A stretch of 64,000 nt of DNA from assembly GCF_000021745.1 (NCBI RefSeq), contig NC_011666.1, positions 1,860,001 through 1,924,000 on the forward strand. The letters run 5' to 3'. This DNA comes from Methylocella silvestris BL2 (GTDB lineage Bacteria > Pseudomonadota > Alphaproteobacteria > Rhizobiales > Beijerinckiaceae). This document shows positions 1 to 64,000 of the stretch, one piece after another (position 1 is the stretch's first letter; the number at the start of each line of letters is the position of its first letter). A model generated the notes under the pieces. It saw nothing but the letters and a program-made list of their open reading frames with translations. It ran no database searches and was not told the DNA's origin. The translations under genes were made by a program, and so were the position numbers.

Positions 1-140
1 CCCTGGGGCTGCATTTTTTGCGCGCGGCCGAGCAGAAACGCGTTCAGTCGCTGATAATCGTCCTCGGAAAGAACGCCGGCAGCGCGGGCGGCGGAAAGAT
101 CATCCTCGGTGAACAAGCTGTCAGCCCCTGCGCCTGCCAT
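1..140 (-). CDS. Partial hypothetical protein, N-terminus only (possibly DUF2157-like)
   Basis: A minus-strand reading frame starts at an ATG at 138-140 and runs off the left edge of the window, so only about 46 residues are visible. It begins MAGAGADSLFTEDDL and continues with a short acidic and hydrophobic helix-rich stretch containing AAGVLSEDDY. This kind of N-terminal helix is seen in some DUF2157 membrane proteins, but too little is present for a firm family call. No strong Shine-Dalgarno sequence precedes the ATG. It lies in the same direction as ftfL but beyond the ftfL terminator, so it is probably a separate unit. Confidence 0.4.
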   Translation of the reverse strand, partial: MAGAGADSLFTEDDLSAARAAGVLSEDDYQRLNAFLLGRAQKMQPQ

Positions 141-198
141 GGCGGCCCGCTTGTTCAGCTTTTGCGACTCTGCGCGCTATGCGCAAGCGCACGCATGC

Positions 199-226
199 AA
201 AAAAGCCGGCGAAGGCGCGCCGGCTT
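199..226 (-). terminator. Rho-independent terminator after ftfL
   Basis: Read on the minus strand, an 8-bp stem AAGCCGGC/GCCGGCTT closes an 8-nt loop and runs straight into a run of T residues. It lies about 45 bp past the ftfL stop codon and is a textbook intrinsic terminator for the minus-strand serine-cycle block. Confidence 0.8.
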
Positions 227-271
227 GATGTTGAGTCCGAGACTCCGATGCTTGGGGCGTCTCGCGATGGC

Positions 272-1948
272 CTAGAACAGCCCGACGACCTCGCCCTTTT
301 CGTTGAGGTCGATCTTGGTCGCCGAGGGAATTTTGGGCAGCCCCGGCATGGTCATGACGTCGCCGCAGACGAGCACGATGAACTCCGCTCCGGCCGCAAG
401 CCGGACCTCGCGGATGTTGATGTCATGGCCCGTCGGCGCGCCGCGCAGCTTGGCGTCGGTCGAGAAGGAATATTGCGTTTTCGCGATGCAGATCGGGAAA
501 TTGCCGTAGCCGCTCTCTTCAAGCTTCTTGATCTGGTTGCGGACCTTGGCGTCGGCCGTCACCTTGGTCGCGCCATAGAGCTTGGTCGCGACCGCCGTCG
601 CCTTGTCCCACAACGAGGCGGAATCCTCATAGACGAAATGGAAGTCGCTCGGGACCTTGTCGATCATCTCGACGACGACGCGGGCCAGATCTTCGGCGCC
701 CTTGCCGCCTTCCGCCCAATGGCGGCAGACGACGATTGGCGCGCCAAGATCAGCGACGCTCTTCTTCAACAGATCGACCTCGGCCGCGGTGTCCGCTGTG
801 AAATGGTTGATCGCGACGACAACAGGCAGTCCGTAATGGTTGCGGATGTTGTTGATATGGCGTTCGAGATTGGAGAGCCCCTTGCGCAGCGCATCGAGGT
901 TTTCCGTGTTGAGCTCCTTGAGCTCCACGCCGCCATGATATTTTAGCGCACGAATCGTGGCGACGATGACGACCGCCTGCGGCCGCAGGCCCGATTTGCG
1001 GCATTTGATGTCGATGAATTTCTCCGCGCCAAGATCAGCGCCGAAGCCGGCCTCTGTCACGACATAGTCCGACAGTTTGAGCGCCGTCTTGGTGGCGAGC
1101 ACCGAATTGCAGCCATGCGCGATATTGGCGAAGGGACCGCCATGGATGAAGGCCGGGTTGTTCTCGAGCGTCTGCACGAGATTCGGCTTCAAAGCGTTCT
1201 TGAGCAATACCGCCATCGCGCCGTTAGCCTGTAGATCGCGCGCATGGACGGGCTTCTGGTCGGTCGTGTAGCCGATCACGATGGCGCCGAGACGCGCTTT
1301 CAAATCCTCGATCGAATTGGCGAGGCAGAAAATCGCCATCACCTCCGAGGCGACGACGATGTCGAAACCGTCCTGGCGCGGAAAGCCGTTCGCCGTGCCG
1401 CCGAGGGCGATGGTGATGTCGCGCAGGGCGCGATCGTTCATGTCGACGACGCGCTTCCAGGCGATCCGGCGCACGTCGATGTTGAGTTCGTTGCCGTGAT
1501 GGATGTGATTGTCGATCATCGCCGCGAGGAGATTGGTCGCCAGCGCGATGGCGCTGAAGTCGCCGGTGAAATGGAGATTGATGTCCTCCATCGGAACGAC
1601 CTGCGCATAGCCGCCGCCGGCCGCGCCGCCCTTCATGCCGAATACGGGTCCGAGCGAAGGCTCGCGCAGGCAGATCGAGGCCTTTTTGCCGATGCGGTTC
1701 AGCGCGTCGCCGAGACCCACCGTCGTCGTCGTCTTGCCTTCGCCGGCCGGCGTCGGGCTGATCGCCGTGACGAGAATGAGCTTTCCGTCCGGACGGTCTT
1801 TCAGGCTGTCGACATAATCCAGCGAAATCTTCGCCTTGAAATGTCCGTAGGGTTCAAGATGCTCGTCGTCGATGCCGAGCTTTTCCGCGGCGACTTTGGT
1901 GATGCGCTCCATTGTGGCGCGCTGGGCGATTTCAATATCCGAGGCCAT
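272..1948 (-). CDS. ftfL: Formate--tetrahydrofolate ligase
   Basis: A 558-residue protein of the usual length for the monofunctional ligase (FTHFS). It uses ATP to join formate to tetrahydrofolate, giving 10-formyl-THF. In serine-cycle methylotrophs this is the entry of C1 carbon into assimilation. The phosphate-binding stretch [18 protein letters not shown] is near residue 67, and the conserved segments [20 protein letters not shown] and PSATKIDL are present. The ATG at 1948 is preceded by a good GGAG site. Only 24 bp separate it from hprA upstream, so it is probably co-transcribed with hprA. A strong terminator follows it. In Methylobacterium extorquens ftfL lies away from the main serine cluster, so its place next to hprA here is a difference in layout. 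Confidence 0.97.
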
Positions 1949-1972
1949 GGCCGCTCCTAAAACAATCTGAAC

Positions 1973-2914
1973 TCAGGCTTCAACGACATTCTGCGGTTTG
2001 CCGGCGGCGAAAGCCTCGACATTGTCGATCAACTGGTCAGCGAGAATTTGCATCGCTTCGCGGCTCGCCCAGGCGACATGCGGCGTTAGGAGAAGGTTCG
2101 GCAATTTGAGATCGAGCAGAATATTGCCCTGCTTTGGCGGCTCGACGGTCAACACGTCGAAGCCGGCGCCGCCGATCTTTCCCGCGGTCAGGGCGTCGGC
2201 AAGGGCGGCTTCATCGACGAGGCCGCCGCGCGCCGTGTTGATGAGCAGCGCATCGGGCTTCATCATGTCAAGTTCGCGCGCGCCGATCATGTTCTTGGTG
2301 TCCGGCGTCAGCGGCGCGTGCAGCGTGATGATGTCGCTGCCCTTGATCAGCGTGTCGAGGTCGACGAGGCCCGGCTGCGGAAAGACGTCATAGGCCAAGA
2401 TCTTCATGCCGAAGGCTTCGGCGATCTTGCCAACCGATTTGCCGAGGGCGCCGTAGCCGACGATGCCGAGCGTCGAGCCGCGCATGTCGCGGATCGGATG
2501 GTCGAAGAAGCAGAACTGATCGCTCTCCTGCCAGCGGCCGGCGCGCACGTCGTCGACATAGGGCACGACGCTGCGGCGCAACGCGAAAGCGAGCGCGAAG
2601 ACATGCTCGGGCACGGTGTTGAAGGCGTAGTTGCGGATGTTCGACACGGTAACGCCATGAGCCTTGGCGTAGGTCTTGTCGATGACGTCGGTGCCGGTCG
2701 CGGCGACGGCGATGAGCTTCAGGTCCGGCAATTGCGCGAGGGTCGCCTCCCGCAGCGGAACCTTGTTGGTGATTGCGATCGTCGCGCCCTTGAGGCGCTC
2801 GACAATCTGGTCCGGCGCGGTGACGTCATATTCCCTGTAGCTGTGCGGAAAGTCCGGCGGCCGCACATTGGCGTCAAGGGTCGAACGGTCGAGAAAGACG
2901 ATCGAATGTGTCAC
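1973..2914 (-). CDS. hprA: Hydroxypyruvate reductase (glycerate dehydrogenase)
   Basis: A 313-residue D-2-hydroxyacid dehydrogenase that reduces hydroxypyruvate to D-glycerate with NAD(P)H, an essential serine-cycle step. The Rossmann motif GYGALG is at about 153-158. The catalytic triad can be placed at R229 (in NTARGG), E258 (in TVEPP) and H279 (in TPHVAW). Translation most likely starts at the GTG at 2912-2914, which has a GGGAG site a few bases upstream. It lies between sga (246 bp upstream, with a terminator-like hairpin between) and ftfL (24 bp downstream). HprA rather than another 2-hydroxyacid dehydrogenase is supported by this context as well as by sequence. Confidence 0.95.
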   Translation of the reverse strand: MTHSIVFLDRSTLDANVRPPDFPHSYREYDVTAPDQIVERLKGATIAITNKVPLREATLAQLPDLKLIAVAATGTDVIDKTYAKAHGVTVSNIRNYAFNTVPEHVFALAFALRRSVVPYVDDVRAGRWQESDQFCFFDHPIRDMRGSTLGIVGYGALGKSVGKIAEAFGMKILAYDVFPQPGLVDLDTLIKGSDIITLHAPLTPDTKNMIGARELDMMKPDALLINTARGGLVDEAALADALTAGKIGGAGFDVLTVEPPKQGNILLDLKLPNLLLTPHVAWASREAMQILADQLIDNVEAFAAGKPQNVVEA

Positions 2915-3118
2915 GGCGCTCCCTTTTGTCTTTGGATGTTATTGACGTGAACGGGTTTGACGGCGCGCGGCCGGCCCCCGCAAGAGCGGCCTCCACGCGA
3001 CTATGCGGCCAGCCGCATCCCCTAGCAATAACGCAAAGGAAGCGGCCCGGCGCAGGAGGGATCGCGGCAGAAGAGGCGAGTTCATCCGCGTCGACCGCCG
3101 ATCCGCCCGCGACAAAAT

Positions 3119-3143
3119 GCGCCGCGCGAAAAACGCGCGGCGC
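3119..3143 (-). terminator. Terminator-like hairpin between sga and hprA
   Basis: A perfect 10-bp GC stem (GCGCCGCGCG / CGCGCGGCGC) encloses five T residues on the minus strand and is followed by ATTTTG. It starts 18 bp after the sga stop codon. It may end or attenuate transcription from sga, which would give hprA-ftfL a promoter of their own in the 246-bp gap. Confidence 0.6.
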
Positions 3144-3160
3144 TTTGGCGAGGTGAGCGG

Positions 3161-4351
3161 TCAGGCCGCCTTTTCAGCCTTGACGGGAGCAGCGGCGCGA
3201 TAGAAGGACTGCGCCGCGCCGACGCCGCTGCCGAGCGTGACCGGGATGCCGACGTCGGCCATGGCCATTTCGGCGCCGGCGAGCGCGCCGAGCACCATCA
3301 GTTCGTTGAGGTCGCCAAGGTGGCCGATGCGGAAGACCTTGCCGGCGACCTGCGACAATCCGGCGCCGAGCGACAGATTGTAGCGGCTATAGGCCGTGCT
3401 GATGACCTGCACCGCATTGAACTGCGGCGGCACGACGATCGCCGTCACCGTATCCGAATACCACTTCGGCTCCTTGGCGCAGGGGGTAAGGCCCCAGGCC
3501 TTGACCGCGGCGCGCACGCCGCCGGCCAAATGGCTGTGGCGCACGAAAATATTCTCAAGGCCTTCGTCCTCGATCATTTTCAGCGATTCGCGGAGGCCAT
3601 AGAGCAGCGGCAGCGGCGGCGTATAGGGGAAATAGCCGGTCGCATTGGCCTTGATCATGTCGTCGAAATCGAAATAGCAGCGCTTCGACGTTGCCGTCTT
3701 GGAGGCGGCAAGCGCCTTCTGGCTAACGCCGAGCACGCCAAGGCCGGCCGGCAGCATCAAGCCCTTCTGCGAGCCAGACACGGCGAGGTCTACGCCCCAT
3801 TCGTCCTGACGGAAGTCGAGGCTGCCGAGCGAGCTCACGGCGTCGACGAACAGCAGCGCCGGGTGGCCGGCGGCGTCCATCGCCTTGCGCACGGCGGCGA
3901 TATCGCTCGCAACGCCCGTCGCCGTCTCATTGTGCGTCGCGGTCACGGCCTTGATCTGATGCGACTTGTCAGCGCGCAGGATCTCTTCGATTTTCTCGGG
4001 CTTGACGCCGGTGCCCCATTCCTCTTCGAGGATCTGCACGTCGAAGCCCATCCGCTGCGCCATGTCGATCCAGAGATGGCTGAACTGGCCGAAGCGCGAC
4101 ATCAACACCTTGTCGCCGGGCGACAGCGTGTTGTTGAAGGCGGATTCCCAGGCGCCGGTGCCGGAGGAGGGGAAAAGAAAGACCTGGCCGTCCTTGGTCT
4201 TGTAAATCTTCTTCAGATCCTGGAACAGCGGCAGAGTCAGCTCGGGGAATTTGGGAGACCGGTGGTCCTCCATCGGCACGACCATTGCGCGCGCGACCCG
4301 CTCCGGGACATTGGTCGGTCCTGGGACAAAAAGAAAGTGACGGCCCGGCAT
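3161..4351 (-). CDS. sgaA: Serine--glyoxylate aminotransferase
   Basis: A 396-residue class V PLP aminotransferase that transfers the amino group of serine to glyoxylate, giving hydroxypyruvate and glycine. This is the step that commits serine to the cycle. The N-terminal motif FVPGPTNVPERV and the PLP-lysine region SGSQKGLMLPAGLG (K196) are clear. Another cofactor-binding segment, LLFVDAVSSLGS, lies around 167-178. The ATG at 4351 has a strong GGAGG site. A 14-bp palindrome lies just upstream of that site and may be an operator. The gene sits between gck and hprA, as expected for the pathway. Confidence 0.96.
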   Translation of the reverse strand: MPGRHFLFVPGPTNVPERVARAMVVPMEDHRSPKFPELTLPLFQDLKKIYKTKDGQVFLFPSSGTGAWESAFNNTLSPGDKVLMSRFGQFSHLWIDMAQRMGFDVQILEEEWGTGVKPEKIEEILRADKSHQIKAVTATHNETATGVASDIAAVRKAMDAAGHPALLFVDAVSSLGSLDFRQDEWGVDLAVSGSQKGLMLPAGLGVLGVSQKALAASKTATSKRCYFDFDDMIKANATGYFPYTPPLPLLYGLRESLKMIEDEGLENIFVRHSHLAGGVRAAVKAWGLTPCAKEPKWYSDTVTAIVVPPQFNAVQVISTAYSRYNLSLGAGLSQVAGKVFRIGHLGDLNELMVLGALAGAEMAMADVGIPVTLGSGVGAAQSFYRAAAPVKAEKAA

Positions 4352-4369
4352 TATGTATCCTCCATTTGC

Positions 4370-4383
4370 ACTACTTTGGTAGT
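4370..4383. promoter_or_regulatory. 14-bp palindrome next to the sga ribosome binding site
   Basis: ACTACTTTGGTAGT has perfect 5-bp arms (ACTAC/GTAGT) around a 4-bp centre and lies 6 bp upstream of the sga GGAGG sequence. It could be a repressor or activator half-site pair, or a small mRNA hairpin affecting sga translation. No protein partner can be named from the sequence. In M. extorquens the LysR-type regulator QscR controls sga, but this dyad is not a convincing QscR site. Confidence 0.35.
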
Positions 4384-4516
4384 ATCCACGAAAAAGCCGA
4401 CAATCTCAAGTCACCGGCGATTGCTTGACCAGCCAGGCGAATGGCCAGAGAACTCGGTTTATACTCGCAATGTGCTGCCGCGGCGCCGCGAGCCGGCGCG
4501 AAACTCAGCGGCAGTT

Positions 4517-5782
4517 CTATCGAGCCACTAAAATGGCGCGGAAATCATTGACGTTTGTTCGGGTCGGCCCGGTAACGATCAGATGATCGAGCGCAGCGAA
4601 GAAACTATAGCCGTCATTATCGGCGAGCCGCGCCTTGGCGCTGACGCCGGCCGCCGCAGCTTTGGCGAGACTGTCCGGAAACAAAAGCGCGCCGGCGTTG
4701 TCTTCCGTGCCGTCGATCCCGTCGGTGTCGCCGGCGAGCGCATAGACGCCCTTATGGCCGTCGAGCGCGACGCCAAGCGCCAGCAGGAATTCGGCGTTGC
4801 GCCCGCCCCGCCCCGATCCGCGCACGGTGACGGTGGTTTCGCCGCCCGAGATCAGAACGCAGGGCGCCGGCGCCGGCTGATCGAAATGATAGACCTGCCG
4901 GGCGATGGCGGCATGCACCAGCGCGACGTCGCGGGCCTCGCCCTCGATGTCATTGGCGAGGATCAAGGGCGCGGCGCCGGCCGCACGTGCGATTGCAGCC
5001 GCGGCCTCGAGCGACATTTGCGGCGTCGCGATCATCACATTCGTCACGCCGGCCAGCTTTGGATCGCCGGGCTTCAACGTTTCGGACTCCGGTGAGCGCA
5101 GATAGGCGCGCACATGATCGGGCGCCGCGATCTGATATTTGTCGATGATGGCGAGCGCGTCGGCCGAGGTGGTCGGATCGGCGACGGTCGGACCCGAGGC
5201 AATGACGCTCGGATCGTCGCCCGGAACGTCGGAAATCAGCAAGGCGAACACCCGCGCAGGAGCGGCCGCGGCGGCGAGCTTGCCGCCCTTGATCGCCGAG
5301 AGATGTTTGCGCACGCAATTCATTTCGGAGATGTTGGCGCCGCTCTTCAAAAGAGCCTTGTTGATGCCCTGCTTGTCGGCGAGCGTGATCCCTGCCGCAG
5401 GCAAAGCGAGCAACGCCGAGCCGCCGCCGGAGATCAGGCACAGCACCAGATCGTCAGCCGTGAGCCCCTTCACCGAGGCCAGGATGCGTTCGGCCGCCTC
5501 CCGCCCGGCGGCGTCCGGCACCGGATGGCCCGCCTCGATCACCTCGATCCGGCGGCAGGGCGCGCCATGGCCGTAGCGGGTGACGACGAGGCCTTCAAGC
5601 GGGCCGTCCCAATGATCCTCGACAGCCTTCGCCATCGCTCCTGCCGCCTTGCCGGCGCCGACGACGATGGTGCGTCCTTTCGGCCGGGACGGCAGATGCT
5701 GCGGCAGGCATTTCTCGGGCGAGGCCGCGCTGACGGCGGCGTCGAACATGTCGAGAAGAAGCTTGCCTGGATCGAAGGTCAT
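4517..5782 (-). CDS. gckA: Glycerate 2-kinase (MOFRL/DUF4147 family)
   Basis: A 421-residue kinase that phosphorylates D-glycerate to 2-phosphoglycerate, closing the path from serine to PEP. The N-terminal glycerate-kinase domain has GAGKAAGAMAKAVEDHW near residue 42 and the glycine-rich LCLISGGGSALL. The C-terminal MOFRL segment has SGGETTVTVRG and the LALAGDTDGIDG-like stretch ALAGDTDGIDGTEDNAG. The length is normal for the class. The start ATG at 5782 has only a weak Shine-Dalgarno sequence. It is first in the minus-strand block gck-sga-hprA-ftfL, 165 bp before sga, so the segment between gck and mtkA probably carries the promoter for both directions. Confidence 0.93.
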   Translation of the reverse strand: MTFDPGKLLLDMFDAAVSAASPEKCLPQHLPSRPKGRTIVVGAGKAAGAMAKAVEDHWDGPLEGLVVTRYGHGAPCRRIEVIEAGHPVPDAAGREAAERILASVKGLTADDLVLCLISGGGSALLALPAAGITLADKQGINKALLKSGANISEMNCVRKHLSAIKGGKLAAAAAPARVFALLISDVPGDDPSVIASGPTVADPTTSADALAIIDKYQIAAPDHVRAYLRSPESETLKPGDPKLAGVTNVMIATPQMSLEAAAAIARAAGAAPLILANDIEGEARDVALVHAAIARQVYHFDQPAPAPCVLISGGETTVTVRGSGRGGRNAEFLLALGVALDGHKGVYALAGDTDGIDGTEDNAGALLFPDSLAKAAAAGVSAKARLADNDGYSFFAALDHLIVTGPTRTNVNDFRAILVAR

Positions 5783-6165
5783 GCGAGTTTGGAATCCGCG
5801 CTTGGTATTAGTCCGGCCGTTATCCGCGCTTTTCCCGACTGCTGCAAGGCATAGCGGGGCCGACGGACGCCTAAATAAACTGAGGCGCGCCTAAAAAAAA
5901 TAAAGGAGCGCCGCAAGCGCTTCTCAAGCTATAACATCGCCCTATCCGAGACGGTGTTTTGTGGCCTGCGCGGCCGCGGCTTATGTCGCCGTCTGCGATG
6001 GCCAAGGGAAAAAAGGGCTGCTAATCTTCGCGCGCTTGCGCCGTCGGCTCGACGCAAGCGCGCCGGCTCAACAAGGACGGCTTGCGTCCTGCGGCAGTGT
6101 TCTTCGGCGCCGCAACAAAAAGATGAGACGGCCGGGCAGCCCGCGCGAAGCGGAGCGCTCTCAAT
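5783..6165. promoter_or_regulatory. Divergent intergenic region between gck and mtkA
   Basis: About 380 bp separate the two divergent serine-cycle blocks and must hold promoters for both. An A-rich direct repeat (GCCTAAATAAA and GCCTAAAAAAAATAAA) lies around 5869-5904, followed by a short AT-rich stretch near 5930. No convincing -35/-10 pair or named operator could be assigned. Open frames here lack the character of real genes. Confidence 0.4.
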
Positions 6166-7365
6166 GTGGAGGAGGGGAAGCTGGACATTCACGAATATCA
6201 GGCCAAGGAGATCCTGGCCAACTTCGGGGTCGCAACCCCGCGCGGCGCTGTCGCCTACAGCCCCGATCAAGCCGTCTATTGCGCAACCGAACTCGGCGGT
6301 TGGCATTGGGCCGTCAAGGCCCAGATCCACTCCGGCGGGCGCGGCAAGGCGGGCGGCGTCAAGCTGTGCAAGACCTACAATGAAGTGCGCGCCGCTGCCA
6401 GCGACATGCTCGGCAAGACGCTCGTCACCAACCAGACCGGCCCCGAAGGCAAGATCGTCCAACGCGTCTACATCGAGGCCGCCGAACCCTTCGATCGCGA
6501 GATCTATCTCGGCTTCGTGCTCGACCGCAAAGTGGAGCGCGTGCGCATCATCGCATCGCGCTTCGGCGGCATGGAGATCGAGGAGATCGCCAAGGAACAT
6601 CCGGAAGAAATTCTCCAGGTCGTCGTCGAGCCAGCCGTTGGGTTGCAGGCGTTCGAGGCGCGCGAGCTCGCCTTCGGCCTCGGCCTCAATCTGAAGCAGG
6701 TCAGCCGCGCGGTGCAGAGCATGCTCGGCTGCTATCGCGCCTTCCGCGACCTCGACGCGACCATGGTCGAGATCAACCCGCTTGTGGTCACCAAGGACGA
6801 CCGCGTGCTGGCGCTCGACGCCAAGATGTCGTTCGACGACAACGCGCTGTTCCGGCGCAGCGCCATCTCCGACATGCGCGATCATTCGCAGGAGGATCCG
6901 CGCGAGGTCCAGGCCGCCGAACACAATCTCAACTATGTCGGACTCGACGGCGACATCGGCTGCATCGTCAACGGCGCCGGCCTCGCGATGGCGACGATGG
7001 ACATGATCAAATATGCCGGCGGCGCTCCGGCGAACTTCCTCGACGTCGGCGGCGGCGCGTCGCCTGAGCGCGTCGCGGCCGCGTTCCGCCTCGTGTTGTC
7101 CGACCGCAACGTCAAGGCGATCCTCGTCAATGTGTTCGCCGGCATCAACCGGTGCGATTGGGTCGCCGAAGGCGTCGTCCAGGCCTGCCGCACCCTCAAC
7201 GTCAATGTTCCTCTTATCGTGCGTCTCTCCGGCACCAACTTCGCGGCCGGGCGCGAGATCATCGTCAACAGCGGGCTGCCGATCATTTCAGCAGACACTC
7301 TCGCCGACGCCGCCCGCGCGGCGGTCGAAGCGGCCGGGCAAGCGCCGGCCAGAAGCCTGAACTGA
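6166..7365 (+). CDS. mtkA: Malate--CoA ligase (malate thiokinase) large subunit
   Basis: The ATP-grasp beta subunit of the two-part malate thiokinase, a relative of succinyl-CoA synthetase. With MtkB it makes malyl-CoA from malate, CoA and ATP. The N-terminus [16 protein letters not shown], the segment [14 protein letters not shown] near residue 50 and [19 protein letters not shown] are typical. The start is uncertain. The GTG at 6166 gives 399 residues, but family members usually begin MDVHEYQAKE. Here that position is a CTG at 6181, with a very strong Shine-Dalgarno sequence (6168-6177) placed exactly for it. The CTG start would give 394 residues. It is the first gene of the plus-strand block, 76 bp before mtkB. 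Confidence 0.95.
6168..6177 (+). promoter_or_regulatory. Strong Shine-Dalgarno that points to a CTG start for mtkA
   Basis: GGAGGAGGGG ends 3 bp before the CTG at 6181, with the GGAGG core 8 bp from it. Starting at the upstream GTG (6166) would bury this sequence inside the coding region, where it would have no use. The spacing and the protein family's usual N-terminus both favour the CTG. Confidence 0.55.
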
Positions 7366-7441
7366 ACAAGATCAAAAGCCCTTTCGCGCCGCAATTTTTA
7401 GATTTCATTGTGGCGCAATCGGCTTTTAGGAGAGCTGCGAG

Positions 7442-8368
7442 ATGAGCATTCTAATCGACGAGAACAGCCGCGTCCTGGTGCAGGGTTTTACCGGCGACAA
7501 AGGCACTTTCCACGCCAAGGAAATGATCGAATGCGGCACCAATGTCGTCGGCGGCGTGACGCCCGGCAAGGGCGGCGCGACCCACCTCGGCAAGCCGGTG
7601 TTCAACACGGTCAAGGACGCGGTTCGCGCGACCGGGGCCAATTGTAGCATCACCTTCGTTGCGCCGGCCTTCTGCGCCGACGCCATCATGGAGGCCGCGG
7701 ACGCCGGCATCGGGCTCGTGTGCTCGATCACCGACGGCATTCCGGCGCAGGACATGATGCGGGTCAAGCGTTATCTGTTGCGCTATCAGCGCGGCCGCCG
7801 CACCCTGATGGTGGGGCCGAACTGCGCCGGCATCATCAGCCCCGGCAAAGCCATGCTCGGCATCATGCCAAGCAACATCTACATGCGCGGCTCGGTCGGC
7901 ATCGTGTCGCGCTCGGGAACGCTCGGCTATGAGGCCGCCGCGCAAATGAAAGAGCTCGGCATCGGCGTCTCGACCAGCGTCGGCATCGGCGGCGACCCGA
8001 TCAACGGCAGCTCCTTCCTCGACCATTTGATCCTGTTCGAACAGGATCCCGAGACCGAAGCCGTGATGATGATCGGCGAAATCGGCGGCCCGCAGGAAGC
8101 CGAGGCCGCGGCCTGGATCAAGGACAACATGACAAAGCCGGTGGTTGGCTATGTCGCCGGCCTGACCGCGCCCAAGGGGCGCCGCATGGGCCATGCCGGC
8201 GCGATCATCTCCGCCTCCGGAGACAGCGCCGCCGAAAAATCCGAGATCATGAAATCCTACGGCCTCACCGTCGCACCGAGCCCGAGCGAGCTCGGCGCAA
8301 CCATGGCCCGGGTGCTCGGCCGCAGCACGACGCCAGCCAAGGCGCCCGAAGCCGTAGCCGCGCATTAA
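7442..8368 (+). CDS. mtkB: Malate--CoA ligase (malate thiokinase) small subunit
   Basis: A 308-residue CoA-binding subunit, homologous to the succinyl-CoA synthetase alpha subunit. The N-terminal CoA-binding fold is marked by VQGFTGDKGTFHAKEM. The phosphohistidine expected for this family is H251 in GRRMGHAGAIISASGD, and GIVSRSGTLGYEAA lies mid-protein. It partners MtkA directly upstream and produces the malyl-CoA cleaved by Mcl, encoded two genes downstream. The ATG at 7442 follows an AGGAGAG site. Confidence 0.96.
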   Translation: MSILIDENSRVLVQGFTGDKGTFHAKEMIECGTNVVGGVTPGKGGATHLGKPVFNTVKDAVRATGANCSITFVAPAFCADAIMEAADAGIGLVCSITDGIPAQDMMRVKRYLLRYQRGRRTLMVGPNCAGIISPGKAMLGIMPSNIYMRGSVGIVSRSGTLGYEAAAQMKELGIGVSTSVGIGGDPINGSSFLDHLILFEQDPETEAVMMIGEIGGPQEAEAAAWIKDNMTKPVVGYVAGLTAPKGRRMGHAGAIISASGDSAAEKSEIMKSYGLTVAPSPSELGATMARVLGRSTTPAKAPEAVAAH

Positions 8369-8658
8369 TCTCGACCATGACGCGCCGCGGCGGCCACGTC
8401 GCCGCGGCCCCGCCGGCCACGCTCTCCGGCGCCGTTTGCGGGATCGCGGCGCAAGACGCCCGCCCGCCCGATTGAAGCCGCCGGCCGGCCCGCGGCGAGA
8501 CAACCGCGCCGCGACAGGACGGCTCAGGCCGCAGCCGATCGCGACGGAGGATGCAACCTCCGCACTCGACCACGTCAAAAGGGGAGGCTTCGCAGCGCCA
8601 ATGACCGCTAAACGCAAATTCCACGCCGGCCAGCTCAAATCCCAAGGAAGCGCCCGCC

Positions 8659-11418
8659 ATGACTGAGCTGCAAGCCGAACGGCGCCTGGAACAGGCCCTG
8701 AGCGTTGTCGACGTCAGCGACGGCGCGCCTTCCGGCGAGCGTATCGCCGCAATTCTCTACCAGCTGTTGCTTGAGGTGGTGCAGCGCCATCATCCCGAAA
8801 TCGCGCCGGTGCTGTCCGGCGAGACGGTGTTGCAGAATGCGGCTCCGGAGGTTCTGTCGCGTGTTTTTCAGGCGCATGGCATCTGGTTTCAACTGCTCTC
8901 CATCGTCGAGCAGGACGCCGCCATGGGCGAGCGCCGCCGGACCGAGCGCGAGCTCGGCGAACAGGCGGTTCCGGGCACTTTCGCCAATGTGATCGCCAAG
9001 GCGGCGAAGCTTGGCGTTCCCGCCGCCGACATCGCCGAGAAGCTGGGCCGCACGCGGGTGCGCCCGGTCATTACCGCGCATCCGACCGAAGCCAAGCGCG
9101 TCACCGTGCTCGAAAAGCACCGCCGCATCTATCGTCTGCTGGTCGAGCTCGAGCAGCCGCGCTGGACCGGCCGCGAACGCTCCGGCATCATCGACCAGCT
9201 GCGAGACGAGATCGAACTGTTGTGGATGACCGGCGAATTGCGGCTGGAGAAACCCTCGGTCGAGCAGGAAATCGCCTGGGGTCTGCATTTCTTTCATGAG
9301 ACCCTGTTCGAAGGCGTGCCCGAACTTTTGAAAAAGTTCGACCGCGCCTTGAAACGGTTCTACCCGAGCGAAAATTTCGCGCTGACGCAATTCTTCCAGT
9401 TCGGCTCCTGGATCGGCGGCGACCGCGACGGAAATCCCTTCGTCACCAACAAGGTGACGCGTCGCGCGCTGAGGGAGAACGCCAAGGCTAGCCTTCGCTT
9501 TTACGAACAGCGCCTGTTCAACCTGATGAAAAGCCTGTCGATCTCCGAGCGAGCTCTGCCGCCGCCCTCGGGTTTTCGCGAGGCGCTGAACCGCGCGCTC
9601 AGCGATAGCGGCGACGGCGCCGGAATCGCGCTGCGCAATCCCGGCGAGCCCTATCGCCAGTTTCTGTACTGCGCGCACGCCAAGGTGAAGGCGACGCTGG
9701 CCCTCTACGAAGGCGAACGGACGCCGGGCCCGCATTACATCAGCGCGGACGATCTCATTTCCGATCTCGCGGTGACCGAACAGGCGCTCGCAGAGAGCGG
9801 CAGCGTTGGCCTCGCGCAAGATCTCGTGCGTCCGGTGCGTTTCGCCGTCGAGGCGTTCCGCTTCCGCACGCAAAGGCTCGATCTGCGCGAAAACACGACG
9901 AAGCTGACGTCAACCCTGCAGGCCTTGTGGCGCGCCATGCATACGGAGGCCGACGGCGAGCCGCCGGCCGTCGAATCGGACGAATGGAAGGCCTGGATCC
10001 TCGCCGAGCTGGCGCGGCCGCGCATCGGGCCGCCGGTCTATCGCGCGCTGCCGCCGGAAGCCGAGGAAACGCTCGGAATGTTCAAGCTCGCTCGCGACCG
10101 CGACGAGGAATTCGACCGCGAGGCGTTCGGCAGCTTCGTGCTCAGCATGACGCGCTCCGCCGCCGACGTGCTTGGCGCCTATCTGCTCGCCAAGGAGGCC
10201 GACCTTTATCATGACGCAACGCGCGTCGAGGCCTGCACGCTGTCGATCACGCCGCTGTTCGAGACCATCACCGACCTTCGCGCCGCGCCGCAGATCATGC
10301 GCGAATTGCTGTCGCTGCCGCTGGTGCGCCGTAGCGCCCGCATGCAGGGCGGCGTGCAGGAGGTCATGATCGGCTATTCCGACTCGAACAAGGACGGCGG
10401 ATTTCTGTCCTCGAATTGGGAGCTTGCGAAAGCGCAGGACAAGCTCGCCAAGATCGGAGCCGAGGCGGGCATTCCGATCTCGTTCTTCCACGGACGCGGC
10501 GGCTCGGTGAGCCGCGGCGGCGCGCCGACCGCGCAGGCGATCGCGGCGCAGCCGGCCGGCTCGATCCAGGGGCGCCTGCGCGTCACGGAACAGGGCGAGG
10601 TGGTGTCGTTCAAATACGCCAACAGGGGAACCGCCGCCTTCCAGATGGAGATGCTGGGATCCAGCGTGTTCGAGCATACGCTGACCTTGGAGCGCGCCGC
10701 GCCCGCCCTGCGCGCCGAATTCGAGGAGGCGATGGAGGCGTTGTCCGGCGCCTCGCACGCCGCCTACGCCAATTTCATCAATCATCCGGACTTGTTGACC
10801 TATTTTCAGTCCGCGAGCCCGCTCGATGAAATCTCGATGCTGAACATCGGATCGCGTCCGGCGCGGCGGTTCGGCGCCCGCACGCTGTCCGATCTGCGCG
10901 CCATTCCCTGGGTGTTCGCCTGGGCGCAGAACCGCCATGTCATCACAGGCTGGTATGGCGTCGGCAGCGGCATTGCCAGCTTCCTCGACGTGCGCAAGGA
11001 GCGCGGCCTGACGCTGCTGAAGCGCATGTTCGCCGAATCCGACCTGTTCCGCATGATCGTCGGCGAGGTGGAGAAAACCCTCGGCATGGTCGATCTCGAC
11101 ATCGCCCGCGAATATGCCGGGCTCGTCTATGACGACGACGTGCGCGAGACGATTTTCGGCATGATCGAGGCCGAATACAGGCTGACGCGGGCAAACATCC
11201 TGAAGATCACCGGCGAGGAAGAAATCGCGCAGCGTTTTCCGGCCTATCGCTCGCGCCTCGAAACGCGGCTCAAAACCATCAACAAGGTCAATCGCGAGCA
11301 GGTCGAACTGTTGCGAAACTTCCGCGCCAGCACGAATGAATTGAGCAAGGAAGCCTTCAAATCCAATCTTCTGCTGTCGATCAACTGCATTTCAAGCGGT
11401 CTTGGCGCCACCGGGTGA
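8659..11418 (+). CDS. ppc: Phosphoenolpyruvate carboxylase
   Basis: A 919-residue cytosolic enzyme that carboxylates PEP with bicarbonate to oxaloacetate, the CO2-fixing step of the serine cycle. It carries the catalytic histidine motif ITAHPTEAKR (about residue 138), FQFGSWIGGDRDGNPFVT, the YSDSNKDGG loop, the glycine-rich FHGRGGSVSRGG and the C-terminal SSGLGATG end, which is usually NTG in this family. The length is normal. It starts at the ATG at 8659 with an AAGGA site. A 290-bp gap with no evident gene separates it from mtkB, so it may have an extra promoter. Confidence 0.97.
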   Translation: MTELQAERRLEQALSVVDVSDGAPSGERIAAILYQLLLEVVQRHHPEIAPVLSGETVLQNAAPEVLSRVFQAHGIWFQLLSIVEQDAAMGERRRTERELGEQAVPGTFANVIAKAAKLGVPAADIAEKLGRTRVRPVITAHPTEAKRVTVLEKHRRIYRLLVELEQPRWTGRERSGIIDQLRDEIELLWMTGELRLEKPSVEQEIAWGLHFFHETLFEGVPELLKKFDRALKRFYPSENFALTQFFQFGSWIGGDRDGNPFVTNKVTRRALRENAKASLRFYEQRLFNLMKSLSISERALPPPSGFREALNRALSDSGDGAGIALRNPGEPYRQFLYCAHAKVKATLALYEGERTPGPHYISADDLISDLAVTEQALAESGSVGLAQDLVRPVRFAVEAFRFRTQRLDLRENTTKLTSTLQALWRAMHTEADGEPPAVESDEWKAWILAELARPRIGPPVYRALPPEAEETLGMFKLARDRDEEFDREAFGSFVLSMTRSAADVLGAYLLAKEADLYHDATRVEACTLSITPLFETITDLRAAPQIMRELLSLPLVRRSARMQGGVQEVMIGYSDSNKDGGFLSSNWELAKAQDKLAKIGAEAGIPISFFHGRGGSVSRGGAPTAQAIAAQPAGSIQGRLRVTEQGEVVSFKYANRGTAAFQMEMLGSSVFEHTLTLERAAPALRAEFEEAMEALSGASHAAYANFINHPDLLTYFQSASPLDEISMLNIGSRPARRFGARTLSDLRAIPWVFAWAQNRHVITGWYGVGSGIASFLDVRKERGLTLLKRMFAESDLFRMIVGEVEKTLGMVDLDIAREYAGLVYDDDVRETIFGMIEAEYRLTRANILKITGEEEIAQRFPAYRSRLETRLKTINKVNREQVELLRNFRASTNELSKEAFKSNLLLSINCISSGLGATG

Positions 11419-11490
11419 CATGACGATCGTCTTATCAATGCCGCCGTCGCGGATCGCGCGGCCAACATACTCTCGAAAGGAACCACACGG

Positions 11491-12468
11491 ATGAGCTTCA
11501 CGATCATTGAACAGGCGACGCCGCGCCTGCACCGCTCCGAACTCGCTGTTCCCGGCTCGAACGTCGGCCTGTTCGAAAAGGCGGCCTCCTCCGCCGCCGA
11601 CATCGTCTTCCTCGACGTCGAGGACGCGGTGGCTCCGGACGATAAGGAGCAGGCGCGCAAGAACATCATTCAGGGCCTTAATGAGATCAATTGGGGCTCG
11701 AAGACCATGATGGTGCGCATCAACGGCCTTGACACCCACTACATGTATCGCGACGTGGTCGACATCGTCGAAGCCTGCCCCCGCCTCGACATGATCCTCA
11801 TTCCAAAAGTCGGCGTGCCGGCCGACGTCTACGCCATCGACATGCTGGTGACGCAGATCGAAGCCGCCAAGAAGCGCACGAAAAAGATCGGCTTCGAAGT
11901 GCTGATCGAGACGGCGCTCGGCATGGCCAATGTCGAAGCCATCGCCCAATCGAGCCCGCGTCTCGAGGCGATGTCCTTCGGCGTCGCCGATTACGCCGCC
12001 TCGACGCGCGCGCGCACCACCGTCATCGGCGGCGTCAACGCCGACTATGGCGTGCTGACCGACAAGGACCCCAATGGAAACCGCCAGTATTTCTGGGCCG
12101 ATCCCTGGCACGCCGCGCAGACGCGCATGATGGTCGCCTGCCGCGCCTATGGCCTGCGCCCGATCGACGGCCCGTTCGGCGATTTCTCCGATCCCGACGC
12201 CTTCATCGCCGCCGCCAACCGCGTCGCCGTGCTCGGCTATGAAGGAAAATGGGCGATCCACCCCTCGCAGATCGAACTCGCCAACAAGGTGTTCACGCCG
12301 TCCGACGCCGAAGTCACCAAGGCGCGCCGCATCCTCGCCGCGATGGACGACGCCGCGAAAGCCGGCAAAGGCGCTGTTTCGCTCGACGGCCGCCTGATCG
12401 ATATCGCCAGCATCCGCATGGCGGAAGCGCTGCTCGCCAAGGCGGGTTCGATCGGCATCGCCGCCTGA
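11491..12468 (+). CDS. mcl: Malyl-CoA lyase (HpcH/HpaI family)
   Basis: A 325-residue lyase that splits L-malyl-CoA into acetyl-CoA and glyoxylate, completing the serine cycle. Family members may also handle beta-methylmalyl-CoA. The barrel carries LDVEDAVAPDDKEQA near residue 46 and the metal-binding EVLIETALGMANVEA near 138. KWAIHPSQIELANKVF lies close to the C-terminus. The ATG at 11491 follows an AAAGGAACC sequence. The gene lies 72 bp after ppc and is followed by a hairpin. Confidence 0.95.
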   Translation: MSFTIIEQATPRLHRSELAVPGSNVGLFEKAASSAADIVFLDVEDAVAPDDKEQARKNIIQGLNEINWGSKTMMVRINGLDTHYMYRDVVDIVEACPRLDMILIPKVGVPADVYAIDMLVTQIEAAKKRTKKIGFEVLIETALGMANVEAIAQSSPRLEAMSFGVADYAASTRARTTVIGGVNADYGVLTDKDPNGNRQYFWADPWHAAQTRMMVACRAYGLRPIDGPFGDFSDPDAFIAAANRVAVLGYEGKWAIHPSQIELANKVFTPSDAEVTKARRILAAMDDAAKAGKGAVSLDGRLIDIASIRMAEALLAKAGSIGIAA

Positions 12469-12486
12469 GCGCTTGAATCCTGCAAC

Positions 12487-12511
12487 GGCGGCGCGGCCCC
12501 GCTGCGCCGCC
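12487..12511 (+). terminator. Terminator-like hairpin after mcl
   Basis: A perfect 8-bp stem GGCGGCGC/GCGCCGCC with a 9-nt loop, followed by AGGTTGTTT. It lies between the mcl stop codon and the cutA-like start. It may end the mtkA-mtkB-ppc-mcl transcript or reduce read-through into the next gene. Confidence 0.5.
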
Positions 12512-12522
12512 AGGTTGTTTAG

Positions 12523-12828
12523 ATGAAACTCTTCTACGTCACGCTCAACACGATCGATGAAGCGCGCCGGATCGCCCGCGCCGCGCTGGAGCAGCGCGTC
12601 GCCGTTTGCTGCAACTGGTTTCCGATCACCTGCGCCTATCGATGGGACGAGGAAATCAAGGAGGAGCCGGAAATCGTGCTTCTCATCAAGACGCAGGACG
12701 GCAGGCGCGCGTCCATTGAGGCCATCGTCGGCAGCGTCGTCGATTACGTCAATTGCATTGTCGAGCTTGCGCCTTCCTCCGTCAATACAGCCTTTCTCGA
12801 TTGGCTCGATCGCGACGCGCCCTCGTGA
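12523..12828 (+). CDS. CutA-like divalent-cation tolerance protein
   Basis: A 101-residue protein whose first 65 residues follow the CutA1 plan: a ferredoxin-like fold start (FYVTLNTIDEARRIARAALEQRVAVC), then YRWDEEIKEEPE and VLLIKT. The usual HPYEVPEI segment is missing and is replaced by VDYVNCIVEL, and the C-terminus FLDWLDRDAPS is CutA-like. CutA proteins form trimers and their role is poorly understood. It sits 54 bp after mcl with a hairpin between. No metal ligand can be assigned. The family call is good and the function uncertain, so the symbol is withheld. Confidence 0.75.
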   Translation: MKLFYVTLNTIDEARRIARAALEQRVAVCCNWFPITCAYRWDEEIKEEPEIVLLIKTQDGRRASIEAIVGSVVDYVNCIVELAPSSVNTAFLDWLDRDAPS

Positions 12829-13154
12829 AACCGGCCTTTATGGCTATCTACCCACGAAATTACCGGCGCCAGCTCGGGTCACCTGTCCTCAACCTTGTTC
12901 ACATGACGCCGGATCGCGGGAGCTACCACTGGCGGCCTTGACGCGTTAATGCGCTAAGCTGGGGCGCGATGTACCTGGCGCATCAGACCACCTTCGACTG
13001 GCTGGACGAGACTCTGGCAAACATCTAGCGGGGTCTGTGGGGCCGCCCGCACATCGCCTCACCGCGTCCCCACAAAATGTTTGCGCCAGAACCTTTTAGG
13101 ATTCTTTCCTCACTGGGACCGAGGTCGAGGGGGCTTTCGCTACGCCCAAATTTG
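12829..13154. other. Gap between the cutA-like gene and the frd-rquA operon
   Basis: About 325 bp with no supported gene. A 19-codon frame at 12969-13028 has no recognisable match. TGTGGGG near 13036 and CCCCACA near 13070 could pair across a 27-nt gap, downstream of rquA on the minus strand. This is the left boundary of the rhodoquinone operon. No insertion-sequence ends or target-site duplications were recognised. Confidence 0.4.
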
Positions 13155-13859
13155 TCATTTTCGTTCGGCGGTTACGATCTGGTACAGCCCGCGGAACCGC
13201 GTGTTTTTGCGCCACTGGAAACCATCCGCCGCCGCTCCGGCCAGCGTCTGGATTTCATGCGCCCAGAGGCTGGCGGCAAACGGCTCGAGCCGCTCGAATA
13301 TCCGCTTCATCACCGGCTTCAGCGGGTGCCAGCGATGTGGGCGGTGGTAGTCCACGAAGATCACCTTGCCGGTCGGCCCCACCAGCCCGAGCATGGCGTG
13401 GATCACCTGCACCTTCACCTGGTCCGGCACTTCATGCAGCAAGAAGAAGCAGGTGACGGCATCGAATTCGCCGTCCTGCGGAATTGATGCGTCGGCCCAG
13501 GCCACATTCGCCTGCGGCAGGTCGGCCAGCTTGCGCCGGGTCAAGCAAACCTGGAGCGGCGCGACGTCGCGCACCTCCAATCGGCCCTGCGGACCGACGC
13601 GCTGCGCCACCTGGCGAGAAAAGTCCCCATACACGGCCGCCGGCTGAAACACCCGGTCCCCCGGCTGCAAGGCAGCCAGCACGTCGCCCATCAGCCGCTG
13701 CGCATTGCCCCACAAAATCGCCTGCACCACGATCTGTCGATCGAAGAACCACGCCGTGCCGGGCGTAAGGTAGGCCCAAGTGTAGACATCGCGCAGATAC
13801 GCGGGCAGCAGTTCCAGGCTCATGTCTGGCAGTGGAATATTCGACACTATATTTGCCAC
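13155..13859 (-). CDS. rquA: Rhodoquinone biosynthesis protein RquA
   Basis: A 234-residue class I SAM-dependent fold protein matching RquA of Rhodospirillum rubrum in layout: YLRDVYTWAY (21-30), WFFDRQIVVQAILWGN (37-52), VFQPAAVYGDFSRQV (70-84), CFFLLHEVPDQV (137-148) and VIFVDYHRPHRWHPLKPVMK (166-185). RquA turns ubiquinone into rhodoquinone, using SAM as amino donor. As in known RquA proteins, the first SAM motif lacks the D/ExGxGxG pattern of true methyltransferases such as UbiE. Translation probably begins at the GTG at 13857-13859, with a weak Shine-Dalgarno sequence. It is the last gene of the frd operon, 28 bp after frdD, which strongly supports the call. Confidence 0.9.
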   Translation of the reverse strand: MANIVSNIPLPDMSLELLPAYLRDVYTWAYLTPGTAWFFDRQIVVQAILWGNAQRLMGDVLAALQPGDRVFQPAAVYGDFSRQVAQRVGPQGRLEVRDVAPLQVCLTRRKLADLPQANVAWADASIPQDGEFDAVTCFFLLHEVPDQVKVQVIHAMLGLVGPTGKVIFVDYHRPHRWHPLKPVMKRIFERLEPFAASLWAHEIQTLAGAAADGFQWRKNTRFRGLYQIVTAERK

Positions 13860-13887
13860 CGGGATAAGAGGATGGGAATCCGAGACA

Positions 13888-14271
13888 TCAAAAGCCGATC
13901 AGCAACAGCAACACGAAGGTCGCCACGGTCACGACAGCGGCGACGCCATAGGTCGCCAGCCGCAAGACAGGCGCGCCGGCCACGCGCATGTCTTTGAGCG
14001 TCAAAAACAGCCGCTCGGCGCCGTGCCAAAAGAACAGGGAAATCACGGCCAGCAACACGAGTTTGCCGATCGGATTCCGCGCAAACGCCAGTGCGTGAGG
14101 AAAATCGGCGAAATCCGCCGGCACACCCCAGCCATGCGGCGCCATGATGCCGGTCAGGATGATCAGCGCCGGCCCGAACAAGGCCGACAGCATGCCGCCA
14201 GCCCCGAACAGCAACCAGAAGACCGGAGCGACGCTGCGGGCCGGCGGGTGAGGCGCGTTCGGAAATGTCAT
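13888..14271 (-). CDS. frdD: Fumarate reductase membrane subunit D
   Basis: A 127-residue hydrophobic protein with three membrane helices. The segment PVFWLLFGAGGMLSA near the N-terminus is almost the same as in E. coli FrdD, and the helix order and length agree. With FrdC it anchors the FrdAB catalytic part and binds the quinol. The ATG at 14269-14271 overlaps the frdC stop codon by 4 bp (ATGA), a sign of coupled translation. An in-frame upstream extension exists but is frdC shadow. In this operon the electron donor is inferred to be rhodoquinol because rquA follows directly. Confidence 0.92.
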   Translation of the reverse strand: MTFPNAPHPPARSVAPVFWLLFGAGGMLSALFGPALIILTGIMAPHGWGVPADFADFPHALAFARNPIGKLVLLAVISLFFWHGAERLFLTLKDMRVAGAPVLRLATYGVAAVVTVATFVLLLLIGF

Positions 14272-14672
14272 GACCACGCTCCCACGATGATCGCGCCCAC
14301 CAGCAGAGCGACCGAACAGGCGCACGCGATGGACAATGTGACGGCAGAGAGCAGCCTCTGCGGCACCAGCCGGCCCCGCAGCACGAGCTTGGGCATCGTC
14401 TTCGGCAGGATCTGGAACCACGTCACCACGTGCCACAGCACAGCCGCCAACAGCAATAGATGCGCCAATAGCGACCATGGACTGGCTAAAGCGCGCCGAT
14501 ATGCGTCATAGGCGTCCGGTCCGCGCCACAGGCAAACCACGCCGGCCAGCAGAATGGCGCCATACACAGCGACCGCGACGCCGCATAACTCACGGATGGT
14601 GTAGGCGCGGTATGGCTTGTGAGCCCACCAGCGGCTTGGCCGGGGGCGGTGGAAAGGGCGACTCTCATTCAT
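14268..14672 (-). CDS. frdC: Fumarate reductase membrane subunit C
   Basis: A 134-residue protein with three predicted transmembrane helices. It follows E. coli FrdC closely: RPSRWWAHKPYRAYTIREL at the N-terminus and HVVTWFQILPKTMPKLVLRG mid-protein, compared with HTKTWFELAPK in E. coli. E28 in TIREL aligns with E. coli Glu29, a residue important in quinol oxidation. No heme ligands are expected in this four-subunit type D enzyme. The start overlaps the frdB stop codon by 4 bp and the end overlaps frdD. Confidence 0.92.
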   Translation of the reverse strand: MNESRPFHRPRPSRWWAHKPYRAYTIRELCGVAVAVYGAILLAGVVCLWRGPDAYDAYRRALASPWSLLAHLLLLAAVLWHVVTWFQILPKTMPKLVLRGRLVPQRLLSAVTLSIACACSVALLVGAIIVGAWS

Positions 14673-15445
14673 GCGCTGGGCTCCTTACGCAAGAAGCGCA
14701 GAAAGAAATCGAATGCGCTGTTCGACTTGTTTTGGTTTACGGCATTGGCCGGATCGACCTGCTTGGGGCACACATCAGAGCACACGCCGACCGCGGTGCA
14801 TGACCACACGCCATCCTCGCCGCTGATCTGTTCCAGGCGCAGTTGCTGCCCACCGTCGCGTGAATCGCCGTTGTAGCGCTGCAGCAGCGCCATCGCGCCC
14901 GGCCCGATGAAGTCCGGATTGGCGCCGAATTGCGGGCATGCCGCATAGCACAGCATGCAATTGATGCAATCGGCGAACGACCCATATGCCGCCATCTGCC
15001 CCGGCGTCTGCAAATACGCGCCATCTTCGATCGTCTTTGGCGCCTTCGGCATGATGTAAGGATAGATGCTTTCGATCTTCTTGACGAAGTCGCCAACGGT
15101 TACGATCAGGTCCCGCTCGATCGGGAAATTATGCAGCGGCTCGAGCGTCACCGGTTCGGACGCGAGGTCCCGCAGAAAGGTGCTGCAGGCGAGTTTTGGC
15201 TCGCCATTGATCATCATGCCGCAGCTCCCGCACACCGCCATGCGGCAGGACCATCGAAACGACAGCGTGGCGTCAAGTGAGACCTTGACCGCCTGCAACG
15301 CCTGCAGAACCGACATGTCGTCCGTGAACGGCAGATGGTAGGTCATGAAGACGGGTTCGGTGTCCGACGCGGGGCGGTACCGCAGCACCCGAAGTTCGAC
15401 AATCTTGGGTTTGTCGACCGGAACCGCTGTGGTTTCGCTATACAT
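14669..15445 (-). CDS. frdB: Fumarate reductase iron-sulfur subunit
   Basis: A 258-residue electron-transfer subunit. All cluster cysteines can be placed: [2Fe-2S] at C67, C72, C75 and C87; [4Fe-4S] at C160, C163, C166 and C226; [3Fe-4S] at C170, C216 and C222. The segment CINCMLCYAACPQFGANPDF is nearly that of E. coli FrdB. The ATG at 15445 was chosen because AAGGA lies 8 bp upstream. An ATG two codons earlier (15451) is too close to that site. It overlaps the end of frdA by 8 bp. A much longer in-frame extension upstream is antisense-like shadow of frdA and was discarded. Confidence 0.94.
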   Translation of the reverse strand: MYSETTAVPVDKPKIVELRVLRYRPASDTEPVFMTYHLPFTDDMSVLQALQAVKVSLDATLSFRWSCRMAVCGSCGMMINGEPKLACSTFLRDLASEPVTLEPLHNFPIERDLIVTVGDFVKKIESIYPYIMPKAPKTIEDGAYLQTPGQMAAYGSFADCINCMLCYAACPQFGANPDFIGPGAMALLQRYNGDSRDGGQQLRLEQISGEDGVWSCTAVGVCSDVCPKQVDPANAVNQNKSNSAFDFFLRFLRKEPSA

Positions 15446-17222
15446 GACCATTTTCCTTGGCTGCCGCATCATCCAGCTTCTCGCCCAGCGCCCCATAGGC
15501 CCGCTGCCCCGGCGGCAAGCGGGTGATGGTGACCGCGCCATAGCTGATCGTGGGCGGCGCGCTCCCCTGGTAGTGGGCGAGGCTGTGGCAAAGGAACTTG
15601 GCGTCGTCGCGCGTCTCGAAGCCGTCCAGCCGCTGGTGAGCGCCGCGCGATTCCGTCCGAGCCAGGGCAGACGTCGCCATGGCCTCCGCGATATCGAGCT
15701 GGAAGCCAAGCTCGATAGCCGATAACCAATCGGTGTTCCAGGCCCGCGAGCGATCCTGCAGCGTGATGTCGGCATAGCGGCGCTTAAGCTCGGCGATCGT
15801 ATCGCAGGTCTCCTGCATCTCCGGCCCGAGACGATAGATGCCGCAGCCCTTTTCCATGCTCTTGCCCATCGTCTCGCGCAGCAGGGCGTGCTGCTCTCCG
15901 CCGCCCTTCTGCTGCAGCAGCCCCAAGGCCTTGGCCTCGATGGCCTCCGCCTGGCCAGACCTGCGGGGCGGCGGGGCGGCGCGCGCGAACGCCGCCGCCT
16001 GCTCTCCGGCGACCCGGCCAAACACCGACAATTCCGCAAGTGAATTCGAACCCAGGCGGTTGGCGCCGTGGATGCCGACGCTGGAGCATTCGCCGGCCGC
16101 ATAAAGCCCCGCCAGCGGCGAGGCCGTGTTGATGTCGACCAGAATGCCGCCCATCGTGTAGTGCACCGCCGGCCGTACGGGGATCGCCGCAGTGACCGCA
16201 TCGATGCCCATGAACTCCCGGGCCAGGTCACAGATCAGCGGCAGCCGCTCCTTGAGCTTTCGCGCGCCAAGATGGCGCAGGTCGAGCAGCACCGCCTCGC
16301 CCTGCGGGGTGGTGACGGTGCGGCCTTTGCGTTCCTCGTGCCAGAACGCCTGGCTCAGCCGGTCGCGCGGCCCCAGCTCCATGAACTTGTTATGCGGCTG
16401 CGCCTCTGCCGGACCGAGGCCGTAATCCTGCAGATAGCGATAGCCGTCCTTGTTGACCAGCAATCCGCCTTCGCCACGGCAGGCCTCGGTAATCAGAATA
16501 CCCGTGCCCGGCAGGCAGGTTGGGTGGTATTGCACAAACTCCATGTCGCGCAGGGGGACGCCGTGGCGATACGCCATGGCCATGCCATCGCCGGTGACGA
16601 TCCCGCCATTGGTATTCTGACGGAACACCCGCCCGGCGCCGCCGGTCGCAATGACCACGGAGCGCGCCGTGATCGTGGCAAATTCTCCCGTCGATTGCGA
16701 CAGCACGACAGCGCCCTGGGCGCGGCCATCCTCAACCAGCAGGTCGACGCAGAAATGCTCGTCGAAACGCTGGATCGATGGAAACTTGGTCGAGGTCTGG
16801 AACAGCGTGTGCAGGATATGAAAACCGCTACGGTCGGCGGCGAACCATGTCCGCTCGATTTTCATGCCGCCGAAAGCGCGGACGTTGATGTTGCCGTCCG
16901 GTTTGCGGCTCCAGGGGCAGCCCCAATGCTCGAGCTGTATCATCTCGGGCGTGCAGCGAGAGACGAAATAGTCGACCACATCCTGCTCGCACAACCAGTC
17001 GCCGCCGGCGACCGTGTCGTGGAAATGCGCGTCGAGGCTGTCATGAGCCTGCACAACGCCTGCCGAGCCGCCCTCAGCCGCCACCGTATGGCTGCGCATC
17101 GGATACACCTTGGACACGAGCGCAATTCTCAGATCGGGGGCCGACTGCGCTGCGGCGATGGCGGCGCGCAGACCGGCACCGCCCGCGCCCAAAATCAGGA
17201 CATCGGTATCAAAGTATTCCAC
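15438..17222 (-). CDS. frdA: Fumarate reductase flavoprotein subunit
   Basis: A 594-residue catalytic subunit, compared with about 602 in E. coli. The FAD-binding N-terminus DTDVLILGAGGAGLRAAIAA and the covalent-FAD histidine H45 in RSHTVAAEGG are present. The active-site residues expected from E. coli are seen at H233 (QYHPT), E246 (ITEACRGEGG) and R286 (GPRDR), with HYTMGG and GANRLGSNSLAEL further on. It resembles E. coli FrdA more than SdhA (for example WGCPWSRKPDG and FWHEERKG). Translation starts at the GTG at 17220-17222 with AAAGGA upstream. The gene lies 13 bp after the transporter gene. Confidence 0.95.
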   Translation of the reverse strand: MEYFDTDVLILGAGGAGLRAAIAAAQSAPDLRIALVSKVYPMRSHTVAAEGGSAGVVQAHDSLDAHFHDTVAGGDWLCEQDVVDYFVSRCTPEMIQLEHWGCPWSRKPDGNINVRAFGGMKIERTWFAADRSGFHILHTLFQTSTKFPSIQRFDEHFCVDLLVEDGRAQGAVVLSQSTGEFATITARSVVIATGGAGRVFRQNTNGGIVTGDGMAMAYRHGVPLRDMEFVQYHPTCLPGTGILITEACRGEGGLLVNKDGYRYLQDYGLGPAEAQPHNKFMELGPRDRLSQAFWHEERKGRTVTTPQGEAVLLDLRHLGARKLKERLPLICDLAREFMGIDAVTAAIPVRPAVHYTMGGILVDINTASPLAGLYAAGECSSVGIHGANRLGSNSLAELSVFGRVAGEQAAAFARAAPPPRRSGQAEAIEAKALGLLQQKGGGEQHALLRETMGKSMEKGCGIYRLGPEMQETCDTIAELKRRYADITLQDRSRAWNTDWLSAIELGFQLDIAEAMATSALARTESRGAHQRLDGFETRDDAKFLCHSLAHYQGSAPPTISYGAVTITRLPPGQRAYGALGEKLDDAAAKENGHV

Positions 17223-17235
17223 AAGGCAATCCTTT

Positions 17236-18756
17236 CTAACCGACGAGGAACAGCATCGGCACACCGACGAGCAGAAAGACCAGCAGATAGTAGCCGCCGA
17301 AGATGGCCCCCAGACGCCAGTAATCGCGCCCCGGCAGGAAGCCGCTGCCAGCGTAGACCGGGCTAGGCCCGGTGCCATATGGGGTGATGATCCCCATGAT
17401 GCCAAGGCTCAGGCACAACCCCAGCGCAGCGGTGGCGATCGGCAGGCCGGGGATTTTGGTCGCCACGATCAGCATCAATGGCAGCAGAGCGGTGGTATGA
17501 GCGGTGGTGCTGGCGAACAGGTAATGCAGCAGAAAAAACAGCACGATCAGCGCGATCAACCCGGCCAATGCCGGCAAGGTCGCCAAGAGCGGGCCGACCA
17601 ATCCGGCGAGCCACGCCACCACGCCGACCTGCGCCAGCCCGGCGGCCAACGCCACCAGCGTGCCGAACCACACCAGGGTGTTGAACGCCGGCTTGTCGTC
17701 CAGCACATCGGTCCAGGTGATCGTGCGGGTCACCACCAGCAACCCGACTACCATCAGCGCCACCGTGGTCGGATCCACCATCTGCGCGCCGAAAATCCAC
17801 AGCGCCAGGGCCAGGATAACCAGGATCAGAAGCGTGATCTCCTTGCCGGAGAATGCGCCGAGTTCGCCCAGTTGCTGCCGCGCCCATGCCGGCACCTCCG
17901 GGCATCGCTTCAACTCGGGGGGATACAAGACGTAAGCGAGCAGTGGGGTCGTCGCCAACAGGATCAATCCGACCGGGAGGAAGGCGATGAACCATTGCCC
18001 CCAGCCTAGTTCGACATGGACGGTCTTGCGCACCAGCTCGACTGCGAGAATGTTCGGCGCCAGCCCGGTCAGGAACATCGAACTGGTGACGCATGTCGAG
18101 GCGATCGCCGTCCACATGAGATAGCTGCCGATGCGCCGGGACGACGGATCATTGGGGAGGGACTGGTAGAATTCCGGGATGTTCTTAATGACCGGGAAGA
18201 TCGTGCCGCCGCTGCGCGCCGTGTTGGACGGCATGAAGGGCGCCAGCAGCAGATCGGCAAACATGACGGCATAGCCGAGGGTCAGCGTGCGCGCGCCGAG
18301 CCGCGACAGCAAGAGCAGCGAAATCCGTTTGCCGAGGCCCGTTTTCTCGTACCCCAGGGAAAAAACGAAGGCCGAGAAAATCAGCCATACGGTCGAATTG
18401 GAGAAGCCCGAGAGCGCCCAGGAAATCGCCGCCGCGTTGGCGTTGAAGCCTGGCGCCGCCAGCTGCGCTGGCGAGAACAGGACGAAATGTGAGAGCGCCG
18501 CCCCTGCTGTTATGCCGAGAAAGCCGACCGCAGCCGCAGGAACCGGCTCGACGATCAGCCCGACGATAACGGTGACGAATAGCGCCAGATAGCGCCAGCT
18601 ATATAGCGGCAGCCCCGGCGGCGCGGGGAGCAGGATCATGATGAGGCCGATGGCCAGCGGCAAAGCGGCCATTAGCGTATGCCGGCTGAGCGGCGATGCG
18701 CTGGCCACCGACGACTGCGGGTGCTCGCGCAAAAACGCCTTCGAGTGAAAGTTCAT
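17236..18756 (-). CDS. DASS-family (SLC13-like) dicarboxylate transporter
   Basis: A 506-residue inner-membrane carrier with about a dozen hydrophobic helices. The two DASS signature loops are PSNTARSGG (176-184) and FASTTAHTTA (414-423), which correspond to the paired SNT/STT substrate motifs. Relatives (CitT, TtdT, plant DiT1) move C4-dicarboxylates or 2-oxoglutarate. In an operon with fumarate reductase, fumarate or malate uptake and succinate export are the likely tasks; this is inference. It starts at the ATG at 18754-18756 with AAGGA five bases upstream. It is the first gene of the operon, 70 bp from the FNR-type box, and is followed by frdA after 13 bp. Confidence 0.88.
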   Translation of the reverse strand: MNFHSKAFLREHPQSSVASASPLSRHTLMAALPLAIGLIMILLPAPPGLPLYSWRYLALFVTVIVGLIVEPVPAAAVGFLGITAGAALSHFVLFSPAQLAAPGFNANAAAISWALSGFSNSTVWLIFSAFVFSLGYEKTGLGKRISLLLLSRLGARTLTLGYAVMFADLLLAPFMPSNTARSGGTIFPVIKNIPEFYQSLPNDPSSRRIGSYLMWTAIASTCVTSSMFLTGLAPNILAVELVRKTVHVELGWGQWFIAFLPVGLILLATTPLLAYVLYPPELKRCPEVPAWARQQLGELGAFSGKEITLLILVILALALWIFGAQMVDPTTVALMVVGLLVVTRTITWTDVLDDKPAFNTLVWFGTLVALAAGLAQVGVVAWLAGLVGPLLATLPALAGLIALIVLFFLLHYLFASTTAHTTALLPLMLIVATKIPGLPIATAALGLCLSLGIMGIITPYGTGPSPVYAGSGFLPGRDYWRLGAIFGGYYLLVFLLVGVPMLFLVG

Positions 18757-18798
18757 CGTAATCCTTGCTCGAAAGTGAAATGCAACCCGTCCTTGACG

Positions 18799-18840
18799 AG
18801 CATACCCCACATCGAGCTCTTGAGCGTTGACCTGGATCAA
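18799..18840 (-). promoter_or_regulatory. FNR/FixK-type activated promoter of the transporter-frd-rquA operon
   Basis: On the minus strand, TTGATCCAGGTCAA (18827-18840) fits the FNR/FixK consensus TTGAY-N4-RTCAA without mismatch. Exactly 22 bp downstream is TATGCT (18799-18804), a fair -10 element. If transcription starts about 7 bp after it, near 18792, the box is centred at -41.5, the classic class II activation position. The untranslated leader would then be about 36 nt. No good -35 exists apart from the box, as expected for an activated promoter. Confidence 0.75.
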
Positions 18841-19049
18841 GAAGGCATCAAATCGGCGCCGCCCAAACCACCGGGAAGCCGTATCGCAACGCGTGGCGGC
18901 GGAGGCCATTGATCGGTCTGGCGCGGCGACCGCCAAGCGTCTGACAAACGCGCGTCCGCTAGCGGCCGCCGCAGTGATCTCGGGTAGGGCGGCGTCGTCA
19001 ACTCGCGCGCGCGAAGACATAAAATCTGGCGGCCCTCTCCGTTGAACTC

Positions 19050-19740
19050 AGACACAACAATGTGTTCCGGCAAGATCCCTGCGAACTGCGGCGGCGGCGT
19101 TGCGCCGCGCGCGATCATCGGGCGCCGTGAGGTCATGGCGAGCAAAGTGTGACAGGTTGGCGATCGGATCATGAAGGAAGACAAAGCGCTGGAGTTAAAG
19201 GGTTGGTTTGACGCGCTTCATGATCCGCTCGCGTCGTCTTGTTAGCTGGCGCGAATCCTCCGCGCGATCGTCGAGGTTTTTGTGCTGACGATGCGCGAAT
19301 CACAAGCCCATATCATTGCGCGGCGCCATAAGAGCCAAGCTTGACTTTAGATCATGAAACGCGGGATGCGCTTGCTTGCGAATAAGTTTGAGTAGAAGCC
19401 TCTCGGCGGCGGGCTGCTTCAGCTTTGAACCAAAACGTCGAGAACGAAGCCGTCCCTATCTACGGCGCGCCAAAGCCAATGTGTCTTGCGGTTGATCGAG
19501 ATAGCGATGTCATCAAGACGCCGTTTGTCCGCCAATCAAGGCCCAGGCGGCGGAGCGATTTCTCGGCCCCGCGCTGGACGCTTTCATGGCTGACCATGAC
19601 CCTTGGCGCCGTCAGAAGATCTTTAACAATTCTAAAGCTCAAGGGAAAGCGAAAATAGAGCCAAATCGCGTGGCGATCGCCTCCGCCGGAAAACGAGGCC
19701 GCGATAAAGAGACGATTGCGCTTTAGTTCATAGCCGAAAA
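19050..19740 (-). pseudogene. Decayed IS6-family transposase
   Basis: On the minus strand, around 19720-19480, a frame reads AIWLYFRFPLSFRIVKDLL, then TAPRVMVSHESVQRGAEKS and LRRLGLDWRTNGVL, which follow the IS6/IS26-type transposase N-terminus and helix-turn-helix. After a stop, RAVDRDGFVLDVLVQS (DDE region) appears, and further on in another frame FAHRQHKNLDDRAEDSRQLT and MKRVKPTLQLQRFVFLHDP, typical of the C-terminus. At least one stop codon and several frame changes make it inactive. No intact terminal inverted repeats were found. It lies directly upstream of the frd-rquA operon promoter. Confidence 0.8.
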
Positions 19741-20275
19741 ATACGCCAGAAGCGCTTCAAGCTGTTGACTTGTTGGCCGCGTCGGCGGGGCGACTGGCCG
19801 GCTGCCGCACGACCCGCACCGCGACCGCCCGACTCCGTAATTTCGATGAGCGCTTCCTTAAGCTTTCAGTCGGCGGCAATTCCCTTTTCCGGCTTGCCCT
19901 CAGCCTTCTCGACGAGCTACGCGGCGATTACGACGTGTGTTCCAAAAACCCCCAACCATTGCGTCGCCAAGGTTAGCAGCGCGTTCCGCGCCGGGTCGTT
20001 GCTGCGGATGATTTCCATCGAAACCACGGGGTCCGCGTGGCGGGGCCAGATCAAGGCGTCCCGCACGACGCGCGACCACCCACGAAGCTTCCGAGTGGGG
20101 CGGCCTGTTGTGGGCGTCCCGGAATGAAGAAAGCGCGCAGGATGGTCAGGGCAGCGACGACATACTTGGCGCGATATGTCTTGGCCATTTCGATTGAATC
20201 GAAATCGAACGCGCGAAGACGGGCTGCATGCTCGCGCCCGGCTCGATCGCGACGGGTCGACGCCCAAATAAATAG
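19741..20275. other. Gene-poor remnant region
   Basis: About 535 bp between the transposase relic and the next gene. A plus-strand frame at 19770-19976 (68 codons) and short minus-strand frames are present, but none has a recognisable motif, a good ribosome site or a family resemblance. It looks like eroded mobile or transferred DNA. Confidence 0.35.
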
Positions 20276-20701
20276 TCAATCGGCGCGCGCCATCTGGGCC
20301 GATTTCTTTCGCTCGGCGTTGGATGCGCTCATGACGGCGTCCCAATCCGGCGCGCCAGATGTCAGAAAATTGATGATCGCCCGGGCTGCTTGCGTGGCGC
20401 TGGCGCGCCAGCCGGGATGGCTGTGGTTCACCGTAAAATCCGGGAAGAACAGCGCCGAGAGCGGGGCGCCGCCCTGCGCCTGGCTTTGCACATAGCGCCG
20501 CGCTCCGCGCACGGAGACGCCGTGAGCCAGCGCCATATGGCCGCCAATACAGCCGATCGAGCCGCAATCCGACGCGGCGCGCGCCATATCGAGCGCGATG
20601 TCTTCGTTAAGCAGCTTTGCGGCCAGCGCGATCAACTCCTCGCGCTCCCAATCTTCGACGCCGAGCGCGCTCGCGTGCAAATAGGGTTGATGATGCTTCA
20701 T
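20276..20701 (-). CDS. Hypothetical protein, 141 residues
   Basis: It starts at the ATG at 20699-20701 with a good GGAG site seven bases upstream, and begins MKHHQPYLHASALGVEDWE. The protein is soluble, with an acidic helical N-terminus, a CGSIGCIGGHMALAHG stretch near residue 47 containing two cysteines and two histidines, and a C-terminal helix. The spacing of C and H residues could suit metal or cofactor binding, but no family is recognised. A longer in-frame extension upstream has no support. It is transcribed away from the molybdopterin-like gene to its right. Confidence 0.6.
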   Translation of the reverse strand: MKHHQPYLHASALGVEDWEREELIALAAKLLNEDIALDMARAASDCGSIGCIGGHMALAHGVSVRGARRYVQSQAQGGAPLSALFFPDFTVNHSHPGWRASATQAARAIINFLTSGAPDWDAVMSASNAERKKSAQMARAD

Positions 20702-20828
20702 CGGCCGCTCCTCAAAATTCAGGGAAGACGCAAAGCGTCTCATGGGCGCCCGCGCGTGACAAGGGGCGCGCGACGCCCCTATAGTGGCCGCGGATCCGCC
20801 TGCGGATCTGACCGCCATGAGGACAGGC

Positions 20829-21317
20829 ATGCGATTTTCCGTTGCGCTCATCTCCCTCGCCTTGCTCGCAGCGAGCCCTTCGCAGGCCGATGAGGCAAAC
20901 GTCAGCGTTGCCCTCACCGGACTTGATGGGCAAGCCGGCGCGGTGACGCTCGATGAACTGGCGGCGCTGCCTCGGGCTACGGTCAGCGCCGAACAGCACG
21001 GCGCGGCGCATGCGTTCGAGGGCGCCCTGCTGACGGACATTCTCGCCAGGGTCGGCGCGCCGAGCGGCAAGGCCATCCACGGCGCGGAGATGACCGACGT
21101 CATCATCGTCGAAGCCCGCGACGGATACAAGATCGCGCTCGATCTCGCCGGAACCGACGCCACCATCCGCAAGGATCGCGTGATCCTTGCCGACCGCATG
21201 GACGGCGCGCCGATCGGGCCGGAGACGGGTCCGTTTCGTCTGGTTGTCGAGGGCGATTTACGCCCTGCCCGCTCGGTGCGGATGGTCAAGCAGATCAGGC
21301 TTGAACGGCTGCATTAG
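20829..21317 (+). CDS. Periplasmic protein with molybdopterin-oxidoreductase-like fold, no Mo ligand cysteine
   Basis: A 162-residue protein with a signal peptide (MRFSVALISLALLAASPSQA, cleavage near 20). The mature part resembles the small SUOX-like molybdopterin-binding domain proteins: VTLDELAALPRATV, FEGALLTDILARVGAP, VIIVEARDGYKIALDL and GPFRLVVEGDLRPARSVR. It contains no cysteine, so the usual molybdenum ligand is absent. It probably is not an active molybdoenzyme and may instead be a binding or scaffold protein. The ATG at 20829 has GAGGA five bases upstream. The ATG at 20817 is an alternative start. Confidence 0.65.
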   Translation: MRFSVALISLALLAASPSQADEANVSVALTGLDGQAGAVTLDELAALPRATVSAEQHGAAHAFEGALLTDILARVGAPSGKAIHGAEMTDVIIVEARDGYKIALDLAGTDATIRKDRVILADRMDGAPIGPETGPFRLVVEGDLRPARSVRMVKQIRLERLH

Positions 21318-21339
21318 CCGCCCGCTCGATACTCGCGTT

Positions 21340-21510
21340 CTATCGATACATCACGAAGTAGATGATCAGGAACGCGCAGACCACGAGGAACAATCCCCAG
21401 CCTAGAACGTAGCGTGTGACATGCGTCGACGCGCCTTGCCGCGCTTCCGTGGTTGTCAGGACCTCCGGCGTTTCCGGGCCATGATCGCGCTGATTGTCTC
21501 TTATCGACAT
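21340..21510 (-). CDS. Small single-pass membrane protein
   Basis: A 56-residue protein from the ATG at 21508-21510, with a strong GGAG site. The first 30 residues are polar (MSIRDNQRDHGPETPEVLTT), followed by one hydrophobic helix (LGWGLFLVVCAFLIIYFVMY) at the C-terminus. No family is recognised. It converges with the preceding periplasmic gene, 22 bp from its stop codon. Confidence 0.6.
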   Translation of the reverse strand: MSIRDNQRDHGPETPEVLTTTEARQGASTHVTRYVLGWGLFLVVCAFLIIYFVMYR

Positions 21511-21705
21511 TGATCGACTCCTTTCGCAGCTTGGGTCGCCTACGCCACGATTCCCTCGCAAACAAGACGACGCCGCATCGGGTTCCCGGCATGGAAGCCC
21601 ATTAGGCCGCCATCATGTGAAAGCTCTTCCGTCGTGCGCCGCGGCACGTCGCGCCTCGTGGCGAAGCGCTATGTTTCCGCCTCGCGCCTGTTGCGGAGAC
21701 TCGTC

Positions 21706-22221
21706 ATGATATTTGAGCAATTTGAAAGCGGCGATGCGGGCCCGACCGCATCCTCGGCGGATCACGCCAGCAAATTTCCCTGCTGCGGTCAGTACCTGAA
21801 ATATTGGCTGAGCCCGCAGACGATGAAGGCGAAAACGCCGGACCGTTGGAAAATTTTCGTGAAATGGTGCGGCAACAATGAGGTTTGGGCGACCGAAGCC
21901 TGCGCCTGGGGCAAAGGCCCGCTCGTGCAAATCAACAGCGCAAAAGTGGGCCACGCCATGGGGCGCACCACTGGCGATGACAACGGCCAGGTTGTTTGCT
22001 TCATTCATGGCAAGGTCGCCAACAAATACGAACAGGGCAACGGCTGGATCATCTGGGAATCGACCGTGCTGCACGAACTCATCCACTGGACGCGCTGGAA
22101 GCAGAAGCTGTCCGACCCGACCGACGACGCCGGAAATGCGATCGAAGTCGGCAAGGCGTTCGAGGCGGAAGCCTATGGCGCCGACGTCACGCTGCAGACG
22201 CCGTGGCGCGCTGGGCCGTAA
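21706..22221 (+). CDS. Putative zinc metallopeptidase-like protein (HELIH motif)
   Basis: A 171-residue protein with HELIH at 123-127, the HExxH zinc-binding motif, followed by EVGKAFEAEAYG (147-158), whose E153 or nearby residues could be a third ligand. The arrangement, in which HELIHW is followed about 25 residues later by FExxAYG, recalls the Tox-MPTase3 group of predicted toxin metallopeptidases, though here it stands alone without a delivery domain. There is no signal peptide, and the five cysteines lie in the N-terminal half. The ATG at 21706 has GGAG upstream. It abuts the topoisomerase gene, which ends on the next base in the opposite direction. Family placement is tentative. Confidence 0.55.
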   Translation: MIFEQFESGDAGPTASSADHASKFPCCGQYLKYWLSPQTMKAKTPDRWKIFVKWCGNNEVWATEACAWGKGPLVQINSAKVGHAMGRTTGDDNGQVVCFIHGKVANKYEQGNGWIIWESTVLHELIHWTRWKQKLSDPTDDAGNAIEVGKAFEAEAYGADVTLQTPWRAGP

Positions 22222-23322
22222 TCAGGGCGCGCAGCCGTTCGGCCCGGCCCGCTCCAGACGCGCGCGTAAGATCGCAAGCACCGCGGCTTCCTCCGGCTCG
22301 AGCCCCGCGAGTTCATCGCGCAGCTCTTTTTCGATTTCGGTCTTGATCCCGGCGACAAGGCCGCCGTCGAGATAGCCGTTCAGAATCTCGGGATGGATGT
22401 AGCATTTGCGGCAGATCGTCGGCGTGTTGCCGAGCCGGGAAGCGACCCGCTCGATCGCCTGCCGCAAATTGCGCTTCGCCTGCGCCGCGCTATCGAAACT
22501 CTGGAGCTCCCTGAGCTCGATGGCGGCGAGGACGGTGCCGGCAAAGGTGCGAAAATCCTTCGCGGTGATTTCCTCGCCGGTGATCTCTTTCAGATAGGCG
22601 TTCACGTCGCTCGACGCGACGCGCTGCTCCTCGCCATGATCATCGACATATTGCAAAAGCTCCTGGCCGGGCAATTCCTGACATTGCTTGATGATCCGGG
22701 CGATGCGGCGGTCCTTGACCTTGAGCGACCATTGCTTGCCGCTCTTGCCCGTGAAGCGAAAGCGCACCTGCGACCCCTCGACGACCGCGTGACGGTTTTG
22801 CAGAGTGGTGACGCCATAGCTTTTATTCTGCCGCGCGTAATCCTCATTGCCAACGCGGATCAGGGTCGTATCCAAGAGATAGACGACCGCGGCGAGCACC
22901 TTCTCGCGCCCCAATCCGCGTTGCGACATATCCGCGGCGACTCGTCTTCGAATGGCGGGCAGCGCTTTAGCGAAAGCCATCACATGCTCATATTTCGCGC
23001 TCTCGCGGAGCTCGCGGAACGCGGGATGATAGCGGTACTGCTTTCGCTTGCGCGCGTCGCGGCCGGTCGCCTGGATATGGCCGTTGGGGGATGGGCAGAT
23101 CCAGACGTCGGCATAGGCGGGCGGGATAGCGAGCGATCGAATGCGCTTCAATGTGGCGGCGTCCCGGACAAGGCCGCCGCCTGGATGCCTGTAGGAAAAT
23201 CCCTTGCCGGATTTTCGCCGGCTGATCCCCGGCCGGGAGTCCGAGACGTAGCGCAAGCCCGCCGACTCGGCCGCTTCCCTCGGATCGACAACAAGCGAAG
23301 CTTCATCTGTTGAATCAAGCAC
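22222..23322 (-). CDS. DNA topoisomerase IB
   Basis: About 366 residues, the normal size of bacterial type IB enzymes. It relaxes supercoils through a 3'-phosphotyrosine. The N-terminal segment GLRYVSDSRPGISRRKSGKG, the core VYLLDTTLIRVGNEDYARQN and KDFRTFAGTVLAA are diagnostic. The nucleophile is expected at Y308 in NTPTICRKCYIHPEI. The likely start is the GTG at 23320-23322, although its Shine-Dalgarno sequence is poor. A longer in-frame extension overlaps the divergent DUF763 gene and was rejected. It lies next to the DNA-repair genes on its right. Confidence 0.9.
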   Translation of the reverse strand: MLDSTDEASLVVDPREAAESAGLRYVSDSRPGISRRKSGKGFSYRHPGGGLVRDAATLKRIRSLAIPPAYADVWICPSPNGHIQATGRDARKRKQYRYHPAFRELRESAKYEHVMAFAKALPAIRRRVAADMSQRGLGREKVLAAVVYLLDTTLIRVGNEDYARQNKSYGVTTLQNRHAVVEGSQVRFRFTGKSGKQWSLKVKDRRIARIIKQCQELPGQELLQYVDDHGEEQRVASSDVNAYLKEITGEEITAKDFRTFAGTVLAAIELRELQSFDSAAQAKRNLRQAIERVASRLGNTPTICRKCYIHPEILNGYLDGGLVAGIKTEIEKELRDELAGLEPEEAAVLAILRARLERAGPNGCAP

Positions 23323-23456
23323 GGAGCGATCCCGAAAAACGGCGCAGCCTCCCAAACGATGGTCTCGGCTCCCCGTTCCATCGGCTGGGCCGCCTTTACG
23401 CGCGTGCGCCCTTGCGTCAAACTCGCCCCGTCGCGCAACGAGGGAAGGACCCAAGG

Positions 23457-24758
23457 ATGACCCGTCGCAGCGGAAACGCTGACTTGCCGCTGCACTCCGG
23501 CCGCGTGCCCGCCTGGCTTGCGGACCGCATGACACTGCTCGGCGCGGCGATCAGCGAGGCCGTGATCCTGCACTACGGCCGCGACGAATTCCTGCGCCGG
23601 CTCGCGCATCCGTTCTGGTTCCAATCCCTTGGCGCCGTCATGGGAATGGACTGGCATTCGTCGGGGATTACGACGAGCGTGCTCGGCGCCCTGAAGCGGG
23701 GCCTTGCGCCGCGGGCTCGGGAGCTTGGAATTCATATCTGCGGCGGCCGCGGCAAACATTCCCGCCAGACGCCGGCGGAGCTGATGCGCGCCGGCGAAGA
23801 GGCGGGATTTGATGGAGCGCCGCTGGCGGATGCGAGCCGCCTCGTCGCCAAGGTCGACAGCGCCGCCGTGCAGGACGGCTTCGAGCTTTACCTGCACAGC
23901 TTCATCGTCGCCGATGACGGCAGCTGGGTCGTCGTCCAACAGGGCATGAACGGCGCGCTTCGGCAGGCGCGGCGCTATCATTGGCTGTCAGAGGGGCTGC
24001 GCAGCTTCGTCGACGACCCGCATGCGGCGATCGACGGGCGCAAGGGCGCCGACATCATCAACCTCACCGATCACCGCGCGGAATTTTCACGCGCGCGACA
24101 ACTCGATTTGCTGCAAACCCTCGGGCCGGATGGAATCGCCAGCGAATTCGCTTCGCTCGCGGAACGCGCGGCGCCGACGCCGAAGCCGCAGCTCGAGTTC
24201 CCCTTTCTCGTCATGCCGGCGCATCATGAGGTTCGGCCCGGCGATGTCATGATGCGCCGGCTGCGCGGCGCGCTTGCCGCTGCGGCCGATTGCGGTCCGC
24301 AGGATTTCGCCGATCTCTTGATGACGCCGGGCGTCGGCGAGCGCACGGTGCGCGCTTTGGCGCTGGTCGCCGAAGTGGTGCATGGCGCGCCCTGCCGCTT
24401 CACCGATCCGGCGCGGTTCTCGCTCGCGCATGGCGGCAAGGACGGTCATCCCTTCCCCGTGCCCGTAAAAGTCTACGACGAGACGATCCGCGTCATGAAA
24501 TCCGCCGTCCGCAAGGCCCGGCTCGGACGCGCAGAGGAGCTTGACGCCTTGAAACGTCTTGACGATCAGGCGCGGCTTGCCGAGCGCGCCGCGACGAAAC
24601 CCTCTTTTGAGGCATTTGTTGCGGAAGAACGGCGCCTCTCGCCTTCTTATGGCGGCAGGACCGTCGCCGGCGACGCCGCCCCCGCTCGAACAAAGCCAAG
24701 GCTCCCGCCGCGTGATGGATGGGGAACGGGCGGGGCGGCGTCGGCGTTGCAACCATGA
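23457..24758 (+). CDS. DUF763 domain protein
   Basis: A 433-residue protein of the DUF763 family: SGRVPAWLADRMTLLGAAIS at the N-terminus, FWFQSLGAVMGMDWHSSGIT, and HICGGRGKHSRQTPAEL. Near 290 there is TPGVGERTVRALALVAEVV, which looks like a helix-hairpin-helix DNA-binding element, followed by DPARFSLAHGGKDGHPFPV. The function is unknown. The HhH-like stretch and its position 12 bp before ku suggest a part in DNA repair or processing; this is inference. The ATG at 23457 follows AAGGACCC. It diverges from the topoisomerase IB gene. Confidence 0.85.
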   Translation: MTRRSGNADLPLHSGRVPAWLADRMTLLGAAISEAVILHYGRDEFLRRLAHPFWFQSLGAVMGMDWHSSGITTSVLGALKRGLAPRARELGIHICGGRGKHSRQTPAELMRAGEEAGFDGAPLADASRLVAKVDSAAVQDGFELYLHSFIVADDGSWVVVQQGMNGALRQARRYHWLSEGLRSFVDDPHAAIDGRKGADIINLTDHRAEFSRARQLDLLQTLGPDGIASEFASLAERAAPTPKPQLEFPFLVMPAHHEVRPGDVMMRRLRGALAAAADCGPQDFADLLMTPGVGERTVRALALVAEVVHGAPCRFTDPARFSLAHGGKDGHPFPVPVKVYDETIRVMKSAVRKARLGRAEELDALKRLDDQARLAERAATKPSFEAFVAEERRLSPSYGGRTVAGDAAPARTKPRLPPRDGWGTGGAASALQP

Positions 24759-24770
24759 AGGAGAATTGCT

Positions 24771-25619
24771 GTGGCGCCGCGCGCGAACTGGAAAGGCGTC
24801 CTGAAGGTCGCCGAACTGACCTCACAGATTTCGCTGTTCACCGCCGCCTCGACTTCGGAGCGCATCGCGTTTCATACGCTAAATCGCAAAACCGGCCATC
24901 GCGTGCAGCGGCAATTCATCGACGCCGAAACCGGAAAGCCGGTGGCGCCGGACGATCAGGTCAAGGGCTATGAGACCGGGCATGGCGAATACGTCATGCT
25001 TGAGGCTGACGAGATTGCGGCGGCCATTCCCGAAAGCGACAAGACGCTCGACGTCCAGGCCTTCATCTCCTGCGACGAAGTCGACGACGTTTTCTTTGAT
25101 CGCCCCTATTATCTGGCGCCAAGCAACCAGGCCACCGAGGAGGCTTTCGCGCTGCTGCGCGAGGGGATGCGCGCAAAAAAGGTTGCAGCGCTGGCGCGCG
25201 CGATGCTGTTTCGCCGGATGCGCTCGCTGCTGATCCGCCCCTCTGGCGCCGGACTGATCGCGAGCACCCTCAACTTCGATTATGAAGTCCGCTCCGCCGA
25301 CGAAGCCTTCGCCGATGTGCGCGACGTCAAGATCGAGGGCGAGATGCTTGATCTCGCCGAACACATCATCAAGACGAAGACCGGCAAGTTTGACGTCAGC
25401 AAGTTCGACGACCGCTATGAGGCGGCCGTCGCCGCTCTCGTCAAGGCGAAGCTTGAAGGCCGCAAGATCGAGCCGCCAAAACCGGTCGCGGCGACCAATG
25501 TGACGAGCCTGCTCGACGCGCTGAGGGAGAGCGCCAAAGGGACCGCCAGGGCGACAGCGAAATCGACCTCGAAGGCGAGCGAGGCAAAAACCCGCGCGCC
25601 GCGGAAAAAGGCGAGCTGA
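24771..25619 (+). CDS. ku: Non-homologous end-joining protein Ku (first copy)
   Basis: A 282-residue Ku that would form a ring dimer on DNA ends and recruit LigD. It has the Ku core with ERIAFHTLNRKTGHRVQRQF, DDQVKGYETGHGEYVMLE and LPRS-like ALARAMLFRRMRSLLIRP. A lysine- and alanine-rich C-terminal tail (AKSTSKASEAKTRAPRKKAS) is typical of bacterial Ku and binds DNA. The start is the GTG at 24771 with GGAG upstream. It is probably co-transcribed with the DUF763 gene and converges with the second ku (14 bp between stop codons). It differs clearly from that copy, so the two are paralogues rather than a recent duplication. Confidence 0.95.
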   Translation: MAPRANWKGVLKVAELTSQISLFTAASTSERIAFHTLNRKTGHRVQRQFIDAETGKPVAPDDQVKGYETGHGEYVMLEADEIAAAIPESDKTLDVQAFISCDEVDDVFFDRPYYLAPSNQATEEAFALLREGMRAKKVAALARAMLFRRMRSLLIRPSGAGLIASTLNFDYEVRSADEAFADVRDVKIEGEMLDLAEHIIKTKTGKFDVSKFDDRYEAAVAALVKAKLEGRKIEPPKPVAATNVTSLLDALRESAKGTARATAKSTSKASEAKTRAPRKKAS

Positions 25620-25633
25620 CGGCGTCGAGCCGC

Positions 25634-26449
25634 TCAGCGCCCCTTGGGCTTTTTCGCAGCCGGACCGAGGCTTTTGCGCAGGGCGTCCATGATGTCGATG
25701 ACATTGCTCTCCGCGCTGCCCTTCCCCGTCTTTTCCTCGGCTTTGGTCTTTTTCGCCGGCGGCGTTTTCTTGGCCTCGATGATATCCCGCAGCCGATCCT
25801 GCACCGGATCGCTCGCCATCTCCGGGCTCCAGGGTTTAACGCGCTCCTCGATCAGCCTGTTAACGAGAGACAACAGCTCGGGGACCGGCTTTTGATCCTT
25901 GATGGCGTCGAAATAGAGCTTTGGATCGCGCACCTCGTCGCCATAACGCAGCGTCCATAGGATGATGCCCTTGCCGCGCGGCTCCAGCAACACCGCGCGT
26001 TCGCGGCGGTAGAGCACGAGGCGGGAAATCCCGACCATTTTGGTCGCCTTCATCGCCTCTCGGATGACGGCGAAAGCTTCCTCTCCAACTTCGTCGCCCG
26101 GGGTCAGATAGTGCGGCGCGTCATACCAGATCCAGTCGATCGAGTCGGCCGGCGCGAACAGCTCGATGTCGATCGTGCGGGCGCTCTCCAGCGCGACGGA
26201 ATCGAGTTCCTCATCTTCGAGCATGACGTAAGACTGATCGTCGCGCGGAAAGCCCTTGACCTGATCGGCCGAATCTACAGGCTTGCCCGAAACCGAATCG
26301 ATGTAGCGGCTTTGCACCCTGTTGCCGGTAGCCCGGTTCAGCGTGTGAAAGCGCAGCTTTTCCTTTTCGGATTTCGCCGGCGCCATGACCACGGGGCAGG
26401 TCACGAGCGAGAGCTTCAGATAACCTTTCCAGAATGAACGCGGAGCCAT
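25634..26449 (-). CDS. ku: Non-homologous end-joining protein Ku (second copy)
   Basis: A 271-residue Ku starting at MAPRSFWKGYLKLSLVTCPV, the common N-terminus of Ku proteins paired with LigD. It shows KEKLRFHTLNRATGNRVQSR, DQVKGFPRDDQSYVMLEDEE and GISRLVLYRRERAVLLEPRG. The basic tail is shorter than in the first copy. The ATG at 26447-26449 has AAAGG upstream. It lies 19 bp after ligD in the same direction, so it is the likely main LigD partner. Alphaproteobacteria such as Sinorhizobium also carry several ku genes that form different homo- or heterodimers. Confidence 0.95.
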   Translation of the reverse strand: MAPRSFWKGYLKLSLVTCPVVMAPAKSEKEKLRFHTLNRATGNRVQSRYIDSVSGKPVDSADQVKGFPRDDQSYVMLEDEELDSVALESARTIDIELFAPADSIDWIWYDAPHYLTPGDEVGEEAFAVIREAMKATKMVGISRLVLYRRERAVLLEPRGKGIILWTLRYGDEVRDPKLYFDAIKDQKPVPELLSLVNRLIEERVKPWSPEMASDPVQDRLRDIIEAKKTPPAKKTKAEEKTGKGSAESNVIDIMDALRKSLGPAAKKPKGR

Positions 26450-26468
26450 AGGCTGCCTTTCTTGCGGA

Positions 26469-29135
26469 TCACGCGGCCGCCTTGGCGCGGCCGAGGCGTT
26501 TGATCGCCGCCTCCAGCGGACGCGCGCCCGAATCATAGTCGGCCCAGGCTTTGCTCTTGTCGAGAAGCCCAACGGACGTGCGGATCGTAAAGGCTTTCGG
26601 ATCGAGGCTGTTGGTCGCCTCGCTCCAGTTCAGCGGCATCGAAACCGTGGCGCCCGGACGCGCGCGTGGCGACAGCGGCGCGACGGCCGTCGACATGCGG
26701 TCATTGCGCAGGTAGTCGAGGAAAATACGCCCCGCGCGAAGCTTTTTGGACATGTTGAGGAGATAGGCGTTCGAATTGTCCGCGGCCATGCGCCGGCAGA
26801 CCTCCTGAGCGAACCCCTTCGCCTCGGGCCAGGTGAGTTTGGAGCCCTTGGCGACCGCCAGCGGCGTGACGACATGCAGCCCCTTGCCGCCCGTCGTCTT
26901 GCAGAAACTGACGAGCCCCAGCGCGTCGAGCCTGTCGCGCATCTCAAGAGCGGCGGCTGCCACCTGCTCGAAGGCGACGTCGGGGCCGGGGTCGAGATCG
27001 AATATCAGCCGCCCGGGCGTCTCCGGGCGCCCCGGCGCGCAGTTCCACGGATGCAGCTCAAGCCCAGCGATTTGCGCCACCGCCGCCAATCCCTCAACAC
27101 GGTCGATCTGCAGATAGGGCGCGCGATCGCCCGACACGGTCACAAGATCGAGCAGGTTCGAGGCTCCGGCCATGGCGTGGCGCTGAAAGAATTGCTGGCC
27201 AGTGATCCCGTCGGGCGCGCGGATGAGCGAGCAAGGCCTGCCGCGCACATGCTCTATGAGCCAGGGACCGGCCGCTTCGTAATAGCGCGCCAGATCGAGT
27301 TTCGAGACCGGAGCTTCGGCGCCGTCAGCCGGCCACAACTCCTTCGCCGGGTTGGAGATGGCGACGCCCATGACGATGGGTTTGCCGTTGGCCGTCGCCA
27401 TGGGCTTATCCGAGGATGAACGCGCGCTCGCCTGAATCTCTGCGGGATCGGGAACAGCAGCTTGCTCCGGCGGGGCCGGCGTCTCGGCTTCGACCTCTTC
27501 GGCCGGCTTGTCTTCGCGCAGCCCTTTGAAGGCCGCCTGCCGCACCATGCCGGCGCCTGTAAACCCCGCAAACTCAATCTCGGCGACGAGCTCCGGCTTC
27601 AGCCAATGGATCGAAGCGGTTTTGCGTGGCGCGCTCGGCCCGGTGAAGGGCGATGTCTCCGCCGCGAACTGCTTCAGCTTCGGCAGCAGGGTTTTGACCT
27701 TGGCTTCGCCGAACCCCGTTCCGATGCGGCCGATATAGGTGAAATTCTCGCCGTGATGGACGCCCGCCAACAGGGAGCGGAATTTCCCCTCCGTGGTCGT
27801 CCATCCGCCGATCACCACCTCGTGGCCGGCGCGGCACTTCGCCCTGGTCCAGCTGTCGGAGCGGCCGGGCTGGTAGGGCGCGTCGCGTTTCTTTGAAACG
27901 ATGCCTTCCAGATTGAGGCGGCAGGCGGATTGCAAAATCGCGTCGCCGCCGGTCTCGAAGTGCTCGACGAAACGGATCAGCGCGCCCGCGCCAAGCCGCG
28001 CGCCGGCTATGAGACGCGCCAACGCCTGCTTGCGCGCGGCGAGCGGCTCGAGCCGCAAATCTCTCCCGCCCTCGAACATCAGGTCGAAGGCGTAGAAAAT
28101 CAGATCATCGGTATTCTGTTCTGAAAGCGCCGCCTGCAGCGCCACGAAATCGGGCGAGCCCGAGCTATCCAGCGCGACGATCTCGCCATCGATGATAGCG
28201 TCGGGGAAATCCGCCGCCTCCGCAGCGATCGCCGCGAATTTATCGGTCCAGTCCAGCCCCTTGCGCGTTTTCAGCGTCGCTTTGCCGCCGGCGACGCGAA
28301 GCTGCATGCGATAGCCGTCGAATTTGATTTCATGAACCCAACCGTCGCCCGAAGGCGGCCGCTCGACCGGCTGGCAAAGCTGCGGCGGCAGGAAATCCGG
28401 CATTTGCGCCAAAGCCGCGCCAGATTTTTTCCGCGTGGCCTTGGGCGCCGCGCGCGCCTCGGCGGCGAGCCCCTTGTTCGAGTCCCACACCGCTTTCGGA
28501 TCGGCGGCTTGCTCGCCCGCGAGCATGAAAGGCTTTGGCCCCTTGCCCTTGCCGGCCGCGATCGCCGCCATCGCGCGGCCCGAAGCGACGGAGCGGTCCT
28601 CCGCCAGCAGAGCGTCGGCGTCGCCATCCCGCGCGTAGCCGTCGCGATGTTTGATGAGCAGCCAATTGGTTCGTTTGCCGCCCGTGCGGTCGGCCTTCAT
28701 GCGCACGAGCACCCAACTGCCATACAGCCTTTGGCCGTCGAGCGTGAATTTGAGATCGCCGTCGGCCAGCGCCTGTTCAGGCGTCTTGTCGCCCTCCGGC
28801 GCCCAGAACCCGCGATCCCACAGCTGGACCGTGCCGCCCCCATATTGGCCTTTGGGGATCACGCCTTCGAAATCGCCATAGTCGAGCGGATGATCCTCGA
28901 CCTCAACTGCAAGGCGCTTGTCATGCGGATCGAGCGAGGGGCCCTTGGTGACAGCCCATGATTTGAAGACTCCGTCGAGCTCCAGTCGAAGATCGTAATG
29001 GAGCCGGGTTGCGGCATGTTTCTGGATGACGAAGCGCCGACGCGGTCCGGCCGCGATCGGAGCCTCTCCGCTCGGTTCCGCCGTTTGAGCAAAGTCGCGC
29101 TTGGCGCGATAGGTTTTGAGCTTGGTGTCCGCCAC
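26469..29135 (-). CDS. ligD: ATP-dependent DNA ligase LigD (phosphoesterase-ligase-polymerase)
   Basis: An 888-residue end-joining enzyme with all three parts. The N-terminal 3'-phosphoesterase is at about 30-200 ([40 protein letters not shown]). The adenylating ligase is at about 245-545, with nucleophile K271 in [11 protein letters not shown]. The C-terminal primase-like polymerase is at about 585-880, with metal-binding aspartates in FDLDPG (712-717). This PE-Lig-Pol order is the Pseudomonas-type order, unlike the Pol-PE-Lig order of mycobacteria. It is followed by ku after 19 bp. Together they can repair double-strand breaks without a template. Confidence 0.95.
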
Positions 29136-29201
29136 GTTGCGTTTTCCGGCGCTGGACGCATTCGTCGCTAAACGCGCGAGCGCCGGAAAAGTAACGAATG
29201 G

Positions 29202-30767
29202 CTAGGCCGCGGCGGCCTCTGTTCTGGCCACGAAGATGGCGTTGGCGGACAGGCAGAACTCCCGCCACGCTGCGGCAAGATCGAGCAGGATCGCCTGCAC
29301 ATAGTCCTTCGCAAGCTTGTCTTCGCCTGGAAAATTGGACAGCGCGCATGAGGTTCGATTGAACTTCACGACGCAGTCGAGCAGCGTCTGAAGAAAGCCG
29401 TCGAAGTTTTGCAAGATTTTTGGCGTGAGGTCCGAGCGGCCGGCCGCGATGGCGACGCCATCCATGTCAAACGGCAGCTCGCCCAGTTTGGCAAGCGCGT
29501 CAGCGAAAACCTCTTCCATCGTCGCAAGCATGGCGCGCTGGGTGACGAATTCCTTGTCGGAGCTGGCGAGCAGGCGATTGAGATGCGTCCGGTAGGCGGC
29601 GAGAATGTGCGATTGGCGCTCGGCGGTCCATTGCCCGAAAGCGGCGAGCGCGACTTCATTTGCCATGCCGTTCTCCTTCGCCGGCGCAAAGCGCGTGATG
29701 TCGCGCAAAAGGCGCTGGGCCGCCTCCACCGCGCCCTCCATATAACCGCCCGCAGCGCCGGCCGTTTCCGAGCCGCCGAACAGGAGCCTGCCGCCCCAGG
29801 CGGCCTGACGCAGATAGGGATTGTCATAGAGCGGGCGCTCCGCCAGGGGGGCGAGATCGCTCGCCGCGCAGGTGAACGCCTCGGCGGCCCAATCCTGATA
29901 ATGCAATTCGCCCTGTTCGAGCTCGGGCCCAAAAATTTGCGCGATCTGATTGCCCATCAGCATGGGCAGCCCGACCGCGAAGGATTCCCTTAGGGCGGGC
30001 GTCAAAGCCAGGAAGGCGCCAAGCGCGGCGCCCGTCCCGGCGGCGTCGCAGGCGTCGAAAATCTCATAGAACACGGCGTCCTGATGGGTGACATAGGCGT
30101 TGCCCGACGCGCCCGCCTCGCGCCAAAGCGACCGATCATACACCGTCACCGCCTTGGCCTCGGCGGCCATCCAGGTCGCGGTTTCGCGCAGCGCGTCGAC
30201 GAGATGATGGTCGAGGGCCGGCTCAAAAACGATGCTCTGTTCGACGAGGCGCGGCGGCAGCGCCAGCACGACGCGGCGGGCCTCGACAATTGTCTCAGCC
30301 TCGCCCGCGCGAACCGTCAGCTTGATATGATCGCCGCAATCCTTGATCGCGGTGACGACATGGCCGAGTTGTATGCGGTCCGCCGGAATTTTTGCCGCGA
30401 GCGCCTCGATGAGAGACGCCGTTCCGCCGGCAATGCGCCGCGCCCCGGCGTGGACGCTCTCCCCTTCCGAACGCTCGGCCCGCTTGTCGAAGTCGACGAG
30501 GCGCAGGACGGCGCCTTCATCATGCTGGGCGAAATGAGCGAGGCCGAGATCCGCCACGAGTTTTGTGATGCGCGGCTGAGTCTCCGGCCAAAACCATGTC
30601 GGGCCAAGATCGACGCGCATCGCGGCTTTTTCGGACTGTTCCGAAAGGACGCGGCCGCCGAGGCGCGAGCGCGCCTCAAACACGCAATAGTCGCGCCCGG
30701 CCGCTTCCAGCTCGGCGGCAAGCGCCAGGCCGCATAATCCGCCGCCGATGATGGCCGTCTCAAGCAT
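29202..30767 (-). CDS. FAD-dependent amine oxidase-family protein
   Basis: A 521-residue flavoprotein. The N-terminal FAD-binding motif is AIIGGGLCGLALAAELEAAG, with GGRVLSEQ at about 37. The C-terminal flavin-contact region is NPYLRQAAWGGRLLFGGSET and YMEGAVEAAQRLL (about 320-355). The protein extends about 160 residues beyond the usual amine-oxidase end, in a helical segment with no recognised fold (from NEVALAAFGQWTAERQ). The substrate is unknown; oxidation of an amine or a carotenoid-like compound are both possible in this superfamily. It lies 24 bp after the ferredoxin gene on the same strand, so electron transfer between them is plausible. Confidence 0.75.
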   Translation of the reverse strand: MLETAIIGGGLCGLALAAELEAAGRDYCVFEARSRLGGRVLSEQSEKAAMRVDLGPTWFWPETQPRITKLVADLGLAHFAQHDEGAVLRLVDFDKRAERSEGESVHAGARRIAGGTASLIEALAAKIPADRIQLGHVVTAIKDCGDHIKLTVRAGEAETIVEARRVVLALPPRLVEQSIVFEPALDHHLVDALRETATWMAAEAKAVTVYDRSLWREAGASGNAYVTHQDAVFYEIFDACDAAGTGAALGAFLALTPALRESFAVGLPMLMGNQIAQIFGPELEQGELHYQDWAAEAFTCAASDLAPLAERPLYDNPYLRQAAWGGRLLFGGSETAGAAGGYMEGAVEAAQRLLRDITRFAPAKENGMANEVALAAFGQWTAERQSHILAAYRTHLNRLLASSDKEFVTQRAMLATMEEVFADALAKLGELPFDMDGVAIAAGRSDLTPKILQNFDGFLQTLLDCVVKFNRTSCALSNFPGEDKLAKDYVQAILLDLAAAWREFCLSANAIFVARTEAAAA

Positions 30768-30791
30768 GGCGAGTCTCGTAAAAAAGGAGAT

Positions 30792-31136
30792 TTAGACCTT
30801 CGGGACGATGATCAGGCGCTCGACCGGTTCGCCCGCGCCAAAATGCCGGTCGACGATCTCGTCGATGTCGTCAACGGTCTCCGGATGGTACCAGACGCCC
30901 TCCGGATAGACGACCATCAAGGGGCCGGCGCGGCAGAAGCTGAGGCAGCCGGAGGCGGTCACGCAGACGTCAGTCAGACGCTGGGCCTCCACCTTTTTCT
31001 GCAGATGCTCCCAAAGCGGCTGCGCGCCGCTTTCCATGCAGCTGCCACGCGGATGCCCGGGCGGACGCTTCGTGAAGCAGGCGATGACGTGATATTTGAA
31101 GACGACAGGGAGATCGAGTTCAGCGACTGAGGACAT
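30792..31136 (-). CDS. Thioredoxin-like [2Fe-2S] ferredoxin
   Basis: A 114-residue protein of the (2Fe-2S) ferredoxin family with a thioredoxin fold. The N-terminal cysteine region is IACFTKRPPGHPRGSC, and the second pair is in CVTASGCLSFCRAGPLMVVYP. The end has EGVWYHPETVDDIDEIVDRH, typical of these stand-alone ferredoxins. Four or five cysteines are placed to hold a [2Fe-2S] cluster. The ATG at 31136 fits the family. An ATG at 31154 would add six residues, and neither has a strong Shine-Dalgarno sequence. It sits between pqqC and the amine oxidase gene. Confidence 0.85.
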   Translation of the reverse strand: MSSVAELDLPVVFKYHVIACFTKRPPGHPRGSCMESGAQPLWEHLQKKVEAQRLTDVCVTASGCLSFCRAGPLMVVYPEGVWYHPETVDDIDEIVDRHFGAGEPVERLIIVPKV

Positions 31137-31399
31137 CCAAAAGTTCCAAATCATCGGGATCGATTGATTTAGAACAATTCAATTTGCGTGCCGCAGCGCA
31201 CACGGCCGTTTGCGCTGCGGCCAGAGGGCGGGGACAATCATCGCTTTCCGTGTGGAAAGCCGCTTTTTTGAAAATTTTTCGCGGCGCGATCCGGCCGGCG
31301 GTCTTACCCGCGGCCGCGCCGAAAGCGGACAGTTTTGTCAGGAAAGCGCCATAAGGGCGCGGGCGCTCGGCCACGCCCTGGCGCCGCGGAAGGTCGCTT

Positions 31400-32158
31400 T
31401 TAGGTCGGAACGAAAGCGCCTGGCGGTATCAGCCCCGGAACCACATAAGCGTGATGCAGCGCGTCGAGCTGAGCCCAGAGCACGTCGCATTTGAAGCGCA
31501 CCGCGCCGACGCAAGCCTCCTGTTCGGCGCGGGTCGCGGCGTTCTCCTTGACGTAGCCGAGCGCGAAATCCGCATCGCGCGGGGCCTGCGTCAGACGCCG
31601 CTTGAAATAGGCCATCACATCGTCGCCAATGAAATCGTAATTTTCCAGCATTCCGGCGATGCGCTCGCGATGAATCGACGGCGCAAACAGCTCCGTCAGC
31701 GAGGAGGCGACGGCGACGACAAGCGGCTGCTCACGCACGAAATATACATAGGATTCAACAATATGACGCGTCGCCGGCAGGGCGCCCTGACGCGAGACGA
31801 CATAGTCGCGATCAAGGCCGAGGCCGTCCGTCAAAATGAGCCAGCGTTCGAGGCCGCCCGGCTCGTCGCCGAAGCCGTCATGATCATGGATGCGGCGGAC
31901 CCATTCGCGCCGCAGAGCGCGATCATGCGTGCGGCTGATCAGGGCGGCGTCCTTGCGCGGAACCGCCTCCTGATAACAATAGCGATTGAGCGCCCAGGCC
32001 TGCACCTGGCCCTTGTTCAGCTTTCCGCCGTGCAGAAGCTTATGGAACGCATGCTTGTCATGATAGCGCTCGACCCCGACGGCGCGGATCTCCGCCTCGA
32101 ATTTTTCGGGCGACCATAATTCCGTCTCGCTCGGCCGCAACGGGCTCATCTCATTCAT
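31400..32158 (-). CDS. pqqC: Pyrroloquinoline-quinone synthase PqqC
   Basis: A 252-residue cofactor-free oxidase that carries out the last ring closure and eight-electron oxidation forming PQQ, the cofactor of methanol dehydrogenase. Typical segments are VERYHDKHAFHKLLHGG, LNRYCYQEAVPRKDAAL, RRIHDHDG, RHIVESYVYFVRE and SLTELFAPSIHRERI. The active-site tyrosine, histidines and arginines of the family are in these stretches. The other pqq genes (A, B, D, E) are not in the window, so pqqC is separated from them or the rest lie elsewhere. It diverges from a glutathione S-transferase gene. Confidence 0.94.
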   Translation of the reverse strand: MNEMSPLRPSETELWSPEKFEAEIRAVGVERYHDKHAFHKLLHGGKLNKGQVQAWALNRYCYQEAVPRKDAALISRTHDRALRREWVRRIHDHDGFGDEPGGLERWLILTDGLGLDRDYVVSRQGALPATRHIVESYVYFVREQPLVVAVASSLTELFAPSIHRERIAGMLENYDFIGDDVMAYFKRRLTQAPRDADFALGYVKENAATRAEQEACVGAVRFKCDVLWAQLDALHHAYVVPGLIPPGAFVPT

Positions 32159-32328
32159 GACTATCCTCCCTGCCGCGGCAGGCCGGCCGTTCCATCCGCG
32201 CGAACGGGCGCCGCCATTGGGCGTGAGCCTAGCGTCTTCCGCCCTTTCAAGGATTGACGCCGATCAAGGTCGGGCGGGATGGCGCGCGAATTGCGAACGC
32301 CGGGGCTTCACCGCAAAAGGCGCGCTTT

Positions 32329-32943
32329 ATGAAGTTCTATATGACGCCCGGGTCCTGCTCGACCGGCATCCACATCCTGCTTGAGGAGGTGGGTCTCGTC
32401 TTCGAGGCCTATATCGTCAATCTGGTGAAGGGCGATCATTTGAAGCCCGATTATCTCGCCATCAATCCCAATGGGACCATTCCCACCCTGGTATGCGACG
32501 ACGGGGGGACGCTGACCGACTTCAACTCGATCGCGGTGTGGCTCGCCAAAACCTATCCGAGGCGGCGCCTCATGCCGCAGGACGAGCAGGCGGCGCAGTT
32601 CGCCCTTGAGACGCTGAATTTTTGCACGCGGCACATTCACGGCGAGGGCTTCCGCCGCGTCTTCACGCCGGAAAACTATGTCTCCGCGCGAAAAGGCGTC
32701 GAAGCCATCAAGAGCGAAGGCCGCGACATCGTCCTCAAAGCGCTGGAGACGGTGAACGGCGAGTTGTCCGGCAAAGCCTATGTCGCCGGGGATTTTTCGA
32801 TCGCCGACGCCGCTTTGTTCTATGTCGAATTCTGGGCCGACAAGACCAATATTCCGCTGCCGGACAATTGCCTCGCGCATTACAAGCTGATGCGTTCGCG
32901 TCCGGCCGTGCGGCAGGTTCTGGCCGAGGAAGGCTATCGGTAA
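32329..32943 (+). CDS. Glutathione S-transferase family protein
   Basis: A 204-residue protein with the two-domain GST layout. The thioredoxin-like N-terminus is MKFYMTPGSCSTGIHILLEE, where S10 or C11 is near the usual catalytic position. Then follow NPNGTIPTLVCDDG with its cis-proline and DFNSIAVWLA. The helical C-terminal half has KAYVAGDFSIADAALFYVE (about 155-173), the N-capping box. The substrate is unknown. The ATG at 32329 is favoured over an upstream in-frame ATG because it matches the family start. It converges with the fadE gene, 19 bp between them. Confidence 0.88.
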   Translation: MKFYMTPGSCSTGIHILLEEVGLVFEAYIVNLVKGDHLKPDYLAINPNGTIPTLVCDDGGTLTDFNSIAVWLAKTYPRRRLMPQDEQAAQFALETLNFCTRHIHGEGFRRVFTPENYVSARKGVEAIKSEGRDIVLKALETVNGELSGKAYVAGDFSIADAALFYVEFWADKTNIPLPDNCLAHYKLMRSRPAVRQVLAEEGYR

Positions 32944-32961
32944 TTCGCCCGGAAGAGAGCG

Positions 32962-34746
32962 CTAGAACGCCGCTTCGTCGAAGGCCATCATGGTCTTGCC
33001 GCCGGCCATGATCGACGAAAACAGCCCGCTCGTCTGCGGCAGTACGCGCTGCATGTAGAAGCGCGCGGTTGCGATCTTGGCGGCGTAGAATTTTTCGTCT
33101 TCGCTCTTCTGCGCTTCCGAAAAACTGACTTCGGCCATCCGCGTCCAGAGATAGGCAAGCGCCGTCAGTCCGAACAGCCGCAGATATTCGCTCGCCGCGG
33201 CGCCTGCCTCGTCGGGATCGCGCATGCCCGCGCGCGCGACCTGGGCTGTGGCCTGCTGCAGGCGCTGAAAGGCTTTGCCGAGCGGCTGCACGAATTCAGC
33301 GAGCTGTTTGTCGCCCGAATTCGCCTCGATATAGGCCGAGACCGGGTGGAAGAAGGAGCGCAACAGCCGCCCGGCATGAGCCGGAAGCTTGCGTCCGACG
33401 AGATCAAGCGCCTGGACGCCGTTGGTCCCTTCATAGATCTGCGCGATGCGGGCGTCGCGCGCATATTGCTCCATGCCGTTCTCGCGGATATAGCCATGGC
33501 CGCCCATGATCTGCATGCCGAGATTGGCGCATTCGGTCCCAAGATCCGTCAACAGCGCCTTAACGATCGGCGTCACCAGCGCGACGAAATCCTCCGCATC
33601 CCGGCGCACGGCGGCATCGGAATGGCGACTGAGATCGAGCTGTTTCGCCGCAAGGACCGCCAGCGCCCGGCAGCCTTCGGCATAGGCGCGCTGCGTCAGC
33701 AGCATGCGGCGCACATCCGGATGAACGATAATCGGATCGGCCGGCTTTTCCGGATCTTTGGCGCCGGAGAGCGAACGGCCTTGCAGCCGCTCGCGCGCAT
33801 AGGCCGCGGCGCCCTGATAGGAGGCCTCGGCGACGCCCAACCCCTGCACGCCGACGGCGAGACGCTCGGCGTTCATCATGGCGAACATGGCGCGCAGCCC
33901 CTTATGCGGCTCGCCGATGAGAAAGGCTGTCGCCCCGTCGAAATTCATGACGCAGGTGGCAGACGCCTTGATGCCCATCTTATGCTCGATGGAGCCGCAG
34001 GAAACGCCGTTGCGGGCCCCGAGCGATCCGTCCTCATGCACGAGATATTTCGGGCAGAGGAACAGGCTGATGCCCTTGACGCCTTTCGGCGCGTCCGGCA
34101 GCCGCGCGAGCACGAGATGGATGATGTTGTCGGTCAGATCATGCTCGCCCGCCGAGATGAACATTTTCGATCCCGAAAGCCGGTAGCTTCCGTCCGCCTC
34201 CGGCTCGGCGCGCGTGCGCAGCAAGCCGAGATCCGTGCCGCAATGCGGCTCCGTGAGGCACATGGTGCCGGACCATACGCCTTCAACCATTTTCGGCAGA
34301 TAGGTTCGCTTCAGTTCGTCCGATCCATAGCCGCTGAGGCAGACATAGGCGCCCTGCGTCAGGCCGGGATAGAGGCCAAAGGAGAGATTGGCCGAACACA
34401 TCATCTCCTCGATCATGACGCCGAGCATATGAGGCGCGCCCTGCCCGCCGAATTCCGGATCGCAGGCAAGCGAGGGCCAGCCCCCCTCGCAATAGGTCTG
34501 ATAGGCCTCGCGAAATCCCTTCGGCGTCCGCACGACGCCGTTTTCGAGCGTGCAGCCCTCTTCGTCGCCGGAGCGGTTCAAAGGAAACAGCACCTCCTCG
34601 CAGATCTTCGCGGCCTCCTCGAGAATGGGGTCGATCAGATCGCGCGTAAAATCCTCATAGCCCGGCAAGGCCGCCAGTTCGTCGGCGCCCATCAGCTCGA
34701 ACAGCACGAAGCGTATGTCGCGCAACGGAGCCTTGTAGCTCATCAT
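32962..34746 (-). CDS. fadE: Acyl-CoA dehydrogenase (FadE-type)
   Basis: A 594-residue FAD enzyme that introduces the trans-2 double bond into acyl-CoA, the first step of beta-oxidation. It carries MCLTEPHCGTDLGLLRTRAE (near 160), GSKMFISAGEHDL, MNAERLAVGVQGLG, and GGHGYIRENGMEQYARDARI with YEGTNGVQALDLVGRK, where the glutamate is the catalytic base of the family. The extra C-terminal domain gives the long form seen in Bacillus FadE. Two adjacent ATGs (34746, 34743) are possible starts. It is the last gene of the fadA-fadN-fadE operon, 29 bp after fadN. Confidence 0.92.
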   Translation of the reverse strand: MMSYKAPLRDIRFVLFELMGADELAALPGYEDFTRDLIDPILEEAAKICEEVLFPLNRSGDEEGCTLENGVVRTPKGFREAYQTYCEGGWPSLACDPEFGGQGAPHMLGVMIEEMMCSANLSFGLYPGLTQGAYVCLSGYGSDELKRTYLPKMVEGVWSGTMCLTEPHCGTDLGLLRTRAEPEADGSYRLSGSKMFISAGEHDLTDNIIHLVLARLPDAPKGVKGISLFLCPKYLVHEDGSLGARNGVSCGSIEHKMGIKASATCVMNFDGATAFLIGEPHKGLRAMFAMMNAERLAVGVQGLGVAEASYQGAAAYARERLQGRSLSGAKDPEKPADPIIVHPDVRRMLLTQRAYAEGCRALAVLAAKQLDLSRHSDAAVRRDAEDFVALVTPIVKALLTDLGTECANLGMQIMGGHGYIRENGMEQYARDARIAQIYEGTNGVQALDLVGRKLPAHAGRLLRSFFHPVSAYIEANSGDKQLAEFVQPLGKAFQRLQQATAQVARAGMRDPDEAGAAASEYLRLFGLTALAYLWTRMAEVSFSEAQKSEDEKFYAAKIATARFYMQRVLPQTSGLFSSIMAGGKTMMAFDEAAF

Positions 34747-34775
34747 GATAGGATCGCTCCCGTTCGATACAGCGT

Positions 34776-37097
34776 TTAATTGCGCAAGGGCTTGCCGGTC
34801 TCCAGCATGTGCTCGACCCGGGCAAGACTGGCGGGGTCTCGCACAAGCCGCATGAAGGAGTCTCGCTCGAGCCGCAACAGGCGGTCCTCGTCGCTCTCCA
34901 GCATAACGTCTGTCTCGCCGCCAGACAGCACGCGCGCCAGCGCAGCCGAGACGACCAGATCATGCGCGGTCGCCTTGCCCGTGCGAAAGAAACTGTCGGC
35001 CGCCATTTTGAGCGCGGTCGCCGCGCTGGGGCCCGGCAGGTTCAGGACGATCGGCTGCGGCGGAGCGTAATTGTCCGCCAGCGTCAAGGCCTTCGCTTTG
35101 GCGTCGGCGAGCAGCCGGTCGCGGTTCATGGTGATTCCATCGCCCGGCCGCAGAAACAACAGCTCTTTGGCTTCGGCCGCGGATTTGGCGACGGTCGCCG
35201 TGCCGACGATTTCGAACACTCTGGCGATCGGCGGCATCGGGCCCTTGGGCAGACGCCCGAGGCTCGCCCAGCGTTGCAGCATCTCCTTGCATCCGCCCCA
35301 GCCGGGAATGAGCCCAACGCCGACCTCGACGAGCCCGACATAGGTTTCCGCATGGGCCTGCACGGCGTCGCAATGAAGCAGGATTTCACAGCCGCCGCCG
35401 AGCGCCATGCCGGAGGGCGCGCCGACCACGGGGAAAGGCGCATATTTCAACATGCGATAGACGGTCTGTCCCTGACTCACCAGGTTTTCAAGCTCGGACC
35501 ACATCGCGATATTGGCGGCAAACAGCGCAAGGCCGAGATTGGCGCCAACCGAGAAATTCTGACCTTCATTGTAGATTACCAGCGCCTTGAAATTCTTGGC
35601 GACCTCGTGAACCGAACGCATCAACAAATCGAGCGTGTCAGGATCGAGCGAATTCATTTTGCTCGTGAATTCGAAGCAGGCGACGCCGTCGCCAATATCC
35701 CACAGCGCCGCCGAGCCATTCTTGATCACTGGCTCGCGGCTGAGTTTTATGTCGGCCAGCATCAAAACGCCATCCGGACGCGCAAGATCGCGATAGGCGC
35801 CGTCGCGGCCAAGCCGCTGACGGCGGCCGTGCTCGACGCGGTAGAATGGGCGCCCCCCCGCCACGCGGAGAATTTCGGGAACAGGAAGGCCGCTGCTTTC
35901 GAGCTTTGCGGCGAACCAGCCGGCGCCAAGCTGGTCGATGAGCTCGAACGGCCCAAAGCGCCAATTATAGCCGAGCCGCATCGCCTCATCGATCGCGGCG
36001 ACGTCATCGGCCGCATCGCCGACAAGAGCGGCGGCGTAGCTCAGCGTCGCGCCGATCACGCGCCAGGCGTAGCGCCCGTGGACGCTGTCATGTTCGAGCA
36101 ACGGCTTGAGCTTGCCGCCGCCGGCGCTTATCGCTTCGACCTCGGCCTTACGGCTTGCACGGTAGACGCCCCTGCGCAGATCGATCGCCTCCTTGATTTT
36201 TTCGCCGCCCTCGCGGTTCAGCCGATAGAAACCGCCCTTGCCCTTGCGGCCGGTGTAGCCTTCGGCGATCAACCGGCCGACCAGCGGAACCGGCCTGTTG
36301 GCGGCGTGGAAAGGATCGGCCTGCGGCAGCGCGGCGGCAAGGCTCGCCGCGACATGCGGCATCAGATCGAGGCCGACGAGATCGATAAGGCCGAAGACGC
36401 CCGTCTTCGGCACGCCCATCGGCTTGCCGAGGATTGCGTCGACATCCTCGACATCGAGCCCCGCCTCGATCGCCTCCGTCACCGCCGTCTGCAGCCAATA
36501 GGCGCCGAGGCGATTGGCGATGAAGCCCGGGCGATCCTTGCAGAGGACGACGGTTTTGCCGAGAGAGATATCGGCGAAGCGCGAGATCGCGGCGAGCGCT
36601 TGAGGGCGTGTCTGCGCGCCGGCGACGATTTCGAGAAGCCGCATATAGCGCGGCGGATTGAAGAAATGCGTGATCAAAAAATCTTCGGCGAAGCGCTCCG
36701 GCAGCCCCTTGGTCAAATCGGCGAGCTGGATCGTCGAGGTGTTCGACGAGACGACGGAGCCGCGCTTTCTGAGCTCTTCAAGCCGCCGATAAAGATCCTG
36801 CTTGACGTCAAGGCGCTCGACGATGGCCTCGATAATCCAGTCGCACTCCGATAAGCCGCCAAAATCGTCTTCGATATTGCCCGTGCTGACGAATTTCGCC
36901 GCAGCCCTGCTCATGAAGGGCGCAGGATCGGCTTTGAGAAGGCGCGTCACAGCGTCTTGCGCGATGGCGCTGCGCGGCCCCTGCTTCGCCGGGATGTCGA
37001 GCAGCAGCACCGGAACGCCGGCGTTGGCGACATGGGCGGCGATGCTGGCGCCCATCACGCCCGCGCCGATGACGCCAACCTTTCTGATGTCGCTCAT
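34776..37097 (-). CDS. fadN: 3-hydroxyacyl-CoA dehydrogenase / enoyl-CoA hydratase (FadN-like)
   Basis: A 773-residue two-activity protein: the NAD-dependent 3-hydroxyacyl-CoA dehydrogenase comes first (VGVIGAGVMGASIAAHVANA near residue 8, and ITHFFNPPRYMRLLEIV) and the enoyl-CoA hydratase part last (GAPSGMALGGGCEILLHCDA, VGLIPGWGGCKEML). In E. coli FadB the order is the reverse. The order here matches Bacillus FadN. Its ATG overlaps the fadA stop codon by one base (TGATG), so the two are translationally coupled. With FadA and FadE it forms a full beta-oxidation cycle. Confidence 0.93.
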   Translation of the reverse strand: MSDIRKVGVIGAGVMGASIAAHVANAGVPVLLLDIPAKQGPRSAIAQDAVTRLLKADPAPFMSRAAAKFVSTGNIEDDFGGLSECDWIIEAIVERLDVKQDLYRRLEELRKRGSVVSSNTSTIQLADLTKGLPERFAEDFLITHFFNPPRYMRLLEIVAGAQTRPQALAAISRFADISLGKTVVLCKDRPGFIANRLGAYWLQTAVTEAIEAGLDVEDVDAILGKPMGVPKTGVFGLIDLVGLDLMPHVAASLAAALPQADPFHAANRPVPLVGRLIAEGYTGRKGKGGFYRLNREGGEKIKEAIDLRRGVYRASRKAEVEAISAGGGKLKPLLEHDSVHGRYAWRVIGATLSYAAALVGDAADDVAAIDEAMRLGYNWRFGPFELIDQLGAGWFAAKLESSGLPVPEILRVAGGRPFYRVEHGRRQRLGRDGAYRDLARPDGVLMLADIKLSREPVIKNGSAALWDIGDGVACFEFTSKMNSLDPDTLDLLMRSVHEVAKNFKALVIYNEGQNFSVGANLGLALFAANIAMWSELENLVSQGQTVYRMLKYAPFPVVGAPSGMALGGGCEILLHCDAVQAHAETYVGLVEVGVGLIPGWGGCKEMLQRWASLGRLPKGPMPPIARVFEIVGTATVAKSAAEAKELLFLRPGDGITMNRDRLLADAKAKALTLADNYAPPQPIVLNLPGPSAATALKMAADSFFRTGKATAHDLVVSAALARVLSGGETDVMLESDEDRLLRLERDSFMRLVRDPASLARVEHMLETGKPLRN

Positions 37098-38233
37098 CAG
37101 ACGGCCTCAAGGATGGTGGCGATTCCCTGGCCGCCGCCGATGCACTGCGTGGCGAGCGCATATTTGCCTTTTTCGCGCTTCAGCAACGCGGCGGCCTTGC
37201 CCAAAATGCGCGCGCCTGTGGCGCCGAGCGGATGGCCGAGTGCGATGGCGCCGCCGTCGATGTTGATGGCGTCCAAGGGCAGCGCAAGCTCGCGGATGCA
37301 GGCGATCGCCTGCGCGGCGAAAGCCTCGTTCAGCTCGATCACGTCAAGATCCGCGGCTGTGAGGCCTGCGCGCTGCAGCGCCTTGCGCGTCGCCGCCACC
37401 GGCCCGATCCCCATGATCTCGGGGTTGCAGCCGGCCACCGCGACGGATTTGATGCGCGCCAGAATGTCGAGGCCGCGCCGTCTCGCATAATCTTCCGAGG
37501 CGATGATAAGGGCGGCGGCGCCGTCCGTCAGCGGCGAGGACGTCCCCGCGGTGACGACGCCCTTGGCGTTAAAGGCGGGCTTCAGCTCTGCGAGGCCTGC
37601 GGCGGTCGTGTCCGCACGAATGCAGCCGTCCGTCCCCACGGCGCCTTTTGGCGTCTCGATTTCGACGATCTCGTCGGCGAATTTGCCGGACGCCTGCGCG
37701 GCGGCGACGCGCTGCTGCGAGCGCAGCGCGAATTCGTCCTGCGCGGCGCGGCCGATTTCCCATTTGGCGGCGACGTTCTCGGCGGTGTCGCCCATCCCCA
37801 TATAGGCGCCGGGCTCGCGGTCGGCGAATTGCGGGTGCGGCAGTGGGTTGAAGCCCATCATCGGCACCCGGCTCATGCTCTCGACACCGGCGGCGATGAA
37901 GACGTCTCCGGCGCCCATGACGATCGCGCCGGCCGCAATATGCGCGGCGGTCATTGACGAACCGCAAAAGCGGTTGATGGTGGCGGCGCCAACCGATTTC
38001 GGCAGCCCGGCGATGAGGCCGACCATGCGGGCAAGATTCAGCCCCTGCTCGCCTTCCGGAAACGCGCAGCCAAGCAGCAGATCCTCGATATCTTCAGCGG
38101 GAACGCCTGATTTTGCGACCAGCGCGCGGATCACCTGCGCGGCAAATTCGTCCGGCCGCACCGCCGCCAGTTCGCCGCGCTTGGCCGGCGTAAAGGGCGA
38201 GCGCGCATATCCGGCGATAACGACACTGGTCAC
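37097..38233 (-). CDS. fadA: Acetyl-CoA C-acyltransferase (thiolase)
   Basis: A 378-residue thiolase that releases acetyl-CoA from 3-ketoacyl-CoA. The acylated cysteine is C90 in NRFCGSSMTAAH. The acid-base region is HPLGATGARILGKA, and the C-terminal CIGGGQGIATILE holds the second catalytic cysteine. The start is the ATG at 38231-38233. It is the first gene of the fadA-fadN-fadE operon. The same gene set (fadNAE) is found in Bacillus with a different gene order. Confidence 0.94.
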   Translation of the reverse strand: MTSVVIAGYARSPFTPAKRGELAAVRPDEFAAQVIRALVAKSGVPAEDIEDLLLGCAFPEGEQGLNLARMVGLIAGLPKSVGAATINRFCGSSMTAAHIAAGAIVMGAGDVFIAAGVESMSRVPMMGFNPLPHPQFADREPGAYMGMGDTAENVAAKWEIGRAAQDEFALRSQQRVAAAQASGKFADEIVEIETPKGAVGTDGCIRADTTAAGLAELKPAFNAKGVVTAGTSSPLTDGAAALIIASEDYARRRGLDILARIKSVAVAGCNPEIMGIGPVAATRKALQRAGLTAADLDVIELNEAFAAQAIACIRELALPLDAINIDGGAIALGHPLGATGARILGKAAALLKREKGKYALATQCIGGGQGIATILEAV

Positions 38234-38391
38234 GGGCGCCTCTCCTTTGCAACGGCTCTCGCCGCGGAATTTAGACCTTGATTCGCCGGCAAGCTACAGG
38301 ACGGGCCGATTATTCTGCGACCGCCGTAAGACGGTCGTCGCTTGCCGGCCGCTCGAACCCGTCGAAAACCCGCGGCGCCTTGCGCCACGGG

Positions 38392-38796
38392 CTACGGCTT
38401 GGCGATATGCCAGACCGATTTATAGCCGTCGCCGACAACGTCGCCAGCCTTGGCGTCCTGCGTGAATGCGTAGAGCGGCTTGCCCTTATAAGCCCATTGC
38501 CTCGACCCGTCGTCGCGCGAAATGATCGTCCAGTCGCCGCTGGGCGTCGCGCCCGCAGCCGCCGGAAGCGGAGGCCAAAGCGCCGCGCAGCCATCATTGC
38601 AGGCCGATTTTCCGCCCGCATCCTTGTCGAAGGTATAAAGGCTCATGCCCCGCGCATCGACGAGCGTCGGTCCCTTGGAGGTTCGCCCGGTCGCGGCCGG
38701 CGCGCCAGCCTCGCCAAAAGCGCCGGACGCCGTCAACGCGAGCGTCGCAGCGCAGACGATTCGCGCACAATGGTTCGACAGCGTGGTCCTGATCAT
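38392..38796 (-). CDS. Secreted COG4315-type repeat protein
   Basis: A 134-residue exported protein with a signal peptide (hydrophobic ARIVCAATLALTASGAFG near residue 11). It has two copies of a short repeat that reads LVDARGMSLYTFDKD and YKGKPLYAFTQD, the pattern of the secreted COG4315 repeat family (predicted lipoproteins of unknown role). A CNDGCAALWPP stretch with two cysteines follows the first repeat. The ATG at 38794-38796 with GGAGG-like upstream bases was preferred to a longer in-frame extension. Confidence 0.8.
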   Translation of the reverse strand: MIRTTLSNHCARIVCAATLALTASGAFGEAGAPAATGRTSKGPTLVDARGMSLYTFDKDAGGKSACNDGCAALWPPLPAAAGATPSGDWTIISRDDGSRQWAYKGKPLYAFTQDAKAGDVVGDGYKSVWHIAKP

Positions 38797-39938
38797 GAAC
38801 GGCCCTCCATCTGGCTTATACCAAACGCTCAGACGCGCTGGCCTTTCCACCTCGCCTATCATCCCACAGAATTTTGACAATCCGTCCTCGTGCGCTACCA
38901 GGCGACCCGTCGGCTTCGTCAAGATGTGCGGGCGCCTGCGGCGTCCCCGTCTGCCAGCTCACCTATTCCATCGTCCGAGGCGAGCGAAGAAGTCATGAGA
39001 ATGATGGATACGATCCCCCGAAAAGAGGAACCGCATAAAGTCAAGAGGCATCAACTCTCCCAAAGGGATCCGCAGCCGCGGCAACCGCACCACAAATACC
39101 ATGCCTCGACCTTCGCCGTTTGAATCGGCGCACCCTTGTCCTATTGCGGCGGCGTGGCGCCCGCTCGGTTGGGAATTCGAGTGCGACCGGAAAACTGCCC
39201 GACCTTGGCAAAATGGCGTTGGGGCCGTTCGCAATCCGTAGTATCGGCGATACAGCACGGCGTTTGGAGCAGGACAATTCGACTTCACCTGCAATTATCA
39301 ACGCCAGCGCCGCCGCGAGCCCGCCTCACACCGGAGAAAAGAGCCATGTTCTGACTCGCCTGCAATGCGATCGACGCGGATATGAGGCTTGTCATAGCCG
39401 GTATAACCGGCAACAGGGCCTACTTCGACCCGCTGCGCGACGCGGACGACCCGGCAAAGACAGCTTTTGGCGGACGTTGCTCAGGACAAGAGATGATCTC
39501 GTCAGCAACGCCTGCGTGCTCGCCCTGCGCTCCTGTGTCGGAGCTGCGTTCACAGCGCCCTTGATGCGCTCGCCTATAGATCTCCCGCCAGTGGTTCCGG
39601 TCGCGCCGCCCGCGACCAGTTTGGGCTCTAATTCTGGCCGCACGACGCCGCACGACGAGCGCGCCGGCGATCATCGCTTTGCTTAAAACTTTCGGGGAAT
39701 CTTCAGCCGCTACTATGTTTTCGCCCGCAGGGAGACGCTGAACCGCTTAAATCGCGCGCGGCTTTGCGGCAGCCCGGTCAGTTGAGGGTCAGCGTGGCCG
39801 CAGGGTGCGAATTGCCAGCAGCTTGCGCCATGAGGATTGGGGCAGGCGCCTGGCCGAAAGCTCCGGCCGCCCGTTGTAACCCTGGTCACAACCGGCGGAC
39901 GGGGTGGCTTCGCGCCGCAAGATGACGCGATCGCAAGA
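38797..39938. other. Long gap with no supported gene
   Basis: About 1.1 kb with several short frames on both strands, none with a recognisable motif or good ribosome site. Frames at 38959-39294 (minus), 39120-39686 (plus) and 39392-39674 (minus) were judged spurious. An imperfect inverted repeat lies near its right end. It may hold unseen RNA or a degraded gene, but nothing is supported. Confidence 0.4.
39867..39898. repeat. Imperfect inverted repeat
   Basis: CCGCCCGTTGTAACC and GGTCACAACCGGCGG flank a 2-bp centre, giving 15-bp arms with two mismatches. It lies 41 bp past the stop codon of the winged-helix protein gene (minus strand) and could be its terminator, though no T run follows. It may also be a dispersed intergenic repeat. 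Confidence 0.4.
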
Positions 39939-40412
39939 CTATTTGGAACGCGGCTTTGCCGTAGACCACTTCCCATCGGAATTCTTGACGAGACCGCGCT
40001 TTTTCATCGCCTGCAGAGCGAAGGACACCATGCGATTGTTGATATCGCGGCCAGTCGCCTTGATCTGCTCGGATATCTCAGCGGCGGGAAGGGCGCCGTG
40101 CTTGTCGAGCACTTCCGAAATCGCCGCTCCAATCGTTTGACGCGGCGCGCCTTCGGCAGACGCCTTGCGCGGGCCCCGTTTGCCGACGCTCGCCTTGGCG
40201 ACGCGCGTTTTGGCTACCGGCGTCTTCGCTGGGGACGCCGGCGGCGCGGAGGCGGGAGCAGCGGCAACAGGAGCGGCTGCGGCGCGGCCGCGCGGCTTTG
40301 CTGCAGGCGCGCCTTCGAGAGCGTGCAGCTCACGCTCGGCAATGCGCAGATCAGCAATCTTTTGCTCGAGTTCAACGATTTTGCTGCGTATACGTTCCAG
40401 TGATGTGTCCAT
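39939..40412 (-). CDS. Basic protein with coiled coil and C-terminal winged-helix-like domain
   Basis: A 157-residue protein. The N-terminal 40 residues form a likely coiled coil (MDTSLERIRSKIVELEQKIA). A long alanine-, proline- and lysine-rich linker (about 45-95) follows. The C-terminal 60 residues (IGAAISEVLDKHGALPAAEI, NNRMVSFALQAMKKRGLVKN) look like a winged-helix DNA-binding fold. The layout suggests a chromatin or nucleoid protein or a small regulator; this is inference. The ATG at 40410-40412 is the likely start. It is flanked by long gaps and probably transcribed alone. Confidence 0.6.
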   Translation of the reverse strand: MDTSLERIRSKIVELEQKIADLRIAERELHALEGAPAAKPRGRAAAAPVAAAPASAPPASPAKTPVAKTRVAKASVGKRGPRKASAEGAPRQTIGAAISEVLDKHGALPAAEISEQIKATGRDINNRMVSFALQAMKKRGLVKNSDGKWSTAKPRSK

Positions 40413-40734
40413 GACGCCTTCGTTAATTGTTTGGCTGACCGCACCCAACGGGAGACAGCGCCAACCATCGGTTCTGCCCAAACTACCTGTCAAGCGTCAG
40501 CCATTGCAACTGCGCCAAAGCAAACTGAGTAGTGTGCTCAACAGTTCCTGTCACAAGTTTAAGCAGAAATCCACCCACCTTGTGAATGAGATAGCATTTC
40601 TTTCGCGTTCTCCGGCAAAATTGACCTGAGCAGCGGCTGTTGTATCCCCGATGCAACGACTTCCGGTTGCCGAGCGGCGCCTCCAGGCTGCAACATTCAA
40701 GCGAATGGCGACGGCGCGCGGCGGTTTCTCCGAA

Positions 40735-42900
40735 TCAGGCGGCATAGCCGTTCCTGCCGGCGAATCGGCGCGTCCAGGCGGAGCCTGACGCCGACAAGGT
40801 CCAGATCGGCGCGCCCTCATCAGGATGTGCCAGGCGCGTGATCCGCAGCCGCGGACCGCCGCTGTTGTTCGACGCCGTCTGCCACCAGTCGTTGGCGAAC
40901 ATATGCAGGAGGCCGCCCGGCGCTTCATTAACGAGGCAGACGCCGTCGCCAGGTCTGTGGAGATCGCGACCCAGCATGGCGATCTGATCGAGAAGCTCCT
41001 TTGGCGCGCTGTAGAACAGATATTTGAGAGCCTCATGAAAGGGCCTCTCCTGGGGCGGCCAGTCGCGCGGATGCGCGATTGTGGCGCCGAGCGCCATCCA
41101 TTGCGCATCCTTCACCCGCAATCCCCAGCCGAACCAGCGCCGCAGATCGAAAGATCCCGGCTTCTGGCCGTCAGGACCGCAGAGCGGACAGGCGCCATCG
41201 CGGGAATAGCCGGCGAGATAGTCGATGCGATAGGCCGCGCCCTGCTCGATCACGACGCCGGTCCGGCGCCAGTCGGCTTGCGTGTTGACGATGAATTCGA
41301 TCGATTCGCCGATCCCGAGCCGCAGCAGGTCCGGGCGTCCGGTCTCGCTGTACAGCGTCTCGGCGCGACGCAGCACGCTGTCGTGAAGCTCGCCGGCCGT
41401 CTCGCTCGGGACAGGATGCCACCGCGGCCAGGTTCCAAACATCCGCCAGGTTGGCTCGCGCATGAGTTCGTCATGCAGCCGCCCCAGCGGATCGGGCTTG
41501 ACGCCGGCCGCGGCTTCTTCGCGGAAGGACAGGCCGTGGCGGCTCATGGCGTCCATCATCCATTCGAGCGCGACGTCGGAGACCTCGTGGCGGCCGTACC
41601 CGCCGCCGATATCTCCATGCGCGCCGCGAAACCACATTTGCGTGAGCGCAGGATCATCATCGGAAGGCGTGGAGGGTTTCTCGAACAGCATCGGGAAGAA
41701 TTGTGAGCGTCGTTCATCCATCGACAGGGCATGATAGACTGCCTTGCAGGCCTTCGCCGGACTGGCCGAAAAATTGCTGTTGTTCCAGATCGGAAGTACG
41801 CGGAACCAATAGCCCCAGAGCGGAAATCCAAGCGAGGCCACGGTGTCGAAGACGCCCAGGAATTCGACTTTCACGGCGCCCGCCGTGGCGCCCGGTTTGG
41901 CGTTTTCCGCGGCAGGATATGCCATATCCTCGCGCAAATAGATCTTGTCCAGGGGATGCGCCCGGCTGCGATAGATCTGCACGACGTCGGGCGCATAGTA
42001 CAAATAATCAGCGCGCAACAGCCCGCAGCGCGAGATCACGCCGGCGATGCAGCGGGCGGCGAAGGCGCCGCGCGAAAATCCGATGAGATAGATGCGGTCC
42101 CCGGGCTGGTATTGACGCACGATTTCGCTATAGCCGTTGAGGATGGCTTCGCTGATGCCGACGCCGGCGGCGCTTTCGACCAGCTTGATCACAGCGCCGC
42201 CCATCGCGGTGATTTTGGTCACGGCCGCGGCGCCGGTGATCGACAGCAGATTTTGCGTGCGGCGGGCCGCCTTGGCGGTGGAGGATGTGTCTGTCCCGAC
42301 GCCAGGCTGATACCATACGGTCTGGGTGTCGTCGCTTTTCAGCGCCTCGCTCAACTTCCAGATATTGGTCGCCGCGCTTTCGCCTTCTTCCTTGTCGTCC
42401 GGCCGGTTGGATGTGCCGTCACAGAGGATAACGATGCGCCGGCCATTGCCCGGCGCGGTGGGGAGCGCGACATCTTGCAGCTCCGGCGCGTTGCGATTGA
42501 AGAGGTGATGGCGCCGCTTCGCCGCGCCCCATGCGCCGAGAGCCTTGCTGAGGCCGGCCGCCGCGCCGACCGCCAACATCAGCCCGAACGCCCATGCGAC
42601 AATCAGATAGGCAACGGAGACATAAGATTCCGACGTCGATTGTGCGAGCCAGAGTCTGATGTCCCCGCTCAGCGCCCGAAACAGAATGAAGGCGGCGCCT
42701 GCTGAAATGGCCGTGAAGACAAGCCAGATTGTCGTCAGCAACAGCCCCGAGGCCCAAAGCGGACCTTTTCGCAAGGGCGGCCGCCATTCGGCCCCGCGCA
42801 GCGCCAACCCAATAAGCAAAGTGTTGAACCACCAGGCAAAGGCGATAAAGCCGGCGAAGACGCCGAAGAACGAAAGCAAAAACGAGACAAGCCGGCCCAT
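40735..42900 (-). CDS. Membrane-anchored DUF2235 (Tle1-like) putative lipase
   Basis: A 721-residue protein with three predicted helices at the N-terminus (about 6-32, 49-74 and 94-116), then a DUF2235 alpha/beta-hydrolase domain. The domain begins RRIVILCDGTSNRPDD (about 154-169) and has the nucleophile motif GFSRG (274-278, S276). The segments MWFRGAHGDIGGGYG and KVEFLGVFDTVASLG are typical. Tle1-type DUF2235 proteins are type VI secretion phospholipases, but this one is membrane-anchored with no secretion genes nearby, so a cellular lipase or hydrolase role is equally possible. It starts at the ATG at 42898-42900 with a GGGAG site. Confidence 0.8.
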   Translation of the reverse strand: MGRLVSFLLSFFGVFAGFIAFAWWFNTLLIGLALRGAEWRPPLRKGPLWASGLLLTTIWLVFTAISAGAAFILFRALSGDIRLWLAQSTSESYVSVAYLIVAWAFGLMLAVGAAAGLSKALGAWGAAKRRHHLFNRNAPELQDVALPTAPGNGRRIVILCDGTSNRPDDKEEGESAATNIWKLSEALKSDDTQTVWYQPGVGTDTSSTAKAARRTQNLLSITGAAAVTKITAMGGAVIKLVESAAGVGISEAILNGYSEIVRQYQPGDRIYLIGFSRGAFAARCIAGVISRCGLLRADYLYYAPDVVQIYRSRAHPLDKIYLREDMAYPAAENAKPGATAGAVKVEFLGVFDTVASLGFPLWGYWFRVLPIWNNSNFSASPAKACKAVYHALSMDERRSQFFPMLFEKPSTPSDDDPALTQMWFRGAHGDIGGGYGRHEVSDVALEWMMDAMSRHGLSFREEAAAGVKPDPLGRLHDELMREPTWRMFGTWPRWHPVPSETAGELHDSVLRRAETLYSETGRPDLLRLGIGESIEFIVNTQADWRRTGVVIEQGAAYRIDYLAGYSRDGACPLCGPDGQKPGSFDLRRWFGWGLRVKDAQWMALGATIAHPRDWPPQERPFHEALKYLFYSAPKELLDQIAMLGRDLHRPGDGVCLVNEAPGGLLHMFANDWWQTASNNSGGPRLRITRLAHPDEGAPIWTLSASGSAWTRRFAGRNGYAA

Positions 42901-43310
42901 GCGAATGCTCCCGGGAGGGATCGCGAGTTTGGCTCCGCCGGAATCGATTGACAATCGAAACATAGGCTTGCAGGGGCATGACAATCCCGCAGTCGGTGGT
43001 TGCTTGCGGCAAGCTCGCCGCCGCTTGGCCGTCAAAAATATTCATGAGTCTCGTCGGACCGGACGGCGCGCGCCCGTCCTTGTGGCAGACCTGTCAACGG
43101 AGATCGAAATGACCGCTTCCACAACATTCGAAGCGGAAGCCGATCGCTTGACGGCCCAGACGGCCGCCGCTTTTTGCAAGCCACGATGAGATTGCGCCGA
43201 TGCGACGGCGCTCTCAATTCGGGCATGACGCGAGCGATCGCGCAAAGCTATGATCGCCTCGATCGGTTGCTGGCAACGGCGCAGACAGGCGCGTAAGGAG
43301 CGGAACGGCC
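42901..43310. other. Intergenic region between the DUF2235 and YCII-family genes
   Basis: About 410 bp that should contain the divergent promoters of the DUF2235 gene and the sigma-factor module. Small frames here on either strand are not supported. No clear ECF-type promoter (AAC near -35) could be set. Confidence 0.3.
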
Positions 43311-43691
43311 ATGCTCTACGCTATTCTTTGCTACAATGAAGAAGATGTCGTCTGCTCCTGGAGCAAGGAGGAGGACGACGCAGTCATGGCCCGCATCGGC
43401 GTCGTTCAGGAGCGTTTGACAAAGGCCGGCAAGCTCGGCCCGTCCTTGCGCCTTCTGCCGACCACCGCCGCGACAACCTTGCGCAAGACGCGGGAGCCGC
43501 CGCTGGTGATCGACGGCCCTTTTGCGGAAACCAAGGAGCAGCTGCTCGGGTTTTACGTGATCGACGTCGCCAGCCTCGACGAGGCTCTCGAAGTCGCGCG
43601 CGAACTTGGTGCGGCGAATCCAGGCGGCTCTTACGAGATTCGTCCGGTCGCCCTGTTCATTCCCGACCAGCGGAGCGGAGTAAAGGCGTGA
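43311..43691 (+). CDS. YCII-related DGPF-motif protein
   Basis: A 126-residue protein of the YCII-related/DGPF family, with a ferredoxin-like dimeric fold and DGPFAETKEQLLGFYVIDV (about 68-86), the hallmark of proteins encoded beside ECF42 sigma factors. The biochemical role is unknown. It is 10 bp upstream of the sigma-factor gene, the standard arrangement. The start is the ATG at 43311 with GGAGCGGAACGG upstream. Confidence 0.88.
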   Translation: MLYAILCYNEEDVVCSWSKEEDDAVMARIGVVQERLTKAGKLGPSLRLLPTTAATTLRKTREPPLVIDGPFAETKEQLLGFYVIDVASLDEALEVARELGAANPGGSYEIRPVALFIPDQRSGVKA

Positions 43692-43701
43692 GCTGGCGGC
43701 C

Positions 43702-44952
43702 ATGAACGAGCTTACCTGGATCAATGCCGCGCTCACCGCCGCCCGGCCACAGGCGATCGCCGCGCTGATGCGCTACTTTCGCGATCTCGACACGGCGGAG
43801 GAAGCCTTTCAGGACGCCTGCCTGCGCGCGCTCCGCAATTGGCCCCAGAACGGGCCGCCGCGCGACCCCACGGCCTGGCTGATCCTCGTCGGCCGCAACG
43901 CCGCGCTCGACGGCGTTCGCAAGCGGGCGAAGCTCGCCCCGCTCCCGCCCGACGAGGCGATCTCGGATCTCGGCGACGCCGAAGCCGAACTCGCCGAGCG
44001 GCTCGACGGCGCCCATTACCGCGACGACGTGCTGCGTCTTCTGTTCGTCTGCTGCGCGGACAGTCTACCGCCCGGCCAGCAAATCGCGCTGGCGCTGCGG
44101 ATCGTTTCGGGGCTCAGCGTGCGCCAGATCGCGCGCGCCTTTCTTACCAGCGAAGGCGCGATGGAGCAGCGCATCACCCGCGCCAAGGCGAAGATTGCGC
44201 GCTCCGAGATCCCATTCGAGGCGCCCGGCCCGGTGGAGCGCGCCGAGCGGCTCGGCGCCGTCGCCGCGATGATCTACCTCGTCTTCAACGAAGGCTATTC
44301 GTCCGGCGAATCCTCCGTTCGCGGGTGCCTGTGCGAAGAGGCGATCAGGCTGGCGCGGCTGCTGTTGCGTCTGTTCCAGACCGAGCCCGAAATCATGGGC
44401 CTGACGGCCCTGATGCTGCTCCAGCACGCCCGCGCCGCAGCGCGCTTCGACGAGGCCGGCGCAATCATCCTTCTCGACGATCAGGATCGGAGCCTCTGGG
44501 ACGGCAAGCTGATCGCCGAAGGGCTGGCGCTGATCGACAAGGCGCTGCGCCATCGCCAGCCGGGGGCCTACCAGATACAGGCCGCGATCGCCGCGACGCA
44601 CGCCCGCGCCAATCGGCCGGAAGAGACCGATTGGAGGCAGATCGACGCGCTTTATGCTGCGCTTGAACGGCTGCAGCCCTCCCCGGTCGTCACGCTCAAC
44701 CGGGCAGTCGCCGTCAGCAAGACGCGTGGACCAGCCGCGGCGCTGGAGATGATCGCGCCGCTGGCGGCGCAGCTTTCCGGATATTTCTACTTCTTCGGAG
44801 CAAAGGGCGCGTTTCTTTCTGAGCTCGGCCGCAGGGAGGAAGCGCGCGCGGCGTTTACCCAGGCGATCGCGCTCGCCAACTCGCCCGCGGAAGCCGCCCA
44901 TATCCGCATGCATCTCGATCGCCTGACGCAGGCGACTGAGGCTTCGCCATAA
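43702..44952 (+). CDS. ECF-type RNA polymerase sigma factor (ECF42-like, with TPR-rich C-terminus)
   Basis: A 416-residue regulator. Sigma-2 lies at about 15-75 (MRYFRDLDTAEEAFQDACLR), and sigma-4 at about 115-170 (GQQIALALRIVSGLSVRQIA). The long helical C-terminal extension of about 230 residues (IYLVFNEGYSSGESSVRGC onwards) is characteristic of ECF42. No anti-sigma factor is encoded nearby, as usual for this group, whose C-terminal extension is thought to regulate activity. It probably transcribes the flanking DGPF and VOC genes. It starts at the ATG at 43702. Confidence 0.92.
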   Translation: MNELTWINAALTAARPQAIAALMRYFRDLDTAEEAFQDACLRALRNWPQNGPPRDPTAWLILVGRNAALDGVRKRAKLAPLPPDEAISDLGDAEAELAERLDGAHYRDDVLRLLFVCCADSLPPGQQIALALRIVSGLSVRQIARAFLTSEGAMEQRITRAKAKIARSEIPFEAPGPVERAERLGAVAAMIYLVFNEGYSSGESSVRGCLCEEAIRLARLLLRLFQTEPEIMGLTALMLLQHARAAARFDEAGAIILLDDQDRSLWDGKLIAEGLALIDKALRHRQPGAYQIQAAIAATHARANRPEETDWRQIDALYAALERLQPSPVVTLNRAVAVSKTRGPAAALEMIAPLAAQLSGYFYFFGAKGAFLSELGRREEARAAFTQAIALANSPAEAAHIRMHLDRLTQATEASP

Positions 44953-45059
44953 GGAAATTATGCGACGGCCTGTCGGGCGGCGGCTCGCCGCGCCGTCCTT
45001 GAACGGGAGCCAACACCCCTTCTTTCCACTTCCATCTTTACGACGAAAGGAACCTGACT

Positions 45060-45509
45060 ATGACCACTGGCACGGAAGTTCAAACCGCCCCCGAAGGCGC
45101 CGAGGCGCAAACCTGTCCCGCCGCTGAGGTCAAGAGCGGCGTCGTCCCCTACCTTATGGTCGAAGGGGCGCTCAAGGCGGTGGAGTTCTATGCGCGCGCC
45201 TTCGGCACCGAAACCGCCGCAATCATTCCGCCGGACGCGCAGGGGCGCACCATGCACGCGCATCTTTACATCAACGGCGGCTCGATCATGCTGAGCGATT
45301 TCTTTCCTGAGCACGGATGCTCTCAAGCCAGCGCTCAGGGGTTCAATCTCATGGTGCAGGTCGACGATATCGACGCCTGGTGGAAACGCGCGACCGACGC
45401 AGGCGCCGAAGTCGTGATGCCTGTGGCGGAGATGTTCTGGGGAGCGCGCTACGGCCAGTTGCGCGACCCCTTCGGCATCGTCTGGGCGCTGAACCAGCCG
45501 CTTGGCTGA
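45060..45509 (+). CDS. VOC-family (PhnB/glyoxalase-like) protein
   Basis: A 149-residue protein with the vicinal-oxygen-chelate fold: VVPYLMVEGALKAVEFYARA (about 28-47), MHAHLYINGGSIMLSDFFPE, and WGARYGQLRDPFGIVWALNQ at the end. The metal-binding histidine and glutamate positions of true glyoxalases cannot be fixed with certainty. Such proteins often accompany ECF42 sigma genes. It follows the sigma gene after about 107 bp. Confidence 0.85.
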   Translation: MTTGTEVQTAPEGAEAQTCPAAEVKSGVVPYLMVEGALKAVEFYARAFGTETAAIIPPDAQGRTMHAHLYINGGSIMLSDFFPEHGCSQASAQGFNLMVQVDDIDAWWKRATDAGAEVVMPVAEMFWGARYGQLRDPFGIVWALNQPLG

Positions 45510-45544
45510 AATCGCATAACGCGGCCGGCGCGATCGTCACGCGA

Positions 45545-46435
45545 TCAAGGCGCCGGCCCGCGCCGGGCCCAGGCGATGATGAAAAATGCAAGCCCGATCA
45601 TCAGCGCCATCTGCGCCGAAAGAAACACAAAAGCGTCCGCCTTGACGCCCAGCGGCGGCGCGCCGGGCATGACGTTGCGCAGCGCGGGAACGGCGAACAA
45701 CATGGCCGCAAGAGCGCCAGTGAGCGCCGCCTCAAGCCGCCTCAGACCGGCGATGGCGAGCACGCCGATGGTCAGGCCGCAGAGCGCGATGACCGCCATG
45801 ACCGCATAGACGAGCGAGGCGAAGTAAATCTGGGCGAGGGGACGTTTCGCCCGGATTTCAAGCCCGAGCCCCACTTCGCCGGGCGCTGGCGCGCGCGCCA
45901 AAATGTCGATCTCCCAGCCCGCCAGACGCTCCCAGAGCGTGAGGCGGATGGGAATTCTTTCGCCCTCCGGTTTCTTGCCTTCCCACGCGGCGATCGTGAC
46001 CTCGCCCCTATATTCGTCGAAGGGATAAGCGCTGATCGAGCCGTTGACGCCGATCTGCGCGATCGTTGTCGGCGCGGCGCTGCCAGCTCCAAGCACGATG
46101 TCGAGCACATAGTCTCCATCGCTTGCATGCACCGTGATGTCGCGATCAGGCAGGGCCGGATAATGGGCGCCCCGCGGCCCGGCTTCGGTGGAGAAATCGA
46201 GGCTGATCGAAATCGCTTGCCTGACCGGATCGACCTGCGTCGCCTCGAGGAAGATGTTCAGCGGGGCAGTTTTGGTCGCAAGGCTTTCGGCGACGGCGGT
46301 TTCGCTTGTTTCCGGCTGGAGACAAAGACCGGCGAAAAACGCCATATAAGCGGCGAATATCGCAACAAGCGCCAGCGAGATCGCCAGCACGCGACGCATC
46401 GCGTTCGAAGGTTTTGCAGACGCCAGATCAGTCAT
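45545..46435 (-). CDS. DUF4436 membrane protein
   Basis: A 296-residue protein with one N-terminal helix (AISLALVAIFAAYMAFFAG), a periplasmic beta-rich domain of about 150 residues (APLNIFLEATQVDPVRQAIS onwards), and three C-terminal helices (about 200-290). This topology and the segment GAPPLGVKADAFVFLSAQM match the DUF4436 family. The function is unknown. It converges with the VOC gene. Confidence 0.85.
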   Translation of the reverse strand: MTDLASAKPSNAMRRVLAISLALVAIFAAYMAFFAGLCLQPETSETAVAESLATKTAPLNIFLEATQVDPVRQAISISLDFSTEAGPRGAHYPALPDRDITVHASDGDYVLDIVLGAGSAAPTTIAQIGVNGSISAYPFDEYRGEVTIAAWEGKKPEGERIPIRLTLWERLAGWEIDILARAPAPGEVGLGLEIRAKRPLAQIYFASLVYAVMAVIALCGLTIGVLAIAGLRRLEAALTGALAAMLFAVPALRNVMPGAPPLGVKADAFVFLSAQMALMIGLAFFIIAWARRGPAP

Positions 46436-46935
46436 CGCAAGGGCGCCAATGGAAGGAAATCGGCCGGATCGCCGGCGCCGGGCTGCGACCGAGGCCGGTC
46501 TTTCTCGCAGATTCGACGGGAGCCGACAAGAAATTTGCTTGAGCTTGACCGCCAGATCGCCTCTTTCACGCTGCCGTCACGCGAGCGCTGCCTGCTCGAG
46601 GGAAGCCTTCAAACTTCGCCCGCCGGCGCAGCGCGCTCGCCCGCGGCGCGCCCGGCGCATAGCCGCATGCGTTCTATCCCTCCGCTCCTAATCTGTTGCT
46701 TGAGCGCATCATCTTTGTCGAAAAAGTCTGCATCTTCTTCGGATCATGCTCTGGGCGCAGCGGCGTCATCTTTCTGCCTCCAATTGTTGCTGCGCTAAAG
46801 ACCGCATAATTCTACGGTCTGGCTTAAGTCTTTTCTCAGATTACAGCGAGTGCGCCATCACATATCGGCGCGGAACGTCTGATCTATACTTTGTTTTAAT
46901 AAACAAAGGCGGAAAATGGGTTTGGAGGGTAGGCC
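46436..46935. other. Intergenic region upstream of the RMF-like gene
   Basis: About 500 bp; the first 300 contain no supported gene. Near 46881-46905 is an AT-rich run with CTATACTTTG, a possible -10 element for the downstream gene. A matching -35 element was not found. Confidence 0.3.
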
Positions 46936-47172
46936 ATGTCATATGCCCGCTTCTACCAGCACGGAGTGAAAGCTTACGTCGAAGGCCGCGCGCTGAGCAT
47001 GAATCCCCATAATCCCAGGGATCAGGCGGAGGCTTGCGAAGGTTGGACGGAGGGTTGGCTCGACGCCCGCCAGGCGCACGTCCACAGGTTGGCGAACGAG
47101 CTTTCAAAGACCCTGCGCCCAATCCAGATCGACCGGTTCATTGCCGCGCGGGAATATAGCTTCGCCGTCTAG
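46936..47172 (+). CDS. Ribosome-modulation-factor-like small protein
   Basis: A 78-residue protein. Residues 5-45 (FYQHGVKAYVEGRALSMNPH, then ACEGWTEGWLDARQA) match the RMF pattern of a glycine-rich start, NPH/NPY and a final tryptophan-glycine-tryptophan segment. RMF dimerises ribosomes in stationary phase in gammaproteobacteria; alphaproteobacterial relatives are less studied. The last 30 residues are a basic helix. The ATG at 46936 follows GGAGGGTAGGCC. Confidence 0.7.
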   Translation: MSYARFYQHGVKAYVEGRALSMNPHNPRDQAEACEGWTEGWLDARQAHVHRLANELSKTLRPIQIDRFIAAREYSFAV

Positions 47173-47346
47173 AGCAAGCGCCGCCGCCCGCACAATACCG
47201 ATCTGGCCAAGCCCCGCTCGCCGCCTTTTCGCCTGGTCACGCAAAGCTTTCGCCCAGCGAACGATCGTTAATCGTCAGGCGCATGACTACAAGAGCCAAC
47301 TGCGCGCGTTTCGGTCGGCGCCCTCAGCCGACGAGTCTTCTGCCCC

Positions 47347-47805
47347 CTAATTGTTGTAATAGCCGCCGAAGAATGGCGTCCCGACGCCGTCGATGGGGTC
47401 AAGCACGCTGTGGGAATTGCTGAAAGCATAGCCGCCGCCGAACGGGACGCCCGAATCATAATCATAGCCAATCGCCTCGCTCTGGATCGCAAAGCCAATC
47501 GGGTTCCGCTCGCCGGCATATTCGATCGGACGGTTTTGCCGCTCATGGAGCGCCCCGGTCCGATATTGCCGCGGCAGGGGATAGAAGCCTGCGCCGCTCG
47601 CGCCATCTTCGGAAAGATCCACATACCCCGTCGACCGGCTCTGTTTCGCGTAGGCGACCCCAGAATGGTTTTTGTGCGCGGCGCGCTTCCGCGCGTTCGT
47701 CTCGGACGCATTCGCCGCCGTTGCTGCGAGGCTAACCGCCGCCAGGGCCGCCGCCAGCGTCACCCTGAACGCAAGGCTTGACCTGGATCTTTGAGACCGC
47801 CTCAT
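47347..47805 (-). CDS. Small secreted hypothetical protein
   Basis: A 152-residue protein with an N-terminal signal sequence (LAFRVTLAAALAAVSLAATA) and a low-complexity mature part rich in glycine, tyrosine and serine. It ends in GVGTPFFGGYYNN. No family is recognised. The ATG at 47805 has GGGAG upstream. A much longer in-frame extension has no support. Confidence 0.65.
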   Translation of the reverse strand: MRRSQRSRSSLAFRVTLAAALAAVSLAATAANASETNARKRAAHKNHSGVAYAKQSRSTGYVDLSEDGASGAGFYPLPRQYRTGALHERQNRPIEYAGERNPIGFAIQSEAIGYDYDSGVPFGGGYAFSNSHSVLDPIDGVGTPFFGGYYNN

Positions 47806-47924
47806 TTCTATCTCCCTCTTCGCGTCACAAGGCCGTTCCTGTTCCAAGCCCGGCGCCGGCGCGCAACCTTGCGCGGACTTATACGTTGCTGGCCCGCGAA
47901 ATAGAAATCTGGAGGGTAAAATCG

Positions 47925-48218
47925 ATGGAACCAATGCAACCAATGAAGCCGATGGAGCCCATGAAACCCATGTCGTGGGGCGAAAAATGGTGGCCCGACG
48001 AACTCGGTCAGCCATCATCGAGCGGCGCGCAGAACAACATGCGCTACGCGTTCTTTCCGCAAAAGCATCGGCTCTTGATAGAACAGGACGGCAAGCTGAC
48101 GTCCTATGACAGCGGCGACCACCAGATCTCGGGCGTTCAGCAAAGCGGCGGCTCGCAGCCGCCAAGCTTCACCAGCCAGAACGGATCGGTGTGGCTGGAG
48201 GAGCTAAAGAAAGTCTGA
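47925..48218 (+). CDS. Small protein with a Met-Pro repeat start
   Basis: A 97-residue protein beginning MEPMQPMKPMEPMKPMSWGE, a repeat of the triplet M-[EKQ]-P, followed by KWWPDELGQPSSSGAQ and a short beta-rich core (MRYAFFPQKHRLLIEQDGKL, TSYDSGDHQISGVQQ). Apart from the Met-rich start no known motif is seen. Met-rich stretches can bind Cu(I), but here the spacing is MxxM with Pro, so this is only a possibility. The ATG at 47925 has a strong GGAGG site. Confidence 0.7.
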   Translation: MEPMQPMKPMEPMKPMSWGEKWWPDELGQPSSSGAQNNMRYAFFPQKHRLLIEQDGKLTSYDSGDHQISGVQQSGGSQPPSFTSQNGSVWLEELKKV

Positions 48219-48441
48219 GGCTCTAGCGGGGGACGGCGCGCACGCTCCGCAATGGAGCGTCGCGGCCCGGACCTATCCGCCTGAATACGAAAGAGTACCA
48301 CGCTCATAGCCAGTCTAATTTACAGATACAGACTGTTCTATATTTCATTTATACTTCTGGTGAGTCACATTCTCAAAATGCGATGCTGCAGCTTATCGTC
48401 GAAAAAATCTATTCTCCTGCTCGTTATTGTGCAGCGCATGG

Positions 48442-48469
48442 TTGATAAATAAAATCATTTGTCTATCGT
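48442..48469 (+). promoter_or_regulatory. Candidate sigma-70 promoter of the AraC gene
   Basis: TTGATA (48442-48447) and TATCGT (48464-48469) are separated by 16 bp in an AT-rich stretch unlike the surrounding GC-rich DNA, ending 37 bp before the araC-type start. It is a weak, unproven match. Confidence 0.3.
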
Positions 48470-48506
48470 CCCTGTCAAACTGCAAAAAAAGTAGAGGGGG
48501 GAAGAC

Positions 48507-49460
48507 ATGGTTGGCGGAGCTTTGGCAGGCGCGATGGGTGGAGAGGAGTTCCTTCGGACGTCCTCTCAGGAAGCTCACCTTTCATGGGGGGCAGGCTCGG
48601 TTCTCAGACGAACTCAGGACGTGGACGCGCGATGTGAGCGCAATATGAAGCGCGACGATGTCGCAATTGCGATCTGCTTTCAGGACGCCGGCAGCGAGGT
48701 GAATTGGCGTCTCGACGGCAAACAGACCCTGGCGAAAACCTACGCCTCAGCGATTGAATCGCGCGACATGTTCATCGCCCCTCCAGGCTGCGAGATCGCC
48801 GTGCGTTGCCGCGGCAAGGGCGAAGGCCTGTGGCTTTTTCTTGAGCCGGAATTCGTCAATTCAGATCGCCGCATTAAGTCCCTGGTCGAAAAAGCGGCTG
48901 TCTTCGACCATTCCTGGACGAAGGATCGGATGTGCTGGATGGTCGCCTCGGAGCTCCGAAAAGAATGCCAGAACGGCTTTCCGCGGGGGCCGATGTTCTT
49001 TGAAAGCGCAGCGACGGTTTTCGTCGCGCAGCTCGCCTATTTTCTTCATGACGCCGATCTGACGCCAGAACCGACCCGCTCGCTTTCCGACGCCAAGCTG
49101 CGGCTGGTGACCGGTTACATCGAAGCCAATCTTCACCGCAATATTACGCTGTCGGAGCTTTCGGCGCTGGTCGATCTGACGCCGCGCTATTTTTGCGGCG
49201 CCTTCAAGGAGGCCACAGGCCGGCCGCCGCATCAATACCAGATCGAGCAGCGCGTGGAGCAGGCGAAAAAGCTGCTCGCCGAGGCCGGATCTTCGCTGAT
49301 CGAAATCGCCCTGACGGTCGGCTTCAGCAGCCAAAGCCATCTCAATGAATATTTTCGCCGGATCGTCGGAATGACCCCTGCGCGCTACCGCAACGAGGAG
49401 CTTCAAGTCCGCAGCGGCGCGTCGGCGCGCAGCCGGAGGCCGAACTCGACCGCCAGCTAA
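48507..49460 (+). CDS. AraC-family transcriptional regulator
   Basis: A 317-residue protein with a C-terminal double helix-turn-helix: the first motif is NITLSELSALVDLTPRYFCG (about 214-233), the second SLIEIALTVGFSSQSHLNEY, followed by FRRIVGMTPARYR. The N-terminal 190 residues are a beta-rich sensing part without a recognised ligand. The ATG at 48507 has a strong AGGGGGGAAG site. Its target is not evident. It is followed by a converging gene. Confidence 0.9.
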   Translation: MVGGALAGAMGGEEFLRTSSQEAHLSWGAGSVLRRTQDVDARCERNMKRDDVAIAICFQDAGSEVNWRLDGKQTLAKTYASAIESRDMFIAPPGCEIAVRCRGKGEGLWLFLEPEFVNSDRRIKSLVEKAAVFDHSWTKDRMCWMVASELRKECQNGFPRGPMFFESAATVFVAQLAYFLHDADLTPEPTRSLSDAKLRLVTGYIEANLHRNITLSELSALVDLTPRYFCGAFKEATGRPPHQYQIEQRVEQAKKLLAEAGSSLIEIALTVGFSSQSHLNEYFRRIVGMTPARYRNEELQVRSGASARSRRPNSTAS

Positions 49461-49571
49461 AAGGCCGCTTGCGCCAGGCATCGCGCCAAGAACCAGCGTC
49501 ATGCCCTCGACGCTTGGAATCGACGCAATCTGGCAACGTCAAACCGACCTCATCGTGATTTGAAGGCTCGG

Positions 49572-50273
49572 TCACGACCCGGCTGAAGCAAGGCCCCAGC
49601 GCGCGAGCTCGCCCGGCGTTAGAATGCGCAGCGAGTCCGGACCGATTTGTTCCGCCGCCGCGATAACTTCCGTGCTGACGCCCATCGCCCGGCTGTAGCG
49701 GCGTAACGCCGCCATCATCTCCCCGGTCGCGAAATGGCGCGCGCCGCCATTATAGGCGAACATGCGGTGGACGCCGATCGCGCTGGAGGGCGCAACGATG
49801 CGCGTCGCCGCCCCCATCAGCGCATAGACGCAGGCGGAGTAGCAGACGCCGGGGGCAGGCGTCGCGTCGCCCGAGCCGGCCGAGGCGACGATGGCGGTCA
49901 CGCCGAATTTGCGAAACGCTTTGCCAAGCTCCATGCCGGCGACGATCTTGCCCCCTTGCGAATCGAGCAGAACGATTGGACGCGGCAAAGCGCCATGGGC
50001 GCCGCCCGGGCGATAGGCGCTTCGCAGAAAAGCGAGAAATTCCGCTGGCGTTTCATCCGTGATCCGGCCCTCGGCCGCAATGATCGGGCCGCAGACGCCC
50101 CGACATGATACGGCAGGATGACCGACGGACCGAAAGCTCATCGCTGCCGCCGGCGCCGCGCCGGCAAAGGCGGCAAGGCAGAGCGTCAGCAGGGCGAAAA
50201 CGCTGTTGCGAAGGGTCGGAGGCGCACTTGCGTCCAGACGCGCGAAACAGCCATGAAATTGAAAAGCTGGCAC
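49572..50273 (-). CDS. Periplasmic ClpP-fold (crotonase-like) protein
   Basis: About 233 residues with an N-terminal hydrophobic export segment (NSVFALLTLCLAAFAGAAPA). It resembles ClpP-like periplasmic proteins: RPIVLLDSQGGKIVAGMELG, then CYSACVYALMGAATRIV, where the serine of YSAC is the likely nucleophile, and GVHRMFAYNG with a histidine. The substrate is unknown. The GTG at 50273 is the likely start; a TTG at 50333 would add 20 residues. Ribosome sites are weak for both. Confidence 0.7.
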   Translation of the reverse strand: MPAFQFHGCFARLDASAPPTLRNSVFALLTLCLAAFAGAAPAAAMSFRSVGHPAVSCRGVCGPIIAAEGRITDETPAEFLAFLRSAYRPGGAHGALPRPIVLLDSQGGKIVAGMELGKAFRKFGVTAIVASAGSGDATPAPGVCYSACVYALMGAATRIVAPSSAIGVHRMFAYNGGARHFATGEMMAALRRYSRAMGVSTEVIAAAEQIGPDSLRILTPGELARWGLASAGS

Positions 50274-50431
50274 GTCCGGTTCTTTTCTTCTTGATCGACC
50301 CTGATTTTTCCGACCGGAGCGGACGTCCGACAAATTGCTCCGCCGGACCGGATCATTCCAGAAGCTGACGCGCCATTCCAGCGAAAAGATCCAAGCCCCG
50401 CAACTTGGGATGCGCCAAGGCGCGTTTCCAC

Positions 50432-51361
50432 CTAGCGGCCCCCCGCCGCAGCCCTGCCTCCGTCGCCCGCAAACTCCTCGCGCGAAAAACCCTGCGCATA
50501 GAGCAAGGCGGTCAGATCGGCATGATCGATGCGAACATCCGCAGCGGCGGCGACGAGGGGCTTGCCACGAAAAGCGACGCCAAGGCCTGCCTCGCGCAGC
50601 ATCGGAAGATCGTTCGCGCCGTCTCCGACCGCGATGGCTTCGCTGGCGTCGAGCCCATAGGCGGCGCAGAGGCGGCGGAGCGTCGCAAGCTTGGCGTCGG
50701 CGCCGAAGATCGGCTCGATCAGGCGGCCCGTAAAGAAATCGTTGGAATCGATCTCCAGCCTGTTGGCGAAATGCGCCTCAAATCCGATCGCCTCGGCGAT
50801 CGCGCCGGTAAAGGCGGTGAAGCCTCCGGAAACCAGCGCCGTATGCGCGCCATGGCGGCGCATCGCGCCGATCAGCGTGCGGGCGCCCGGCGTCAGCGTG
50901 AGGCGCGTCTCGATCACGCGATCGATGGCGTCGCGATGGAGCCCCTTCAGCAGCGCCACCCGCTCGCGCAACGCCGCCTCGAAAGCGATTTCGCCGCGCA
51001 TGGCGCGCTCGGTAATCGCCGCGACGTGGTCCCTTTTGCCGATTTCGGCCGCCAGTTCGTCGATGCATTCCTGGCCGATCATGGTGGAATCCATATCGGC
51101 GGTAAGAAGTTTTTTGCGCCGGCCCTGCTTCGGCTGGACGATAATGTCGATCGCGGCGCCGGCCAGCGTCCGGCGCATCGCCTGTTCCACCGTCTTCAGA
51201 TCGGCGGAGGCGTCGGCGGCAAAGCAGATGTCGACAGCGACGCCCGGATCAAGCCAGCGCGTTTCCAGCGGGCTCGGCGCCGCTCCCCGCGCCAGCCGCA
51301 CGCATTCGTCGGTCAGGATCGGCCTTCTGGGATCGCAGACAAGCGTCGCGACATGAGTCAT
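50432..51361 (-). CDS. serB: Phosphoserine phosphatase
   Basis: A 309-residue HAD-family enzyme that makes L-serine from O-phosphoserine. An N-terminal ACT-like region precedes the phosphatase. The DxD nucleophile motif is D89-M-D91 in LTADMDSTMIGQECIDE, and ALVSGGFTAFTGAIAEAIG plus AVGDGANDLPMLREAGLGVA are typical. The ATG at 51361 is the natural start; a long upstream extension in the same frame runs through gspK shadow. serC and serA lie 5.5 kb away, so all three genes of the phosphorylated serine pathway are in the window. Confidence 0.95.
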   Translation of the reverse strand: MTHVATLVCDPRRPILTDECVRLARGAAPSPLETRWLDPGVAVDICFAADASADLKTVEQAMRRTLAGAAIDIIVQPKQGRRKKLLTADMDSTMIGQECIDELAAEIGKRDHVAAITERAMRGEIAFEAALRERVALLKGLHRDAIDRVIETRLTLTPGARTLIGAMRRHGAHTALVSGGFTAFTGAIAEAIGFEAHFANRLEIDSNDFFTGRLIEPIFGADAKLATLRRLCAAYGLDASEAIAVGDGANDLPMLREAGLGVAFRGKPLVAAAADVRIDHADLTALLYAQGFSREEFAGDGGRAAAGGR

Positions 51362-51458
51362 GATCGGGCTCGGCACGGAGTTCGATGGGGGCGCCCCTCC
51401 TTCGCATGCGCCGGCTGCCGGATAAAGCGCGCAAATGGCGTAATCTTCGTCGCGCCAT

Positions 51459-52502
51459 TCATCGAAAACCGTCGAAATCGTCGCGCCAGGCGAGAATGCG
51501 GTAAGGCGCCGCCCCGTCCGTGATGAGCAGCACGACGTCGGCTTTGACCTTCCGGCCGCTGTCGAGGCGGACTGCGACGGCGACGCGGATCGGCCGGCGC
51601 CCGCCGATGGAGACCTCGGAGCGCGCCGCGCCGAGCAGGTTGACGACCGCCGACGGATTTTGCGGATCGCGCGCGCGGAGAATGGCGGCGACGGCGTCCG
51701 GACTGATATGCGGCAGCGATGCAATGACTTCGGGCGCAGCCTCATTGACATCGACTTCCGCATGACCATTGAAAATGGTAACAAAAGAAAGCGCGCGCTC
51801 GACGAGGTCGGCCGGCAGGCCAAGAACAAAGCGCAATTCAGCGAGATTCTGGAACGGCGCCTGCCGAGGCGCATAGCCAAGCCCCGCGTCGCGATAGCGA
51901 TCGGCCTCCTCGTTCCGGCCTGGAACGCTGCTCTTCTTGCGCCAGCCGATGATGCGGTCGGCGGCGAAATCGGCGGCGTCCTGTTTCGCGCCAAGCGCCA
52001 CGAACATGCCGGACAACAGCGGCTTCGAGGCCTCATTGAGGTCAATGCGCGCCGCCTCGGAGCGAAACGTAACGTCAACCGTCGCGCGCCCGAGCCTGAA
52101 CGCGATTTCGCCGGAACTGGGGCGGTCGTCATCTTTGCCGCCAAGGACGCGCAGCGCTGCAAGTTCGAGCCCGGCGTTGATCAGCGCCTCGGCCTGCAGC
52201 CGGTCATCAAAAAGACGGGCGGACGCCGCCGTGTTGGACACGAAGGCCGCATAGACGCCGGCCAAAGCCGCCAGCGCCGCAAGCATCCACAGCGCCGCGA
52301 CCACTATAAAGCCGTCCGCCTTGAGCGCCCACACGCGCGCACGCCGCCCGTCGAAAGCCCTGCGACGCGTCTTTATCCCGGCTCTTTCTGGATTGGTCGT
52401 CAAGGTGAATTCTTCAGGGTGAAAGGTTTCGCCCCGTTGCGAGGTTGGTTCAATGGCAACGATGGACGACTGAATCAAAGCGCGGCGGAACAAGCGCTGC
52501 AA
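51459..52502 (-). CDS. gspK: Orphan GspK-like (type II secretion minor pseudopilin) protein
   Basis: Up to 347 residues with a hydrophobic N-terminal helix after a polar lead (DGFIVVAALWMLAALAALAG), typical of pseudopilins, though the prepilin-cleavage glycine context is unusual. The body has RIDLNEASKPLLSGMFVALG and a second helix-hairpin-helix-like unit, EVDVNEAAPEVIASLPHISP, as in GspK. No other gsp gene lies in the window, so this is an orphan. The start is uncertain: a TTG or GTG closer to residue 33 would give about 315 residues. Confidence 0.75.
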   Translation of the reverse strand: MQRLFRRALIQSSIVAIEPTSQRGETFHPEEFTLTTNPERAGIKTRRRAFDGRRARVWALKADGFIVVAALWMLAALAALAGVYAAFVSNTAASARLFDDRLQAEALINAGLELAALRVLGGKDDDRPSSGEIAFRLGRATVDVTFRSEAARIDLNEASKPLLSGMFVALGAKQDAADFAADRIIGWRKKSSVPGRNEEADRYRDAGLGYAPRQAPFQNLAELRFVLGLPADLVERALSFVTIFNGHAEVDVNEAAPEVIASLPHISPDAVAAILRARDPQNPSAVVNLLGAARSEVSIGGRRPIRVAVAVRLDSGRKVKADVVLLITDGAAPYRILAWRDDFDGFR

Positions 52503-52688
52503 CCCTCGACTGTATCCTCCGGATGGTTTCTTAGGGTGTGCAACATGTCAACGTCACGTTCTATGCCGGCGGCCCGCTTCGCTGCCGCACAAGTAATTAA
52601 TCCGTTGTGCGATGCTCGCAATAGCCTATCGGGGCCTTGACGTTTTTGAATTCTCGGGTTTCTCATCGGCTAAATCTTAGGGGGAAGC

Positions 52689-55600
52689 ATGATGTGTATT
52701 CTTGCGGCTGAACGGCGTCATGGTCGCTCCCTGATCAAATCCACGATGCTAGCTGTCATCGCAGCGCTTCTCGGCGCGTTTGTCGCAGCCGGCCCGGCGC
52801 GCGCGCAGTCGCCGGAATGCCCAGGCGGAACGCTCCCTCTCGGCTCTGGCCAGAGCATCGAAATCAGCCACGAATGTCACGCCGGTAGCGGGACCTACAA
52901 TTACAATCAGATTAACATCACCAACGGCGGAAGCCTGATTTTCGACGAAGGAGCCAATACCCTCAAGATCGCAATCGATTTCTGGGCGAGTTCGATCCTT
53001 ATTGAAAACGGAGGCAAACTGATCGCCGGAAGCGTCACCGACCCTTTTGGAACGCGCGGCGGCCGCCTCACCATCCATCTCTACGGCGCCATGCCTGCGG
53101 ATTTGCACGGCAAAGGGATCACATGCAAATCGCCCAAAGCCGACAATGGCGCGCCCTGCGGCATTGACAAAGATATCTGGGCCAGCAACGGGGCCAGCGA
53201 GCAAAGCCTGCCCGGCGGCGTGACGGATCGCTTCTATAAATATGACCCCCTGCCGTTTGACGACGGAGCGGACGGCGACGGAAACGTCGGCTTTTTCGGC
53301 GCCAAGGTGCTGGCCGTTTCCTACGGCGGAACGCTGCAGCTGTTCGGCAAGAAGGGCGCAATCTACGGCGCCGAGCCGGCCCCGAAAAACTCCGGGACAA
53401 GCTGGGTCAGGTTGAAGGGAACCATTCTTGGAGGAAAGAACGACCACACGCTCGTCGTCTCAAGCCCGGTCGACTGGGAAGATGGCGACCATTTTGTCGT
53501 CACGACCACCGACTATCTGGCCAATCACTCCGAGGAAATGGTCATTGAGGATATCGACAAGAGCGGCGAAAAAATAAAATTTGACGCTCTCTGCCCCACC
53601 GGACAGAAGTGCGACAATTCTGGCGCGAAATGGACGCACAACGGAGAGCAATATTCGCTCGCCAGTATTCCCGCCCGCCTGATGTTCACCAAGAAGGCTG
53701 CGGAAACCAGGGCCGCGGTCGCTTTGCTGACGCGCAGCATCCAAATCGTCTCGGGAGGCGCGGCCTTCGGCAAATGCTTTGCGCCCTGCGACACCGATCC
53801 GGCCGATATCTATAATTCCTTCGGCGGCCAGGTCATCGCGCGGGCGGGATTTGCGGCGTTCAACGTTCAGGGCGTCGAGTTTCGCCAACTCGGACAGGGA
53901 GGACGGATTGGCCACTATCCTGTTCATTTCCATATGGCGCGGAAGACGCCGGCCGGCACCTTCCTGAAGGATTCCTCCATCAATGAATCGATGACCCGCT
54001 GGGTCACCGTTCATGGCACGCAAAACGTGCTGCTCGCGCGCAACGTCGGCTATCTTTCGATCGGCCACGGCTTCTATCTCGAGGACGCCGTCGAAACCGA
54101 TAATAAATTATACTCGAACATCGGCATTTTCGCCCGCGCGGCGATTAAGAATGCTCAAAACCCGCGCAATATTCCGGGCATTCTCTCGTCCCCGGATTTT
54201 GTTCCGATCCCCAAATATATGGGCGACGTGACCACGCCGTCCGTTTTCTGGATTACCAACGGCTGGAACGACTTTCAGGGCAATATGGCCGCCGGGGCGG
54301 CGCTCTGCGGCGTCTGCTATTGGCAGGCTCCGGCGCAGATCTGCGGCGGCTCCCTGAAAATGACCTGGGATTCCTATGCCGGGACGCAGTCCGCGACGCG
54401 CGTCGGCACCAGCCCTCTCATGAATTTCGACGGCAACTTCTGTACGTCGGCGATGACCTCTTTCCAGACAGTCGGCTATACTGAGGCTTGCGTCGGCGTC
54501 GGACCGACTGACACGCCCAGCACCCCCGCGGTTCCGGTCCCGAATCCCCTCGCTCCAAGCACTGGCGCAGTCGCTCCCCCGAACTGTGGGGCCGGAACCA
54601 AATGGCCGATCTGTGCGGGCGATTATTATCCCAACCTCGATCAGGGCCAGTTGGGCCACGGCTCCAAATGCCCCGCTACCGGCCCCTGCAACCAAGAGAC
54701 AGCGCCGATCTGCCAGGACGCTGATGAAACAAATTGCGTGCCGACGGTCATCAATGACTATACGACCAGCTTCAACTATGCGTCTTACAATTTTGCCGCC
54801 GTATGGCTGCGCACGCGTTGGCACCTCGTCAGCAACAGTTTTATATCCGATGTGCAGAATGCTGGCCTGTCCTTCATTTCGGGGGGAGACTATACGCATT
54901 CATCGGCCATCAAGGGGCTGTGGGAGCTGGCTCTGAAAACCGTCTTCGTCGGACAAACGCAACCGTCGACCAAGCCTTATGGATATGCCTCAGCATTGAG
55001 TCCGTTCAACAAGGAGACCGGGCTTACCTGCGATTATTCGGCGGATCAAACGCGCGCATGCACCTCCGTGAAGAACAGCATGGTGATGGGGCCCTTTACC
55101 GCCTTCAGCGTCGCCCAGCACATGTTCAACATCTATGATGGGCCGGCTCATCAGGATTCAAACGCCTATATCGACATCAAGAAAATCGACATTGGCCCGA
55201 AAGCCGACAAAGATTCGACCGTTTACTGGCAGGTCAGTGGCATACCCAAGGCCGTGTTGGTCGACAAAGTCAATCCGATCGCCAAAAACAGATGCTACAT
55301 TCCCAATGCCGCCGTTGGTTGGAAGCAGCCGAATGGGTTTTACTACCCGCCCAACTTCCGCTCGCGCAATCTGTTTTTTGAAGACGTCGATATTCGCCAT
55401 CTCGTGATCGTGCCGCAACACAATCCCAACACCTATATCACGAATCCCGCACAGACCGCCGCGCGTTACTGCACTTCGAACAGTACGACGTTCGGAGAGT
55501 TCAGCTCGGTCGACCGGCAGACCGAATTGACCGACGTTGACGGATCGTTGACCGGTTTCGCGAAAACGACGTCGGTGAATGAAGATCCATTTTTCACGGC

Positions 55601-56651
55601 CCCGATCGAAGGCGTCGAATGCCAGTCCGACGGCGCCGTTACGGAGGGCGGCACGGCCCGGACCAGCCCCTACGAATATCTCACCACCGTGGTGTATCCG
55701 GAGGCGACGCGCCATGTGTCTCCGCCGCCGCCTGACGCCGGATATTTGTCTTGCGGCGACACTGAATGGGACTCAGAAGCCACCAACCCACGCCAATTTG
55801 GCGTTCCCCTCTACCGCGAGTATCAGACCGGCTCGGAGTGGCTAAAAAAGGCGACGCCTGAATTCATCAGGATGGCGGGCATGAATCTCTGCCAGCGCGA
55901 GACCATGACCGTCAATAACGGGCACTACTTTTTTGATACGACCGCGAGCAAGACGACGCAGACGACGGCTCCATGGAAACCGCAAGATATTAGAAAAATT
56001 GGAAACGACCCGCCGATCAATTTTGGCGGATTGATAAGCGTCTTTAAAGCCGGTCAGACATATGACTTCTTCAATGTGTTTGCGACGGAGAAGACGGCGC
56101 AAACCTATGAGATGTATGTCGGCCCCGAGTTCGTTGTGGCCGACGGGTTCAAGAGAATCCGCGTTGACGTCAGGAACGCGCCATTTGTTATTTCTCCCGA
56201 CTCGAGCAATCCCGGCAGCATCGTGCCGGCCTATGATCCGGCCACCGGCATTTTAAAGGTCACGCTCAACCTCAGCGCCTACCAAAGCGATTTCGACGGC
56301 GCCAAGAGAGGCCACTGCGTGCCGCAATCATTTTGCAGCTACGTTGGCTCGACATGCGTCGGCGCGGCCGCCCCATATCCGCCTTCGAATTTGACCAAGG
56401 CGGAGCGCGACATCACCTGCGGCTATGCCGGCAAGGACATTGACTGCCCGAATGGCGGCTGTATCGGGTTTTCGGTGAAAATGCCTCCCAAGTTCGTCGC
56501 GTCGGATCAGACGACCGCACAGGCATTGCCGGCAAAGGCGGCGAGTTGCTTTCCAAATGACGCCACCTGGAACGTGACCCCCCTTGCGGCCTTGAAGCCG
56601 CTCGCCGGCTCTTGCTTCAACGCTCCCCTGGTCAAGAATTTCTGCAAATAG
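52689..56651 (+). CDS. Large secreted G8-domain beta-helix protein (CEMIP/TMEM2-like)
   Basis: A 1320-residue exported protein. The signal peptide ends near residue 39 (MLAVIAALLGAFVAAGPARA). A G8-type domain follows at about 45-300: GGSLIFDEGANTLKIAIDFW, GGKLIAGSVTDPFGTRGGRL and WEDGDHFVVTTTDYLANHSEE. Parallel beta-helix repeats follow, with YPVHFHMARKTPAGTFLKDS (about 409-428) and NVLLARNVGYLSIGHGFYLE. These match the eukaryotic CEMIP/TMEM2 type, which depolymerise or bind hyaluronan. Many cysteines in the second half suggest disulfides. No membrane anchor is seen at the C-terminus. It stands alone between gspK and serC. The start is the ATG at 52689 with AGGGGG upstream. Confidence 0.85.
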   Translation: MMCILAAERRHGRSLIKSTMLAVIAALLGAFVAAGPARAQSPECPGGTLPLGSGQSIEISHECHAGSGTYNYNQINITNGGSLIFDEGANTLKIAIDFWASSILIENGGKLIAGSVTDPFGTRGGRLTIHLYGAMPADLHGKGITCKSPKADNGAPCGIDKDIWASNGASEQSLPGGVTDRFYKYDPLPFDDGADGDGNVGFFGAKVLAVSYGGTLQLFGKKGAIYGAEPAPKNSGTSWVRLKGTILGGKNDHTLVVSSPVDWEDGDHFVVTTTDYLANHSEEMVIEDIDKSGEKIKFDALCPTGQKCDNSGAKWTHNGEQYSLASIPARLMFTKKAAETRAAVALLTRSIQIVSGGAAFGKCFAPCDTDPADIYNSFGGQVIARAGFAAFNVQGVEFRQLGQGGRIGHYPVHFHMARKTPAGTFLKDSSINESMTRWVTVHGTQNVLLARNVGYLSIGHGFYLEDAVETDNKLYSNIGIFARAAIKNAQNPRNIPGILSSPDFVPIPKYMGDVTTPSVFWITNGWNDFQGNMAAGAALCGVCYWQAPAQICGGSLKMTWDSYAGTQSATRVGTSPLMNFDGNFCTSAMTSFQTVGYTEACVGVGPTDTPSTPAVPVPNPLAPSTGAVAPPNCGAGTKWPICAGDYYPNLDQGQLGHGSKCPATGPCNQETAPICQDADETNCVPTVINDYTTSFNYASYNFAAVWLRTRWHLVSNSFISDVQNAGLSFISGGDYTHSSAIKGLWELALKTVFVGQTQPSTKPYGYASALSPFNKETGLTCDYSADQTRACTSVKNSMVMGPFTAFSVAQHMFNIYDGPAHQDSNAYIDIKKIDIGPKADKDSTVYWQVSGIPKAVLVDKVNPIAKNRCYIPNAAVGWKQPNGFYYPPNFRSRNLFFEDVDIRHLVIVPQHNPNTYITNPAQTAARYCTSNSTTFGEFSSVDRQTELTDVDGSLTGFAKTTSVNEDPFFTAPIEGVECQSDGAVTEGGTARTSPYEYLTTVVYPEATRHVSPPPPDAGYLSCGDTEWDSEATNPRQFGVPLYREYQTGSEWLKKATPEFIRMAGMNLCQRETMTVNNGHYFFDTTASKTTQTTAPWKPQDIRKIGNDPPINFGGLISVFKAGQTYDFFNVFATEKTAQTYEMYVGPEFVVADGFKRIRVDVRNAPFVISPDSSNPGSIVPAYDPATGILKVTLNLSAYQSDFDGAKRGHCVPQSFCSYVGSTCVGAAAPYPPSNLTKAERDITCGYAGKDIDCPNGGCIGFSVKMPPKFVASDQTTAQALPAKAASCFPNDATWNVTPLAALKPLAGSCFNAPLVKNFCK

Positions 56652-56918
56652 CGGCCTGATCGCTATTTTGCGGCGCAAGCGCCGCCCGCGCTCAACCCGC
56701 GGGCGGTAAGTCGGCGCGGCTCGACTACGCATATAGAACTATTGTTTTGCCTCTCCCAAAATTCGATAAGGCGATGAACGGCGTTACGCGAAAGCCGACC
56801 GCCAAATGCGGATCGCGCTGGGCGGATCGCCCATGCAGGCACGAGTCGCAAATTGATGCGGACGCTAATCTGCGCGCCCATCGATGATGATCTGCGACAT
56901 GATATTAGGAGGGTCAAG

Positions 56919-58091
56919 ATGACCCATTCGGCTCCGCGGACGCGGCCCTCGCGCGCCTATTTTTCCTCAGGTCCTTGCGCAAAACGTCCGGGGTGGCGGC
57001 TGCAGGGCCTCGCCGGCGCGCTGCTTGGACGCTCGCATCGGGCCAAAGCCGGCAAGGCGAAGCTGAAACGCGCCATCGACCTGACGCGCGAGCTTTTGCA
57101 GGTTCCGGCCGATTATCGCATCGGCATTGTGCCGGGGTCCGACACCGGCGCGGTCGAAATGGCGCTTTGGTCCCTTCTCGGACAACGCGGCGTCGACGTG
57201 TTCGCCTGGGAATCCTTCGGCCAGGGATGGGTCACGGATATCGTCAAGCAGCTCAAGCTGAAGGACGCGCGGGTCTTTTCCGCAGGCTACGGCGAAATCA
57301 GCGATCTCGCCGGAGTCGATTTCGCCAATGACGTCGTCTTCGCCTGGAACGGCACCACCTCCGGCGTCCGCGTCCCCAATGCAGACTGGATCGCCGCCGA
57401 CCGCGCGGGCCTGACGATCTGCGACGCCACCTCCGCCGCTTTCGCGCAGGAGCTCGACTGGACGAAGCTCGACGTCACGACCCTGTCCTGGCAAAAGGCG
57501 CTGGGCGGCGAGGCCGGCCATGGCATGATCGTGCTGTCGCCGCGCGCTGTCGCGAGGCTCGAAAGCTATGAGCCGGCGTGGCCTCTGCCAAAACTGTTTC
57601 GCCTGACCAGCGGCGGCAAACTGATCGAAGGCATTTTCGAGGGCGAAACCATCAACACGCCTTCGATGCTTTGCGTCGAGGATTATATCGACGCGCTCGA
57701 ATGGGGAAAATCGATTGGAGGCCTTACCGCCCTGATCGCGCGCGCAAACGCCAATACAAAGGCGCTCGCCGATTGGGTCGCGGCGACCCCCTGGATCGAT
57801 TTTCTGGCGAAAGACCCGGCGACGCGATCGAATACGAGCGTCTGCCTCAAGGTGGTCGATCCGGCGATCGCAGCGCTCGGGGCCGACGCGGAGAGCCGCT
57901 TTGCGAAATCGCTCGCGAGCCTGCTCGAAAAAGAAAACGTCGCCTTTGACATCGGCTCCTATCGCGACGCCCCGCCGGGCCTGCGCATCTGGTGCGGCGC
58001 GACGGTCGAGGCGAGCGATATAAAGGCGCTGACGCATTGGCTCGACTACGCCTTCGCCAGCGTGAAGCGCGATTTTTCCAAGGCCGCCTGA
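56919..58091 (+). CDS. serC: Phosphoserine aminotransferase
   Basis: A 390-residue class V PLP enzyme that converts 3-phosphohydroxypyruvate and glutamate to phosphoserine and 2-oxoglutarate. It shows [13 protein letters not shown] near the N-terminus, [34 protein letters not shown], and [20 protein letters not shown] with the PLP lysine. The ATG at 56919 has a very strong GGAGG site. An in-frame ATG 66 bases upstream is not needed. It is followed by serA after 86 bp, the usual pairing. Confidence 0.96.
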
Positions 58092-58177
58092 CCGGATGTC
58101 CCGCACGGCTTGCGCATGAGCGCAGCAGCGCATCAAGGCGCTGCGCGCTTCAAGCATTTTGAGGATTGGAGAATTTC

Positions 58178-59773
58178 ATGCCTCGGCGCGTTTTGATCTC
58201 GGACGCCCTTTCGCCGGCCGCCGTCGCCATCTTCAAGGACCGCGGCGTCGAAGTCGATTTTCAACCGGCCCTTGGCAAGGACAAGGAAAAGCTCGCGGCG
58301 ATCATCAAGGATTTCGACGGTCTGGCGATCCGCTCTGCGACCAAGGTCACCGCCGAGATCCTCGAAAATGCGAGCCGGTTGAAGGTCATCGGCCGCGCCG
58401 GCATCGGCGTCGACAATGTCGACATACCGGCCGCGACCGCCAAAGGCGTGATCGTCATGAACACGCCTTTCGGCAATTCGATCACCACCGCCGAACATGC
58501 GATCGCGCTGATGTTCGCGCTGGCGCGCCAGATTCCGGCGGCGGACGCCTCGACCCAGGCGGGCAAATGGGAGAAGAACCGCTTCATGGGCCTTGAGATC
58601 ACCGGCAAGGTGATGGGCGTCATCGGCTGCGGCAATATTGGCGCGATCGTCGCCTCACGCGCGATCGGCCTGCATATGCATGTCATCGCCTACGACCCGT
58701 TTCTCTCGCCGGAAAAGGCGCGCGACCTCGACGTTGAAAAGGTCGATCTCGACGATCTTCTGGCGCGCGCCGACGTCATCACCCTGCACACGCCGCTGAC
58801 GCCGCAGACCAAGCATATTTTATCCGCCGAAAGCCTCGCCAAGACCAAAAAAGGCGTGCGCATCATCAATTGCGCGCGCGGCGGCCTTGTCGACGAAGCG
58901 GCCTTGCGCGCGCTGCTCGATTCCGGCCACGTCGGCGGCGCGGCCTTCGACGTCTTCGTCAAGGAGCCGGCGACCGAAAATCCGCTGTTCGGCCATCCGA
59001 ATGTCGTCTGCACGCCCCATCTCGGCGCCTCGACCAATGAGGCGCAGGAAAACGTCGCTTTGCAGATCGCCGAGCAGATGTCGGATTATCTGACCCGCGG
59101 CGCGATTTCGAACGCCGTCAATTTTCCGTCGATCAGCGCGGAGGAGGCGCCGAAGCTGAGGCCCTTCATCGCTCTGGCCGACCACCTCGGCTCTTTTGGC
59201 GGCCAGACGGTCGACAGCGGCGTCAAGAAGGTCACGATCATCTATGAGGGCGCCGTCGCGCAATTGAAGACAAAGGCGCTGACCGCCTCCGTCGTCGCCG
59301 GTCTCTTGCGCCCGCTGCTCGCCGACGTCAGCGTCGTTTCCGCGCCAGCCGTCGCCAAGGAGCGCGGCGTCGTGGTCGATGAAGTCATCCGCGCCTCCGA
59401 CGGCGATTATGAGTCGCTGATCACGCTGATCGTCGAGACCGAGACGCATGAGCGCCGCATCAGCGGCACGGTGTTCCACGCCGGCAAGCCGCGCATTATT
59501 TCGGTCAATGGCATCGAGGTCGACGCGGTCGTCGCGCCCGTGATGATCTATGTCAGCAATGACGACAAGCCGGGCTTCGTCGGCCGCTTCACCAGCATTC
59601 TCGGCGCGGCAGGGCTGAATATCGCGACCTTTGCCCTCGGCCGCGACCGCGAAGGCGGCTCGGCGGTCGCGCTTATCGCGGTCGACGGCGCGGTGCCCGA
59701 TGAGGTCCTCGCCGACATCCGCGCGGCGCCCGGCGTCAGGGAAGTCAAGGCGCTGCATTTCACGCCTGCTTAA
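58178..59773 (+). CDS. serA: D-3-phosphoglycerate dehydrogenase
   Basis: A 531-residue enzyme that starts serine synthesis by oxidising 3-phosphoglycerate. The catalytic part has the Rossmann motif GVIGCGNIGAIVASRAIG, NCARGGLVDEAALRALL and HLGASTNEAQENVALQIAEQ. An intervening ASB-like domain and a C-terminal ACT domain (KPGFVGRFTSILGAAGLNIA) make up the long form, so feedback by serine is likely. The ATG at 58178 has GGAG six bases upstream; the TTG at 58166 is rejected. It forms an operon with serC. Confidence 0.96.
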   Translation: MPRRVLISDALSPAAVAIFKDRGVEVDFQPALGKDKEKLAAIIKDFDGLAIRSATKVTAEILENASRLKVIGRAGIGVDNVDIPAATAKGVIVMNTPFGNSITTAEHAIALMFALARQIPAADASTQAGKWEKNRFMGLEITGKVMGVIGCGNIGAIVASRAIGLHMHVIAYDPFLSPEKARDLDVEKVDLDDLLARADVITLHTPLTPQTKHILSAESLAKTKKGVRIINCARGGLVDEAALRALLDSGHVGGAAFDVFVKEPATENPLFGHPNVVCTPHLGASTNEAQENVALQIAEQMSDYLTRGAISNAVNFPSISAEEAPKLRPFIALADHLGSFGGQTVDSGVKKVTIIYEGAVAQLKTKALTASVVAGLLRPLLADVSVVSAPAVAKERGVVVDEVIRASDGDYESLITLIVETETHERRISGTVFHAGKPRIISVNGIEVDAVVAPVMIYVSNDDKPGFVGRFTSILGAAGLNIATFALGRDREGGSAVALIAVDGAVPDEVLADIRAAPGVREVKALHFTPA

Positions 59774-59839
59774 GCATCGTCAAACCGCGTTACGCGTCGC
59801 GGAATGTCGCAAAGCTCGCCAACGGCTCGCCGCCCGCGC

Positions 59840-60700
59840 TTAAATTGCTCTGATGCGCATTTCAGCCGAGCGCGTCTCGCCCGGAGCGATCAGCGCGAGG
59901 CCGGGCTTGGTCTCGAAGGGGCCTTCGAAGCCGATCGGGCTCGCCGCGCCGAGCCAGGGCTCGACGCACAAAAACCGCGCGCCCGGCTTCATCCAGATCC
60001 CGAGTTCGCGAAAGCCGTCCCATTCGACCTCAACGCCTGGCCCCTGCGGCGCGGCGAAGCGCACCGACCGGCTCGCGACGCGATCAAGGATGATCGCGTC
60101 CGCCTCGAACAGATTTTCACGCAACGCCAAGCGCTTTCCCTCGATCGGCGTCGCAAATTCGTCCGGCGTCATCAGGCCGCCGGCAAGCCGCCGGATCGGC
60201 GCGGGCTCTTCCTGCGAAAAAATCAGCGCGTAATCCTCTTGAGCGATGTCCGGCCTCAGCGGCCAGTTGAACGCCGGATGCGCGCCGAAAGAGGCCGGCA
60301 GAGTTTCCGCGCCGGTATTGACGACGGCAAAACCCACGTGAAGCACGCCCGCGGCCAGCCGATAGGACAGCTCGAGCCGAAACGGAAACGGATATTTCGC
60401 GCGCGTCTCTTCGTCATCGACAAGCTGGAGGCTGCAACTGTCGGCGCCGCGCTCGATCCAGCTGAAGGCGCGGTCGCGCGCAAAGCCATGCTGCGTCATG
60501 CGGTAGCTCTTGCCGCCATGATTGAGCAGATCGTCGTTCAGCCGTCCGACGATCGGAAACAGCACCGGCGCATGACGCGGCCAGGCAGGGCCAGCCTGCC
60601 AGATATATTCGGTTCGCTCCGCGTCGGTCAGCGAGGTCAGCTCGGCGCCAGCCGCCTTGATGACGGCGCGCAGCCGCCCATCCGTAATTTCATGCTCCAC
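59840..60700 (-). CDS. Aldose 1-epimerase-family protein
   Basis: About 286 residues of the galactose-mutarotase/aldose-epimerase fold: SFGAHPAFNWPLRPDIAQED with the conserved histidine, RYS-like QHGFARDRAFSWIE and FLCVEPWLGAASPIGFEGPF. It may act on hexose anomers or phosphates, as in the YeaD/LacX group. The likely start is the GTG at 60698-60700 with GGAGAAG upstream; the GTG at 60730 is an alternative. Confidence 0.85.
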   Translation of the reverse strand: MEHEITDGRLRAVIKAAGAELTSLTDAERTEYIWQAGPAWPRHAPVLFPIVGRLNDDLLNHGGKSYRMTQHGFARDRAFSWIERGADSCSLQLVDDEETRAKYPFPFRLELSYRLAAGVLHVGFAVVNTGAETLPASFGAHPAFNWPLRPDIAQEDYALIFSQEEPAPIRRLAGGLMTPDEFATPIEGKRLALRENLFEADAIILDRVASRSVRFAAPQGPGVEVEWDGFRELGIWMKPGARFLCVEPWLGAASPIGFEGPFETKPGLALIAPGETRSAEMRIRAI

Positions 60701-60760
60701 GTCGGCTTCTCCGTTGCGATGCGCCGCCACAATAGCGTCGACGCCGCAGCCGCGAAATCG

Positions 60761-61726
60761 TCATGCCGACGCGCGCCGAGCCGGCCCCGCAAATTGATCG
60801 GGCGTGGCGAAAAGCTTCGTCACCACGCCGCGCAGCCAGACATGCGCCGGATCGCGATCATAGGAGGCGTGCCAGAGCAGGGAGATCGTCACTTCGGGCA
60901 AATCCACCGGAGGCGGGCTGAGGCTGAGGCCGAGCAGCGCGGCGAAATAGCGCGCCAGCCGCGCATGCATGGTGGTGATGACCGGCGCCCCGCGCACAAG
61001 AAAGGGCACGGCGGCGAAGCGCGGCGTCGTCAGCGCGACCATGCGATGGAGGCCAAGCGCCTCAAGAGCGTCGTCGACGACGCCGCGCTCGCCCTTGCGC
61101 AGGCTCGTCAGCACATGCGGCAGGCGGACATAATCCTCAAGCGAGATCGGCGGCTGCAGCCCGATCCGCTCGGCGTTAAACATGCAAAGATAGCTGTCCG
61201 TCGCCAATAGCCGCCGTTTGTGATGGACCTGTCCGTCCACAAAGGTTCCAAAACCGATGGCGAGGTCGAGCCGATCCGCGTCGAGATCGTCGAGCACCTT
61301 CAGGGAATCGATCGAAAAGAGACGAAGCCGCACATGCGGCGCAACCTCGCAGAGATGCGCCAGCAGCGTCGGCGCGCGCAAGGCTTCGGTGCTGTCCGGC
61401 AGCCCGAGCCGGAAAATCCGCTCCGACGTCGCCGGATTGAAGACCTCATTGCGAATGACCAAAGCCTCGATCTGATCGAGCGCCGCGCGCAAAGGCTCGA
61501 TCAGGCTGAGGGCGCGTGGCGTGAGCCGCATGCCATGCGGGCTGCGGGTCATGAGCTCGTCCGAAAACAGCGCGCGAAGACGCGACAGATTATGGCTCAT
61601 CGCCGACTGCTTCAGGCCAATCCGCGCCGCTGCGCGAGTGACGCTGCGCTCGGTCAGCAGCGCGTCGAGCGCCACCAGCAAATTGAGGTCGATCCCAGCA
61701 AGATTATTTTTATCAATGACTATCAT
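60761..61726 (-). CDS. LysR-type transcriptional regulator
   Basis: About 321 residues. The N-terminal winged helix-turn-helix is LNLLVALDALLTERSVTRAA, then AARIGLKQSAMSHNLSRLRA and TRSPHGMRLTPRA. The C-terminal periplasmic-binding-fold sensing domain covers about 95-300. It diverges from a small secreted protein with 80 bp between, so it may control that gene and itself. The inducer is unknown. The start is taken at the ATG at 61726, with in-frame ATGs at 61735 and further upstream possible. Confidence 0.9.
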   Translation of the reverse strand: MIVIDKNNLAGIDLNLLVALDALLTERSVTRAAARIGLKQSAMSHNLSRLRALFSDELMTRSPHGMRLTPRALSLIEPLRAALDQIEALVIRNEVFNPATSERIFRLGLPDSTEALRAPTLLAHLCEVAPHVRLRLFSIDSLKVLDDLDADRLDLAIGFGTFVDGQVHHKRRLLATDSYLCMFNAERIGLQPPISLEDYVRLPHVLTSLRKGERGVVDDALEALGLHRMVALTTPRFAAVPFLVRGAPVITTMHARLARYFAALLGLSLSPPPVDLPEVTISLLWHASYDRDPAHVWLRGVVTKLFATPDQFAGPARRASA

Positions 61727-61732
61727 GCAGCT

Positions 61733-61752
61733 CATCGGTTTGACTAATGATG
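61733..61752. promoter_or_regulatory. Candidate LysR operator
   Basis: The divergent region between the LysR gene and the small secreted gene contains CATC (61733-61736) and GATG (61749-61752), 4-bp arms of a 20-bp dyad. LysR-type sites are often AT-rich T-N11-A dyads of similar size. The call is weak, and the site overlaps or touches the LysR gene start. Confidence 0.25.
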
Positions 61753-61806
61753 GCACGAGGATCATCTCTGCTGCAACGGCGATAACGCCAAGCAATGGAG
61801 TTGATC

Positions 61807-62145
61807 ATGAAAATTCGTAATATCCTTCTCGCGGCGGCTGCGGCGCTGACCGTCATCGGCTCAGCGCAGGCCGCCGAAGTGGCCCCCATGCGCGGCCACG
61901 CCATCGACCTCGGGGACCTCTCGGGCACGGCCTATTATACGGTTGAGAACGGCGCCTTCCATGTCGTCGCCACGATCGCTCCCGAGGGCGAGCATACGTT
62001 GCCGGTCCGGTTCGAAACCACGCTCGCGCCGGGGCAGAGCGTCGTGCTCTCGACCCCGCATGAGCTCGGCTTCGCGGCTGAGGCGGTGGAGATCGTCCGT
62101 CTCAACGACGCGGTCATCATGCACAAGTCGCCAGCGACCAATTAA
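61807..62145 (+). CDS. Small secreted hypothetical protein
   Basis: A 112-residue protein with a signal peptide (MKIRNILLAAAAALTVIGSA, cleavage near 23). The mature part is a compact beta-rich domain (GTAYYTVENGAFHVVATIAP, PVRFETTLAPGQSVVLSTPH) without known family. It starts at the ATG at 61807 with GGAG upstream and diverges from the LysR regulator. Confidence 0.65.
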   Translation: MKIRNILLAAAAALTVIGSAQAAEVAPMRGHAIDLGDLSGTAYYTVENGAFHVVATIAPEGEHTLPVRFETTLAPGQSVVLSTPHELGFAAEAVEIVRLNDAVIMHKSPATN

Positions 62146-62166
62146 GGCCTGCTGGTGTCGAAGTCG

Positions 62167-62201
62167 GTCCGGGCGGCGGCGGGGCCCCTCGCCGCCCGGA
62201 C
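62167..62201 (+). terminator. GC hairpin after the small secreted gene
   Basis: An 11-bp perfect stem, GTCCGGGCGGC with GCCGCCCGGAC, encloses 13 bp and ends about 55 bp after the stop codon of the small secreted protein. There is no T run, so it may be Rho-dependent or merely structural. Confidence 0.4.
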
Positions 62202-62300
62202 GCAGTAACCCCCAGGACGACGGAACAGAACTTGCTGTTCCAGGCGTAAGGGGATGCAAAACATTCTGAGCGTCCCAACGAACGGCGATTTTGTCTGATT

Positions 62301-62316
62301 TGTCCGGTAGCGGACA
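62301..62316 (+). promoter_or_regulatory. TGT-N10-ACA palindrome upstream of the nitrogenase-associated gene
   Basis: TGTCCGGTAGCGGACA fits the NifA upstream-activator consensus TGT-N10-ACA and is also a perfect 6-bp-arm palindrome with a 4-bp centre. It lies 38 bp upstream of the ATG, which is closer than normal for a NifA site. The only -24/-12-like pattern, GG-N10-GC at 62321-62334, is weak and too near. It may be an operator or a leader hairpin instead. Confidence 0.35.
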
Positions 62317-62353
62317 TCTCGGCGTCAGAAAAGCGCGCGGCGGAGGGTTTTGC

Positions 62354-62779
62354 ATGACGAACGTCATTTTTTATGAAAAGCCCGGCTGCGCCAATAACAC
62401 GAAGCAAAAACGCCTGCTCGAGGACGCCGGCCATAGCCTCAGCGTGCGCAATCTGTTGACGGAGCCATGGACCTCCGAACGGCTTCTCGGCTTCTTTGGC
62501 GACAAGCCGGTTGCGGAATGGTTCAACAAGGCGGCGCCGCGCGTCAAATCCGGCGAAGTCAACCCGCAGGGTCTCGACGCCGGCGCGGCCATCGCGCTGA
62601 TGCTCGCCGAACCGCTGCTGATCCGCCGTCCGCTGATGGAGGCTGACGGCGCCCGCTCCGTCGGCTTCGACCCGGCCCATGTCGACGCATGGATCGGCCT
62701 CGGACCCAAAACTGCCGACGCCGATCTCGAGACCTGCCGCCGCGAAGCGGCGAAAGCCAAGGCGCCCGCCCTGGATTGA
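62354..62779 (+). CDS. Nitrogenase-associated ArsC/Spx-like protein
   Basis: A 141-residue thioredoxin-fold protein of the ArsC/Spx superfamily, matching the group annotated as nitrogenase-associated protein: VIFYEKPGCANNTKQKRLLE (with C12), LLTEPWTSERLLGFFGDKPV, WFNKAAPRVKSGEVNPQGLD, and LLIRRPLMEADGARSVGFDP. C12 stands alone rather than in a CxxC pair, so it is not a usual reductase. Its role in nitrogen fixation is not established. The ATG at 62354 has GGAGG nine bases upstream. Confidence 0.85.
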   Translation: MTNVIFYEKPGCANNTKQKRLLEDAGHSLSVRNLLTEPWTSERLLGFFGDKPVAEWFNKAAPRVKSGEVNPQGLDAGAAIALMLAEPLLIRRPLMEADGARSVGFDPAHVDAWIGLGPKTADADLETCRREAAKAKAPALD

Positions 62780-62851
62780 CCGGCGTCCTTCCCGCTGAGA
62801 GGCGCGGCCTGTGCAAGACGAACCTCTTCCTTCCTTCTGACGAGCTTTGCA

Positions 62852-63160
62852 ATGACGCCCCAGACGAAACAGGATTGCCGGTACTTCTTGTCCTACAGCG
62901 GCGTCAAACTGCCGATCAATCTCGTCAGCCCACTCGACCCCGAAGCGCTGGCCAATCGCAACACCTATATCCGCGCCTGGTTCGACGCGCGGGAGCGGCT
63001 GATCCGCTTCGAAAAGCTCGTTTACGGCGAGATCGAGCTCGTCCACTGCTACGACTATGACGATGACGGCGTGTTGCGCCGGGCCGCAATCACCATGCTG
63101 GACGAGGAGCCGGTTTACGTCTCGTTCGATCAAGCCTCGTCCGACGCGCCCGCGGCCTGA
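62852..63160 (+). CDS. Small conserved-looking hypothetical protein (nif neighbourhood)
   Basis: A 102-residue soluble protein with CRYFLSYSGVKLPINLVSPL at the N-terminus and RNTYIRAWFDARERLIRFEK. It is rich in aromatic and charged residues (YDYDDDGVLRRAAITMLDEE). No named motif is seen; it may belong to a small uncharacterised family found near nitrogenase-associated genes. It is followed by two short genes and the truncated haemoglobin. Confidence 0.6.
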   Translation: MTPQTKQDCRYFLSYSGVKLPINLVSPLDPEALANRNTYIRAWFDARERLIRFEKLVYGEIELVHCYDYDDDGVLRRAAITMLDEEPVYVSFDQASSDAPAA

Positions 63161-63188
63161 AGTCCGCCAGTCTCACAAGGAGAGCCGC

Positions 63189-63356
63189 GTGACGGTCGCC
63201 GAATTGCTCGAAGAGCTCGCCAAATTGCCGAAGGACGCCGTGGTGCTGATGGACAATGGCGGCGGCCTATCGCTCGTCGCCGGCGTCGATTTCGTCGCCG
63301 ATCAGGGACCGGGCGCGCCGGCGGAAGTCATTTTGTTGCCCAGCATGGACGAATAA
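63189..63356 (+). CDS. Very small hypothetical protein, 55 residues
   Basis: It starts at the GTG at 63189 with AAGGAGAG upstream and reads VTVAELLEELAKLPKDAVVL, then MDNGGGLSLVAGVDFVA. It is a small mixed-fold protein with no known family. It ends 2 bp before the haemoglobin start, so the two are probably co-translated. Confidence 0.6.
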   Translation: MTVAELLEELAKLPKDAVVLMDNGGGLSLVAGVDFVADQGPGAPAEVILLPSMDE

Positions 63357-63358
63357 AG

Positions 63359-63772
63359 ATGATGCTGGCGGGCCAAGCGGAGGCGACGGAGCCGATGTTC
63401 GCGCGCATCGGCGGCGCGATCGCGGTCGACCGGCTTGTCGAAGCCTTCTACCGGCGCATGGACAACGAGCCTTCCGCCAAAGCGCTTCGCGCCATGCATG
63501 GCGAGGATCTCGGCCCGACCCGGCAATTGTTGAAAAGATATTTGCTGGAATGGATGGGCGGCCCGAAACTCTATACGGCGGAACGCGGCCAGCCACGGCT
63601 CCGCGAGCGGCATCTTTCCTTTCCGATCGGCGCCCCGGAGCGCGACGCATGGCTCTTTTGCATGCGCGGCGCGCTTGAGGAGACGATCGAGGCGCCGGAC
63701 CTTCGCGCCGACATCGACGCCGCGCTGACAAAACTCGCCTTCTGGATGCGAAATCAAGCGGACGAAGTGTAG
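63359..63772 (+). CDS. Group II truncated haemoglobin
   Basis: A 137-residue 2-on-2 globin. It has the pre-helix MFARIGGAIAVDRLVEAFYR, then AMHGEDLGPTRQLLKRYLLE, WMGGPKLYTAERGQPRLR and RHLSFPIGAPERDAWLF, where the histidine of RHLSFPIG is the likely heme-iron ligand (F8). The GGP and Tyr/Trp positions suit group II. These globins bind O2 and help with NO or oxygen handling; beside nitrogenase-associated genes an oxygen role is plausible. The ATG at 63359 follows the stop codon of the preceding gene by 2 bp. Confidence 0.9.
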   Translation: MMLAGQAEATEPMFARIGGAIAVDRLVEAFYRRMDNEPSAKALRAMHGEDLGPTRQLLKRYLLEWMGGPKLYTAERGQPRLRERHLSFPIGAPERDAWLFCMRGALEETIEAPDLRADIDAALTKLAFWMRNQADEV

Positions 63773-63775
63773 TTT

Positions 63776-64000
63776 TCAGGATGTCTTCGCGCCCGCGCCG
63801 CTTCGCTTCGCGACAAACCGGGCGATCGCTGGCCCGAAGAGCAGCACGACCAGAATCCGCGCCATCTGCATCGCCATGACGAATGGAACATCGACCTTGC
63901 TCGACGCCGCAATGATTGCAATCGAATCCCCGCCGCCGGGACTGGTGGCCAGATAGGCTGTCAATGGATCGATCCCTCCGACAGTCGCCAGAATTGCGGC
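63776..64000 (-). CDS. AbrB-family membrane protein, C-terminal part (cut by the window edge)
   Basis: The frame enters from the right edge and ends at the TGA at 63776-63778. The visible 74 residues read ILATVGGIDPLTAYLATSPG, then GGDSIAIIAASSKVDVPFVM and ARILVVLLFGPAIARFVA. This is the glycine-rich re-entrant and final helix of the AbrB (duplicated ammonia-monooxygenase-like) membrane family. The start lies outside the window, and an apparent TTG start at 63962-63964 is simply an internal leucine. It converges with the haemoglobin gene. Confidence 0.75.
   Translation of the reverse strand, partial: AAILATVGGIDPLTAYLATSPGGGDSIAIIAASSKVDVPFVMAMQMARILVVLLFGPAIARFVAKRSGAGAKTS

What the first reader, a model, noticed from the sequence alone, without database searches (positions are those of the whole stretch)
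13155..18840. Complete rhodoquinone-fumarate respiration module in a serine-cycle methylotroph
Six genes in one minus-strand transcript encode a DASS transporter, FrdA, FrdB, FrdC, FrdD and RquA. FrdA-D follow the E. coli type D enzyme subunit by subunit, with active-site and cluster residues intact. RquA makes rhodoquinone from ubiquinone. Having the quinone maker, the reductase and a C4-dicarboxylate carrier in one operon gives a portable unit for fumarate respiration. I know of no well-described example in a methylotroph or methanotroph, though this cannot be checked here. It would allow redox balance and succinate formation when O2 falls.
Basis: partly seen in the sequence, partly recalled or inferred. 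Interest (0 to 1): 0.92.

Follow-up and report, generated by a model that had tools for sequence, protein, structure and literature searches.

The report
Acquired rhodoquinone fumarate-respiration operon in methanotroph
An aerobic methane-eating bacterium carries an inserted six-gene cassette that should make the low-potential carrier rhodoquinone, use it to reduce fumarate to succinate, and swap that succinate out of the cell when oxygen is scarce.

Summary
On the minus strand at 18756-13155 lie DASS transporter-frdA-B-C-D-rquA, spaced as one transcript. RquA scores 297 bits (cut-off 175; UbiE model 38). All Frd catalytic and cluster residues checked are kept. The host encodes soluble methane monooxygenase and is very probably Methylocella silvestris BL2. 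Found here: (1) the operon lies in a 7.4-kb insertion between cutA and a gene that adjoins cutA in four congeners; a 15-bp direct repeat brackets it. (2) The transporter is of the CitT/LaINDY exchanger type, so it probably swaps a C4 acid for succinate. (3) A FixK/FNR-type box sits 41.5 bases upstream of an inferred start. (4) No UbiU/UbiV protein was found, so rhodoquinone should come from oxygen-made ubiquinone: a module for falling oxygen, not lasting anaerobiosis. (5) Its fumarate reductase is not of the lineage usually found beside rquA; its small subclade, all from rquA-bearing genomes, changes FrdB Phe206, invariant in the other sequences compared and recalled to line the quinone pocket. 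rquA near complex II genes is already published; the methanotroph host, the exchanger and the second frd lineage look new. Rhodoquinone and fumarate respiration themselves are not shown.

The parts
12803..12817 (.). left copy of 15-bp direct repeat GGCTCGATCGCGACG, in the 3' end of cutA
   Evidence: chance tests (1 of 3000 and 2 of 3000 shuffles, 3 of 20000 random real pairs)
12818..20239 (.). inserted segment (7,437 bp from repeat copy to repeat copy), absent from the same place in four congeners
13155..13859 (-). rquA, ubiquinone to rhodoquinone conversion (start codon uncertain)
   Evidence: NF038261 297.3 bits, cut-off 175; tree
13888..14271 (-). frdD, membrane anchor
   Evidence: NF003977, PF02313; PDB 1kf6_D
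14268..14672 (-). frdC, membrane anchor
   Evidence: PF02300 139.9 bits; PDB 1kf6_C; below the NCBIfam FrdC cut-off
14669..15445 (-). frdB, iron-sulfur subunit; 11 cluster cysteines kept; Phe206 to Ala
15438..17222 (-). frdA, flavoprotein subunit
   Evidence: NF006686 1025 bits; PDB 1kf6_A; residues
17236..18756 (-). DASS transporter of the exchanger (CitT/LaINDY) type
   Evidence: class features from PMC7553777 passages
18799..18804 (-). candidate -10 element TATGCT (inferred)
   Evidence: function inferred
18827..18840 (-). FixK/FNR-type box TTGATCCAGGTCAA, centre 41.5 bases from the inferred start site
   Evidence: (1 mismatch)
19327..19600 (-). frame-broken remnant that looks like an IS6/IS240-type transposase; only the piece 19514-19422 has family support
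   Evidence: translations; PF13610 E=2.3e-4, 21.8 bits, below its cut-off of 27; the two other pieces matched no transposase family
20240..20254 (.). right copy of the 15-bp direct repeat; reads LDRDGSTPK-stop, like a displaced cutA tail

Best explanation
A horizontally acquired, oxygen-regulated operon for rhodoquinone-linked fumarate respiration. Shown by sequence: six intact genes of the named families, operon spacing, a FixK/FNR-type box, the insertion with its empty site, an exchanger-class transporter. Inferred: when O2 falls, a CRP/FNR-family activator (most likely FixK, locus L128) turns on the operon; RquA replaces a methoxy group of existing ubiquinone with an amino group, giving rhodoquinone; NADH dehydrogenase and other donors reduce it; FrdABCD oxidises rhodoquinol and reduces fumarate to succinate; the DASS exchanger takes in a C4-dicarboxylate and lets succinate out. 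Because no UbiU/UbiV was found, the ubiquinone should be made while O2 is present, so this is a redox valve for O2-limited or fluctuating conditions. The housekeeping SdhA elsewhere runs the ordinary oxidative direction.
For: RquA equivalog far above cut-off and far above UbiE models; groups with two Rhodopila MAG RquAs at 100/100, apart from E. coli UbiE. E. coli-type Frd with the recalled catalytic residues and 11 of 11 checked cluster cysteines kept, plus FrdC Arg28, Glu29, Trp86 and FrdB Lys228. Transporter 49-50% identical to E. coli CitT and TtdT; best PDB hit is LaINDY, whose exchanger residues Arg159, His392 and His401 are matched by Arg181, His411 and His420. Box at -41.5; 6 of 27 related frd promoters have such a box with at most one mismatch, 0.64 expected. 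FixK-like protein: PDB FixK2 4i2o E=1e-41. Empty site in four congeners; 15-bp repeat. No PF01136 protein in the one-contig genome, while the control rang in 8 of 14 genomes, E. coli included. Separate SdhA at 44%.
Against: No biochemical, expression or quinone data. In one survey 73 of 84 rquA genomes also have the O2-independent ubiquinone pathway (PMC11707229 passages); it was not found here, so the quinone supply under anoxia is doubtful. FrdD His80, which is His in all 59 other loci with a letter, is Glu here, and FrdB Phe206 is Ala: adaptation or loss of fitness. FrdC is below its NCBIfam cut-off. FixK scores below its NCBIfam cut-off (215.8 of 300). 21 of 27 related promoters show no such box at one mismatch. 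TtdT, an antiporter, has Arg and Tyr at the two His positions, so that criterion is not strict.
Confidence: 0.82

Rival explanations
1. The genes are real but the operon is idle or decaying in this host: an insertion whose Frd no longer couples well to quinone.
For: FrdD His80 to Glu is private (H in all 59 other loci with a letter); FrdC 31% identity; about 1.5 kb without a recognised gene beside it, holding a broken transposase remnant (only the remnant pieces were searched there); UbiU/UbiV not found.
Against: All six frames are intact with operon spacing, catalytic and cluster residues kept, promoter box present.
Confidence: 0.15
2. FrdABCD works mainly backwards, as a second succinate:ubiquinone oxidoreductase for growth on imported succinate; rquA is a bystander.
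For: Methylocella grows on succinate (PMC5824008 whole text; PMC7364539 passages); the DASS could import succinate.
Against: The genome has its own SdhA; frd genes and rquA adjoin in 31 of 76 loci; a rhodoquinone maker would not serve succinate oxidation; the transporter is of the exchanger class.
Confidence: 0.08
3. The 13155-13859 product is a UbiE-like methyltransferase, not RquA.
For: Pfam Ubie_methyltran matches at E=1.3e-6.
Against: 297 bits to RquA (cut-off 175) against 38 to UbiE (cut-off 378); tree.
Confidence: 0.01

Closest known systems
frdABCD next to rquA in Competibacteraceae, Burkholderiales, Lysobacterales, Rhodospirillales MAGs (linkage of rquA and complex II reported by Stairs et al. 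2018)
   Same: frd genes and rquA on one strand in 28 of the 63 loci retrieved, rquA last in 26 and first in 2
   Different: No CitT/TtdT-type DASS in the flank of any of 76 loci; the 13 of these operons put in the larger tree have FrdA in a separate clade
   Same: Closest FrdA found (70%); FrdB Ala206 and Asn225 shared
   Different: rquA first; its RquA is 37% identical to this one but 55% to that of L028; no DASS beside it
Uncultured Rhodopila MAGs (L013, L014)
   Same: Closest RquA (70-72%); FrdA 65%, same subclade
   Different: frdABCD and rquA are not adjacent
E. coli FrdABCD
   Same: Four-subunit quinol:fumarate reductase, FrdA 64.8%
   Different: E. coli uses menaquinol (recalled) and has no RquA match over the cut-off (control); FrdB Phe206 and FrdD His80 are replaced here
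CitT, TtdT and LaINDY exchangers
   Same: 49-50% to CitT/TtdT; Arg and two His of LaINDY matched
   Different: Sits in a frd-rquA operon; substrate untested

Membership tests
RquA | Score above the curated equivalog cut-off | tested here: met
   297.3 bits, cut-off 175
RquA | Groups with RquA and not UbiE in a tree | tested here: met
   69 rows with E. coli UbiE and one own-genome methyltransferase as outgroups (both on very long branches)
RquA | Makes rhodoquinone from ubiquinone | not testable with these tools
   needs LC-MS
E. coli-type four-subunit quinol:fumarate reductase | FrdA, FrdB, FrdC, FrdD families all present in order | tested here: met
   (FrdC below the NCBIfam cut-off, above the Pfam cut-off)
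E. coli-type four-subunit quinol:fumarate reductase | FAD-binding His, catalytic residues, 11 cluster Cys | tested here: met
   (residue list recalled)
E. coli-type four-subunit quinol:fumarate reductase | Quinone-pocket residues | tested here: inconclusive
   Of the recalled list, kept: FrdC R28, E29, W86; FrdB T205, K228; FrdD W14, F17, G18, R81. Changed: FrdB F206A, Q225N (N also in 13 of 28 loci without visible rquA); FrdC L89I; FrdD H80E
DASS exchanger (DASS-E) | Arg159, His392 (and His401) of LaINDY in place of the two Na+ sites | tested here: met
   Arg181, His411, His420 align; criterion from PMC7553777 passages
DASS exchanger (DASS-E) | Succinate:dicarboxylate exchange | not testable with these tools
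   transport assay needed
Published rquA-complex II linkage | rquA within 15 genes of complex II genes | tested here: met
   28 bases between frdD and rquA; criterion
FixK/FNR regulon | TTGAT-N4-ATCAA box at an activating position | tested here: inconclusive
   1 mismatch, centre 41.5 bases from an inferred start; start site not mapped; 4 such sites in the window, 1.04 expected
FNR (iron-sulfur) regulation | An FNR with the N-terminal cysteine motif in the genome | tested here: not met
   0 of the 9 Crp-type regulators over the cut-off carry it; 4 weaker hits were not examined
Anaerobic rhodoquinone lifestyle | O2-independent ubiquinone pathway (UbiU/UbiV) | tested here: not met
   no PF01136 match at E up to 0.001 in the one-contig genome

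The most novel reading that the evidence does not exclude
Two lineages of E. coli-type fumarate reductase were tuned independently to rhodoquinol. One is the usual rquA neighbour (FrdB Ser205, FrdD Ala18); the other, which includes this operon, changes FrdB Phe206, otherwise invariant here, to Ala or Leu. In the methanotroph this second type, with a succinate exchanger and FixK control, lets an aerobic methane oxidiser turn methane carbon into exported succinate when O2 runs low, using rhodoquinone made from stored ubiquinone.
Probability: 0.3. Interest if true: 0.78.

Novelty: new variant of a known kind. Interest (0 to 1): 0.58.

Why it matters
If the module works, an organism treated as an aerobic methanotroph has a low-potential respiratory branch for oxygen-poor soil, and a route from methane to excreted succinate. 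It is testable in a species in which gene deletions have been made (PMC7364539 passages). The FrdB Phe206 and FrdB Ser205/FrdD Ala18 patterns give a concrete way to ask how a fumarate reductase is fitted to rhodoquinone instead of menaquinone. It would also separate 'rhodoquinone for anaerobes' from 'rhodoquinone for oxygen fluctuation', since no O2-independent ubiquinone enzyme was found.

Tried and rejected
UbiE identity for the 13155-13859 product: rejected. A Na+-coupled symporter reading of the transporter: set aside for the exchanger class, since the only PDB matches at E up to 0.001 are LaINDY (two constructs) and two chloroplast dicarboxylate transporters. A plasmid-borne module: no RquA match at E up to 1e-10 in 72,556 plasmid records. 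Foreign base composition as evidence of transfer: insert 62.7% G+C, window 63.1%, so uninformative. tRNA-linked island: no tRNA in the window. Composite-transposon origin: only a broken remnant, on one side. FNR proper as the regulator: no FNR cysteine motif among 9 regulators. A sigma-70 promoter scan found nothing at the operon start (its one hit is on the other strand at 13826). Absence of particulate methane monooxygenase: my search was silent in all controls, so it shows nothing; a paper states it for the genus.

Choice of rows: the larger FrdA tree (46 rows) uses 14 of the 31 rquA-linked loci. The pocket counts use all 31, but 3 lack FrdB letters and 1 lacks FrdC/FrdD. The 28 comparison loci came from FrdA searches; in 28 of 28 no rquA is seen in the stretch held (one, L199, ends at its contig edge just past frdD), but rquA elsewhere in those genomes was not tested. 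The column scan used thresholds I chose (98% elsewhere, all 4 changed) and left out L122. Related sequences are not independent, so these counts reflect two or three evolutionary events at most. The windows for the repeat test were chosen after seeing the repeat. The quinone-pocket list and E. coli residue numbers are recalled; the two papers tried for them are not held. In a first, smaller FrdA tree the window's sister was E. coli (94/91); with more rows it is G1020 (97/79).
Full report
What is there. Six intact minus-strand genes run from 18756 to 13155: a DASS transporter, frdA, frdB, frdC, frdD and rquA, with gaps of 13, -8, -4, -4 and 28 bases. NCBIfam and Pfam name them; FrdC is below its NCBIfam cut-off (66 of 143) but well above the Pfam one (139.9 of 24.2). 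RquA scores 297 bits against a cut-off of 175, and 38 against UbiE. In a 69-row tree it joins two uncultured Rhodopila MAG RquAs with 100/100 support, away from E. coli UbiE (outgroup branches are very long). Against E. coli K-12 the subunits A-D are 64.8, 52.5, 31.0 and 42.0% identical. FrdA His44, His232, Thr244, Glu245, Arg287, His355, Arg390 and the 11 FrdB cluster cysteines are kept (numbers recalled).

Host. The genome is one 4,305,430-base contig. It encodes MmoX (PDB methane monooxygenase alpha chain, 1094 bits), one of four PF02332 genes lying in two pairs. Malate-CoA ligase genes lie at 6166-8368. No tool gave a name. I infer Methylocella silvestris BL2: the genome length is as I recall it; the order of sMMO, propane monooxygenase and PEP carboxylase genes fits the Msil numbers in PMC7364539 (passages); and congener G008 (about 4.3 Mb, about 80 contigs; 84-91% DNA identity beside the insertion) fits strain TVC (82 contigs, 4,292,072 bp, about 90% average identity to BL2; PMC5824008 whole text).

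Insertion. In congeners L092-L095 (4 of the 11 congener stretches fetched) cutA is followed directly by the gene at 20276-20701; in the other 7 neither gene was found beside the malyl-CoA lyase gene. In the window these neighbours are 7.4 kb apart. DNA homology to L092 stops at 12821 and resumes at 20325. An exact 15-base repeat, GGCTCGATCGCGACG, lies at 12803-12817 and 20240-20254. That length was reached in 1 of 3000 shuffles of the two ends, 2 of 3000 with wider ends, and 3 of 20000 random real pairs; the ends were chosen after seeing the repeat, and inexact repeats of similar length occur elsewhere in the 8 kb. The right copy continues as LDRDGSTPK-stop, like a displaced cutA tail. A frame-broken transposase-like remnant lies inside the right part; one of its three pieces matches PF13610 weakly. 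RquA over the cut-off occurs in none of the 14 congeners, and a match at E up to 1e-40 in 8 of 396 other genomes of the family. In the stretches fetched around those eight (4.9 to 19.9 kb) no frd gene was found.

How common is the arrangement? Of 63 rquA loci from genome contigs, 28 have frd genes on the same strand next to rquA, 26 with rquA last and 2 with rquA first (one further row, L027, has an opposite-strand, 39% identical complex II 8.5 kb away and was not counted). With 13 loci from other genomes it is 31 of 76. Stairs et al. 2018 already reported rquA within 15 genes of complex II and suggested operons (section 8 read). None of the 76 shows DASS, CitT, TtdT, DcuA or DcuB relatives at E up to 1e-5 in the flank held; two Rhodopila loci have a DctA relative. 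Flanks are short in some loci.

Transporter. It is 49.4% identical to E. coli CitT and 49.7% to TtdT, annotated as citrate:succinate and L-tartrate:succinate antiporters. Its best PDB matches, 6wu1 and 6wtw, are LaINDY (PMC7553777 passages). The paper gives Arg159 and His392, with His401 near by, as cation surrogates kept in exchangers and absent from cotransporters (passages). They align with Arg181, His411 and His420 here (paper and chain numbers differ by 28). TtdT itself has Arg and Tyr at the two His positions. I read the protein as a C4-dicarboxylate:succinate exchanger; substrates are untested.

Control. TTGATCCAGGTCAA at 18840-18827 is one mismatch from TTGAT-N4-ATCAA (four such sites in the window, 1.04 expected). 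Its centre is 41.5 bases upstream of 18792, the start I infer from TATGCT at 18804-18799. Of 27 related frd promoters (24 rquA-linked, 3 not) 6 have a box with at most one mismatch, 0.64 expected; 21 do not. Nine Crp-type regulators exceed the family cut-off; none has the FNR cysteine motif; four weaker hits were not examined. One (L128) matches FixK2 in the PDB at 1e-41 and NCBIfam FixK at 215.8 bits, under the 300 cut-off.

Quinone supply. No PF01136 protein (the family of UbiU/UbiV, recalled) is found, though the control rang in 8 of 14 genomes, E. coli included. In a published survey 73 of 84 rquA genomes had the O2-independent pathway (PMC11707229 passages). So rhodoquinone here should come from ubiquinone made with O2. 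RquA converting ubiquinone in one step is from PMC9814641 (abstract and passages) and PMC13386864 (passages).

Origin of the parts. RquA is nearest to Rhodopila MAGs (70-72%). The nearest FrdA in 398 genomes sampled from the phylum is that of unnamed G1020 (70%), which has rquA-frdABCD; its RquA is 37% identical to this one but 55% to that of L028, a member of the common rquA group. The Rhodopila genomes hold FrdA at 65% away from rquA. In a 46-row tree these four FrdAs form a subclade (97/94) inside the E. coli-type clade, while the 13 other linked FrdAs sampled, with G401 (no rquA seen on its short contig), form a separate 100/100 clade (the bootstrap had not fully settled). So rquA has been paired with at least two frd lineages, and the same frd lineage with two kinds of rquA.

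Quinone pocket. In the common linked group FrdB 205 is Ser in 26 of the 27 with letters and FrdD 18 is Ala in 29 of 29. In the subclade of this operon (window, G1020, two Rhodopila) FrdB 206 is Ala, Ala, Leu, Leu, against Phe in the other 27 linked loci with letters and in 28 of 28 comparison loci. No rquA is seen beside frd in those 28; their whole genomes were not searched for it. Scanning the 1096 E. coli columns of FrdA-D, only two are near-invariant elsewhere and changed in all four: FrdB 206 and FrdA 235 (Gly to Cys). That one of the two is on my recalled list of pocket residues is suggestive, not proof, and kinship confounds it. FrdD His80 to Glu is found in the window alone (His in all 59 other loci with a letter) and may instead mean weakened function.

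Literature. Searches: rquA + rhodoquinone + methanotroph, no paper; rhodoquinone + methanotroph, four papers, listing and abstract starts only, none on this subject by title; two of Methylocella/rhodoquinone/rquA, 24 papers of which the 20 listed hold no 'Methylocella'; 'methyloc' + rhodoquinone, one paper with one mention of each, not opened. A genome-scale model of M. silvestris has no word beginning 'fumar' in its main text. The library lacks most subscription papers and the BL2 genome paper.

Verdict. The genes and the insertion are solid; the rhodoquinone-fumarate function is very likely by family; oxygen control and succinate exchange are inferences with support; the pocket adaptation is a hypothesis. 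The operon is a new variant of a known kind, in a surprising host.

Noticed in passing
L134 minus strand (near G000:C1:1632312): A fragment matching the nitrate reductase alpha subunit (narG, 526.8 bits over 262 aa) lies beside a Crp-type regulator, so the host may have a second anaerobic respiratory branch.
   Followed up: partly
G020, G041, G495, G523, G564, G570, G590, G622, G637: Other rquA genes in the same family or order, 38-49% identical and without frd beside them in the stretches fetched; G041 has two copies.
   Followed up: partly
window 21634-22221 +: A protein with the Pfam domain 'Metallopeptidase toxin 3' (E=2.9e-62); it has a homologue in congener L092.
   Followed up: no
window 24771-29135: Ku (260.6 bits) and DNA ligase D, with a second ORF at 25634-26572 whose congener homologue also matches the first Ku at 37%: a non-homologous end-joining cluster, conserved in L092.
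   Followed up: no
FrdA position 235 (E. coli numbering), window frdA: Gly to Cys in all four members of the rquA-associated subclade, near-invariant elsewhere in the set, three residues from His232.
   Followed up: no
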